Below the pieces are notes generated by a model. It worked only from the letters and a program-made list of their open reading frames with translations. It had not been told where the DNA came from and made no database searches. The position numbers and the translations under genes were made by a program. This document shows positions 1-40,320 of a DNA stretch of 40,320 nt, one piece after another; within the stretch, counting starts at the first letter, position 1; each line of letters begins with the position of its first letter. Where the stretch lies: assembly GCA_009835735.1 (NCBI GenBank), contig VXWX01000042.1, forward strand, positions 1-40,320, given 5' to 3'. The stretch comes from Acidimicrobiaceae bacterium (GTDB taxonomy: Bacteria; Actinomycetota; Acidimicrobiia; Acidimicrobiales; Aldehydirespiratoraceae).

Positions 1-206
1 GGATCACCCACCTCAACGCCATGGACTGGTTCAACTACGACCCGTTCTCGGTGCTCGACCGCTCGGACTGCACGGTGGGGGCGCTGCGGGCGTCGGTGGC
101 GGGCCACGACGTCTCGATCCAGTCCCGCGACACCGGCCGCCACGGCGGCAAGAACACGTCCCTCCAGGACTTCGCGGTGAAAGCAGGCAGCTCGTCGACC
201 GACTAG
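1..206 (+). CDS. C-terminal end of a probable amidohydrolase (5' end outside window)
   Basis: An open frame enters from the left edge (codons read from base 3) and stops at TAG 204-206. The 68 visible residues contain ITHLNAMDWFNYDPF followed by CTVGALRA. From memory, this resembles the tail of TIM-barrel amidohydrolase_2-type proteins, where an N-A-M/x-x-F/Y-x-x-D-P-F segment follows the last barrel strand. No catalytic residue lies in the visible part, so the call rests on tail similarity alone. The stop codon overlaps the stop of the convergent amidohydrolase gene: both lie within CTAG at 203-206. That the next gene is also an amidohydrolase makes the assignment more plausible, but a different hydrolase family is possible. 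Confidence 0.5.
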   Translation, partial: ITHLNAMDWFNYDPFSVLDRSDCTVGALRASVAGHDVSIQSRDTGRHGGKNTSLQDFAVKAGSSSTD

Positions 207-1405
207 CGGGCGGAGGCTGACAGCATTTCGTAGGCGTTGTCGCGCATCACCTTGCGGACCTCGTCGTCGCTGAAGCCGGCGATGTCGTCCAGATAGGAGG
301 CAGGCTCGGCCAGACCCTCGGCGTGGGGGTAGTCGGAGCCGAACAGCATCCGGTCGGCCCCGATGCAGTCCTTGATGAGGGCCATGTCGTCCTCGAAGTA
401 GGGAGACACCCACACGTTCTCGACAAAGGCCTCAACCGGGTGGCGCTTGAACTCCCAAGGCATCTTGCCGTGGCAGATCTTGAGGTTGCGCAGCAGGTCG
501 GGAACCCACATGGCACCGTTCTCGATGGTGGCCAGGCGCAGAGCAGGGAAGCGGTCGAGCACGCCGTGGCAGATCAGCGCTGCGAACGTGTCGGAGATGG
601 AGCGGTCCGAGAACGCCACCAGCGGGAAGGCCATGTGCTTGAACGCCTCGAACTGGCCCCTGGACGGCTCCCACACCTTGCCGTACTGGACGGTGCCGTT
701 GAGCCCGGCATGCATGGCCAGCGGCACCCCGGCCTCCTCCAGGCGGGCCCAGATGGGGTCGTAGTCGGCCATGCCCGGCGACTGGTACCCGCTTCCCGTA
801 GGGATCGGGCCGGGGACGGTGCACACGATGCGAGCGCCCATCTCCAGCAGCCGCTCCAGCTCGGCCGCGGCCAGCTCCGGGTCGGCGAAGGTGAGCATGG
901 GCACCGCGAAGACGCGGCCGTCGCGGTCGAAGCCCCAGTCCTCGTCGAGCCAGGTGTTGAACGCGCTGAAGGCGGCGTGCAGCGCTTCGATGTCGCGTTT
1001 GAGGGCCTCCTGCATGCCCACGCCCTGGGTGGGGAACAGCAGCACCGACTCCAGACCTTGGCGGTCCATCAGCTCCACCCGGGCCGCCCGGTCCCGGAAG
1101 CCGGGGTGGTCGTCAAGGGGATCCAGCTCGCCGAACATCGCCGCGATGTCGCGCCCCTCCAGATTGCGGCCCCGGAAGTAGTCCTCGAGGCTTCCGGGCT
1201 TGGCAATGGGGTCAAAGGTCGGGTTGGGGATGAACTTGTTGACCTTGCCGGCCACCATGAAGCGCTTCCGGCCGTCGATCTCGGCCCACTGCATGCAGCG
1301 CTTCTTCATGGACGGGTCGATGTGGCGGATGAAGGCGTCGGGGGCCTCGTAGTAATGCTCGTCCACATCGAACGCCCGGAAACCCAGCGCGGTTTGGGTC
1401 GTCAT
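203..1405 (-). CDS. Amidohydrolase family protein (TIM-barrel metal-dependent hydrolase)
   Basis: The 400-residue protein belongs to the amidohydrolase_2 (COG2159) type, whose members hydrolyse or decarboxylate small cyclic or carboxylic substrates with one divalent metal. Visible features are an N-terminal D-x-D-E-H metal motif in FDVDEHYYE (about residues 13-21), a barrel histidine in MHAGLNG (about 231), an ENGAMW segment, and the late GSDYPHAEG motif (about 354-362) carrying the metal-binding aspartate. It is the last gene of a minus-strand run with the FGGY kinase and luciferase-like oxidoreductase. Only 10 bases separate it from the oxidoreductase stop. It is a clear paralogue of the protein at 24100-25278 (shared DxDxHxYE, IPNPTF and GSDYPH segments). 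Family is confident; the substrate cannot be inferred. Confidence 0.88.
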   Translation of the reverse strand: MTTQTALGFRAFDVDEHYYEAPDAFIRHIDPSMKKRCMQWAEIDGRKRFMVAGKVNKFIPNPTFDPIAKPGSLEDYFRGRNLEGRDIAAMFGELDPLDDHPGFRDRAARVELMDRQGLESVLLFPTQGVGMQEALKRDIEALHAAFSAFNTWLDEDWGFDRDGRVFAVPMLTFADPELAAAELERLLEMGARIVCTVPGPIPTGSGYQSPGMADYDPIWARLEEAGVPLAMHAGLNGTVQYGKVWEPSRGQFEAFKHMAFPLVAFSDRSISDTFAALICHGVLDRFPALRLATIENGAMWVPDLLRNLKICHGKMPWEFKRHPVEAFVENVWVSPYFEDDMALIKDCIGADRMLFGSDYPHAEGLAEPASYLDDIAGFSDDEVRKVMRDNAYEMLSASAR

Positions 1406-1415
1406 CGCTTCGAGG

Positions 1416-2330
1416 CTACCGGCGTTGAATGACTGACTCTCCGTAGCGGTGTAGGGCCTCGACGGCGTGTTTCAGGGAGTCGGCGGGGATGTGGGCCGCG
1501 CACCAGGTCACCCCCAGGCTGGACAGCTGATCTAGAGCTTCCAGGTGGGCGCCGGGGTTGAAGTCTGCGTCGCCGGGGCCCCCGCCGGCGAGCGTGGTAA
1601 ACGAGACGTCGATCTCGGCGGGGTCGCGGCCGGCTGAGTCGACTTGGCGCCACAGGTCGTCCAGCATTCCGCGCAAATCGTCGAGCGTCTCCAGCGGAAC
1701 GGTCCGGGTGGTGGTGGCCAGTCCTCGGGGAGCGGGGAACGGGACCCAGCCGTCGCCGACGGTCGCGACACGGCGGCGGCTCAGGCGGCTGTTGCCCCCG
1801 ATCCAGATCGGGATCGGCCGCTCCGGCTTGGGATCGGCCGTCTGGCCCCGGGCCATAAAGTTGCGGCCCTCATAGCTGAAGTCGTCGGTGGTCCACACGC
1901 CCCGCATGACCTCGATGGCCTCGTCGAACAGGTCGTTGCGCTCGTCGAAGTCCACCCCGAGGGCCCGGTACTCGCCCTTGAGATAGCCGGTCCCCACGGC
2001 CAGCACGAACCGGCCGCCCGACAGGGCGTCGATGGTCGCCGCCGACTTCGCCACCAGGAACGGGTTCCGGTAGGGCAGGACCACCACGTTGGGGATCAAC
2101 TGCACGCGCTCCGTGACCGCGGCCGTGAAGGCCAGCGCGGCGAAGGGATCGAGCGCGTCGTGGCCGCCCGCCTCCAGCCAGCGGTGGGTGGGGGCGGGAT
2201 GGTCGGTGAAGCCGATCCCGTCGAAGCCGGCCGCCTCGGCCGCCCGGGCGAACTCCACGAGGCCCTGCCGGGTGGCGAACTCGGCGCTGCAGCGGCCCGC
2301 GGCCAGCGGATACGTCACCGAGAACTTCAC
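1416..2330 (-). CDS. Luciferase-like (LLM class) F420-dependent oxidoreductase
   Basis: A 304-residue bacterial-luciferase-fold protein. It shows the family landmarks GFDGIGFTDHP (about 35-45), a central ALSGGRFVLAVGTGY segment (about 101-115) that binds the flavin or deazaflavin phosphate, and PIWIGGNS (about 173-180). Actinobacterial members usually use coenzyme F420, but FMN use cannot be excluded from sequence. The start is GTG at 2330 with a strong GGGAGGG ribosome-binding site 7 bases upstream (2338-2344). This GTG overlaps the stop of a 22-codon mini-ORF whose first five codons are identical to this gene's own (see 2327-2395). It is cotranscribed with the FGGY kinase upstream and the amidohydrolase downstream, suggesting oxidation of a product in the same pathway. 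Confidence 0.88.
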   Translation of the reverse strand: MKFSVTYPLAAGRCSAEFATRQGLVEFARAAEAAGFDGIGFTDHPAPTHRWLEAGGHDALDPFAALAFTAAVTERVQLIPNVVVLPYRNPFLVAKSAATIDALSGGRFVLAVGTGYLKGEYRALGVDFDERNDLFDEAIEVMRGVWTTDDFSYEGRNFMARGQTADPKPERPIPIWIGGNSRLSRRRVATVGDGWVPFPAPRGLATTTRTVPLETLDDLRGMLDDLWRQVDSAGRDPAEIDVSFTTLAGGGPGDADFNPGAHLEALDQLSSLGVTWCAAHIPADSLKHAVEALHRYGESVIQRR

Positions 2331-2411
2331 GAACGAACCCTCCCGGCTCCCAACGCGAACCCGGCGGTAGGCAAGAGCGCCACCGAGAACTTCACCGGTC
2401 GGTGCCCTCCC
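2316..2411 (-). repeat. Duplicated ribosome-binding site plus start codons
   Basis: The 15-base segment GTGAAGTTCTCGGTG occurs on the minus strand at 2395-2381 and again at 2330-2316, 65 bases apart. Each copy is preceded by an identical GGGAGGG (2411-2405 and 2344-2338). This looks like a short duplication of a translation initiation region at the kinase-oxidoreductase junction. Confidence 0.8.
2327..2395 (-). CDS. Possible 22-codon mini-gene formed by a duplicated start region
   Basis: A GTG at 2395-2393 overlaps the kinase stop as GTGA. It is preceded at 9 bases by GGGAGGG (2405-2411) and opens a 22-codon frame that ends in TGA at 2329-2327. That TGA in turn overlaps the GTG start of the luciferase-like gene. 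The peptide starts VKFSV, identical to the oxidoreductase N terminus, then diverges. It may be a translated coupling peptide, an old start site left after a short tandem duplication, or untranslated. No family is recognisable. Confidence 0.3.
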   Translation of the reverse strand: MKFSVALLPTAGFALGAGRVRS

Positions 2412-3720
2412 GGAAGCGGCGGTAGCGGCCCTCGGCTCCGGCGGTGTGCTCGGCGCGGGGCTCCACCCGGTGAGACACCCGGCCCCAGCGGCGGGCCTGC
2501 GAGGTGTCGGCCTCCAGTCCGGCGGTGACCCGGCTGTGGTAGGCCGCGCCGAGAGCGGCGCTGTAGGGCTCGGCCGACACGTTGACGGCCAAGCCGGTCG
2601 TGTCGGCCAGCGCCTGCATCCAGGTGGGCGACTGGGTCCCGCCGCCCACGGCGACGATCCGCGAGGCGTCGAGGCCGGAGAGCTCGATGTGGTGGCGCAC
2701 CACGAAGCCGGCCGCCTCGTAGGCGGCCATCAGAACATGGGCCGATGTGTGGCCGACGTGAAGGTCGAGCAGCTCGGCCCGGCGGTCGGGATCGTGCAAC
2801 GGTGTGCGCTCGCCCCTCGGATACGGCAACCACACCGGCAGGTCGTCCCCTCCGAGCGACAGCAACTCTCCAGAGTCCGGATCGCCCACCAGCGCCCGGA
2901 CCCGGTCGACGAACAAGCCGCCGGCGTTGCTCGCCCCGCCCACGGCCATGATGCCGGCCCGGGCCGAGGGGAACGTCCACAGTCCCTCGACCTCGATCCA
3001 CTGATCAGTCATCACCCACGGCAGCAGCGTCGTGCCGCACATCACCAGCACGTCGCCCACGTCGCCGCAGGGCGCCACGAGCTGCTCTCCCAGGACATCG
3101 ATCGTGCCGGCCGACACCAGAGCGCCGTCGCGCTCCCCGATAGCGGCCGCGCCCGGACTGATGGCCGGGAACTGCTCGGAGGTCATGCCGATCTCGTCGA
3201 GCAGTTCGGGCGCCCAGCCCTGCCCGTCGGACATAGGGGTCATGGCCATGGCCGTGGACGAATCGATGGCGGCCACACCGCACAGGGCTCGGTTGGCCGC
3301 CGCCTGTGCCGGCCACAGAGCCTCCACCCCGTCACAGCCGGCCAACCAGCGAGCAAACCCATCGGCTTCCCCGCCAGTGGCCTCAGCACTCGATCCAACC
3401 CCACGGCCGCGAGCGTCGCCGTAGAGCAGGCCAACGGTGACCGGCGTTCCCGCCGAGTCGACGCCGCACATGGACGGCACCATGGCCGAGACGGTGACCG
3501 CGGCCACCGGCCGGCCGGCAATGCCCGCCCCCACCTGCTCCCAAGCGCCGAGCACGCCGTCAATCCACGCTCCCTGAGGATCGTGCTCGAACTGGCCGGG
3601 ACCGGTCGACACAACCCGGTGCGGGATCCGGGCCCGGGCCAGGACGGTGCCGCCGGCATCGGCTGCGACCGCCTTCACCGAGGTGGTCCCGATGTCGATC
3701 CCGACCGTCACATGTTCCAT
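2392..3720 (-). CDS. FGGY-family carbohydrate kinase
   Basis: A 442-residue ATP-dependent sugar or polyol kinase of the FGGY (xylulokinase/glycerokinase) superfamily. The phosphate-1 motif GIDIGTTSVKAV lies at residues 7-18. The glycine-rich adenosine motif VGGGTQSPTWMQALAD lies near 368-383. A CGDVGD segment near 198-203 probably supplies the catalytic aspartate. It is somewhat shorter than the usual 480-520 residues. The ATG at 3720 follows GGGAGGG (3730-3724). It heads the minus-strand operon and is divergent, across 121 bases, from a dehydrogenase-aldolase operon. That context suggests it phosphorylates a ketose or keto-sugar acid before aldol cleavage by the class II aldolase. Substrate identity is inference only; xylulose, fuculose, apulose-like or 3-oxo-tetronate-like substrates all fit. 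Confidence 0.9.
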   Translation of the reverse strand: MEHVTVGIDIGTTSVKAVAADAGGTVLARARIPHRVVSTGPGQFEHDPQGAWIDGVLGAWEQVGAGIAGRPVAAVTVSAMVPSMCGVDSAGTPVTVGLLYGDARGRGVGSSAEATGGEADGFARWLAGCDGVEALWPAQAAANRALCGVAAIDSSTAMAMTPMSDGQGWAPELLDEIGMTSEQFPAISPGAAAIGERDGALVSAGTIDVLGEQLVAPCGDVGDVLVMCGTTLLPWVMTDQWIEVEGLWTFPSARAGIMAVGGASNAGGLFVDRVRALVGDPDSGELLSLGGDDLPVWLPYPRGERTPLHDPDRRAELLDLHVGHTSAHVLMAAYEAAGFVVRHHIELSGLDASRIVAVGGGTQSPTWMQALADTTGLAVNVSAEPYSAALGAAYHSRVTAGLEADTSQARRWGRVSHRVEPRAEHTAGAEGRYRRFREGTDR

Positions 3721-3736
3721 GCGCCCTCCCGTGGAC

Positions 3737-3757
3737 CAGCACCGGCAGCCGGCGCTG
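3737..3757. promoter_or_regulatory. Near-perfect palindrome, candidate operator
   Basis: CAGCACCGGC-A-GCCGGCGCTG pairs at nine of ten positions. Placement between two divergent, functionally linked operons is typical of a shared repressor site. Its GC richness lowers its significance. Confidence 0.4.
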
Positions 3758-3829
3758 ACCCCTACAGGAAGCTACGCCGTCAAGGGCGGGGCCACGCCAC
3801 CGCACGGGCTGATAGGTGGCTGCGGGCGC

Positions 3830-3835
3830 TAGCGT
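3830..3835 (+). promoter_or_regulatory. TAGCGT -10 box for a leaderless dehydrogenase transcript
   Basis: TAGCGT (TANNNT consensus) ends 6 bases before the GTG at 3842, and no ribosome-binding site precedes that GTG. The spacing fits transcription starting at the start codon. No convincing -35 element is visible. Confidence 0.5.
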
Positions 3836-3841
3836 CGGCTC

Positions 3842-4813
3842 GTGAGCCGGCCTCGGGTGTTGGTTACTGCCCCTCTCCGGGGACCTGCCCTTGACGAGCT
3901 GCGCGACATCGCCGACGTGGTGTTCGAACCCTGGATCGAACACCAGCCGATCAAGCTCTACCGGTCCCGGGACTTCGCAGCCAAGATCCTCGACGCGGGA
4001 GCCGACATCGTCGTGTGCGAGGCCGACTCGTGCAAGGGTCCGGTGCTGGAGCTGCCGCTGATGGCCATCGCCTCCACCCGGGCCCGGCCCACCAACGTCG
4101 ATGTCGACGCGGCCACCGCGGCCGGCATTCCCGTGCTGCGCACACCGGGCCGCAACGCCGACGCCGTGGCCGAGATGACGGTGGCTCTGCTGATGGCGGT
4201 GACCCGGTTCGTGGTCGCCGGTGACCGCGACGTGCGAGCAGGCACGATGTTCGGCGAGACCCTCCCCTACCAGCGCTACCGGGCCTGGCAGGTGGCGGGA
4301 CGCACCGCCGGGCTGGTGGGACTGGGCGCCGTGGGCCGGGCCGCCAAGTGGCGCCTGGAGGGCCTGGGCATGACGGTGATCGCCGCCGATCCCTACGCCG
4401 CCGACGCCACCCACAGCCTCGACGACCTGCTGGGCACCGCCGACGTGGTGTCGATGCACGCGGCCGTCACGCCCGAGACATCCCAGATGATGGGCGCCGC
4501 CCGGTTCGCGGCGATGAAGCCGGGGGCCGTCTACCTCAACACCGCTCGGGCCGCGCTGCACGACACCGACGCCCTAGTGTCCGCCCTGGAGTCGGGCCAC
4601 CTGGCCGGCGCGGGGCTCGACCACTTCGAGGGCGAGATCCTGCCCACCGACCATCCCCTCACCGCCATGAGCAACGTGGTGCTCACCCCCCACATCGGCG
4701 GGGCCACCTACGACGTCGAGAGCACGCAGGCGGCCATCGTGGTTGCCGACATCAAGGCCATCCTGTCGGGCGACAAGCCGCTCAACTGCGCCAACCCGGA
4801 GGTCCTCCAGTGA
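3842..4813 (+). CDS. D-isomer-specific 2-hydroxyacid dehydrogenase
   Basis: A 323-residue NAD-dependent dehydrogenase interconverting a 2-keto acid and a D-2-hydroxy acid. The Rossmann motif GLVGLGAVG is at residues 157-165. An aspartate at 183 (AADPY) sits where NAD-specific members bind the adenosine ribose. The catalytic triad is visible as R236 (NTAR), E265 (DHFEGE) and H284 (LTPHIGGAT). Length is normal for the family. The GTG start is chosen because the family-like N terminus VLVTAPL begins there and a TANNNT box lies 6 bases upstream. Its stop overlaps the aldolase start in GTGA. It leads a plus-strand operon with aldolase, crotonase-fold protein, enolase-superfamily enzyme and MFS transporter. 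It probably oxidises or reduces a sugar-acid intermediate; erythronate- or phosphoglycerate-like roles cannot be separated by sequence. Confidence 0.9.
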   Translation: MSRPRVLVTAPLRGPALDELRDIADVVFEPWIEHQPIKLYRSRDFAAKILDAGADIVVCEADSCKGPVLELPLMAIASTRARPTNVDVDAATAAGIPVLRTPGRNADAVAEMTVALLMAVTRFVVAGDRDVRAGTMFGETLPYQRYRAWQVAGRTAGLVGLGAVGRAAKWRLEGLGMTVIAADPYAADATHSLDDLLGTADVVSMHAAVTPETSQMMGAARFAAMKPGAVYLNTARAALHDTDALVSALESGHLAGAGLDHFEGEILPTDHPLTAMSNVVLTPHIGGATYDVESTQAAIVVADIKAILSGDKPLNCANPEVLQ

Positions 4814-5469
4814 GCATGGAAGTAGGTCCTCTGGATCCTGTCCATCAGGAGGTGGCCGAGGTCTCGCAGCAGATGGAGCGGGCCGGACTGGTGGTGGGAA
4901 CGGCCGGCAACGTCTCGGGCCGTCGCAGCGACGGCCCGATCTGCCTCACCCCGTCGTCCACCCCCTACCCCGACGTCACCGCCGGCAACCTCGCCGTCCT
5001 CAGCCTCGACGGCGAGCACCTGGGCGGATCGGGCCAGCCGTCCACCGAGAAGGCCATGCACCTGGCCTGCTACAACGCCTTCGAAGAGGTCGGCGGGGTG
5101 GTCCACTGCCATCCGCCCCACGCCTCGATGTTCGCAGTGGCCCACCAGCCCATCCCGGCCAGCATCGAGGAGGTGATCATCTACGTGGGCGGCGACGTGC
5201 CGGTCGCCGACTACGCCACCACCGGCACCGACGAGCTAGCCGCGGAGGTGGTGCGCCACCTAGCCGACCGGGGCGCGGTGCTGATGGCCAACCACGGCCT
5301 GCTGTGCGTGGGCAAGTCGCCGTCCGACGCGCTGCACACCGCCCTGGTGGTGGAGCACACCGCCAAGATCATGTTCGGGGCCCGCGTCCTCGGCGGCGTC
5401 GTGCCCCTGCCCGCCAAGATCGCCAAGGACTTCGCCGGCATATACGGCTACATCCGCAGCACCTGGTGA
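4810..5469 (+). CDS. Class II aldolase/adducin-family protein
   Basis: The 219-residue protein matches L-fuculose-phosphate aldolase / L-ribulose-5-phosphate 4-epimerase relatives, zinc enzymes that cleave or epimerise phosphorylated sugars. Visible motifs are the phosphate-binding GTAGNVSGR (about 26-34), TPSSTPY, an acidic STEKAMH segment, the zinc ligands in HCHPPHAS (about 98-105), and a further histidine in NHGLLCVG (about 161). The GTG at 4810 overlaps the upstream TGA by three bases and has GGAGG at 4798-4802, 7 bases away. The ATG at 4816 is a less well spaced alternative. Beside an FGGY kinase it probably cleaves the phosphorylated keto-sugar to a triose or glycolaldehyde phosphate. 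Some family members act as decarboxylases or isomerases instead. Confidence 0.88.
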   Translation: MSMEVGPLDPVHQEVAEVSQQMERAGLVVGTAGNVSGRRSDGPICLTPSSTPYPDVTAGNLAVLSLDGEHLGGSGQPSTEKAMHLACYNAFEEVGGVVHCHPPHASMFAVAHQPIPASIEEVIIYVGGDVPVADYATTGTDELAAEVVRHLADRGAVLMANHGLLCVGKSPSDALHTALVVEHTAKIMFGARVLGGVVPLPAKIAKDFAGIYGYIRSTW

Positions 5470-5486
5470 CCGAAGGAGGCCATCAC

Positions 5487-6326
5487 ATGCAGCACATGCT
5501 CTACGAGACGGACGAGCGGGTGGCAGTGATCACCTTGAACCGCCCCGAGAAGGCCAACGCGGTCAGCGGCCTGACGCTCAACGAGATGGACGAGTGCTTC
5601 ACCCGGGCCGCCGACGACGGTGACGTGCGAGTGATCGTGCTGCGGTCGGTCGGCAAGCACTTCTGCGCCGGTCACGACCTCTCAGGCTCGGACGAGGCCC
5701 TGGAGAAGGCCGCCGCAGGTGAGGGCGGCCCGGCCAAGGGCAGCTTCGTGGACTGGAAGGAGCGGGGCCTCGAAGCCATCTACGAGTGGGAGACGATCCA
5801 CTACCTCGGCTACAGCCGGCGCTGGCGCGACATCCCCAAGCCCACCATCGCGGAGGTGCAGGGCCAGTGCATCGCCGGGGGACTGATGCTCTGCTGGCCC
5901 TGCGACCTGATCATTGCCGCCGACAACGCTATGTTCTCCGATCCGGTGGCCCGCATGGGCATCGGCGGGGTGGAGTATCACGGCCACACCTGGGAGCTCG
6001 GCCCCCGCAAGGCCAAGGAGATGCTGTTCACCGCTCGCCGGATCAGCGCGGCGGAGGCCGAGGCGGCCGGCATGGTCAACCGGGTCGTGCCTCTCGACGA
6101 CCTCCACACCGAGACCATGGCACTGGCCCACGAGATCGCCCAGATGCACCCCTTCGCTCTGGCCCAGTCCAAGCGGGCCGTCAACCGCACCATGGACATC
6201 CAGGGCTTCTATTCGGCGCTCCAGGCCGTGTTCGACATCCATCAGACCGGCCACGGCAACGCCCTGTCGGTGGGCGGGTACCCGATCCTCACCGGCCTGA
6301 CCGATATGAAGAAGTCCCAGCAGTAG
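5487..6326 (+). CDS. Enoyl-CoA hydratase/isomerase (crotonase) superfamily protein
   Basis: A 279-residue crotonase-fold protein. ATG 5487 has AAGGAGG at 5473-5479. The oxyanion-hole segments are present as HFCAGHDL and CIAGGLML, so CoA thioester binding is likely. The two catalytic glutamates of classical enoyl-CoA hydratase are not where expected: the GG-C-E position reads GGLML and the P-E position reads DPVARM. A conserved WELGPRKAKEM block follows. It is therefore probably not an ordinary hydratase; isomerase, hydrolase, lyase or other crotonase chemistry is possible. The protein at 38203-39042 has the same length and the same substitutions, so the two form a paralogous pair. Its presence in a sugar-acid-like operon is unexpected and suggests that pathway yields a CoA ester. 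Confidence 0.88.
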   Translation: MQHMLYETDERVAVITLNRPEKANAVSGLTLNEMDECFTRAADDGDVRVIVLRSVGKHFCAGHDLSGSDEALEKAAAGEGGPAKGSFVDWKERGLEAIYEWETIHYLGYSRRWRDIPKPTIAEVQGQCIAGGLMLCWPCDLIIAADNAMFSDPVARMGIGGVEYHGHTWELGPRKAKEMLFTARRISAAEAEAAGMVNRVVPLDDLHTETMALAHEIAQMHPFALAQSKRAVNRTMDIQGFYSALQAVFDIHQTGHGNALSVGGYPILTGLTDMKKSQQ

Positions 6327-6384
6327 GGCTCCTGCGAGACACCGCCAGACCCATGCTCCAGAATCGGATCCCCGTAGCCGGACA

Positions 6385-7497
6385 ATGAGAATCACCCGCA
6401 TCACCGTGTGGGCGGTGGACCTGCCGATGGCCCGTCCGTACTCGCTGGCCGGCGGGCGGTACTACGACCGTCTCGACTCGACCATCGTGCGGCTCGACAC
6501 CGACGAGGGTGTCGTGGGTTGGGGAGAGGGCTGCCCGTGGGGCTCGACCTACGAGGCGGCGTTCGCTCGCGGCGTGCGGGCCGGAGTGGAAGAGCTGGCG
6601 CCGACGATTCTGGGGCTCGACCCCCGCCGCATAGATGTCGTGTACCGGGCCATGGACCGGGCCCTTCCCGGCCACCCCTACGTCAAGTCGCCGCTGGACA
6701 TGGCCTGCTGGGACATCGCCTCCAAGGCGGCCGGCCTGCCGCTGTGCGACATGCTCGGAGGGCGCACCCACGGCCGGGTTCGGCTGCACACCTCGGTGCC
6801 GTCGGGCTCCGTGAGCGAGATCATGGCCGAGATCGACATCGTCCGGGAGCAGGGCTACTCGTTCCACTCGGTCAAGGTCGGAGGGGACGCCGAAGGCGAC
6901 ATCGAGCGGATGCGGTCGGTCGACGCCCGGATGGCCGACGGCGAGGAGCTCACCTTCGACGTGAACCGGGGATGGCTGCCCGCCGAGGCCGTGACCGCCC
7001 TCAACGCCACCCGGGAACTGCGCCGCGTGGTCGAGCAGCCCTGCAACGACCTGGGCCAGCACCTGCAGGTCCGCCGCCTGGTTTCTCAGCCCCTAGCCGT
7101 GGACGAGTCGCTGGTGACGATGCGGGACATGCTGCGCATCATCGAGACCGACGCCGGCGAGGTGGTCGGCATCAAGTTGAGCCGCGTGGGCGGGCTGAGC
7201 GTGGCCCGTCGGCTGCGCGACCTGTGCATGGAGGCCGGCATCCGCATGAACATCGAGGACACCGGGGGCACCGCGTTGCAGGCTTCGGCCGTGGTGCACC
7301 TCGCTCAATCCACGCCGGAGCCGCTGCGGCGGGCCACATGGATCTGCTACGACCGCCTGACGCGCAACCCGGTTGAGGGCGGCGCGGTCAATATCGACGG
7401 CTGGGCAGTCGCGCCCGCAGAGCCCGGCATCGGCGCCCACCCCGACGAGGCCGCCCTGGGCGACCCGGCCGCGATCTATGCCCTAGACGGCCGATAA
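6385..7497 (+). CDS. Enolase-superfamily enzyme, mandelate racemase/muconate lactonizing (MLE) group
   Basis: A 370-residue enolase-superfamily enzyme that abstracts a proton alpha to a carboxylate with Mg2+ help, giving dehydration, racemisation or cycloisomerisation. The second-strand lysine is K164 in SVKVGGD, with serine where many members have the first lysine of K-x-K. Metal ligands are D192 (DVNRGW), E217 (VEQP) and D240 (AVDES), and the opposite-face lysine is K264 (GIKLSRVGG). The HSVKVGG/IEDTGG pattern is reminiscent of hydroxyproline-type dehydratases and epimerases of this superfamily, which is only a suggestion. ATG 6385 lacks a strong ribosome-binding site after a 58-base gap. 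The downstream MFS gene follows after 9 bases. It may remove water from, or racemise, the acid imported by that transporter. Confidence 0.88.
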   Translation: MRITRITVWAVDLPMARPYSLAGGRYYDRLDSTIVRLDTDEGVVGWGEGCPWGSTYEAAFARGVRAGVEELAPTILGLDPRRIDVVYRAMDRALPGHPYVKSPLDMACWDIASKAAGLPLCDMLGGRTHGRVRLHTSVPSGSVSEIMAEIDIVREQGYSFHSVKVGGDAEGDIERMRSVDARMADGEELTFDVNRGWLPAEAVTALNATRELRRVVEQPCNDLGQHLQVRRLVSQPLAVDESLVTMRDMLRIIETDAGEVVGIKLSRVGGLSVARRLRDLCMEAGIRMNIEDTGGTALQASAVVHLAQSTPEPLRRATWICYDRLTRNPVEGGAVNIDGWAVAPAEPGIGAHPDEAALGDPAAIYALDGR

Positions 7498-7506
7498 GCC
7501 GGCGCC

Positions 7507-9063
7507 GTGAACCTCTGGGAGCGGCCGGACGTCCACGCCAGACGCTGGTTCCTGCTCGGCGTGCTCAGCCTGACGCTGGTTCTGGTGGTCATGTCGGTCT
7601 CCGGCCTGAACGTGGCCCTGGCCACCTTGCAGCGGGATGTGGGGGTCACCGGGCCGCAGCTTCAGTGGATAGTGAACGCCTACGCGCTCGCCTTCGGCGG
7701 GCTGCTGATGACCGGCGGAGCCATCGGCGACCGCTACGGCCGCAAGGGCGCCCTGCTCGGAGGTCTGCTCGTGTTCGGGCTCGGTGCGCTCCTCGGAGGC
7801 TTGGCCGACTCGGCCGAGGTCATCCTGGTCGCTCGGGGAGCCATGGGGGTGGCGGCCGCCTTCGTCATGCCGGCCACGCTGTCGCTGCTGATCGAGATAT
7901 TCCCGCCGGCCGAGCGGCCGACCGCCATCGCCGTGTGGTCGGGCTTCGCCGGGGGAGGCGCCGCCATCGGTCCGGCGCTCACCGGCCTGTTCGTGACCGG
8001 GTGGTGGTTCGTGCCGTCATGGGGCTGGGAGGCCGGCTTCCTCTACAACGTGCCGGTGGTGGCCGCGGTGATGATCGCGGTGGTGCTGTGGCTGCCCCGA
8101 TCCCGGGACGAGCATCCCCGGCATCTCGACCCTGCCGGAGCGGCGCTGTCCATCGTGGCCATGACCGCTCTGATCTACGGCATTATTGAGGGGCCCGAGC
8201 AGGGCTGGACATCGGCACCAGTGCTCTCGGCCTTCGCGGTGGCGGTCATCTTCGGTGCGGTCCTGCTGAGGTGGCAGCAGCGCGCCCGCCATCCGATGCT
8301 GCCGCTGGAGCTATTCGGCGACCGGCGCTTCAGCATCGGCTCGGCCGTGGTCACTATGACGTTCGTCGTGATGATCGGGTTCTGGTTCCTGTTTGCGCTC
8401 TATGTGCAGTTCGTCCTGGGATACTCCGCCCTGGAGGCGGGACTGGCAACCATGCCGGAGGCCCTGTCGTCGATGGTCGTGGCCCCGTTCACCGCTCCGC
8501 TCGCCGCCAGGTACGGATCACGCCGGATCATGGCGGTCGGCTTCGCGGTGTTGGCGCTCACATTTCTGCCGCTCGCGCTGGTCGACACCGATACCAGCTA
8601 TTGGTTCCTGCTGGGACCGCTGGTGCTGGCCGGTGCAGGTCTCAGCCTGGCCATGACCCCGGCCACCAACGACATCATGGTCGCCACTCCCTACGACAAG
8701 GCCGGCATCGGCTCGGCTGTCAACGACACCGCCCGCGAGCTGGGGGCGGCGCTGGGCATCGCCACGCTGGGAGCCCTCTCCACCTCGATCTACCGCGGCA
8801 CGGTGGACGTGGCTCATCTGCCGCCCGAGGTGGCCTCCCCGGCGGCAGAGTCGATGGGTGCGGCCATCGAGGCCGCCTACCAACTGTCCCGATCGGGCAC
8901 GCTGGGCGAGGCCGCGGCCCAGGCGACGATCACCGAGACGGGACAGGCCTTCACGACCGCCTTCGCCCAGACAATGGCGATTTCGGGCGCGGTGTCGGCC
9001 CTAGCCGCGATCGCCCTGCTAGTCGGCCACCTCACCCAGGCCCGCCGCGGCTCTCTCGTCTGA
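7507..9063 (+). CDS. MFS transporter, DHA2-type (14 transmembrane helices)
   Basis: A 518-residue integral membrane protein of the major facilitator superfamily. The loop 2-3 signature GDRYGRKGALL (about 77-87) and the length and hydrophobic pattern match the 14-helix DHA2 drug:H+ antiporter branch, whose members usually export. LNVALATLQRDVG and QWIVNAYALAFG are typical helix-1/2 segments. The start is GTG 7507, 9 bases after the preceding stop. It closes the plus-strand operon, so it could export a pathway product or an inhibitor, or import the substrate. The last 45 bases overlap the convergent metallohydrolase gene (9019-9063), so each transcript carries antisense to the other's 3' end. 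Confidence 0.9.
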   Translation: MNLWERPDVHARRWFLLGVLSLTLVLVVMSVSGLNVALATLQRDVGVTGPQLQWIVNAYALAFGGLLMTGGAIGDRYGRKGALLGGLLVFGLGALLGGLADSAEVILVARGAMGVAAAFVMPATLSLLIEIFPPAERPTAIAVWSGFAGGGAAIGPALTGLFVTGWWFVPSWGWEAGFLYNVPVVAAVMIAVVLWLPRSRDEHPRHLDPAGAALSIVAMTALIYGIIEGPEQGWTSAPVLSAFAVAVIFGAVLLRWQQRARHPMLPLELFGDRRFSIGSAVVTMTFVVMIGFWFLFALYVQFVLGYSALEAGLATMPEALSSMVVAPFTAPLAARYGSRRIMAVGFAVLALTFLPLALVDTDTSYWFLLGPLVLAGAGLSLAMTPATNDIMVATPYDKAGIGSAVNDTARELGAALGIATLGALSTSIYRGTVDVAHLPPEVASPAAESMGAAIEAAYQLSRSGTLGEAAAQATITETGQAFTTAFAQTMAISGAVSALAAIALLVGHLTQARRGSLV

Positions 9064-10353
9064 CTCTCGGGCAGTCGACTCGTAGATGGCCGCGGCCATG
9101 ACCGACTGCTGCTCGGCCCGGCGCTGCCAGTAGATACCGGCCCGCACGCCGTGCACCGCGGCGCTGGTTGGCTCGGCCGCCACAGCCAGATCGATCAGGT
9201 GGCACGCCACCGCGGTCTGCCCCTCCCCGGCCAGGGTCTCGGCCCGGCGGGCCAGGGCTCCAGGACCACCGGCCAGATCGGCCAGCTCCGACGCCACCGA
9301 GGCGTAGCGGGCCGGCTTGAGGTTGCTGGCGACTCCGTCGTACCAGCCGCCGTAGAGCCGCCAGACGTTGCGGACCACGAACTCGGGCTCGTCATAGGTG
9401 GGCGCCAGGTAGGGACGCCGGATCCGCTCGCCGGCCAGGCGGGCCTCGGCCAGCACTTCGTCGAGGTTTGCCCCGCGGTTCATCAAGTCGAGGGTCATCA
9501 TCGTCAACTCCTCGAGCACGGCCGCAGTGTCCAGCAGCACGCCACGGATCCGCTCGCGGCCGGCGATGGGCAGCCCGTGACCGGGCAGCAGCAACTCCGC
9601 GCCGGCCTCGGCGATGTCGCGCAGCGCCGCCACCCATTCCAGCGGGTAGCGCTGCGACTTGGCTGGGTTGCCGGCGTTGGGGAAGTGCCACAGCATCAGG
9701 TCGCCGGTGACGGCCACGGCCCTATCCGCGATCCATGCCCACAAGTGGTCGTCGGTCTCGGCTCTCACATGACGCAACTCGACCTCGAGCCCGCCAACGT
9801 CCAGGGTCATCCGGTGGTTGAACGACACATCCAGATCGGGCACCTCGAAGGCCCAGCCTCCGGCCAGATCCCAGTTGGGCACCCGCCCGAACTGCCGCTG
9901 GTTGACGACCTGGTTGTAGCCGTCGGTCAAGCGGTACCGGGCCACCCGGTCCGGCAGGGACTCGTGTCCCACCAGCAGGGGGCGCCCGCCCGGCGTGGCC
10001 AGACCGTCAACGAGAGCGGCTGCCCCGCCGGCGTGGTCGCGGTGTCCGTGGGTGAGGACGACATGGCTCACCGGCGCCCGGGTTCGGGCCCGAACCCGAT
10101 CGGCCACCCGGGGCCCGAGATCGGGAACGCTGGAGTCGAACACGACGGCGGCGGAGTCGGCCTCTATCACATGCACATGAGCAAAGGACTCGATCATGGT
10201 GACGCCGTCCTGCAATTCGTGGCTGGCGCCCAGACCGTCGCTCGGCAGTCCCAAGCCGAAGGGCCGCCCGTCGGGCTCGAACATCACGTTGTCGTCGATG
10301 GCGGCGGCCGACTTGGCCAGAATGTCGCTGGTCATAGCCCAATGATGGGCCAT
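9019..10353 (-). CDS. MBL-fold hydrolase, alkyl-sulfatase-like
   Basis: A 444-residue metallo-beta-lactamase-fold protein. The dinuclear zinc motif THGHRDHAGG lies at 101-110, with further likely ligands at H203, D218 (VTGD) and H259 (LLPGHG). The C-terminal part (about 290-420) contains VRNVWRLYGGWYDG, typical of the dimerisation domain of class III alkyl sulfatases (SdsA1/BDS1 type). These enzymes hydrolyse primary or secondary alkyl sulfate esters. It lacks the extra C-terminal SCP2-like domain of full-length SdsA1 (about 650 residues). No signal peptide is visible, so it is probably cytoplasmic. Start ATG 10353 is uncertain; ATG 10335 is possible and neither has a good ribosome-binding site. 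It ends the nine-gene Liv operon, hinting that a sulfated or otherwise esterified lipid-like substrate is handled. Confidence 0.85.
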   Translation of the reverse strand: MAHHWAMTSDILAKSAAAIDDNVMFEPDGRPFGLGLPSDGLGASHELQDGVTMIESFAHVHVIEADSAAVVFDSSVPDLGPRVADRVRARTRAPVSHVVLTHGHRDHAGGAAALVDGLATPGGRPLLVGHESLPDRVARYRLTDGYNQVVNQRQFGRVPNWDLAGGWAFEVPDLDVSFNHRMTLDVGGLEVELRHVRAETDDHLWAWIADRAVAVTGDLMLWHFPNAGNPAKSQRYPLEWVAALRDIAEAGAELLLPGHGLPIAGRERIRGVLLDTAAVLEELTMMTLDLMNRGANLDEVLAEARLAGERIRRPYLAPTYDEPEFVVRNVWRLYGGWYDGVASNLKPARYASVASELADLAGGPGALARRAETLAGEGQTAVACHLIDLAVAAEPTSAAVHGVRAGIYWQRRAEQQSVMAAAIYESTARESDERAAAGLGEVAD

Positions 10354-10380
10354 GGGCCGGTGAGATGGAGCCAGCCGAGC

Positions 10381-11529
10381 TCAGAAGCGGTCGGCGATGC
10401 GGATCGACACCGCCGCGCCGGCCACCGACGAGGCAGCCACGGCCAGCCACATCGCCGGGTAGCCGGAGTGCTCGATCAGCCACCCCGTGGCCAGCGGCCC
10501 CACGAATACACCGACGTAGACGCCCATCTGGGTGATCCCGGTGGCACTGCCGGCAGCTCGAGGGTTGGCCCGCACGATCCCGTAGTTCGTGAACACCGGC
10601 CAGATCCAGCCGCATCCGAAAGACAGCAGCATGGCGGCCACATGGGTGGCCGGCAGGCGCAGGGCCAGCCCGGCCATGCCTATCGAGCCGACCAGAGCGG
10701 TGATACCCCCCACCCGGAACGGCTTGACCCTCATCGTGTCGGACAGCCAGCCGCCCACGACTCTCATCGTGATGCCGGTGGCCGCCCCGACACTCAGGAA
10801 CAGCCCGGCGGTGCCGGGTCCGAGCCCGGCGTCGACCCCGGAACCGACCCCCCACGCGACGAGCGATCCAGCGCTGAAGGCCAGGAACGCTCCCACCGCG
10901 GCGGCCAGGAAGAGGTCCCGGGACGACGACTCCGGCACCGAGTCCCGTGTCGCCGCCGTCCGGAACACCGATGATCCGACGGCCGTCCTTACCAGCACCA
11001 GCGACATGAGAGCGAACACCGCGCCGGCCACGTAGGCCCAGCGCCAGCCCACGGTGAGGGCGAGCGAGGGCACCGCGAAACCGGCCAGCAGGGTGGCCGT
11101 CGGCAGGCCCGACTGCTTGATCGACACGGCCAGACCCAGCCGGGGCAGTTGAGCCTGGGCCAGGGCCAGGTTGACCGACGTCTGGTTGGCGGCGTTGGCC
11201 AGCCCGGCCAGCACCAGGAAGCCGATCACCGCCAGGAACGAGCGGGCGGTGGCGGCCAGAGCCAGCTGCACCGCTATGGACACTCCGAGAGCGAGGGTCA
11301 TCTGGTTGAGCGGCCCGATTCGCTGGGCCAGCCGCCCCAGCATGACCGACCCGACCATGGCGGCCCCGAAGAACGATCCGAGACCCCACCCGTACACCCC
11401 TTCGGAAACACCCATCTCCGCACTCACCTGCACCGACATGGCGCCGATGAGGAAGCCGGGCAGCACGGTGGACACAGTGGCCATCACCGCAGCGTTGATC
11501 ACCAGGGACGGACGCGCTTCAGCAGACAC
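10381..11529 (-). CDS. MFS transporter (12-helix type)
   Basis: A 382-residue polytopic membrane protein. Hydrophobic segments run throughout, with a loop 2-3 like segment GSVMLGRLAQRIGP and repeated glycine-rich helices, typical of a 12-helix major facilitator. The start is set at GTG 11529, preceded by GAAGGAAGAG about 8 bases upstream. The open frame extends further, to 11691, but that part lies inside the thioesterase gene and its composition is shadow-like. It lies 23 bases after the thioesterase stop and 27 bases before the alkyl-sulfatase-like gene. Its position beside an ABC importer suggests a second transport step (export or a different solute). Substrate unknown. Confidence 0.85.
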   Translation of the reverse strand: MSAEARPSLVINAAVMATVSTVLPGFLIGAMSVQVSAEMGVSEGVYGWGLGSFFGAAMVGSVMLGRLAQRIGPLNQMTLALGVSIAVQLALAATARSFLAVIGFLVLAGLANAANQTSVNLALAQAQLPRLGLAVSIKQSGLPTATLLAGFAVPSLALTVGWRWAYVAGAVFALMSLVLVRTAVGSSVFRTAATRDSVPESSSRDLFLAAAVGAFLAFSAGSLVAWGVGSGVDAGLGPGTAGLFLSVGAATGITMRVVGGWLSDTMRVKPFRVGGITALVGSIGMAGLALRLPATHVAAMLLSFGCGWIWPVFTNYGIVRANPRAAGSATGITQMGVYVGVFVGPLATGWLIEHSGYPAMWLAVAASSVAGAAVSIRIADRF

Positions 11530-11552
11530 GGCGCGAACTCTTCCTTCTCGCT

Positions 11553-12383
11553 CTAGCCCTGGTTGATGGGACGGATCATGCACTCCTGGGCGAAGGAGGC
11601 GACCAGCGCACCGCCGGCATCGAAGGCGTGGCCCTGGCCGAAGCCCCGAGCCCGGGCCAGGGTGGGCGAGTGCTGCACGATCAGGCACCACTCGTCGAGG
11701 CGGAACGGACGGTGGAACCAGACGGTGTGGCTGGTCACGGCGGTGTGGAGCGTGTGGTAGGAGTCGGCCTGGCTCACGCCATCGACCGGGAGCAGCACGG
11801 TTCCGACGATGGTCAGATCGGTGGCGTGGGCCAGCAGCGCCTGGTGAACGGCCGGGTCGTCGCCCAGGGGCCGGTCCTCGACGCGGGTCCAGAAGGCGTA
11901 ACGGGGAGGAGCCGGTGCGGGATCCCGCAGGTCGGCGCCGCCCGTCACCCTGGTCGTCCAGGGAATCATGGACATGTCCGTCGCGGCGGCCTCGTCAGGG
12001 CGGCCCGCGTCGGGGGCAGGTTCCTGATGCTCAAGAGCCGACGCCTGCTCCAGCACGTGCATCGAGAGCAGGGCCGCGAAGATGGTCTTGCCATGCTGGC
12101 TGGCCCGGACCCGGCGCAGCGCGAAGGTTCGTCCCGTCTGGGTCTCCTCCACCTCGAACTCGAGTGGATCGGAGGTCGAACCCTCCCGCGGGAACAGGCA
12201 GCTCAACGACTTGACGACCTTGCCCTCCGTGGTGGCCGCCCCCAGCGCGACCGCCTGGGCCAGCAACTGGCCGCCGAAGATCCGGGGGTAGTCCATCTCG
12301 ATGTTGGGCGCGGTCCACACGCCCGGCCGCACCGGCTGCACTTCCAGGCAGCCGAGCAGGTCGTCGAGGGTGATGACCGCCAT
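11553..12383 (-). CDS. Acyl-CoA thioesterase II (TesB-like double hotdog)
   Basis: A 276-residue protein related to TesB, which hydrolyses acyl-CoA to free acid and CoA. Two hotdog halves are visible: an N-terminal FGGQLLAQAV segment (about 31-40) with the long helix, and a C-terminal HTVWFHRPFRLDEW block followed by RARGFGQGHAFDAGGALVAS and the terminal QECMIRP. That glutamine matches the catalytic Gln position in TesB. The ATG at 12383 shares one base with the upstream stop in TGATG. In the same operon as a thiolase-like aldolase and a transporter, it probably releases CoA from a blocked or overflow intermediate. Confidence 0.9.
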   Translation of the reverse strand: MAVITLDDLLGCLEVQPVRPGVWTAPNIEMDYPRIFGGQLLAQAVALGAATTEGKVVKSLSCLFPREGSTSDPLEFEVEETQTGRTFALRRVRASQHGKTIFAALLSMHVLEQASALEHQEPAPDAGRPDEAAATDMSMIPWTTRVTGGADLRDPAPAPPRYAFWTRVEDRPLGDDPAVHQALLAHATDLTIVGTVLLPVDGVSQADSYHTLHTAVTSHTVWFHRPFRLDEWCLIVQHSPTLARARGFGQGHAFDAGGALVASFAQECMIRPINQG

Positions 12384-12814
12384 CAGGTCCCGCCGCCCCG
12401 CTCGGCCTCCGCAGGACGGAACAGCGGGACGTGCCACTCGCCGCTGGGCTCGAACAGCACCTCCACCCGCATCCCGATCTCGACCTCGTCGATCTCGCAG
12501 TCGACGATGTTGGTGCCGATCCGCACCGTGGGATCCTCGTCGAGCTCGACGAACGCGAAGACATAGGGCGGCGTGAACCCCGGGATCCACTCCTTGTGGT
12601 TGATCGTGTACGTGGCCACGGTGCCGGTTCCGGCCACCGGTTCCGGGCCGACCCGGCGGGAGTGGCAGAAGGGACAGGCCGGGCCGGGCGGGTGGACCCA
12701 GCGGGAGCATTCGCCGCACCGCTGGATCCTGAGCCGGCCGTCGGCCCCGGAACGCCAGTAGAACTCGCTCTCAGGCGAGGCCAGCACGAACCGGGGCGGG
12801 CTGTCCACGCTCAT
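12383..12814 (-). CDS. DUF35 / OB-fold zinc-ribbon acyl-CoA-associated protein
   Basis: A 143-residue protein with an N-terminal rubredoxin-like zinc ribbon (C33-x2-C36 and C47-x2-C50) followed by an OB fold beginning near GTVATYTINHKEW. These DUF35 proteins are usually encoded beside thiolase-superfamily genes. In the steroid side-chain aldolase Ltp2, a DUF35 domain is a structural partner needed for activity. The gene is coupled on both sides: ATG 12814 overlaps the thiolase stop (ATGA), and its own stop overlaps the thioesterase start (TGATG). Because the thiolase-like neighbour lacks the usual cysteine, an Ltp2-type complex is the favoured reading. Confidence 0.9.
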   Translation of the reverse strand: MSVDSPPRFVLASPESEFYWRSGADGRLRIQRCGECSRWVHPPGPACPFCHSRRVGPEPVAGTGTVATYTINHKEWIPGFTPPYVFAFVELDEDPTVRIGTNIVDCEIDEVEIGMRVEVLFEPSGEWHVPLFRPAEAERGGGT

Positions 12815-13992
12815 GACGGGCCCTTGGTCAGCAGCAGGCATCCGGTCTCGGGGCCGCCGCCGGCTCCGACCGCCACCACCTCGCAGCCGGATACCTGGAT
12901 GTTGGCCGTGCCCCGCAACTGCATCACGGCCTCGTGCAGGTGGCCGAAGCCGTGCAGCCGGCCCGCGGAGAGCTGGCCGCCGGAGGTGTTGAGCGGCACC
13001 GAACCGTCGGGGCCGATGTTGACACCGCCCTCCACGAAGGCCCCGCTCTCCCCCTTGCCGCAGAAGCCCATGGCCTCGATCCAGGCCAGGGTCAGCCAGC
13101 TGAAGCCGTCGTACAGCTGAGCGGTGTCCACGTCGTCGACGGTCAGCTCCGTGCGCTCCCACATCGAAGCGGCGGTGTGACGCATCATCATCGACGTCAG
13201 GTCGTCGAACTGATCCCAGGAGGGCCGGCCCCGGATGGCGGTCCCCATAGCGTTCACACCCACCGCCCCCGCTGGGGCGTCGGGTGCATGGTCCCGGTGC
13301 GAGACCACCACCGCCGTGGACCCGTCGCAGGGAACGTCACAGTCGTAGAGGCACAGCGGGTCGCTGACCATGCGCACGGCCAGGTAGTCGTCGATGGTCA
13401 TGGGATCGGTGTAGATGGCCTTGGGGTTGGCCGCCGCGTTGGCCCGCCCGTTGACCGCGATGGCGCCGAGCTGGGTGCGGGTGGTGCCGTAGTCGTGCAT
13501 GTGGCGGCGGGCGTAGCAGGCGACCCAGCAGGCGGCCGACGCCGCGCCGTAGGGAATCATGAACTGGAACGGACCGGCCGAGCCGGCCATCCCGCCGCCA
13601 CCACCGCCCCCGCTGCCGGGGCGCAACGGCCCTCCGCTGCCCTCCACCACGGTGCGGAACACCAGAACGTGGCGAGCCAGGCCGGTCGCCACCGCCAGGA
13701 TCGCGTTGTGGACCGCTCCCAGCGGTCCGGCGGTCTCCACGCCCGCGCTGCGCCAGTTGAGCGACAGCCGCAACGCCTCGTGCAGTTCGGCCCCCATGGC
13801 CCCTCCGAAGGAACCGCCGAAGCCGGGATAGGTGGACACGCCGTCGATGTCGGCGGTGGTGAGCCCGGCGTCCTCGACAGCCCGCAGCGCGGCTTCGACG
13901 GTGAGGTCGATACCCGTGCGGTGCAGCCGCCGGCCGATGTCGGACTGGGCCGCGCCGCTGATCACAGCCCGCCGTTCCATCCGCTCACCCAT
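12811..13992 (-). CDS. Thiolase-fold protein without the nucleophilic cysteine (Ltp2-like aldolase candidate)
   Basis: The 393-residue protein has the thiolase / SCP2-thiolase fold. ISGAAQSDIG at the N terminus and AVEDAGLTTADIDGV are typical. Where thiolases carry the nucleophile (pattern C-x-S-G before an Ala/His helix), this sequence reads ETAGPLGAVHNA (86-97) with Gly-Pro and no cysteine, so claisen-type thiolysis is unlikely. A tyrosine in LYDGFSW (Y294) and a histidine-rich HGFGHLHEA (347-355) are candidate acid/base residues. Such proteins paired with DUF35 act as retro-aldolases in steroid side-chain removal (Ltp2), which is my preferred but unproven role. Seven consecutive glycines (128-134) form an unusual loop. 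Start: ATG 13992, overlapping the upstream stop in TGATG; ATG 13980 is the alternative. Confidence 0.85.
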   Translation of the reverse strand: MGERMERRAVISGAAQSDIGRRLHRTGIDLTVEAALRAVEDAGLTTADIDGVSTYPGFGGSFGGAMGAELHEALRLSLNWRSAGVETAGPLGAVHNAILAVATGLARHVLVFRTVVEGSGGPLRPGSGGGGGGGMAGSAGPFQFMIPYGAASAACWVACYARRHMHDYGTTRTQLGAIAVNGRANAAANPKAIYTDPMTIDDYLAVRMVSDPLCLYDCDVPCDGSTAVVVSHRDHAPDAPAGAVGVNAMGTAIRGRPSWDQFDDLTSMMMRHTAASMWERTELTVDDVDTAQLYDGFSWLTLAWIEAMGFCGKGESGAFVEGGVNIGPDGSVPLNTSGGQLSAGRLHGFGHLHEAVMQLRGTANIQVSGCEVVAVGAGGGPETGCLLLTKGPS

Positions 13993-14720
13993 CAGCGGGT
14001 TGCTCCCGTCTCGAAGAGGCGCGACTCCAGGACGGCTCCTGCCTCGTTCGTCGGGCCGTGCCAGGTGATCAGCCCGTGCTCGAGAACGGCTGCCCGGTCG
14101 CACAGCTCGAGGGCATGGCCGACCTGCTGCTCAACGATCAGCAGCGCCGTTCCCGTTGCCCTGATATGCGACAGCGTCTCGAAGACCTGGTCCACGACCA
14201 TGGGGGCGAGGCCCAGCGAGAGTTCGTCGGCGATCAGCAGGCGCGGTGACTCCACCAGCACTCGGGCCAGCGAGAGCATCCGCTGCTCGCCCCCGGACAG
14301 CGTGCCGGCCATCTGGCCGCGACGCTCGCCCAGCCGGGGAAAGAGCTCGTAGGCCCGATCCAGGGCGTCGGCCAGCCCGGCTCGGCCGAAAGCCCGCTGG
14401 AACGACAGCGCCAGATTGTCCTGCACGCTGAGGGTGGCGAACACCGAACGTCCCTCGGGGGCGTGCATCACCCCGGCCTGCACGAATCGCCAGGCGGACA
14501 GGCTGCCCTGGTCGGTCTCCGAACCGTCGATGTGCACCGATCCGGCACTGGGGGCCAGTAAGCCGCTGGCCACGCGGGCCAGGGTGGTCTTGCCGGCCCC
14601 GTTGGCTCCGACCAGCGCAACCGCCTCCCCGGCACCGACGACGAGCGACACCCCGAACAGCGCTCGAAACGGCCCGTAGCCGGCCTCCACATCGCGCAAT
14701 TCAAGGATCGGGGCGCTCAT
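13992..14720 (-). CDS. livF-like: Branched-chain amino acid-type ABC transporter ATPase (LivF-like)
   Basis: A 242-residue ATP-binding subunit. Walker A GANGAGKT is at 38-45, signature LSGGEQ at 141-146, and Walker B LLIADE at 161-166, followed by IVEQQVG in place of a canonical H-loop, as is usual for LivF proteins. It energises the fused permease encoded two genes upstream, together with the LivG-like ATPase. Translationally coupled: its ATG overlaps the LivG stop at 14717-14720, and its stop overlaps the thiolase-like start. Liv-type importers in actinobacterial catabolic clusters often carry carboxylic acids rather than amino acids. Confidence 0.92.
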   Translation of the reverse strand: MSAPILELRDVEAGYGPFRALFGVSLVVGAGEAVALVGANGAGKTTLARVASGLLAPSAGSVHIDGSETDQGSLSAWRFVQAGVMHAPEGRSVFATLSVQDNLALSFQRAFGRAGLADALDRAYELFPRLGERRGQMAGTLSGGEQRMLSLARVLVESPRLLIADELSLGLAPMVVDQVFETLSHIRATGTALLIVEQQVGHALELCDRAAVLEHGLITWHGPTNEAGAVLESRLFETGATR

Positions 14721-15484
14721 GTGACCTCGAAGCTACCCAGGTAGGCCCGCCGCACTGCCGGATCGGCCAGCACGTCCGCGGTCGGACCCTCGGCGATGAG
14801 AGCCCCCGAGTCGAGCACGTAGGTGCGCTCGGTGAAGTCGGCCACGAGCGACACGTCATGCTCAACCAGCAGCACCGCGTAGCCCCGGGTGTCCTGTACG
14901 GACCGCAGCGTGTCGGCCAGCACCTGCGTCTCGTCGCGGTCGAGGCCCGACGACGGCTCGTCCAGCAGCAGGAGCTGCGGACCGGTCATCAGGGCCCGGC
15001 CCACCTCCACCAGCCGGCTCTGCCCCAGGCTGAGCGATTCGACCGGCTTGGCGGCGAGCTCGGCGATGCCCAGCAGCTCCAGCACCTCGTCGCAGGCGGC
15101 GATCTCGCCGGGTGTCGGCCGGCCCCGGCCGATCAGGTCCTTCCAGAATGCGCCCGTGCCGTTGCGGATCCGCTCGGCGATGAGCAGGTGCTCGCGCACG
15201 GTGGTGTCGGCGAACAGCTCGACCCGCTGGAACGTCCGGCCCATGCCCGCACGGGCCCGGCGATGGGCGGGCCAGCCGCCGACGTCGACACCGTTGAGGA
15301 GAACCCGGCCGGCATCGGGCCGCAGGATCCCGAGCAGGCAGTTGAACAGGGTTGTCTTGCCGGCTCCGTTGGGGCCGATCAGACCGACCCGCTCGCCCGC
15401 CTCGACGCTCACGCTCACATCGTCGAGGGCGCGGATGCCCGCAAAGGCCACACTCACACCGGAAGCCTCCAGCACCCACGTCAT
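14717..15484 (-). CDS. livG-like: Branched-chain amino acid-type ABC transporter ATPase (LivG-like)
   Basis: A 255-residue ATPase. Walker A is GPNGAGKT (37-44). The signature loop is LSLGQSRLVE (151-160), a slightly atypical LSxGQ form common in LivG proteins. Walker B is LLLLDEPSSGLD (171-182), and the H-loop histidine is in LVEHDV. The arginine-rich GRTFQRVELF segment is the usual LivG Q-loop region. The start overlaps the permease stop by four bases (ATGA, 15481-15484). Together with the LivF-like protein it forms the heterodimeric motor of the importer. Confidence 0.93.
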   Translation of the reverse strand: MTWVLEASGVSVAFAGIRALDDVSVSVEAGERVGLIGPNGAGKTTLFNCLLGILRPDAGRVLLNGVDVGGWPAHRRARAGMGRTFQRVELFADTTVREHLLIAERIRNGTGAFWKDLIGRGRPTPGEIAACDEVLELLGIAELAAKPVESLSLGQSRLVEVGRALMTGPQLLLLDEPSSGLDRDETQVLADTLRSVQDTRGYAVLLVEHDVSLVADFTERTYVLDSGALIAEGPTADVLADPAVRRAYLGSFEVT

Positions 15485-17532
15485 GCCCGAGCCTCCCGGG
15501 ATTCGAGCCAGCGGTTGATGCGGGTCGCCGAGCGCCGCTTGCCGTGCTCCACCAGGCCCTCGGGATGGCGGGCGAACTGCATCGCCATGAGACCGAACAG
15601 GATCAGCCGCCAGTTGCCCGACAGCGGGAAGAACTCAGGGAGACGCTCCTCCCCCCGCACGATCCAGCCGAGCAGCTCGCCCTGGAGTATCAGCGGCTCG
15701 AACAGAGCGAAGGCCGCACCGGCTTGAATGGCTCCCTCCACGGTGCGAGCCCCGAGCGCGACCACCACCACCAGCCAGAACAACGCGACGACGGGAGCAA
15801 AGTTGAGCGCGTAATTAACATTCTGCTGATGCATCGCCAGCAGCGCTCCGCCCAACCCGGCGATGGCGGCCGACACCGCGAAGGCGACGATCCGGGCCCG
15901 AGCCGCGGAGATGCCGATCGACGCGGCGGCCACCTCGCTGCCACGAAGGGCGGCCAGAGTGCGCCCGATCGTGCCCTCGCGCAGCTGTATCACCACCACC
16001 GACACCACCACCAGCGCCACCACCGCCAGCACCAGGAAGGCGCGGTCGCTGGCGAAGTCGATCGGTCCGATCAGCGGGCGGGGTACCTGGGTGCCGGTGA
16101 GCAGCGCGGTGCTTCCCCCGCCCACCCAGGAGAACTTCACCATCACCGCGTCGAAGAAGAAGGCGAACGCCAGCGTGGCGATGGCGAGCCACACTCCCCC
16201 CAACCGCAGAACCGGAAGTGACAACAACGCTCCGACTACTGCAGCCAGCGCCGCTCCGATCAGCGCCGCGGCCAGAACCGACATGTTGAACCGGTCTGCC
16301 ATCTGGAAGACGGTGAAGCCTCCGATGGCCGCGAACGTCCCCTGGCACAGCGAGATCTGGCCGCCCATGCCGGTGATGACGGTGACCGACAGGTAGATGA
16401 GCGCGATGATCACCGCCTTCGTAACGAGGCTCATCCATAGGACATCGGCCCGGAACCACACCACCAGCCCGACCACGGTCACGAAGAACACCCCGAACAG
16501 CCGGGTGAACAGCGTCAGCTTTGGGTGGCGCTCGAGGGCGGCCAACGCCGGCGGCGGGGGATCCACGCCGGCCAGGGGATCGGATGCCTCGCGCTGCCGG
16601 CCGACGGCGCGCCACAGCACCAGGATGGCGAACAGCACCACGAACGGCAGCGACGGGGTGAGATTCTCCTGGAATGGCCGCAGCCAGGTGTGGTCGTCGG
16701 CCAGCCCGGGCAGAAACGTGTTGAACACCGCGATGAACCACCCCAGCCCCAGCCCGCCCAGCAGGGCCCGGGGCAGGCTGACGAGCAGTCCTGTGGCCGC
16801 CGCGGCCACCGCGATGATCACCAGGGTGAAGTAGTCCCCCGAGCTGAGCGAGTTGAACCGGGGCGCGATCAGCACCCCGGCCATGCCCGCGAACGTGCTC
16901 GACAGCGCCCAGGCGAACGCCGAGACCCGGTTGGCGTTGATCCCGCTCAGCTCGGTCATGCGGGGACTCTCCACCACCGCCCGCATCGATAGGCCCATCA
17001 TCGTGAACCGGAACAGGGCGGCCAGGAGCAGCGTCCCGGCCAGCGCCACCGCCATCATGGCCAACTCGTCGCGGTTGAAGCGGTAGACCCCGAAGGGGTC
17101 GTAGTACACGCCGGCGCCGTCGGGAACGATGCCGGTTATCTGTCGCCCGGCGACGGCGCTGAACCGGGCCGCCCAGTTGAAGATCTCGGGCAGGGCCACG
17201 CTGAGACCGATGGTGACGACCAGCTTCGACACCGCCGAGGCGGTGCGGAGGTGGCGGAAGATGGCTCGCTCGAGCACCAGTCCCACCAGCGGCGCCAGCA
17301 CGAACACCGACACCAGTAGGGCCGCCCACTTGGGCCAGCCCCACACGCTATGGGCCTTGAAGTACATGGCGGCCGAGATGTAGGCCTGCGCGCCGAACGC
17401 CAGGTTGAACACGCCGGAGGTCTTGTAGGTGAGCACGAAGCCCAGTGCTATGAGCGCGTAGACCGCTCCGGGGGGCGTGCCCTGAAGCAGACCTCGAAAG
17501 AGGTCCTCGAAGAACCCCGACGCCAGGATCAC
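15481..17532 (-). CDS. Fused LivH-LivM permease of a branched-chain amino acid-type ABC importer
   Basis: At 683 residues this is both permease subunits in one chain. Residues about 1-300 are LivH-like (GTPPGAVYALIALGFVLTYK at the N terminus, multiple helices). A hydrophilic proline/alanine linker with PPPPALAALERHP lies near 320-335. Residues about 345-650 are LivM-like, with the characteristic GMGGQISLCQGTFAAIGG and a second cytoplasmic coupling segment in GISAARARIVAF. Normally these are two genes of about 300 residues each. The four-base overlap with the LivG gene and 45 bases from the binding-protein gene place it in a complete importer operon. The C terminus has a short basic tail. Confidence 0.92.
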   Translation of the reverse strand: MILASGFFEDLFRGLLQGTPPGAVYALIALGFVLTYKTSGVFNLAFGAQAYISAAMYFKAHSVWGWPKWAALLVSVFVLAPLVGLVLERAIFRHLRTASAVSKLVVTIGLSVALPEIFNWAARFSAVAGRQITGIVPDGAGVYYDPFGVYRFNRDELAMMAVALAGTLLLAALFRFTMMGLSMRAVVESPRMTELSGINANRVSAFAWALSSTFAGMAGVLIAPRFNSLSSGDYFTLVIIAVAAAATGLLVSLPRALLGGLGLGWFIAVFNTFLPGLADDHTWLRPFQENLTPSLPFVVLFAILVLWRAVGRQREASDPLAGVDPPPPALAALERHPKLTLFTRLFGVFFVTVVGLVVWFRADVLWMSLVTKAVIIALIYLSVTVITGMGGQISLCQGTFAAIGGFTVFQMADRFNMSVLAAALIGAALAAVVGALLSLPVLRLGGVWLAIATLAFAFFFDAVMVKFSWVGGGSTALLTGTQVPRPLIGPIDFASDRAFLVLAVVALVVVSVVVIQLREGTIGRTLAALRGSEVAAASIGISAARARIVAFAVSAAIAGLGGALLAMHQQNVNYALNFAPVVALFWLVVVVALGARTVEGAIQAGAAFALFEPLILQGELLGWIVRGEERLPEFFPLSGNWRLILFGLMAMQFARHPEGLVEHGKRRSATRINRWLESREARA

Positions 17533-17577
17533 ACTGCGGCGCTCAAGGCTCGGTTGCGGTCAAGCGAGCGTGCCGGG

Positions 17578-19134
17578 TCAGGCCGCGAAGTCGGTGGGCG
17601 TCGGCTCGGACCATTCCTCGGTGTCGCCGGGCCAGCACATCCACGGCGCGGGCTGGAACCCGACGAATCCCCCGCCCTCGATCCGCACCGAGGACGTGCA
17701 ATGAAGCTCGTACGCGTGGTCGTAGACGAAGGGCTCGACCGCGGTGTGCTGGCGACTCCAGTCGACTGGGTTGATCAGGCCGCCCGCGTCGTAGGTGATC
17801 TGGTTGAGCGAGTCGATGATGGACTGCCGGTCGAATCCAGGTCCTGCCTCCAGCAACCCGGTGACGAACAGGTCGGCGTTGATCCAGCCGACCAGCGTCT
17901 GCTCGGCCAGCGGGCCTCCATGAGCCGGCACCCACCGGTCGTAGGCGTGACGCAACGGGCTGTCGACCTCGTACTCGAACGCGGCGAACACCAGCAGGGC
18001 GTAGTCACCGTCGAACAGATCGCCGGCCGCCGCCACGAACTCATCGTTGTAGGAGTTCGGATGGAGCAGGGTGATCTGGTCCCTCACCCCCTGGCGCTCC
18101 AGCTCCTGAGCCAGGGTCAGCATGGCGTTCAGGTCCATGCAGGTGGCGATGAAGTCGACACCGGCGTCGATCATCTGGGTCACTTCCGGCCCGATGCCGT
18201 TGGGCAGGCCGTAGGCCATGTTGTCGTTGAAGTAGGCGACCTCCATACCGACCGCAGGCCCGTAGAGGTCGATCGAGTCGGAGAAGGCCTTGGCGCACAC
18301 CTTGGATGTCTCGGTGATGCCGTATCCGAGCAGCCCGACCCTGGTCGCGCCGGCCTGCGACGCGATCCAGACGAAGCTGCGGATAGTGCAGGTGGGGCAT
18401 CCGATCACATGGTTGCCGAAGATGTTGTCGCGGTTGACGGCGTCGGCGCCGTGGATGTTCCAAACGAAGGTCGGAACCCCTGCGTCGTTGAGGTCGCCCC
18501 ACCCCGAAGGAAGGAGCGTCGCCTGGAACGCGGCCAGGCTGCTGTTGTCGGCGATGATCTTCAGGGCGTGCTCCTGGTTGCGGAACAGCTCGTCGTCGAG
18601 GATCTCGTCGATGACCAGATTGCGGCCGTAGACACCGCCCGAGTCGTTGACGTAATCGAAGTAGGCCTGGATCCCGGTGACGAAGCAGTCGAGGATGCAG
18701 GTTCCCAGCGGGTTGTTCTGCTTGATGCCCACGACCGACACTCGGATCTCGTCGTCGGTTACTCCGGGCACACCCTCGAGGGCCATGAACGTGTGGCGCT
18801 CCGGGTAAGGGTCGACCGGCTCCTCGACGGCGGGCTCGGTGGTCGTGGGCTCGTCAGTTGCTGCCTCGTCGGTGCCGACCGGCTCCGGGTCCGGGTCCGG
18901 CTCGGGCGCCTCGTCGGTGCCGGCCGGCTCCGGGTCCGGCTCGGGCTCGGGCGCCTCGTCGGTGCCGGCCGGCTCGGGGTCCGGTTCCGGCTCCGGAGCG
19001 GCCGGCGAGGTCGTGGTGGGCGCGACTGCATCGGATGCGGGGGTGGCTCCGTCGCCGCTGGGGCTGTTGCCGCAGGCCGCGGCCAGCATGGCTATGGCGC
19101 AGACGGTTGTGAGTGTGCGTCGGGCTCGATTCAT
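17578..19134 (-). CDS. ABC importer substrate-binding lipoprotein (Liv-type periplasmic-binding fold)
   Basis: A 518-residue extracytoplasmic binding protein. The ATG at 19134 begins a basic n-region, a hydrophobic stretch and the lipobox LAAAC with C21, so the mature protein should be lipid-anchored. The N-terminal Leu at -4 rather than -3 is slightly off consensus. Residues about 45-105 are a Pro/Glu/Asp/Thr-rich linker with three 15-residue repeats (see 18863-18997), then a type I periplasmic-binding domain (DEIRVSVVGIK onward). The linker probably spaces the domain from the membrane. A frame open to 19215 exists, but the lipobox fixes the start. A GGGGG-rich ribosome-binding site (TAGGGGGACCC) precedes the ATG. 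It heads the nine-gene minus-strand operon; ligand unknown, likely a carboxylate or other hydrophobic acid. Confidence 0.92.
   Translation of the reverse strand: MNRARRTLTTVCAIAMLAAACGNSPSGDGATPASDAVAPTTTSPAAPEPEPDPEPAGTDEAPEPEPDPEPAGTDEAPEPDPDPEPVGTDEAATDEPTTTEPAVEEPVDPYPERHTFMALEGVPGVTDDEIRVSVVGIKQNNPLGTCILDCFVTGIQAYFDYVNDSGGVYGRNLVIDEILDDELFRNQEHALKIIADNSSLAAFQATLLPSGWGDLNDAGVPTFVWNIHGADAVNRDNIFGNHVIGCPTCTIRSFVWIASQAGATRVGLLGYGITETSKVCAKAFSDSIDLYGPAVGMEVAYFNDNMAYGLPNGIGPEVTQMIDAGVDFIATCMDLNAMLTLAQELERQGVRDQITLLHPNSYNDEFVAAAGDLFDGDYALLVFAAFEYEVDSPLRHAYDRWVPAHGGPLAEQTLVGWINADLFVTGLLEAGPGFDRQSIIDSLNQITYDAGGLINPVDWSRQHTAVEPFVYDHAYELHCTSSVRIEGGGFVGFQPAPWMCWPGDTEEWSEPTPTDFAA
18863..18997. repeat. 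Three 45-bp tandem repeats encoding the lipoprotein linker
   Basis: Three in-frame 45-bp units (starting near 18863, 18908 and 18953 on the plus strand) encode 15-residue units of the form PEP-acid-PDPEP-x-GTDEA. The copies differ by a few substitutions only. This is a recent in-frame expansion candidate and could vary in copy number between strains. Confidence 0.85.
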
Positions 19135-19296
19135 GGGTCCCCCTAGGTGTCGCGCAGAAATACTGCCGTCCCGGCGGCTCAGGGCGACTCGCGCCGCCGT
19201 CAGTTGCCTTCCCATCGCTGATGCTAGACGGAGCCATCCGCTCGGCCTCTGACGGCTTGCCGATACAGTCGCTCCGGTGAAGGCCCGGGGGACGGT
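19135..19296. promoter_or_regulatory. Divergent region between Liv operon and acyl-CoA dehydrogenase pair
   Basis: The 162 bases carry promoters for both directions. For the plus strand there is TACAGT (19264-19269) next to a small GTG-started frame. For the minus strand there is a possible TAGCAT (19226-19221) with a long leader. A 7-bp GC-rich inverted repeat (19172-19178/19193-19199) is present but weak. Confidence 0.4.
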
Positions 19297-19306
19297 GTGC
19301 GGCTGA
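19277..19306 (+). CDS. Possible 9-codon leaderless upstream ORF
   Basis: GTG at 19277 lies 7 bases after TACAGT and opens nine codons, including a cysteine, ending at TGA 19304-19306. It overlaps the dehydrogenase start (GTG 19297) by 10 bases in another frame. Translation could modulate that start. It may equally be chance. Confidence 0.2.
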   Translation: MKARGTVCG

Positions 19307-20505
19307 CCTACACCTCAGAGGTCGAGGCGTTCAGAGCCGAGTTCTCGGCCTGGCTCGACGCCAACCTGCCCGACGAGGCGGCCACCGCCATCCGGCCCCG
19401 GTCCAGCGCCGACATCCCGGCGTGGGCCCGGGACTTCCAGCGCCGCATGTTCGACGACGGCTGGCTGGTGCCGGGATACCCGCCGGAGTTCGGCGGGCGC
19501 AACGCCAGCCTGTACAAGCAGGCAGTCTTCTGGGAGGAACTGGGCCGGCGCCGGGTGACTCAGAGCTTCAACCCCCAGGGTCTCGGCATCGTCAGCGCGT
19601 CGATCATCACCTTCGGCACCGAGGAACAGAAGCACCGCTGGGCCGTCCCGATCATGCGGGCAGAGCGGACCGCGGCGCTGGGCATGAGCGAACCCGGCGC
19701 GGGCAGCGATCTGGCCGGACTGACCACCCGGGCCGTTCTCGACGGCGACCGCTTCATCGTCAACGGCCAGAAGGTGTGGACCTCGGGGGCCCACGACGCC
19801 GACGTGCTGCTGGCCTTCGTCCGCACCGATCCCGACGTGCCCAAGCACAAGGGCATCTCGGCGTTGATCATCGAGACCGACACGCCGGGGCTGGTGCGAA
19901 GGCCCTTCGGCGACATCACCGGCCGGCCACCCGACTTCAACGAGGTGTTCTTCGACGACGTGCCGGTCCCCCGCGAGAACCTGGTCGGCGAACTCAACGA
20001 CGGCTGGCGGGTGTGCACCGGCTCGCTGGCCCACGAACGCGAGATGCTATGGATCCTGTGGTCTCAGGGCCTCGACCGGATGCTCGACGACATGCTCGAA
20101 CAGCTGAATGAAGGCGCGGGCGCGGGCGCGGGCGCGGCCGGTGACCCGGTGGTGCTGGACGGGCTGGGCGGCTCGATCATGGACTCCTGGGCCCTGCGCC
20201 TGCTGGGCCAGCGCCAACTGGCCCGCAGCCAGAGAGGCCTGCGCGTGGCCGACCAGTCGCTGCTGAAGCTGCTCGGCTCGGAGGCCCAGCAGAAGCTGGC
20301 GCTCCTGATGCTGGAGTCGCTGGGTCCGGTCGCTCTGGACCGCACCGTGCCCGAAGGTGCGCAGTCGCCCTACGAGAGCGATCGCTCGGCGCTGTCGTGG
20401 GCCGACCGGTACTGGTTCACGTTCGCGGGCACCATCAGCGGGGGCACCAGCGAGATTCACCGCAACATCATCGCCGAGCGTGTCCTCGGCCAGCCCAGGG
20501 GCTAG
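19297..20505 (+). CDS. Acyl-CoA dehydrogenase, catalytic-type subunit
   Basis: A 402-residue FAD enzyme for alpha,beta-dehydrogenation of an acyl-CoA. The N-terminal helical part, the LGMSEPGAGSDLA flavin-binding block (about 128-140), the WTSGAHDAD segment and the C-terminal SGGTSEIHRNIIAERVLG are all present. The C-terminal position used as base in medium-chain enzymes is glycine (SGGTSE), but E247 in LAHER matches the alternative helix-G base used by isovaleryl-type and steroid ChsE-type enzymes. Only four bases separate it from the shorter dehydrogenase gene downstream, suggesting an alpha2beta2 complex. An alanine-glycine microsatellite (20113-20136) inserts about eight residues. Start GTG 19297 is preceded by a weak GGGGG five bases away. 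Confidence 0.92.
   Translation: MRLTYTSEVEAFRAEFSAWLDANLPDEAATAIRPRSSADIPAWARDFQRRMFDDGWLVPGYPPEFGGRNASLYKQAVFWEELGRRRVTQSFNPQGLGIVSASIITFGTEEQKHRWAVPIMRAERTAALGMSEPGAGSDLAGLTTRAVLDGDRFIVNGQKVWTSGAHDADVLLAFVRTDPDVPKHKGISALIIETDTPGLVRRPFGDITGRPPDFNEVFFDDVPVPRENLVGELNDGWRVCTGSLAHEREMLWILWSQGLDRMLDDMLEQLNEGAGAGAGAAGDPVVLDGLGGSIMDSWALRLLGQRQLARSQRGLRVADQSLLKLLGSEAQQKLALLMLESLGPVALDRTVPEGAQSPYESDRSALSWADRYWFTFAGTISGGTSEIHRNIIAERVLGQPRG
20113..20136 (+). repeat. (GGCGCG)4 microsatellite inside the acyl-CoA dehydrogenase gene
   Basis: Four exact hexamer copies encode alternating Gly-Ala within the loop after LNE. Hexamer gain or loss keeps frame, so loop length could vary between strains. Confidence 0.8.
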
Positions 20506-20509
20506 AGCG

Positions 20510-21631
20510 ATGGAGTTCGAGTTCACCGAGGACCAACTGGAGCTCCAGCGGGCGGTGCGCGACATGCTCGACGCCGAGGCGCCGCCCGAGCTGGCCCGAG
20601 CGGTGGCCGACGGCGAGTCCGACGCCGCCGACTTCTGGCAGACGATGGCGGGCCTGGAGTGGCCGGCCATGGCCCTTCCGGAATCAGCCGGGGGCCTGGG
20701 CTACGGCTGGGTGGAGCTGGCCATCGTGCTGGAGGAGTTGGGCCGTCACGCCGCGCCCGGACCGTTCGTGGCCACCGTCACCCAGTTCGCGCCATTGGTA
20801 GCCGAAGTCGCCTCGCCGGATCAGGCTTCCGAGCTGCTGGCGCCGGTGGCCGCGGGCCGGACCACCGGCACGATCGCCGTCGATGAGGGGTCCGGTACCT
20901 GGCACCCCGACGGCGTCCAGGCCGCCGCCCGGCGCGACGGCGACGACCTCGTCCTGGAAGGCACGAAGCACTATGTGCTCGACGGCGCCGCCGCCGAGGA
21001 GATCGCGGTTGCGGTCCGCCTGGACGGCGAGTTGCGGGTGGTCACGGTGCCGGGCTCGGCGGTCCAGGCCGTCGGGGGCATTCCCGTCGATCCCGGCGTC
21101 CGCCACGCCACCATCGCCCTCGACGGGGTGCGGGTGCCGGCCGGTCGGCTGCTGGGCGACGGCGATGCCAGCGATGCGATCCGCCGGGCGTTGGAGGAGT
21201 CGGTGACCGCGGTCGCCGCGGTCACGCTGGGCGCCTGCCAGCGGATCTTCGACATCATCAACGCCTACACCAAGGAGCGCATCCAGTTCAGCGTGCCCAT
21301 CGGCTCGTTCCAGGCCGTGAAGCACAAGCTGGCCGACATGTACCGTGACATCGAACGGGCCCGGGTGCTCGTCTACTACGCGGCCCTGACCCTGGCCGAG
21401 GACCACCCGGACCGCACGCTGGCCGCCTCGATGGCCAAGGCCGGCACCGGCGAGGCCCAGCGCCGATGCGTGCAGGACGGCCTCCAGCTCGCGGGCGGCA
21501 TCGGATACACCTGGGAGCACGACCTGCACCTGTTCCTGCGCCGGGCCAAGGTGGGCGAGCTCCATTTCGGCTCGGCCTCCCACCACCGCCGCAAAGTCGC
21601 CCGCCTAGCCCTCCAAGCCGGAGCCGCCTAG
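20510..21631 (+). CDS. Acyl-CoA dehydrogenase-like partner subunit
   Basis: A 373-residue acyl-CoA dehydrogenase-fold protein. The middle flavin/substrate block is divergent (the SEPGAGSD motif is missing). The C-terminal half keeps VPIGSFQAVKHKLADMYRD and GGIGYTWEHDLHLFLRRAK. Neither the C-terminal glutamate nor the LAHER-type helix glutamate is evident, so this is probably the non-catalytic half of a heterotetramer with the preceding gene, as in steroid-degrading FadE/ChsE pairs. The ATG at 20510 follows the upstream stop by four bases, implying 1:1 synthesis. It is a paralogue of the protein at 35872-36921. Confidence 0.9.
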   Translation: MEFEFTEDQLELQRAVRDMLDAEAPPELARAVADGESDAADFWQTMAGLEWPAMALPESAGGLGYGWVELAIVLEELGRHAAPGPFVATVTQFAPLVAEVASPDQASELLAPVAAGRTTGTIAVDEGSGTWHPDGVQAAARRDGDDLVLEGTKHYVLDGAAAEEIAVAVRLDGELRVVTVPGSAVQAVGGIPVDPGVRHATIALDGVRVPAGRLLGDGDASDAIRRALEESVTAVAAVTLGACQRIFDIINAYTKERIQFSVPIGSFQAVKHKLADMYRDIERARVLVYYAALTLAEDHPDRTLAASMAKAGTGEAQRRCVQDGLQLAGGIGYTWEHDLHLFLRRAKVGELHFGSASHHRRKVARLALQAGAA

Positions 21632-21643
21632 CTCCGGGCTTGC

Positions 21644-22855
21644 TCAGGACGGGTCGAAGAGGACCGGCAGTTCCGGCGGGCCGCGGAAGGCGTAGCCGCT
21701 GATCACCGGGATCCCGGCGTCGGGGTCGAGGCGCAGGTTGGGCAGGCGGTCGAGCACGGCATTGATCCCAACCTCGAGCTCCATACGGGCCAGGTGCATT
21801 CCCAGGCACTGGTGCGGCCCGGTGCCGAAGGCCATGTGCTGCTGGGGCTCCCGGTCGAGGTCCCACTCGCCGGAGGCGTCCCATCGATCCTCGTCGCGTG
21901 ACGCCGAGCCGTTGATGATCGAGACGGACGACCCGGCCGGCACAGGGCAGCCGCCGATCTCGGTGTCGGTCGTCGCCACCCGGGCCACCATCGTCACCGA
22001 CGTCTCCCAGCGCAGGGTCTCCTCCACCACGACCGGCACCAACGACCGGTCGGCCAGCACCCGGGCCATCGCCTCGGGACGCTCCAGCAGGGCCAGCAGA
22101 CAGGACCCGAAGGCCCGGTAGGTGGTCTCGGCCCCGGCCGGCAGCAGCAAGCGCAGGAATCCGTAGATCTTCTCGTCGGTGAGCCGGGCCCCGTCGATCT
22201 CGGCGTGCACCAGCTCCGACAGCAGGTCGCCAATGGGCTCGGTCCGCCTGGCTTCCACCAACGGCTCCAGGTAGTCGCGCATCGCCTGGGACGCGGCCCG
22301 TCCCTCCTCGGGGTACAGCGGCCCGTAGTTGATTCGCATGGCCCAGTCGTTGAACTGCTCGTGGTCGGTGGTGGGCACGCCCACGATCCCGCAGATCACC
22401 TGCACCGGGAACTTGCTGGTGACCTGGTCGACCAGGTCGGCCCGCCCGGTCGGGGCGATTTCGTCCAGCAGCCGCTCGATCACGGGCTCCACCAGCTCGC
22501 TCCGCCAGCGCTCGAGAGTCGAGCGACGGAAGGCGTAGGCCACGAGGTTGCGGTAGCGGCGATGCTCGTCGCCGTCGAGCCCGAGCATCAACTCCCCCAT
22601 GTACGGCCGCATGACCTCACCGTTGATCGACGCCGAGAACGAGCGCCAGTCCCGCAGCACCTGGTCGGCGTCGTCGAAAGTCGTGACGGTGAACCTCGGA
22701 AGCGCCGGATCCTCGGTGAGGCTGAACCCCTCCTCCCGGATGACGGGGCAGTGCTGGCGGGCATGGTCCCACTGGCCGTAAGGCTGGGCGGAGTCCCACT
22801 GGTCATACGGCGGCGCGGAATAGTCCATCTCGGCGTCCATGCCGGCGTCGTCCAT
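21644..22855 (-). CDS. Cytochrome P450
   Basis: A 403-residue soluble bacterial P450 that hydroxylates an organic substrate using electrons from a ferredoxin or reductase, neither of which is encoded nearby. The I-helix oxygen-activation motif AGAETT is at 240-245, ExxR at E279-R282, and the heme-cysteine loop FGTGPHQCLG at 343-352 with C350. Start ATG 22855 lies two bases after the CoA-transferase stop; later in-frame ATGs (22840, 22828) are possible and no strong ribosome-binding site is seen. It is the third gene of an operon with amidohydrolase and CoA-transferase, so it probably oxidises the same compound. Family or subfamily cannot be assigned. It converges with the dehydrogenase gene across 12 bases. 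Confidence 0.93.
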   Translation of the reverse strand: MDDAGMDAEMDYSAPPYDQWDSAQPYGQWDHARQHCPVIREEGFSLTEDPALPRFTVTTFDDADQVLRDWRSFSASINGEVMRPYMGELMLGLDGDEHRRYRNLVAYAFRRSTLERWRSELVEPVIERLLDEIAPTGRADLVDQVTSKFPVQVICGIVGVPTTDHEQFNDWAMRINYGPLYPEEGRAASQAMRDYLEPLVEARRTEPIGDLLSELVHAEIDGARLTDEKIYGFLRLLLPAGAETTYRAFGSCLLALLERPEAMARVLADRSLVPVVVEETLRWETSVTMVARVATTDTEIGGCPVPAGSSVSIINGSASRDEDRWDASGEWDLDREPQQHMAFGTGPHQCLGMHLARMELEVGINAVLDRLPNLRLDPDAGIPVISGYAFRGPPELPVLFDPS

Positions 22856-22857
22856 GC

Positions 22858-24081
22858 CTAGAGGATGGCTCCGCGTGACTTGAGAGCGGCGATCTCGTCC
22901 CAGTCGATTCCGAGTTCGGCCAGCACCAGCTCGGTGTGCTCTCCCAGCTCCGGCGCTCGCTCCACCTCCACGGGGGCCTCGTCGAACTGGGCGGGGCTGG
23001 CCACGAGCTGAACCGGGTTCCCGGCGCCGTCCTCCATGGCGGGCAGGTAGTTGTTGGCCACCACCTGGGGGTCGTCGTAGAGCTCGGCCAGGGTCTGGAA
23101 CGGGGTCCACACCCCCTCGAAGTCGGCCAGTCGCTCCTTCCACTCGTCGAGGGTGCGCCCGGCGAAGGCCTCGTCGATGATGTCGATGCACTCCGGCCCG
23201 TTCTTCGAGCGGGCCTCGGAGGTGTTGAACCGCTCGTCATCCACCAGGATCGGGCGCTCCAGCCGGGCCGCGAAGTCGTCCCAGTACCGGTCGCTCTGGA
23301 GCAGGATGAGGCTGATGTAGCGGTCGTCGGCGGTGCGGAACACGCCCACCCCCGGATTGGGGTTCTTGCGCCGGTCTCCCCGGGGCAGCGAGGTGAGCCC
23401 GAACAGCTTGGCCGCCACCACCAGCGGCGAGACCTGCCACATGGCGGTGGCCAGCAGCGACACGTCGATCACGCTGGGCTCGCCGGTGCGCTCCCGCTTG
23501 AGCAGCGCGGCCGCGATGGCGCCGGCCAGCGCCATGCCGCCCATCACGTCGCCGAAGGCCGGGGAGGGCTGGCCCTGGGGCCAACCGGCCGCGTCGGGCG
23601 GGAACACCGCGGCCACCGCGCCCCGGGCCCAGAACGAGGCCCCGTCGAAGCCGCCCTTCTCCGCGTCGGGACCGGCCGGTCCCTGCCCGGTCCCCCGGGC
23701 GATGACGATGGACGGGTTGCGGGCCAGGATCGCCTCGTTGTCGATGCCCAGACGTCGTCGCACCGGTTCCAGGTAGTTGGTGAGGAACACGTCGGCCGTC
23801 TCGACCAGCTTCATCAGGGCCTCGCGGCCGTCGGGGTGGGCGACGTTGAGCGCCACCGAGCGTTTCCCCCGGTTGGGCTGCTCCACCATGAAGTTCACGG
23901 TGCCGGCGGGGATCAGCCCCGAGGTGATCAGACCCCGCTGCGGATCGCCGCCGGCCGGGTTCTCGACCTTGATGACATCGGCGCCCCAGTCCACCAGCAC
24001 CGACCCGCCCGAGGGCACGAACATCCAGGACGCGACCTCGACAACCCTGACGCCCTCCAAGGGCCTCGACACGTCCGGCAC
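22858..24081 (-). CDS. Family III CoA-transferase (CaiB/BaiF type)
   Basis: A 407-residue CoA-transferase that moves CoA between carboxylic acids through an enzyme-aspartyl anhydride. N-terminal LEGVRVVEVASWM and GADVIKVENPAGGD, then RGKRSVALN, are standard. The catalytic aspartate is D178 in FGDVMGGMALAG. The gene starts at ATG 24081, 18 bases after the amidohydrolase stop, and ends two bases before the P450 start. It is paralogous to the CoA-transferase at 39039-40241 but clearly distinct in sequence. It probably activates a carboxylate produced by the amidohydrolase or P450 step. Confidence 0.93.
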   Translation of the reverse strand: MPDVSRPLEGVRVVEVASWMFVPSGGSVLVDWGADVIKVENPAGGDPQRGLITSGLIPAGTVNFMVEQPNRGKRSVALNVAHPDGREALMKLVETADVFLTNYLEPVRRRLGIDNEAILARNPSIVIARGTGQGPAGPDAEKGGFDGASFWARGAVAAVFPPDAAGWPQGQPSPAFGDVMGGMALAGAIAAALLKRERTGEPSVIDVSLLATAMWQVSPLVVAAKLFGLTSLPRGDRRKNPNPGVGVFRTADDRYISLILLQSDRYWDDFAARLERPILVDDERFNTSEARSKNGPECIDIIDEAFAGRTLDEWKERLADFEGVWTPFQTLAELYDDPQVVANNYLPAMEDGAGNPVQLVASPAQFDEAPVEVERAPELGEHTELVLAELGIDWDEIAALKSRGAIL

Positions 24082-24099
24082 CTCAGGCTCGCGGCGCGG

Positions 24100-25278
24100 T
24101 CAGACCGCCAGCAGTTCCTTCAGATTGCCGCCCATGATCTTGGCCGCGTCGTCCGACGACAGCGACGACGGCAAGTCGTCGTAGAAGCTCACCGGATCGC
24201 CCAGGCCCTCGGGATGGGGGTAGTCGGAGCCGAACAGGATCCGGTCGGGGCTCATGACATCGATCAGCCCCTCGAGCCCGTCCTCCCAGAAGGGGTTGAC
24301 GAAGACGTTGCGCCGGAACGCGTCCAGGGGATGCTCCGGGAAGTCCTGGGGCAGCTTCTTGTACACCCCTTCCAGCTTCTCCAGCAGGGGTTTCACCCAA
24401 GTGCCGCCGTTCTCGATGGTGGCGATGCGCAGGCCGGGGAACCGGGTGAAGGCCCCGTGGCAGATCATCGCGGTCATCATGTCGCTGATGGCCCGGTTCT
24501 GCATCACCAGCAGGCGCAGCGGGTTGGGCTTGAACGGCAGGAACTCGGTCTTGCCCTCCCAGATCGAAGCGAGGTCGGCGTAGCCGGAGTCCGACGAGTG
24601 CATGCCCACCAGCACGCCGGACTCCTGCACCCGTGCCCAGAACGGATCGAATTCGGGCAAGGCCGGCGAGCGCGGCCCTCGCAGGCCCCAGGCCGGGGCC
24701 GGACGGATCAGGATGCAGCGGGCGCCCCGCTCCAGGCACCACTCCAACTCCTCGATGGCCTTCTCCACGATGGGCAGGGTGATGATGGGGGTGGCGAAGA
24801 TCCGGTCGCGGTAGTTGAACGTCCACTCGTCGTGGATCCACTCGTTGAGCGAGTGGACGACGACGTGGGTCAGGTCGGGGTCGTCACGCATGCGCTCCTC
24901 GAGCAGGCTGGCCAGGGTCGGGAACATCAGCGAGCCCTGGATGCCGAGCTCGTCGAGGTGGGGAAGGCGAGCCTGGGCGTTGCGGGCCCAGTCGGGGCAG
25001 CGGATGGGCTTGCCGAAGATCTCCCGCAGGCTCTTGCCTTCCGGGTTGCCGTGGCGGTAGTACTCCTCCTGCGCGCCCGGCGGGGCCACCACCTCGAACG
25101 TCGGGTTGGGGATGTACTCCGATATCAGGCCGTTGATGGCGATCTTGGTGCGGCCGTCGACCTGCACGTAGCGGATGGCACCCTTGTACTCGGCGGGGAG
25201 GTGCCGGGTGAAGGCGTCCTCCGTCTCGTACATGTGGTTGTCGGAGTCGTAAACGGGAAAGCCGAGGTCGCGAGCCAT
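24100..25278 (-). CDS. Amidohydrolase family protein, paralogue of the 203-1405 protein
   Basis: A 392-residue amidohydrolase_2-type TIM-barrel protein. Visible motifs are DSDNHMYE (about 11-18), the barrel histidine in GMHSSDSGY, the ENGGTW segment and the late GSDYPHPEG metal motif. ATG 25278 has AAGGAGG 8 bases upstream, and a TAACCT box (25320-25315) could serve as -10 with a leader of about 30 bases. It heads the amidohydrolase-CoA-transferase-P450 operon. Many actinobacteria carry expanded sets of this family in catabolic clusters. Hydrolase or decarboxylase chemistry is equally likely and the substrate is unknown. Confidence 0.9.
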   Translation of the reverse strand: MARDLGFPVYDSDNHMYETEDAFTRHLPAEYKGAIRYVQVDGRTKIAINGLISEYIPNPTFEVVAPPGAQEEYYRHGNPEGKSLREIFGKPIRCPDWARNAQARLPHLDELGIQGSLMFPTLASLLEERMRDDPDLTHVVVHSLNEWIHDEWTFNYRDRIFATPIITLPIVEKAIEELEWCLERGARCILIRPAPAWGLRGPRSPALPEFDPFWARVQESGVLVGMHSSDSGYADLASIWEGKTEFLPFKPNPLRLLVMQNRAISDMMTAMICHGAFTRFPGLRIATIENGGTWVKPLLEKLEGVYKKLPQDFPEHPLDAFRRNVFVNPFWEDGLEGLIDVMSPDRILFGSDYPHPEGLGDPVSFYDDLPSSLSSDDAAKIMGGNLKELLAV

Positions 25279-25349
25279 GACGGTGCCCTCCTTGCCGTCT
25301 GTGCGAGTTCGCTCAGGTTACCGTTGCTTGCGCCTTGCGGGATCGCCTA

Positions 25350-25388
25350 GTCCCGGCCGGCGGGTCGCTGCGTCCCGGCCGGCGGGTC
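25350..25388. repeat. Direct repeat, 17 bp, period 22
   Basis: GTCCCGGCCGGCGGGTC occurs at 25350-25366 and 25372-25388. Each unit is itself near-palindromic around CCGGCCGG. Two helical-turn spacing (22 bp) suits a pair of protein dimers bound on one DNA face. Confidence 0.6.
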
Positions 25389-25402
25389 CTGTCGTCGAGC
25401 CG

Positions 25403-25442
25403 AGATGACCGACACGGGCTTCGCCCTACTCGTCGGTCATCT
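25403..25442. promoter_or_regulatory. Perfect 11-bp inverted repeat with inner stem
   Basis: AGATGACCGAC (25403-25413) and its exact complement GTCGGTCATCT (25432-25442) bracket an inner GGGC-TTC-GCCC stem (25416-25426). It lies about 70 bases upstream of the synthetase start and has no T-run, so operator or mRNA hairpin is more likely than a classical terminator. Confidence 0.6.
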
Positions 25443-25502
25443 GACTCGCCGCCACCCCCCGGCCTAGCCGAGGATGCCTACGACAGATTCCAGCGGAAGT
25501 CG

Positions 25503-25508
25503 TACGCT
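25503..25508 (+). promoter_or_regulatory. TACGCT -10 box for leaderless synthetase transcript
   Basis: TACGCT ends 6 bases before ATG 25515. ACGACA at 25480-25485 matches four bases of the TTGACA -35 consensus at 17-base spacing. There is no ribosome-binding site before the ATG. Confidence 0.55.
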
Positions 25509-25514
25509 CGCGTG

Positions 25515-27182
25515 ATGGCGACCCTCGACCCCGTAACTGCCGAGCGGAGGTTCCGAGAGCCTGATTACGTGCCTACGGCCGAGCGGTTCGTGCGGCATGT
25601 GGCGGGCGAGTGGGGGGATCGCGATCTGGTGCTGTTGGGGGAGCGGCGGCTGAGTTATCGGGATCTGGAGACCGAGTCCCGGCGGTTGGGGCGGGGCCTG
25701 CTGGCCAGCGGGGTTGGTCGCGGCAGCCGGGTGGGGCTGCTGGCTCCCAACGGGCCGGAGTGGGTGGTGGCGTGGTTGGCCGCGGCCCGGATCGGGGGCG
25801 TGGTGGTGCTGCTCAACACGTTTCACAAGGCCCGGGAGCTGGGCTGGGCGCTGGCCCACTGCGAAGCAGAGGTGCTGCTCACCGTGGACCGGTACCTGAG
25901 CCACGACTACACCAGCCGGCTGGAAGAAGCCGTGGACGGCCTCAGTGACCAGCGCCGCGAGGCCATCGAGTGCGACAGCCATCCGAGTCTGCGGGCGGTG
26001 TGGATTTGGAGCGAGACCGCGGCCACACCGTCCTGGGCCGGATCGATGGACGACCTGCTGGACCGATCGGACGAGGTCTCCGACGAGCAGTTCGAGGCGG
26101 CAGCCGACGCCGTCGAACCGCAGGACCCGATGGTCGTCATCTACACGTCCGGGAGCACCGCTGAGCCCAAGGGGGTGGTCCACTCCCAGGCCTCGGTGAT
26201 CGTCCACCCGTTCAACCTGCTGCAGTTCCGGGACCTGCGGGAGGGCGACGTGCTCTACACCCCGATGCCGCTGTTCTGGGTCGGCGGTCTGTCATACGTT
26301 CTGGTCAGCGCCATGCACACCGGGGCTGCCGTCGTGTTCGAGGAGCGCTTCGAGCCCGGAAACACGCTGGATCTGATCGAGCGTCGGCGGGTGACCCACG
26401 TGATCGGCTGGCCCCACATTCCCAAGGCGCTCGTCGAGCACCCGTCCTTCGGTGAGCGTGACCTGTCCTCGATCCGGGGCGGCAGCTTCGACGAGTTGCT
26501 GCCTGTGCACCTCCGGGTCAGCGATCCCCGCAGGAAGGCCACATCGCTGGGCATGACCGAGTCGCTCGGTCCCCACTCGATCGAGGCGCTGCACGTCGAG
26601 CTGCCCGAGGGCAAGGAGGACTCGTTCGGCCGCAGCGTTCCCGGCATCGAGCACCGCATAGTCGATCCCGGCACCGGCGACAAGCTGCCGGCCAGCCGAG
26701 CCGGGGAGATCTGGATCCGGGGCTACTCGCTCATGCTGGGGCTGCTCGGACAAGACCCGGCCGACGTCTTCGAGCCCGGCGGCTGGTACCGGACCGGTGA
26801 CCGCGGCCTCCTCGACCCGGACGGCCATCTGTACTTCCAGGGCCGGCTGGGCACCGTGATCAAGGCGGGGGGCACCAATGTGGCGCCCCGCGAGGTCGAG
26901 CTCGCGATCGAGTCGCAGCCCGGCGTGATGCACGCGTTCGTGGTCGGTGTCCCCGCCGCCGACAGCCGGGGTGAGGCGGTGGCCGCCGCGGTGGTGACCA
27001 AGCCGGGCTCCGAGATCGATCCGGTGGACCTGCAGGCCCGCCTCCGCAGCGAGCTGGCGAGCTACAAGGTCCCTCGCCATGTGGCCGTGTTCGCCGAGCA
27101 GCAGGACCTGCCGTGGCTGGAGTCGGGAAAGATCGACCTCCAGGCCCTCCGCCGCCTGCTCGCCGAGCGTTTCGGCCGTTAA
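25515..27182 (+). CDS. AMP-dependent acyl-CoA synthetase/ligase
   Basis: A 555-residue ANL-superfamily ligase that adenylates a carboxylic acid and transfers it to CoA. The P-loop YTSGSTAEPKG is at 210-220, the A5 motif is seen in SLGMTESLG, A7/A8 in YRTGDRG and FQGRLGTVIKAGG, and the catalytic lysine in ESGKIDLQ near the C terminus. Start ATG 25515 is chosen over upstream in-frame codons because a -10 box lies 6 bases away; GTG 25512 is directly adjacent. It is monocistronic, divergent from the amidohydrolase operon, and converges with the FtsX-like permease gene across 17 bases. It likely activates a free acid for the dehydrogenases nearby. Confidence 0.93.
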   Translation: MATLDPVTAERRFREPDYVPTAERFVRHVAGEWGDRDLVLLGERRLSYRDLETESRRLGRGLLASGVGRGSRVGLLAPNGPEWVVAWLAAARIGGVVVLLNTFHKARELGWALAHCEAEVLLTVDRYLSHDYTSRLEEAVDGLSDQRREAIECDSHPSLRAVWIWSETAATPSWAGSMDDLLDRSDEVSDEQFEAAADAVEPQDPMVVIYTSGSTAEPKGVVHSQASVIVHPFNLLQFRDLREGDVLYTPMPLFWVGGLSYVLVSAMHTGAAVVFEERFEPGNTLDLIERRRVTHVIGWPHIPKALVEHPSFGERDLSSIRGGSFDELLPVHLRVSDPRRKATSLGMTESLGPHSIEALHVELPEGKEDSFGRSVPGIEHRIVDPGTGDKLPASRAGEIWIRGYSLMLGLLGQDPADVFEPGGWYRTGDRGLLDPDGHLYFQGRLGTVIKAGGTNVAPREVELAIESQPGVMHAFVVGVPAADSRGEAVAAAVVTKPGSEIDPVDLQARLRSELASYKVPRHVAVFAEQQDLPWLESGKIDLQALRRLLAERFGR

Positions 27183-27199
27183 CCGCGCCGCTCGGCCTC

Positions 27200-29779
27200 T
27201 CAGTGGTAGGAGATGGCCTCCAGCAGGTCGATGCGGTTGGCCCGGCGGGCCGGTGCCAGCGAAGCCAGGAGGCCGGCCACCGCCGACACGACCAGGTACA
27301 CCACGACGGTGCCCCCCGGCAAAGCCACGGTGGAGATGATTTTGCTGGGGAGGGACCCGGCCGCGATCGACCCCGCCACCAGCCCGGTAACGACACCGAT
27401 GACCCCGCCGAAGACGGCCACGATGACCCCCTCCAGCAGGATGGCGGCCCGGATCTGCCGCTTGCCCATGCCCACCGCCCGCAGCAGCCCGATCTCGCGG
27501 GTCCGCTCGAACACCGACAGGGCCATGGTGTTGGAGAAGCCCATCACCGCGATCACCAACGCCATGATCAGGAACACGTTGATCACGACCAGCAGGTTGT
27601 CGACCTGAGTGGACCGGCTGGCGCGGTACTCAGCCTGGTCGCGCACTACGACCTGCGGGTACTCGGCGAGACCCGCCGCCAGCGCGGCCCGGGCGTCCTC
27701 GCGGCTGACTCCCGCCGCGGTGACGGCGGTGACAAGGCTGTCCTGGTCACCGACGACGTAGCGGTCCCAGTCCTCCAGGTCGATGACCCAGGAGCCCACC
27801 ACCGAGTCCTCGGTGTGGAGGGCCACCACTTCGAAGGCGACTTCCTCACGGCCCGAGATCTCCAGCCGCACTTCGTCGCCCACGGCGAGGCCGAGCTCCT
27901 CGGCGGCATCGACATGCACCATCACGTCACCGGGACCGGCTCCGGCCACGCTGCCGGAGGTGACGTTCGGCTCCACATGGCTCGAGAACGAGGCGAGGTT
28001 GGCCGCCGAGAGCACGTGCTGGGTGCCGTCGGCCGTGCGCACGCCGTTCGGCCGGAACCGGAACACCTCCACCGATTCAAGTTCGGGTACATGGACGATC
28101 TCGGATCCGGCTTCCGAACTGAATGCGAGCTGCCGGTCGTCGCAGCGACCGGCGCACAGCATCCAGTCCGCTCGGACCGAGTCCTCCAGCTGGCCGTTGA
28201 GGGTCTCCTTGAAGGACGTGCCCAGCACGGTGACCAGCGACACCATGGCCAGCCCGATCATCAACGCCGAGGCGGTGGTGGCCGTGCGGCGGGGGTTGCG
28301 AACCGCGTTGAGTCGGGCCAGACGCCCGTTCAGGCGGAACAGGCGCGCTGCCGGCCATCCCAGCACCTGCGACATCGGACCGGCGACGGCGGGGCTGCAG
28401 ATGTTGACTCCCACCAGCACCCCTAGGGCGCCGAAGCCGAGCAGCAGGACGAGGGCCGATATGGACAGGTCCGACAGCAGACCCACGACCAGAAGCACCA
28501 GCCCGATCACGCCGACCACCGACCCGATGATGATCGACCGGCGCTGGCTGTAGGGATCGATGTTGGCATCATCGGCCAACGCCACCATGGGCGTCACCCG
28601 GCGGGCCCGCATCGCCGGCAACAGGGAGATGATCACCGTCAGACCGACACCAAGCGCAAGCGCGGCGAGGATCGGGCCCGCGCCGACCGTGAGTTCTGTC
28701 GGGGGAAGATTCGAACCTGCGGCGGCCAGGATGCCGCCTATGGCCTCCGACACCAGCAGGCCGAGACCGAGACCCACCACGGCAGCCAACGCGCCCATGA
28801 CCAGAGCCTCGAGAGCCACCGTCGAGGCCACCTGTCGCCGGTCGGCTCCGAGCACCCGCAGCAATCCGAACTCCTTGAGGCGCTGGCCTGTGACCAGGGT
28901 GAAGGTGTTGTAGGTGATGAACGCCGAGATGACCAGCACGATGACGGCGAAGGCCAGCAGCGCGTTGCGGAAGACGTCCAGCAGGTCGCTCATCTCCTGA
29001 TCGCGGGCTTCGACCTGCTCCTGCTGCGAGAGGACCACGTACGCCGGACCCAGTTCGCGCTCGATGGACGCGGTCACCTCGTCGATCGAGGCGCCCGGCG
29101 TCAGGCGCACGTCGATGAGGTCGTATCCGCCGCCGCCGTGCAGGACCTCGCGAGCGGTGTCCATGTCCCAGGCGACCAGCTGGAACGGGGCCTGGAAATC
29201 GGGCTCCATGAAGTAGAAGACGCCGACCAGTTCGAACCGATGCGTTCCGGTGGGGGTAGCGACCCTGTAGCGCTCACCGATCCGGAAGCCGAAGGTGGCC
29301 GCAGTGTGCTGGTCCATGGCGAACTCGTCCGGCCCGGCAGGCCGGCGGCTGATCCCGTCGTCGAGAGGGAAGATCCGGCCCAGCGACTCGTCCTCCGGCC
29401 AGCCCATTCCGCCTTGCTGGGAGAGCTCCGGATCGGTGGCCTCGCCGTCGGCGCCGATGGCCACGACGTTGAACTCCGACACCGCCCCGGCGGTCTTCTC
29501 CACACCGTCGATCGCTTCCAGCCGATCCTTCAACGAGGGGTTGAGCAGGGGCAGGTCCTGCCACTGGTCGGCGGTGCCCAAGGTCGACTGCGAGCGGACC
29601 GACAGGTCGACCTGGTCGTAGAGATCGCCGGCCAGATCGCTGAAGGCGGCTCGCAACCCGTCGGTGTTGATCAGCACGCCGACGGTGAGGGCCACCCCGA
29701 TCACCACCGCCAGGGTGGTGAGGGTAAACCGGATCCGCGTGGCCGCTATGTTGCGGAGGCTGTAGCGCAGCAGCGTCAT
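27200..29779 (-). CDS. FtsX-like ABC transporter permease, two FtsX domains
   Basis: An 859-residue membrane protein of the MacB/LolE-like type VII ABC family. An N-terminal helix (about 15-40) is followed by a large extracytoplasmic domain. The first FtsX helix bundle is near 265-400, further helices near 420-480, then a second extracytoplasmic domain, and a final FtsX bundle near 730-850 with LLRAVGMGKRQIRAAILLEG. This duplicated arrangement is common in actinobacteria. Such complexes extract lipids or lipoproteins or expel peptides through mechanical motion rather than transporting through a channel. A CAGRCDD pair in the second outer domain could form a disulfide. It follows its ATPase gene by 45 bases. 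Confidence 0.92.
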   Translation of the reverse strand: MTLLRYSLRNIAATRIRFTLTTLAVVIGVALTVGVLINTDGLRAAFSDLAGDLYDQVDLSVRSQSTLGTADQWQDLPLLNPSLKDRLEAIDGVEKTAGAVSEFNVVAIGADGEATDPELSQQGGMGWPEDESLGRIFPLDDGISRRPAGPDEFAMDQHTAATFGFRIGERYRVATPTGTHRFELVGVFYFMEPDFQAPFQLVAWDMDTAREVLHGGGGYDLIDVRLTPGASIDEVTASIERELGPAYVVLSQQEQVEARDQEMSDLLDVFRNALLAFAVIVLVISAFITYNTFTLVTGQRLKEFGLLRVLGADRRQVASTVALEALVMGALAAVVGLGLGLLVSEAIGGILAAAGSNLPPTELTVGAGPILAALALGVGLTVIISLLPAMRARRVTPMVALADDANIDPYSQRRSIIIGSVVGVIGLVLLVVGLLSDLSISALVLLLGFGALGVLVGVNICSPAVAGPMSQVLGWPAARLFRLNGRLARLNAVRNPRRTATTASALMIGLAMVSLVTVLGTSFKETLNGQLEDSVRADWMLCAGRCDDRQLAFSSEAGSEIVHVPELESVEVFRFRPNGVRTADGTQHVLSAANLASFSSHVEPNVTSGSVAGAGPGDVMVHVDAAEELGLAVGDEVRLEISGREEVAFEVVALHTEDSVVGSWVIDLEDWDRYVVGDQDSLVTAVTAAGVSREDARAALAAGLAEYPQVVVRDQAEYRASRSTQVDNLLVVINVFLIMALVIAVMGFSNTMALSVFERTREIGLLRAVGMGKRQIRAAILLEGVIVAVFGGVIGVVTGLVAGSIAAGSLPSKIISTVALPGGTVVVYLVVSAVAGLLASLAPARRANRIDLLEAISYH

Positions 29780-29824
29780 CGGTCCGCTACTTCGATGGCC
29801 TCGGAAGCTCGGCCTCTGGTGGCA

Positions 29825-30655
29825 TCACTCTTCCAGTTCCTCCATGAACTTGAGGACTTCGTCCATGCTGGCGCCCTCGGGGATGCCCCGGATGAACTGG
29901 CCCACCTGAAGGATCTTCATATGGTCGAGGATGAGCTCGGCGCTGGGATTGATCAGCTCGCCCCGGAGGATGCCGTCGGACAGGAACACCGTCCGGTCGG
30001 CGAAAGAGGCCGCCCGGGCGTCGTGGGTCACCATCGCGATGGTCTGGCCCAGATCGTCCACCGCCTGGCGCATGAAGCGGAGAACGTCGGTGCCGGACCG
30101 GGAGTCGAGATTGCCGGTGGGCTCATCAGCGAAGATGATCTCCGGCTTGCTGGCCAGCGCCCTGGCTACCGCCACCCTCTGCTGCTGGCCGCCGGACAGC
30201 TCATTGGGCCGGTGGCCCAAACGGTCGCCCAAGCCCACAGTGGCGACCACCCGGTCAACCCACTCCTGTTCGGGCTGGCGCCGGGCCAGTTCGATGGGCA
30301 GGGTGATGTTCTCGATGGCGGTCAGCGTCGGCACCAGGTTGAACGCCTGGAAGATGAACCCCACCCGCTCGCGGCGCAGCCGGGTCAACTCCTTGTCGGT
30401 GAGGGTGCTCAAGTCCGTGTCACCAATGAAGGCCCGGCCCTCGGTGAGGTCGTCGAGCGCGGCCATGCACTGCATGAGTGTCGACTTACCCGACCCCGAC
30501 GGGCCCATGATCGCGGTGAACTGGCCCCTCTCGAAGGTGATGTTCACGCCGTTGAGGGCCCGGACCTCGATCTCGCCCGAGCCGTAGATCTTGACCGCGT
30601 CCTCAGCGCGGGCCGCCACGACCGCCGCGGAGGATTGGACCGCAGCGTCGCTCAT
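29825..30655 (-). CDS. ABC transporter ATPase, MacB/LolD type
   Basis: A 276-residue ATPase. Walker A GPSGSGKST is at 51-59, signature LSGGQQQRVAVARAL, Walker B IIFADEPTGNLDSR and H-loop MVTHD. The order and EPTGNLDSR segment are diagnostic of the MacB/LolD/FtsE branch. A C-terminal extension of about 45 acidic residues is longer than in typical LolD. The ATG at 30655 has AGAGGAG about 8 bases upstream. It is encoded with the FtsX-like permease and should drive it. Cargo unknown. The 62 bases upstream separate it from the acyl-CoA dehydrogenase stop. Confidence 0.93.
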   Translation of the reverse strand: MSDAAVQSSAAVVAARAEDAVKIYGSGEIEVRALNGVNITFERGQFTAIMGPSGSGKSTLMQCMAALDDLTEGRAFIGDTDLSTLTDKELTRLRRERVGFIFQAFNLVPTLTAIENITLPIELARRQPEQEWVDRVVATVGLGDRLGHRPNELSGGQQQRVAVARALASKPEIIFADEPTGNLDSRSGTDVLRFMRQAVDDLGQTIAMVTHDARAASFADRTVFLSDGILRGELINPSAELILDHMKILQVGQFIRGIPEGASMDEVLKFMEELEE

Positions 30656-30717
30656 GACGTCGGCTCCTCTCGTACCTGTTTGCCGTTCATATTGCCACGA
30701 TCATCCGTAATCGCGGC

Positions 30718-31887
30718 TCAGCCTCTGGGCAGGCCCAAGAGGCGCTCGGCGACAATGTTGCGCTGGATCTCGTCGGTTCCGCCCGCGATGGAGCCCGCCT
30801 TAGACCACAGCCACTGGCGCTGCCAGCTGCCGGCCGACAGGTCCGGGCCCCCGTCAGGCCACAGCGGGGACTCTTCGCCGAGAATGTCCAGGGCGGTGGC
30901 CGAGAGCCGGCGGGTCATCGACGAGTGGACCAGCTTGGTGATGCTCGAGTCGGGACCAGGCTCGACGCCGCGGCCCAGCTGCGACAGCGTCCGGAAATTG
31001 CGCAGCCGCAACAGCCGCAGCTCGACGTAAGCGTCCACGATGCCGTCGGCGACAGGCGGATCGGCCAGGGCGCTGCGGCCTCGGGGATCGGCCATCAACT
31101 CGTCGAAGTAGACCTCGTGCACCACCTGTTCCTTGAACGGATAGGCGGTGCCCCGCTCGTGGGCCAGGGTGGTGCTGGCCACTGCCCATCCCCGGTGCAA
31201 CCCGCCGATCAGGCAGTCGGACGGCACGAACACCTCGTCCAGGCTCACCTGATTGAATTCGAACTCGCCGGTGATCTGGCGCAGGGGGCGGATCTCCACG
31301 CCCGGCGCCTCCATGTCGATGACCATGCAGGAGATCCCGCTGTGGCGGCCTCCCTCGGCTTCCAGGTCGGTACGCACCAGAGCGATCCCCCACCTGGCGA
31401 ACCCCGCGTACGAGGTCCACACCTTCTCGCCGGTTACCAGCCACCCGCCGGCGGCCGGCTCAGCGCGAGTTCTCAGCGATGCCAGGTCCGATCCGGCGTC
31501 GGGCTCGCTGAAGAGCTGGCACCAGATCTCGCCGGCGTCGAGGATCGACGGCAGCCACCTCTGCTGCTGGGCGGGAGTTCCGTGGGCCAGCAGCGTCGGC
31601 CCGGCCAGGTTGATGCCCACCCGGTTGACCGGTTGCGGTGCGCCGGCTCGGGCGTACTCCATGTTGTAGAGCGCCACCTCCACCGGAGTGGCGGCCCGGC
31701 CCCCGACCGACTCCGGCCAAGCGATGGCCACCATCCGGGCATCGGCCAGCTTCGCCTGCCAGCGCCGGCCCCATTCGATCGCCTCTTCTCCGCTGAGAGC
31801 GGCGTCGGGACGCTCGGTGTTGCCGGCGAGCCAGGCCCGCACCTCGCGTGCGAACGCCCTCTCGTCAGCCGAAAGCGCCAAGTCCAT
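30718..31887 (-). CDS. Acyl-CoA dehydrogenase
   Basis: A 389-residue FAD-dependent acyl-CoA dehydrogenase. The flavin block reads QLFSEPDAGSDLASLRTRAE, the helix-G base motif LAHERG is present, and the C terminus has IAGGTDEIQRNIVAERLLG. The base position used by medium-chain enzymes is glycine, so the LAHER glutamate is the likely base. It is highly similar to the protein at 36984-38168 (same SEPDAGSDLASLRTRAEPA and VWTSYA segments), indicating duplication. No partner subunit is adjacent. Start ATG 31887 follows a TAGGGT box by nine bases without a ribosome-binding site. Confidence 0.93.
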   Translation of the reverse strand: MDLALSADERAFAREVRAWLAGNTERPDAALSGEEAIEWGRRWQAKLADARMVAIAWPESVGGRAATPVEVALYNMEYARAGAPQPVNRVGINLAGPTLLAHGTPAQQQRWLPSILDAGEIWCQLFSEPDAGSDLASLRTRAEPAAGGWLVTGEKVWTSYAGFARWGIALVRTDLEAEGGRHSGISCMVIDMEAPGVEIRPLRQITGEFEFNQVSLDEVFVPSDCLIGGLHRGWAVASTTLAHERGTAYPFKEQVVHEVYFDELMADPRGRSALADPPVADGIVDAYVELRLLRLRNFRTLSQLGRGVEPGPDSSITKLVHSSMTRRLSATALDILGEESPLWPDGGPDLSAGSWQRQWLWSKAGSIAGGTDEIQRNIVAERLLGLPRG

Positions 31888-31896
31888 GCGTCGCGG

Positions 31897-31902
31897 ACCC
31901 TA
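31897..31902 (-). promoter_or_regulatory. TAGGGT -10 box for the dehydrogenase
   Basis: It is read on the minus strand and ends nine bases before ATG 31887, consistent with a leaderless transcript. The last three bases are GC-rich, so this is the weaker of the divergent pair. Confidence 0.4.
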
Positions 31903-31939
31903 CCGCCCCCCAACGCGGCAGCGCCCGACTCCAGACGGG

Positions 31940-31945
31940 TAGCGT
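31940..31945 (+). promoter_or_regulatory. TAGCGT -10 box for the SnoaL-like operon
   Basis: The same hexamer as before the dehydrogenase at 3842. Five bases (GAGGT) separate it from ATG 31951, too close for a ribosome-binding site to work, favouring leaderless initiation. Confidence 0.5.
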
Positions 31946-31950
31946 GAGGT

Positions 31951-32400
31951 ATGGACAACGCCGCGCACGACTTGGATGCGGCTGCGGCGACGGATGCGAT
32001 CCGGCTGCTGCTCGACACAGCCGCGATCCGCCGGCTGCTGGCCGCGTGCTGCCACACCCTCGACGACGGCCACTTCGAAGAGTGGGTCAAGCTGTACACC
32101 GACGACTGCAAGTTCGCGGTGATGGGGAGCCGCGCTCAGGGGCGTGAGGAGATGCGGGCCATGATCGAGCCCTTCCAGACGACCGAGCTCAGGGGCAAGC
32201 ACATGATCAGCGAGCCCCGCATCAACGTGCACGGCGACGAAGCCAACGCCACGACGGACTTCGCTTTTGTGGCCAGGGACAACAAGATCCTGCAGACCGG
32301 CCGCTACCACGACGTTCTTCGCCGGGAACCCGACGGCTGGCTGGTGGCGGGTCGGGAGATCGTGTTCACCGGCGACGAGCCGATCGGCCTCGACGACTGA
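31951..32400 (+). CDS. SnoaL/NTF2-like domain protein
   Basis: A 149-residue small alpha+beta-barrel protein of the SnoaL-like (nuclear transport factor 2 fold) family. The N-terminal helix contains AAIRRLLAACCHTLDDGHFEEW, with strand-rich remainder ending VAGREIVFTGDEP. Family members act as cyclases, isomerases, hydratases, dehydratases or simple binding proteins. Aspartate/histidine residues (D60-region YTDD, KHMISEPR) could be active-site groups, but no precise assignment is possible. It heads an operon with acyl-CoA synthetase, alcohol dehydrogenase and VOC protein, with a 16-base gap to the synthetase, suggesting a ring- or hydroxyl-bearing small substrate. Confidence 0.85.
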   Translation: MDNAAHDLDAAAATDAIRLLLDTAAIRRLLAACCHTLDDGHFEEWVKLYTDDCKFAVMGSRAQGREEMRAMIEPFQTTELRGKHMISEPRINVHGDEANATTDFAFVARDNKILQTGRYHDVLRREPDGWLVAGREIVFTGDEPIGLDD

Positions 32401-32416
32401 ACACCGCGGACCGCCC

Positions 32417-33865
32417 GTGGCCCTGGACAAGCTGCTGTCGGGAGCACCGGCCCGCGACGACCTAGTCGTGGACGGCGACGGCCGGTACTCCACGGAACAG
32501 GTCGAGAGCCGGATCCGGGCAGTGGCGGCCGCCCTATCGGCCCGCGGCGTGGCACCGGGCGACCGGGTGGCGTTCCGCCTGCCCGTCGGTGTGGACGCGG
32601 TGGTCGCGTACCGCGCCTGCTGGCGGATAGGAGCGGTAGCGGTGGCGCTGCACCCCGCTGCGGGCTCGCACCAGATGAACGAGGCGCTGGCCCAGGCCCG
32701 GCCGGTGGTCACCATCGCAGGCCCGGACTTCCCGCCTACCGACGGCGTCCGGCCCCTCGCGCTCGATGATCTGACCGCGGCCCCGGACGCCGCTCCGGGC
32801 GGCCCAGGGAGCGAGAGCACCACCGCCGGCACCGATGCGGCGATCATGTTCACTTCGGGGTCCACCGGCGCGCCGCGGGGGGTGATCCATACCCACGGGT
32901 CACTGGCCTACAAGATCATCCAGCTCACCGAGGCCCACGGCCTGACACCCGATGACTGTGCTCTGGTGCCGTCGCCGCTAGCCCATGTCGCCGGGCTGCT
33001 GCACGGCGTCCTGATACCGCCAGCGCTGGGCGCCAAGACGGTGCTGATGCCCCGTTGGGATCCTGAAGCGGCCCTGGCGCTGATCGAACGGGAGTCGGTC
33101 ACCTACATGGTGGGACCGCCGACGCTGTTCACCACTCTCATGGACTGCGACGGCTTCGATCCCCGGCGCGCCGCCACGCTGCGAATGATCTCGTGCGGAG
33201 GGACGGGGGTGACACCGGCCTTCTGCCGGCGGGCCGCAGCCACGCTGGATGTGGTGGTGAAGCGCTCCTACGGCTCCACCGAAGCACCCACCATCGCCAC
33301 CTCCAGGTTCGACGACCCGACCGACAAGATGATCCTCACCGATGGACGGGCCTTCGGGGACGCACGGCTGCAGGTGGCCGACGACGGCGAGCTCTGGGTG
33401 TCGGGGCCCGAGCTGGCTCGCGGCTACCTGGACCCAGCCGACACCCGGACGGCGTTCGTGGACGGCTGGTTCCGCACCGGCGACCTGGCCACCGTCGAGG
33501 ACGGTTGGGTCACCGTGACCGGCAGGCTGGGAGACCGCATCATCCGCAGCGGTGAGAACATTTCGGCAACAGAGGTGGAGCAGCACTTGGAGGCCCATCC
33601 GGCCGTGCTGGCGGCCGCGGCCGTGGCCGAGCCCGACGACCGGCTCGGCGAGCGGGTGGCTGCATTCGTGGTGGCGCCTGACGGCTTCGACCTGACCGCA
33701 TGCCGGGAGTGGTTCGCCCGGCGGGGGGCGGCCCGCTTCATCACTCCTGAGCGGATCGAGGTGGTGGAGGAGCTTCCGGTGTTGGCTTCTGGCAAAGTGG
33801 ACCGGATGAAGCTGCAAGCCCGCCTCATGGACCCGTCCGGCAGCTCAGCGGGAAGCGACCGGTGA
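32417..33865 (+). CDS. AMP-dependent acyl-CoA synthetase/ligase
   Basis: A 482-residue ANL-family ligase, short for the group. The P-loop MFTSGSTGAPRG is near 140-151, with A5 KRSYGSTEAPT, A8 WFRTGDLAT and TGRLGDRIIRSGENI, and C-terminal catalytic lysine in ASGKVDRMKLQ. The start is GTG 32417. The frame is open further upstream but overlaps the SnoaL gene in a different reading. Its stop overlaps the alcohol dehydrogenase start in GTGA. It probably activates the acid handled by this four-gene operon. It is a distant paralogue of the synthetase at 25515. Confidence 0.92.
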   Translation: MALDKLLSGAPARDDLVVDGDGRYSTEQVESRIRAVAAALSARGVAPGDRVAFRLPVGVDAVVAYRACWRIGAVAVALHPAAGSHQMNEALAQARPVVTIAGPDFPPTDGVRPLALDDLTAAPDAAPGGPGSESTTAGTDAAIMFTSGSTGAPRGVIHTHGSLAYKIIQLTEAHGLTPDDCALVPSPLAHVAGLLHGVLIPPALGAKTVLMPRWDPEAALALIERESVTYMVGPPTLFTTLMDCDGFDPRRAATLRMISCGGTGVTPAFCRRAAATLDVVVKRSYGSTEAPTIATSRFDDPTDKMILTDGRAFGDARLQVADDGELWVSGPELARGYLDPADTRTAFVDGWFRTGDLATVEDGWVTVTGRLGDRIIRSGENISATEVEQHLEAHPAVLAAAAVAEPDDRLGERVAAFVVAPDGFDLTACREWFARRGAARFITPERIEVVEELPVLASGKVDRMKLQARLMDPSGSSAGSDR

Positions 33866-34890
33866 CCCTCGCCACCGCCACCATGCCCGCCGCCGTCTAC
33901 CGGCGCCCGGGCGAGTTGGACGTCACCGAGGTGCCGCTGCCCGAACTGGGACCCCACGACGCACTGGTGGAGGTGGCCTACTGCGGGGTGTGCGGCACCG
34001 ACCTACACATGGTGCTCGACGGGTGGGGCACGCCCGACACCATCCTCGGTCACGAATGGTCGGGCCGGGTGGCCGCGGCCGGCGCCCAGGCCCGTATCGA
34101 CGAGGGCGCCGCGGTGGTGGGCCGGGGCTGGACGGAGTGCGGCCGCTGCCGGCACTGCCACCAGGGACAGCCCGGGCTCTGCGTCCAGCGCCCCCTGGCC
34201 GGCATAGACGACGGCCACTCGGGCGCCTTCGCCCGTTACCTGGTCGCCGACTACCGGAACCTGACCGCCGTTCCCGACGCCGTCGGCTTGAGGGAGGCCG
34301 CATACGCCGAGCCGCTGGCGGTAGCCATGCATGCCATCACCCAGGGGTCGTTCCAACCGGGCGGCAGCGCCATGGTGTTCGGCTGCGGCCCGATCGGTGC
34401 CGCAGTAGTGGCTGTGCTGATCGCCCGCGGCGCCGACGTCACGGTGGTCGAGCCGTCGGAGCCGCGCCAGGAACTGGCCCGTCGGCTGGGCGCGGCAGTA
34501 CGTGCGGCCGATGAACTCGAGACTCCGGCCCATCCCGGCCAGGTCGCGGCCGACGCCGTCGGCTGCGTGTTCGAAACCTCCGGGGCCCGTCAGGCCGCCC
34601 AGGCCGGTCTGACCCAGCTGGCCGGGGGAGGCACGATGGTGATGGTGGGCACCGGCATGGACTATCCGAAGCTCGACACCAGCCGGATGATCCTCAACGA
34701 GCTCGTCGTCACCGGCGCCTACGAGTACGACCCCGACGGCCTGCCTGCCGCGCTTGAACTCATCGCGTCGGGAGCGTTGCCAATGGACATACTGCTCGAA
34801 CCAGATCCCGTCGGACTCGACGGCATCCTCGACATCATGGGCCGCCTGCGTTCGGGTGAGGTGGCCGGAAAGGTGCTGGTGCAACCGTGA
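33862..34890 (+). CDS. Zinc-dependent alcohol dehydrogenase (MDR family)
   Basis: A 342-residue medium-chain dehydrogenase. Catalytic zinc ligands are C44 (CGVCGTD) and H64-E65 (LGHEWSG). The structural zinc site has C93, C96, C99 and C107, and the Rossmann motif is VFGCGPIGAAV (about 173-183). An E-P-L-A-V-A segment marks the sorbitol/threonine dehydrogenase-like branch. The GTG start overlaps the ligase stop by four bases, and the stop overlaps the VOC gene start likewise. It likely oxidises a secondary alcohol with NAD(P)+ in the pathway served by the adjacent ligase. Confidence 0.92.
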   Translation: MTLATATMPAAVYRRPGELDVTEVPLPELGPHDALVEVAYCGVCGTDLHMVLDGWGTPDTILGHEWSGRVAAAGAQARIDEGAAVVGRGWTECGRCRHCHQGQPGLCVQRPLAGIDDGHSGAFARYLVADYRNLTAVPDAVGLREAAYAEPLAVAMHAITQGSFQPGGSAMVFGCGPIGAAVVAVLIARGADVTVVEPSEPRQELARRLGAAVRAADELETPAHPGQVAADAVGCVFETSGARQAAQAGLTQLAGGGTMVMVGTGMDYPKLDTSRMILNELVVTGAYEYDPDGLPAALELIASGALPMDILLEPDPVGLDGILDIMGRLRSGEVAGKVLVQP

Positions 34891-35333
34891 GCCCCAATGA
34901 CGACTTCAAGGGCCCCGCCCGCTTCAACCACGTGGCCATGAGCGTGCCAGCCGACCTGCTCGACGAGGCGGGCCGATCGGCGATCACCCGCTTCTACGGC
35001 GACGTGTTCGGCTGGCGGGAGCACCCCACCATGACCGAGGACCGCAAGCGGCTGGTGATGGGCGTGCACTCCTATGACCAGTTCGTGTTCGTCATCGCCG
35101 ACGACAACCCCATGCAGGCACCCCGGGGCGACCATTTCGGGATGGCCGTCGACAGCTTGGAGGAGCTGAAGGAGGTCCTGCGGCGGGCCGAGGCTTTCGC
35201 CGCCACCGACAGCCGGGTGGACGTGATGGACTACGAGGTCGAGGACTTCGGTGTGCTGAAGCTGCACAGCTTCTACGTCCGCTACCTGCTGCCGCTGATG
35301 GTGGAGGTCCAGTACTTCGAGATGATCGGCTGA
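34887..35333 (+). CDS. VOC (glyoxalase/dioxygenase-fold) family protein
   Basis: A 148-residue vicinal-oxygen-chelate fold protein. Candidate metal ligands are H15 (FNHVAM), the histidine in RGDHFGMAVD (about 83) and a glutamate in MVEVQYFE near the C terminus (E140 or E145). The family includes dioxygenases, glyoxalases, epimerases and fosfomycin-type enzymes, so function is open. It is the last gene of the SnoaL-ligase-dehydrogenase operon and ends at an unusual CTGATCAG inverted repeat. Confidence 0.85.
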   Translation: MSPNDDFKGPARFNHVAMSVPADLLDEAGRSAITRFYGDVFGWREHPTMTEDRKRLVMGVHSYDQFVFVIADDNPMQAPRGDHFGMAVDSLEELKEVLRRAEAFAATDSRVDVMDYEVEDFGVLKLHSFYVRYLLPLMVEVQYFEMIG

Positions 35334-35371
35334 TCAGGCGAGCGGCCGGCCGTAGAACGAGGCTGATCAGC
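35329..35371. terminator. Inverted CTGATCAG pair spanning a convergent gene junction
   Basis: GCTGATCAG (35329-35337) and CTGATCAGC (35363-35371) form a 9-bp stem. They contain the stop codons of the VOC gene (TGA 35331-35333) and of the peptidase gene (35369-35367). The loop holds a perfect CGGCCGGCCG palindrome (35343-35352). No T-run follows, so a bidirectional hairpin terminator is suggested rather than shown. Confidence 0.5.
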
Positions 35372-35855
35372 GGACTGGCACGAACCCACCGGTCGCAGCC
35401 GCCCAACTCACCGCGGCTGCGGTGCCGGCCAGGAGGTAGGGACCGAGAGGCCGGCTGGCACTCCGGCCATGTCGAACCAGGACGACCAGCGCCTCGGGCA
35501 CGGCCAGCACGAATCCGGCGGCAAGGCCCCACAGGGCCACGTCCCAGCCCCACCACCCGCACAGCAGGCCGTTCAGCACGCTGAGGCGGACGTCGCCGAA
35601 ACCCATCCCGGGCGGGTGCACGAAGTGGACCGCAGCCATGATCGCCCCGCAGATCCCGGCCCCCACCGCCGCGCCGATGAGACCGTCCGGCTCGGCCTCG
35701 ATCAGCGACGCCACCGCGTAGAGCAGCGACACGATCCCCGCCGTGGGCCAGATCAGCCGCGTCGGCAGCCGGCCGGTTCGAAGATCGGTCACGGCCAGAC
35801 GCACACCGGCGCCCAGCCAGCACAGGGCCGCGGCAACGACAAGGACCGCAGGCAC
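35367..35855 (-). CDS. Orphan prepilin peptidase-like (A24 family) membrane protein
   Basis: A 162-residue membrane protein with about five or six hydrophobic helices. It retains both aspartates of type IV prepilin peptidases: D24 in AVTDLRTGRLP and D88 in the GxGD motif GMGFGDVR. The N-terminal methyltransferase domain of PilD is absent, as in TadV/CpaA-type peptidases. No pilin, ATPase or secretin gene is present in the window, so the substrate must be encoded elsewhere if it is active. It lies 16 bases after an acyl-CoA dehydrogenase on the same strand, an odd pairing that may simply be read-through. Confidence 0.82.
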   Translation of the reverse strand: MPAVLVVAAALCWLGAGVRLAVTDLRTGRLPTRLIWPTAGIVSLLYAVASLIEAEPDGLIGAAVGAGICGAIMAAVHFVHPPGMGFGDVRLSVLNGLLCGWWGWDVALWGLAAGFVLAVPEALVVLVRHGRSASRPLGPYLLAGTAAAVSWAAATGGFVPVR

Positions 35856-35871
35856 CGCTTAGAGATTCCCG

Positions 35872-36921
35872 CTACGGGTCGGGCCAGATGCCGGCTCCCG
35901 ACTCCACCCGGTCCCGCAGAACAGCCGCCAGGCGGGCCCGGTGGTGGCGGGCATCGCCGAACGACACGCTGTCGAGCTGGGCCCGCTTGAGGTAGAGATG
36001 CACGTCGGCCTCCCAGGTGAAGCCGATCCCGCCGTGGACCTGGAGTGCCGACTCGGCCACCCGCACCCCGGCGTCGCTGCACCAGATCTTGGCCACCGCC
36101 GCCGTCTCGGCCGCCTCGCGGCCGCCGGTTCCGAGCGCCCAGGCCGCGTGGTACACCGCGGAGCGCATCGCCTCCACATCCACCAGCATGTCGGCGCAAC
36201 GGTGCTTGACCGCCTGGAAGCTGCCGATGGGCCGGCCGAATTGCTCGCGGACCTTGGCGTACTCCACGGCGAGGTTCATCACCGTCTCGGCCGCGCCCAG
36301 CATCTCGGCCGAATGGAACACCGCGCCCCGGTCCAGATGGGCGGCCACCTCATCGGCGCCGCCCACGGTTGCGGCCGGCACGGCGTCCAGGTCGATCCAG
36401 GCCAGCTCCCGGGTCTGGTCCATGGCCGGCTCCGGCGACCGGACCACCCCGGCCAGGTCGACCGCCACCAGCCCGTCTCCGGCCGGAGCAACCAGCACTC
36501 CGGCCCTGGCGCCGTAGACGACCGGCTCGGTCCGGCCCGACACCGAGCCATCCGCGGCCCGCTCCAGCGGAGCGCGGGCCACGCAGGCGACCGTCTCCCC
36601 CGACAGCAGGCGATCCCCCCAGGGCCCGCCGGCCAGCACCGCCAGCGCCGCCAGTTGTTGAAGCAGCGGCACCGGGGCCAGATGGGCGCCGGTCTGCTCC
36701 AGCAGCACGGCCGCCTCCACCGTGCCCAGCCCGACGCCGCCCAGAGGCTCGGGCACCGCGATACCGGTCCAGCCCTGGTCGACCATGGCCTGCCACAGCC
36801 CGGCATCGAACCCGCCCGCGTCGCAGACCCGGCGAACCGCCGCCATGTCGCAGCGGTCGTCCAGCAGCGCCTTGGCCGCATCCCGAAGAGCCAACTGGTC
36901 GGCCGATAGATCGAAGTCCAC
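35872..36921 (-). CDS. Acyl-CoA dehydrogenase-like partner subunit
   Basis: A 349-residue short acyl-CoA dehydrogenase-fold protein. The middle SEPGAGSD-type block is degenerate. The C-terminal half carries RPIGSFQAVKHRCADMLVD and GGIGFTWEADVHLYLKRAQ, closely matching the 20510 gene. Neither usual catalytic glutamate is visible, so it is predicted to be the non-catalytic member of a heteromer. Its likely partner is the divergent dehydrogenase at 36984, 62 bases away. GTG start 36921 lies eight bases after a minus-strand TACGAT box. Confidence 0.88.
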   Translation of the reverse strand: MDFDLSADQLALRDAAKALLDDRCDMAAVRRVCDAGGFDAGLWQAMVDQGWTGIAVPEPLGGVGLGTVEAAVLLEQTGAHLAPVPLLQQLAALAVLAGGPWGDRLLSGETVACVARAPLERAADGSVSGRTEPVVYGARAGVLVAPAGDGLVAVDLAGVVRSPEPAMDQTRELAWIDLDAVPAATVGGADEVAAHLDRGAVFHSAEMLGAAETVMNLAVEYAKVREQFGRPIGSFQAVKHRCADMLVDVEAMRSAVYHAAWALGTGGREAAETAAVAKIWCSDAGVRVAESALQVHGGIGFTWEADVHLYLKRAQLDSVSFGDARHHRARLAAVLRDRVESGAGIWPDP

Positions 36922-36983
36922 CGCTCCGCATCGTACGCACCTGAGCGTTTCCCAAGGCAGGGGGGCGTGGTAGACCCGGCGGT
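36922..36983. promoter_or_regulatory. 62-bp divergent promoter region between dehydrogenase genes
   Basis: Minus-strand TACGAT (36935-36930, 8 bases before GTG 36921) and plus-strand TAGACC (36971-36976, 7 bases before GTG 36984, last base off consensus) are the visible -10-like elements. The layout allows coordinated control of the two putative subunits. Confidence 0.45.
36930..36935 (-). promoter_or_regulatory. TACGAT -10 box
   Basis: Ends eight bases before GTG 36921 on the minus strand; no conventional ribosome-binding site follows. Consistent with a leaderless transcript. Confidence 0.5.
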
Positions 36984-38168
36984 GTGGACTTGACGCCCAC
37001 CGACGAGCAGCGGGCGTTCCGGGCCGAATGCCGGGCCTGGCTCAAGGCCAACCTGCCGTGGGACTACGGAACCGGCCTCCCGCCCCTGTTCGACGATCTT
37101 GCCGATGAGGTGGAGTTCGGCCGCCGCTGGCAGCGCATGCTGGCCGGTGCCGGCTACGTGGGCGTCACCTGGCCCACCGAATACGGCGGCCGGGGCGCCG
37201 ACGCGGTGTTCAGTTTCATCGTGCAGGAGGAGCTGGCCCGGGCCCGGGCCCCCGAGCTGGTGGGCCGCATCGGCGTCAACCTGGTAGGACCCTGCCTGCT
37301 GGCCCACGGAACCGAGGACCAGAGGCAGCGCTGGCTACCGACCATCGTCGGCGCCGAGCAACTCTTCTGCCAGCTGTTCAGCGAGCCCGACGCGGGCAGC
37401 GACCTAGCGTCGCTGCGCACCCGGGCCGAGCCGGCCGACGGCGGCTGGCACCTGCACGGACGGAAGGTGTGGACGTCCTACGCCCAGTTCGCCGACTGGG
37501 GTCTGTGTCTGGCCCGCACCGACCCTGAGGCTTCCAAGCGGGCCGGGATCACCGTCTTCATGGTGGACATGCGCACGCCGGGGGTGGAGGTGCGGCCGCT
37601 GCGCCAGATGACCGGCGAGTCCGACTTCAACGAGGTCGTCTTCGACGGCGCTTTCGTGGCGGCCGACCAGGTGATCGGCGCGGTCGACGACGGCTGGAGC
37701 GTGGCCGGCTCGGTCCTGGCCGGCGAGCGGGGCACCAACCCCCGGCAGCTTGTGATCCATGCGCAGCTCTTGGACGAGTTGGTGCATTTGGCCTCCCAGC
37801 GGGATCTGGCCGGCGATCCTCGCACCGCCCAGGATCTGGCCCAGGCCTTCGTGGAGGTGCGGCTGTTCCAGCTGCAGAACTGGCGCACCCTGTCCAGGCA
37901 GGCCCACGGACGCCAACCGGGACCCGAGACGGCCACCGCCAAGCTCTACTGGAGCGAGATGAGCCAGCGCCTGCACGCCACTGCCATGCGCATCCTCGGT
38001 GACGCCGCACCCCTGTGGCGCGGCGCGCACGACAATCCCGCCGGAGGCCGCTGGCAGCGGTCGTGGCTCTACTACCGGGCCGCCTCGATCTTCGCGGGCA
38101 CCAGCGAGATCCAGCGCAACGTCATCGGCGAGCGGACCCTGGGCCTGCCCCGCGAGCCCCGGCCCTGA
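36984..38168 (+). CDS. Acyl-CoA dehydrogenase, catalytic-type subunit
   Basis: A 394-residue FAD enzyme. The flavin block QLFSEPDAGSDLASLRTRAE, VWTSYAQFADWG and the helix-G glutamate in LAGERGT are present, and the C terminus reads IFAGTSEIQRNVIGERTLG. It closely resembles the 30718 protein. GTG 36984 is chosen because the family N terminus (DLTPTDEQRAFR) begins there. It is followed by a crotonase-fold gene (34-base gap) and a CoA-transferase, forming a short acyl-CoA pathway. It is divergent from a predicted partner subunit at 36921-35872. Confidence 0.93.
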   Translation: MDLTPTDEQRAFRAECRAWLKANLPWDYGTGLPPLFDDLADEVEFGRRWQRMLAGAGYVGVTWPTEYGGRGADAVFSFIVQEELARARAPELVGRIGVNLVGPCLLAHGTEDQRQRWLPTIVGAEQLFCQLFSEPDAGSDLASLRTRAEPADGGWHLHGRKVWTSYAQFADWGLCLARTDPEASKRAGITVFMVDMRTPGVEVRPLRQMTGESDFNEVVFDGAFVAADQVIGAVDDGWSVAGSVLAGERGTNPRQLVIHAQLLDELVHLASQRDLAGDPRTAQDLAQAFVEVRLFQLQNWRTLSRQAHGRQPGPETATAKLYWSEMSQRLHATAMRILGDAAPLWRGAHDNPAGGRWQRSWLYYRAASIFAGTSEIQRNVIGERTLGLPREPRP

Positions 38169-38189
38169 TCCCTCGCTAATAGTGGTGCC

Positions 38190-38195
38190 TACACT
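38190..38195 (+). promoter_or_regulatory. TACACT -10 box before the crotonase-fold gene
   Basis: TACACT fits TANNNT well and ends seven bases before ATG 38203 in the 34-base gap. There is no ribosome-binding site. It could give an internal leaderless transcript starting at the hydratase gene. No convincing -35. Confidence 0.55.
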
Positions 38196-38202
38196 TACCG
38201 CC

Positions 38203-39042
38203 ATGGCAGAGTTCTCGACCATCATCTACGAGGTCGAAGGCCACGTGGCCACCGTCACCATGAACCGGCCCCAGGTGGCCAACGCCCAGGACACCCGGAT
38301 GATCGACGAGATCGACGCCGCCTTCGACCTCGCCGACGCCGACGACGAGGTGCGGGTGGTGGTGCTGGCCGCCAACGGCAAGCACTTCTCGGCCGGCCAC
38401 GACCTCAAAGCACTCGTGGGTGATGTGGAGCCCGACAAATGGCGCCTCATGCGGGACACGCCCGAGGGCAAGTGGCATCACGAGAAGGTGATGTACTTCG
38501 ACCGCTGCCTGAAGATCCGGGATTTCCGCAAGCCCACCATCGCCGCAGTTCAGGGCAAGTGCGTGGCCGCGGGAGTGATGCTGGCCTGCATGGCCGACAT
38601 CATCGTGGCCAGCGACGACGCCGCCTTCCAGAACCCGGTGCTGCGCATGACCGGCGCCGCGGTTGAGATCCTGGTCGAGCCGTGGGAGATGCCGGCCCGC
38701 AAGGCCAAGGAGTTCCTGCTGACCGCCGAGACCATCAGCGCGACCGAGGCCGAGCGGCTGGGCATGGTCAACCGAGTGGTTCGGAGGGACGAGCTCGCCG
38801 CCGCGGTGCGCGAGCTCGCCGACAAGATCGCCCTGGTGCCGCCGGCCACCGCTCAGGTGGTGAAGCGCTCGATCAACAAGACACTGGACCTCCAGGGCCA
38901 GCGTGACGCCTGGGACTACCACTTCCAGGCCCACCACTGGATGCACAACACCGCCACCGCTTTGGGCGCGCTGGAGCGACGCATGCAGAAGGGCTCGATG
39001 AAGGAAGTCTTCGCCGAGCACCGCGACCCCCATCCGCAGTGA
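38203..39042 (+). CDS. Enoyl-CoA hydratase/isomerase (crotonase) superfamily protein
   Basis: A 279-residue crotonase-fold protein, paralogue of the 5487 gene. HFSAGHDL and CVAAGVML provide the oxyanion hole. The canonical hydratase glutamates are replaced (AAGVML and NPVLRM), while the WEMPARKAKEFLLTAETIS block is conserved with the paralogue (WELGPRKAKEMLFTARRIS). CoA-ester binding is likely; simple hydratase activity is doubtful. Its stop overlaps the CoA-transferase start in GTGA. The dehydrogenase-crotonase-CoA-transferase order suggests a small acyl-CoA conversion route. Confidence 0.9.
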   Translation: MAEFSTIIYEVEGHVATVTMNRPQVANAQDTRMIDEIDAAFDLADADDEVRVVVLAANGKHFSAGHDLKALVGDVEPDKWRLMRDTPEGKWHHEKVMYFDRCLKIRDFRKPTIAAVQGKCVAAGVMLACMADIIVASDDAAFQNPVLRMTGAAVEILVEPWEMPARKAKEFLLTAETISATEAERLGMVNRVVRRDELAAAVRELADKIALVPPATAQVVKRSINKTLDLQGQRDAWDYHFQAHHWMHNTATALGALERRMQKGSMKEVFAEHRDPHPQ

Positions 39043-40241
39043 GGCAGCCCCTGGCCGGGATCAGGGTGCTCGATCTGGGCACCCGGATCGCGGCCCCGTT
39101 CTGCGCCGGAGTCCTGGGTGAGCAGGGCGCCGAGGTCATCAAGGTCGAGGATCCCGGCCGGGGTGATCCGAGCCGCATCAACGGTCCCTTCGCCACTGAC
39201 GACGAAGGCAACCGCTACTCGCTGTACTGGTCGGTGGAGGGCCGGGGACGCAAGTCGGTGACCATCAACCTGCGAGACCCGCAGGGTCAGGACCTGTTCC
39301 GGCGCCTGGCCTCGGTGTGCGACGTGGTATGCGAGAACTTCCGTCCCGGCACCCTGGAGCGCTGGAACATAGACCCGTCCCGGCTCGACCCCCGCCTGGT
39401 CACGGCACGCATCAGCCTGTTCGGCCAGGACGGCCCCAAGTCGCTGTACAACGGCTTCGACCACAACGCCGTCGCGTTCGCCGGGCTGACGCACCTCACC
39501 GGCCATGCCGACGGACCCCCGGCACGGCCGGGCCTCCCCGTCTCCGACTACCTGACCGCGGCGTTCGCCGCCCAGGCCGTGACCAGCCTGCTCTACGAGC
39601 GAGACGCCAGGGGCACCGGCACGGGAGGCGTGGTGGACGCCTACCTGTACGGCTCGGTGCTGCGGATCATGGAGTGGACGATCGCGGCCTACGACCGGCT
39701 GGGCGAGGTACGCCAACGCACGGGCAACCGGTCCGAGCGGGCCGCGCCCCTCGACAACTACCGGAGCCGGGACGGCCGGTACGTTTGCATCGTGGCCGTG
39801 CGCCAGCCAGTGTTCGAACGCCTGTGCGAGGCCATGGGCCGGTCCGAGCTGTCGACCGACGAGCGCTTCCGATCCTCAGGGGAGCGCGGGCGCCACCGGG
39901 ACGAGGTCAACGAGATCGTGGCCGCATGGGCGGCCGGACTGGATGCGGCCACCATCGAGGAGCGCTGCCTGCACTACAGCGTGCCGGTCGGCATCGTCTA
40001 CGACGTGGCCGGCATGGCCGCCGACGAGCATGTGAGGGCCCGGGGCGACCTCTGCACCGTCAACGACCCGGTCATCGGCCCCGTGCGCCAGCAGGCCCCC
40101 TTCCCCCGCTTCGATGACGGCGCGCCTCCGGTCCCAGCCGGCGCGCCCCGGCTGGGTGAACACACCGACGAGGTGCTCACAGGCCTGGTGGGACTCTCGG
40201 GAGCCGAGATCGCCGCCCTACGTGACGGCAACGTGGTCTGA
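39039..40241 (+). CDS. Family III CoA-transferase (CaiB/BaiF type)
   Basis: A 400-residue CoA-transferase. LAGIRVLDLGTRIAAPF, GAEVIKVEDPGRGD and RKSVTINLRDPQG are family hallmarks; the likely catalytic aspartate lies in PVSDYLTAAFAAQ (about 169). The C-terminal RLGEHTDEVL is typical. The GTG at 39039 overlaps the crotonase stop. It may load CoA onto the substrate of the preceding dehydrogenase. It is distinct in detail from the 22858 paralogue. Confidence 0.92.
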   Translation: MRQPLAGIRVLDLGTRIAAPFCAGVLGEQGAEVIKVEDPGRGDPSRINGPFATDDEGNRYSLYWSVEGRGRKSVTINLRDPQGQDLFRRLASVCDVVCENFRPGTLERWNIDPSRLDPRLVTARISLFGQDGPKSLYNGFDHNAVAFAGLTHLTGHADGPPARPGLPVSDYLTAAFAAQAVTSLLYERDARGTGTGGVVDAYLYGSVLRIMEWTIAAYDRLGEVRQRTGNRSERAAPLDNYRSRDGRYVCIVAVRQPVFERLCEAMGRSELSTDERFRSSGERGRHRDEVNEIVAAWAAGLDAATIEERCLHYSVPVGIVYDVAGMAADEHVRARGDLCTVNDPVIGPVRQQAPFPRFDDGAPPVPAGAPRLGEHTDEVLTGLVGLSGAEIAALRDGNVV

Positions 40242-40243
40242 GC

Positions 40244-40320
40244 ATGTCGTCCACCGACAGCCATACCGGCAACGGCTCGGGGATCCGCTACGAGCCGGAT
40301 GACCCGTGCCCGCCGCTGCT
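40244..40320 (+). CDS. N-terminal start of a gene cut by the window edge (possible NCS2-type permease)
   Basis: ATG 40244, two bases after the CoA-transferase stop, opens a frame to the window end with 25 complete codons. The sequence GIRYEPDDPCPPLL resembles the cytoplasmic N terminus of uracil/xanthine-type (nucleobase:cation symporter-2) permeases, where a Y-x-P-D-x-x-P-P-L segment precedes the first helix. Too little is visible to be sure. Confidence 0.35.
   Translation, partial: MSSTDSHTGNGSGIRYEPDDPCPPL

Follow-up and report, generated by a model that had tools for sequence, protein, structure and literature searches.

A Liv-type importer operon encoding a thiolase-fold protein without the thiolase cysteines and a DUF35 partner: a candidate aldolase of a possible third DUF35-dependent class

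Introduction

Why does a Liv-type importer share an operon with a thiolase-fold protein that lacks the thiolase cysteines? This question is raised by a contig of an Acidimicrobiaceae bacterium (GenBank assembly GCA_009835735.1, contig VXWX01000042.1), of which we analyzed positions 1 to 40,320 (i.e., the window). A minus-strand gene series at 9019 to 19134 encodes, in order, a binding protein (SBP), a LivHM permease, the ATPases LivG and LivF, the thiolase-fold protein, a DUF35 protein, a TesB-type thioesterase, an MFS transporter, and a metallohydrolase. A preliminary description had read this series as a system for the uptake, desulfation, and side-chain cleavage of a lipid-like acid, with a retro-aldolase of the Ltp2-DUF35 design. 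Here, we propose, with a probability of about 0.5, a conserved catabolic unit that imports a carboxylic acid and degrades it in a CoA-dependent manner, including a retro-aldol cleavage by the thiolase-DUF35 pair.

Results

The Pfam and NCBIfam matches bore out the coordinates and gene content reported earlier for the region from 9019 to 19134. The SBP gene of the Liv (HAAT) importer (17578 to 19134, minus strand; PF13458, E 9e-23) encodes, close to the N-terminus, a repeat linker rich in Glu, Pro, and Asp; a tRNA-Thr call (18921 to 19006) lies antisense inside this linker and is probably false. The fused LivH-LivM permease gene (15481 to 17532, minus strand) contains two PF02653 (BPD_transp_2) stretches with UrtB/LivH and LivM/UrtC matches. 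The genes for LivG (14717 to 15484, minus strand; PRK11300, E 5e-59) and LivF (13992 to 14720, minus strand; PRK11614, E 7e-54) have the corresponding Liv families as their best matches, each under its curated cut-off. All parts of a Liv-type importer (i.e., SBP, two permease domains, LivG, and LivF) are therefore present, as had been claimed, with Pfam matches above and NCBIfam matches below the cut-offs. The ligand of the SBP could not be read from structure: its sequence had no PDB match at 0.01, and a model from a four-row alignment (pLDDT 45) was unusable for ligand assignment.

The importer genes are followed by those for the thiolase-fold protein (12811 to 13992, minus strand; 393 aa; PF22691), a stand-alone DUF35 protein (12383 to 12814, minus strand; 143 aa; PF12172 and PF01796; zinc ribbon C-x2-C-x10-C-x2-C), and a TesB-type acyl-CoA thioesterase (11553 to 12383, minus strand; 276 aa; PF02551, PF20789, and PF13622; TIGR00189, E 3e-44, under the curated cut-off). 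With the chosen starts, a 45-bp gap separates the SBP and LivHM genes, and the five junctions from LivHM to TesB overlap by 4, 4, 1, 4, and 1 bp, so that the term "translationally coupled" appears fair; if the thiolase start is moved to the next ATG (13980), the 1-bp LivF/thiolase overlap becomes an 11-bp gap. Downstream of TesB, gaps of 23 and 45 bp precede the MFS transporter gene (10381 to 11529, minus strand; PF07690) and the metallo-beta-lactamase-fold hydrolase gene (9019 to 10335, minus strand; PF00753 and PF14863, the alkyl-sulfatase dimerisation domain), respectively.

The thiolase-fold protein is not a true thiolase. In pairwise alignments with the thiolases 7yvy and 6esq, its ETAGPLG segment lies opposite EAACASG, and the nucleophilic cysteine is therefore absent, as the preliminary description had supposed; no cysteine occupies the nucleophile position in either alignment. 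Gly296 of its YDGF motif sits at the Cys position of the thiolase HDCF motif. Classical thiolases carry a C-terminal Cys motif, CxGGG, and this position reads GAGGG in the window protein. The thiolase His pair is not kept either, with the His of HDxF replaced by Tyr294 and the His of GHP replaced by Arg345 (in GGQLSAGRLHG, which also provides His347). All NCBIfam thiolase and lipid-transfer matches to the protein fall under their cut-offs.

Among solved structures, both proteins come closest to the Ltp2-DUF35 aldolase 6ok1: the thiolase-fold protein to chain A, the Ltp2 chain (E 4e-51), and the adjoining DUF35 protein to chain B (E 2e-22). The predicted model of the thiolase-fold protein (pLDDT 85.9; pTM 0.89) also placed 6ok1 at rank 1 in Foldseek and Sal-Shy (9myr) at rank 4. 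The only stretch of at least three residues with a pLDDT of <50 in this model (residues 122 to 139) coincides with a loop that is reported to be ordered in most thiolases but to show partial disorder in TcLtp2 and CtSal (PMC12329534). The same paper assigns the Ltp2 roles of base to Tyr294, oxyanion residue to His296, and general acid to Tyr344 (PMC12329534). Our alignment recovered the chain numbers Y294, H296, and Y344 exactly. In it, the window Tyr294 falls on the residue that serves as the catalytic Tyr in TcLtp2 and CtSal, and the tyrosine site suggested for inspection is thus kept in part: Tyr294 is present, but His296 is replaced by Gly296 and Tyr344 by Arg345, the latter in a moderately confident region of the model (block mean, 76). 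The catalytic Cys304 (YDCY) and Gln352 of Sal are likewise replaced by Gly296 and Arg345. The proposed Ltp2-DUF35 design therefore holds for the nearest relatives of both proteins but not for the active site; judged by its residues, the protein is not Ltp2 itself. With both the Ltp2 donor Tyr344 and the Sal donor Cys304 missing, no residue is established for the second half-reaction.

We surveyed this active site using a contig scan of genomes by two peptide patterns, P[LF]xLYDCD[VAI]P and [PA]LN[TP]xGGQLS; YDGF and GRxHG fall outside both. The tree and a first count used 127 rows, 11 of which repeat a gene already present, and the signature was counted on the 116 distinct rows. Ninety of these read YDGF, and all 90 carry Arg345, which is found in none of the other 26. 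No YDGF row has the catalytic pair of thiolase, Ltp2, or Sal. A cysteine occurs in the nucleophile segment of one of the 90 (L181), off the nucleophile position, and at the C-terminal CxGGG position in five, the window not among them; thus, the C-terminal cysteine has not been lost across the whole group. A sample drawn by similarity only gave the same signature, with YDG[FY] in 57 of 61 rows (one row being the window itself). In the tree, the YDGF rows are separate from Ltp2, from Sal, and from the Ltp3/Ltp4-like genes of mycobacteria; the node uniting them has a support of only 0.49. The sequence records label them as Actinobacteria, Deltaproteobacteria, Myxococcota, Gammaproteobacteria, and others. 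We found no characterised YDGF member, and no description of the YDGF/Arg form in the literature searched.

Among the best 80 loci of the matches listed, DUF35 lies within 300 bp of the thiolase in 73 and shares one open frame with it in 4. The LivF-thiolase order recurs in 7 of these 80, and LivF is not beside the thiolase in the other 73. Six of the seven thiolases are only 72 to 77% identical to that of the window, so the arrangement is not due to chance. The window and the seven Liv-linked loci form one clade (support, 1.0). DUF35 is the next gene in six of the seven, the seventh (L122) stopping at a contig edge, and TesB follows in five, in agreement with its earlier inclusion in the set. 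The Liv-TesB coupling is kept in L091 and L099 even though the thiolase does not lie between; L091 carries one thiolase pair 22 kb away. LivHM permeases are 68 to 70% identical in L117, L119, L120, and L122, and the SBP orthologues at the same position in L117 and L119 are 50 to 53% identical. The whole gene order did not turn up in the literature searched, in line with the preliminary description.

The MFS transporter and the metallohydrolase, both formerly counted as completing the set, fared differently in the gene-order search: the LivF-thiolase order was found in other genomes, but of the best 80 listed loci only one, a close relative (L116), has these two genes at a distance of no more than 6 kb from the thiolase; there, the metallohydrolase is co-directional with the operon as it is in the window. 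Both are absent from all four orthologous loci with at least 6 kb of downstream room. Across the class, 105 of 247 genomes, its own among them, encode metallohydrolase homologues. The protein has HxHxDH and the Alkyl_sulf_dimr domain; it ends after the latter, with no Pfam match to a C-terminal SCP2-like domain. The class III alkyl sulfatase SdsA1 uses two Glu metal ligands. His and Asp stand opposite Glu residues of PsdsA (4nur) in a single full-length alignment whose relevant region is weakly aligned. On the basis of the locus distribution and this alignment, we rejected an alkyl sulfatase as a member of the system, and with it the suggested desulfation. The metallohydrolase is lineage specific at the operon, and the MFS transporter, lineage specific as well, was rejected on its distribution as a probable non-member of the core.

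Genes for acyl-CoA catabolism surround the operon. A plus-strand acyl-CoA dehydrogenase gene (19297 to 20505) encodes one subunit of a steroid-type pair (best PDB match Tcur3483, 6wy9, E 9e-50, then 4x28_A), and the next gene (20525 to 21631, plus strand) encodes its probable partner (Tcur3481, 6wy8_A, E 3e-30, with a narrow lead over other dehydrogenases); their identities to L091 are 67% and 63%, respectively. An enoyl-CoA hydratase (crotonase) gene (5487 to 6326, plus strand; PF00378, E 1e-45 across open frame 4743 to 6326; start set at ATG 5487) occurs near the operon in four relatives (66 to 69% identity in L117 to L120). Acyl-CoA synthetases and CoA transferases are encoded nearby. The best PDB match of the window P450 is a CYP125 ancestor, with a small lead over other P450s (198 versus 186 bits). 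Forty neighbourhoods were chosen from the best matches of a search with matches in 94 of 247 genomes (own genome included). The P450 and one hydratase query were used without their N-terminal overhang. In two mycobacterial loci (L227 and L229), the order P450-dehydrogenase pair-DUF35-Ltp2 is much like the window neighbourhood; no MaoC hydratase domain was found in the window proteins scanned.

Steroid ring markers were weak or patchy. In the window genome (a MAG, 84% complete), KshA reached at best 22.1 bits (one frame sum, 24.5; cut-off, 23.3), compared with 292 to 307 bits in two control genomes, and the HsaC-like score was 22.7 versus 317 to 323 in the controls, the model cut-off of 366 lying above the controls too. 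Some relatives have single markers (KshA, 146 bits in G254; HsaC-like, 294 bits in G253), and G019 has both (104 and 241 bits) but without the thiolase-Liv order. Among the five genomes examined of the eight with the LivF-thiolase order, none had strong KshA and HsaC together. The neighbouring dehydrogenases are of steroid type, yet a steroid nucleus as the substrate does not appear to be supported by these gene surveys.

Discussion

We infer the complex, the reaction, the residue roles, the order of steps, and the kind of substrate as follows. The Liv-type importer would take up a carboxylic acid, which nearby acyl-CoA synthetases or CoA transferases could convert to a CoA ester. The two-subunit acyl-CoA dehydrogenase would then act on this ester, with hydration next, probably by the crotonase. 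The thiolase-fold and DUF35 proteins would cut the resulting 3-hydroxyacyl-CoA by a retro-aldol reaction into an aldehyde or ketone and a short acyl-CoA, with Tyr294 acting on the hydroxyl as the base, as in Ltp2. Arg345, given room by Gly296 and perhaps with the help of His347, may hold and protonate the enolate. TesB may release CoA from end or dead-end products.

The retro-aldol reading draws on the Ltp2-DUF35 relationship of both proteins, the conserved Tyr294, the coupled Gly296/Arg345, the nearby dehydrogenase pair and hydratase, and the single Liv-linked clade. The missing Ltp2 and Sal proton donors, the 0.49 node, and the lack of LivF at most listed loci argue against it. We go further only tentatively, in a proposal that may well fail: that the YDGF/Arg proteins constitute a third class of DUF35-dependent aldolases beside Ltp2 and Sal, in which Arg takes the place of the Tyr acid, and that one clade (mostly Acidimicrobiia according to the sequence records) has wired this enzyme into an importer operon for a nonsteroid acid (e.g., a terpenoid or alicyclic acid).

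The same fold might instead perform other C-C chemistry, such as an aldol or Claisen condensation or a decarboxylation, with the invariant Arg binding a substrate carboxylate. DUF35-partnered relatives are chemically varied (PhlC, BbsB, and the thiolase of the HMG-CoA synthase complex are among the PDB matches), and the substitution of Arg for an acid or His is drastic enough that the new residue could bind a second carboxylate. Cys-dependent acyl transfer needs the nucleophilic Cys, which is absent; this, the retained Tyr294, and the catabolic neighbours make such chemistry unlikely, if a serious alternative. Slightly less probable is a genuine aldolase of the Ltp2 type that acts on steroid or bile-acid side chains and is served by a steroid-acid importer (i.e., a modified form of the igr set of mycobacteria). 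The nearest solved relative, the CYP125-like P450 and Tcur3483/Tcur3481-like dehydrogenases in an order resembling L227 and L229, and the ring markers in G254, G253, and G019 (the last without the thiolase-Liv order) speak for such a system; the loss of Ltp2 Tyr344 and His296, the lack of a MaoC domain in the window proteins scanned, the slim CYP125 lead, and ring markers that are weak in the window genome and never jointly strong in five operon owners count against it.

We consider it very improbable that an ordinary branched-chain amino-acid importer merely adjoins an unrelated acyl-CoA operon. Every importer part does match Liv/Urt families, the SBP ligand is unreadable from sequence, and 73 of the best 80 listed loci have a thiolase with no adjoining LivF, but five junctions overlap, the LivF-thiolase order is kept in the other seven down to 72% thiolase identity, and Liv-TesB coupling persists without an intervening thiolase. 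We give almost no credence to the uptake of a sulfated lipid that the metallohydrolase would desulfate before side-chain cleavage; PF14863 and the co-directional gene in the window and L116 fit this scheme, but the changed Glu positions, the C-terminal domain not found, and the absence of the gene from four of four orthologous loci with room speak against it.

Going by its best family matches, the window protein would be named a "lipid-transfer protein" or an "acetyl-CoA acetyltransferase." If the YDGF rows are aldolases, a step of C-C cleavage has gone unrecognised in many genomes, and the Gly/Arg pair would represent a change that can be tested directly, in a fold with known precedent for repurposing. 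The Liv link offers a handle on the substrate, because the binding protein is open to screening.

Several known systems resemble parts of this operon. The metallohydrolase shares HxHxDH and the dimerisation domain with class III alkyl sulfatases (SdsA1, Pisa1, and PsdsA) and differs in its Glu positions and in having no detected C-terminal domain. LivKHMGF (HAAT) importers have the same SBP, permease domains, and two ATPases, whereas in the window LivH and LivM are fused and catabolic enzymes lie within the operon. The igr operon (cyp125-fadE28-fadE29-chsH1-chsH2-ltp2), whose order is matched in L227 and L229, likewise has a P450, two dehydrogenases, DUF35, and an Ltp2-like enzyme within ~10 kb; the window differs in that no MaoC hydratase was found, its genes form divergent units, and an importer is added. 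The mycobacterial pair near ltp2 with DUF35, presumably Ltp3/Ltp4 by position, was rejected as the same class on motifs and tree (YVPF, YAPF, or CAPF in the alignment; best match 7yvy; outside the YDGF group). Mycobacterial Atf1-ChsH4 has the same fold, a DUF35 partner, and the catalytic Tyr, and ChsH4, like the window DUF35, is a stand-alone protein (138 aa); we rejected Atf1 as a member of the same class because it is reported to be 56% identical to Sal1 (PMC10398937). Sal-Shy of Comamonas testosteroni (9myr) also shares the fold, DUF35 partner, and catalytic Tyr, but has YDCY with Cys304 and Gln352 rather than YDGF and Arg, 25% identity, and a C3H1 zinc site in Shy as opposed to the C4 site in the window DUF35. 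The closest system is Ltp2-ChsH2 of Thermomonospora curvata (6ok1), with a fold without thiolase cysteines, a DUF35 with a C4 zinc ribbon, and Tyr294, from which the window pair is set apart by Gly296/Arg345, a separate DUF35 (i.e., no MaoC fusion), and its place in a Liv operon.

Organization and conservation of the operon

In the window (contig C98, positions 1 to 40320; draft assembly of 3.29 Mb with 84% completeness), nine consecutive minus-strand genes between 19134 and 9019 encode SBP, LivHM, LivG, LivF, a thiolase-fold protein, a DUF35 protein, TesB, an MFS transporter, and a metallohydrolase, which confirms the coordinates and gene content given in the preliminary description. With the starts chosen, all junctions from LivHM to TesB overlap (by 4, 4, 1, 4, and 1 bp), while gaps separate SBP from LivHM (45 bp), TesB from MFS (23 bp), and MFS from the hydrolase (45 bp). 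A tRNA-Thr prediction at 18921 to 19006, on the strand opposite the SBP repeat linker, is probably false. A predicted tRNA-Pro (TGG; 24014 to 24092, minus strand) sits between the genes for the CoA transferase and the amidohydrolase and overlaps the assigned start of the former. An FtsX/MacB-type permease (859 aa) and an ABC ATPase (27200 to 30655) form an export-type system within the catabolic island.

Among the best 80 loci of a two-peptide-pattern contig scan, the closest was L116 (Acidimicrobiaceae bacterium SB0677_bin_3; thiolase identity, 98%; mean DNA identity, 92.8% across 21.1 aligned kb). Since PMC12203066 uses the SB0677 label for a Nitrospira from sponges of the Great Barrier Reef, a sponge origin of the window DNA is possible.

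LivF precedes the thiolase by no more than 300 bp in seven of these 80 loci (L116 to L122), the same seven in which thiolase identity is at least 72%, and in none of the remaining 73. DUF35 comes next in six of the seven and TesB in five (L116 to L120); L122 is cut, and TesB was not found in L121 despite about 4 kb of room. In L119, an open frame of 405 aa (11587 to 12804), APH-type phosphotransferase-like by eye, lies between DUF35 and TesB. The MFS and metallohydrolase genes occur within 6 kb of the thiolase in L116 alone (1 of the best 80), and neither was found in the four other Liv-linked loci (of six) having at least 6 kb downstream. Their place is taken in L117 to L121 by a different P450 (27 to 30% identity to the window P450), followed in L117 to L120 by the counterpart of the window hydratase (66 to 69% identity) on the opposite strand.

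No Liv gene directly adjoined the thiolase in 40 further neighborhoods; Liv genes lie about 3 to 9 kb away in L067 and L069, and single, weaker ATPase matches occur nearby in L045, L053, and L057. Genome G187, of the same taxonomic order, carries the Liv-TesB unit, dehydrogenase pair, P450, CoA transferase, and amidohydrolase in the window's gene order with extra genes, and has no thiolase between LivF and TesB, its thiolase-DUF35 pair being about 22 kb off. L099 likewise has Liv-TesB without an intervening thiolase, and similarity searches of L093, L094, L095, and L097 found Liv genes with neither thiolase nor TesB directly after LivF. Placement of the thiolase pair within the Liv unit therefore characterizes one clade.

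An aldolase-like protein and its DUF35 partner

The best PDB matches of the thiolase-fold protein (phmmer) were 6ok1_A (Ltp2; 4e-51), 4u4e (3e-44), 7yvy (2e-29), and 9myr (Sal; 3e-29). A structure model built from a 31-row alignment (pLDDT, 85.9; pTM, 0.89) retrieved two 6ok1 chains first in Foldseek (E, 1.7e-32; TM, 0.84), with 4u4e third and 9myr fourth. Residues 122 to 139 are the sole stretch of at least three residues with pLDDT below 50; PMC12329534 reports the loop at this position as partly disordered in TcLtp2 and CtSal and as an ordered helix in most thiolase family members.

The window's ETAGPLG aligns opposite EAACASG of two thiolases, and Gly296 replaces the Cys of the HDCF motif. 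The classical C-terminal thiolase motif is CxGGG, at whose position the window protein reads GAGGG. Because 5 of 90 relatives sharing the window's YDGF motif (L127, L129, L130, L137, and L140) read ACAGGG, with Cys at this position unlike the window, the missing C-terminal Cys is not general among them. The earlier functional proposal, aldolase-like and not a thiolase, is right in outline.

The stand-alone DUF35 protein (143 residues; zinc ribbon plus OB fold) best matches the ChsH2 domain found in the Ltp2 complex (6ok1_B; 2e-22). In 73 of the best 80 loci, the thiolase has a DUF35 gene no more than 300 bp away (upstream in 65, downstream in 8); L122, one of the other seven, stops at a contig edge. 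In four of the 80 (L148, L169, L187, and L190), both domains share one open frame, and these apparent natural fusions support a complex. Tandem DUF35 genes precede the thiolase gene in 11 of the 80 (L123, L127, L130, L131, L132, L137, L140, L150, L152, L158, and L164).

Pathway setting and substrate

Several neighbors recall steroid catabolism. The window P450 is closest to reconstructed CYP125 (198 bits; next other P450, 186), and the P450 and dehydrogenase pair setting resembles the igr set, as in L227 and L229. The dehydrogenase pair itself (19297 to 20505 and 20525 to 21631) best matches the two subunits Tcur3483 (clearly) and Tcur3481 (narrowly; 3e-30 versus 2e-29). A steroid nucleus as substrate is nevertheless not supported, because markers of ring degradation score weakly in the window's genome and are patchy in other owners of the gene order, though an incomplete genome may lack such genes by chance. 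KshA reached 22.1 bits at best in the window's 84% complete genome (one frame, 24.5 summed) versus 292 to 307 in two control genomes, and HsaC-like proteins 22.7 versus 317 to 323, the controls also falling under the model cut-off. The search among order owners covered five of the eight, this genome and G251 to G254 (owners of L116 to L119): KshA and HsaC-like matches were 84 and 20 bits in G251, absent in G252, none and 294 bits in G253, and 146 bits and none in G254. Elsewhere, G187 had neither and G019 both (104 and 241 bits).

An FGGY kinase, 2-hydroxyacid dehydrogenase, class II aldolase, and crotonase lie at 2392 to 6326. All four occur near the operon in L119 and three in each of L118 and L121; the dehydrogenase and class II aldolase are kept in all three loci and the kinase in L119 and L121. 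These three enzymes are out of keeping with a purely steroidal route, and the 2392-to-6326 genes hint at a sugar-like or hydroxy-acid branch.

Desulfation by the metallohydrolase, also proposed previously, was not borne out. Its dimerization domain is clear (1.4e-23) and the protein stops after it; PsdsA (4nur) gave the sole alignment over the full length, and there His and Asp occupy positions that are Glu in the sulfatase. Such Glu residues bind metal in these sulfatases. Homologues (29 to 54% identity; E ≤ 1e-40) occur class-wide in 105 of 247 genomes, its own included.

Comparison with known aldolases

Titles and abstract beginnings of open-license literature yielded no description of a Liv-coupled aldolase, which is weak evidence of absence; papers on Sal, Shy, Atf1, and related steroid topics did appear, and YDGF was not found among the matches listed. 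Atf1 is reported to be 56% identical to Sal1 (PMC10398937).

In a tree of 127 rows (FastTree; LG; 373 columns; root, 6esq), YDGF rows form one exclusive group (support, 0.49) beside 18 Ltp2-like rows (parent node, 0.91), and the window and L116 to L122 form a clade of eight (1.0). Mycobacterial genes that lie together with a DUF35 gene 15 to 18 kb from ltp2, by position the ltp3/ltp4 pair, are without the window or aldolase motifs and best match 7yvy.

For TcLtp2, PMC12329534 names Tyr294 the base and Tyr344 the acid and assigns His296 to the oxyanion hole; for CtSal it gives Tyr302 and Cys304, with Gln352 opposite Tyr344. Our numbering reproduced TcLtp2 294, 296, and 344, with a constant CtSal offset of 24, and the alignment is therefore anchored. 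The window has Tyr294, Gly296, Arg345, and His347, the last common to TcLtp2. The Ltp2-like design proposed earlier holds in its aldolase-like outline and fails as to the Ltp2 site itself, Gly296 and Arg345 replacing His296 and Tyr344. YDGF occurs in 90 of 116 distinct rows, with Arg345 in 90/90 and His347 in 89/90; the 26 others have no Arg at 345 (Tyr, 12; His, 7; Pro, 4; Phe, 2; Gln, 1). The count was also made with repeated genes kept (96 YDGF and 31 other rows). The DUF35 ribbon spacing, C-x2-C-x10-C-x2-C, is the one described as canonical in PMC12329534, and that of Shy differs. Judged from aligned residues, the active site of the window protein differs from those of both Ltp2 and Sal, and the protein is a candidate variant of the DUF35-dependent aldolases.
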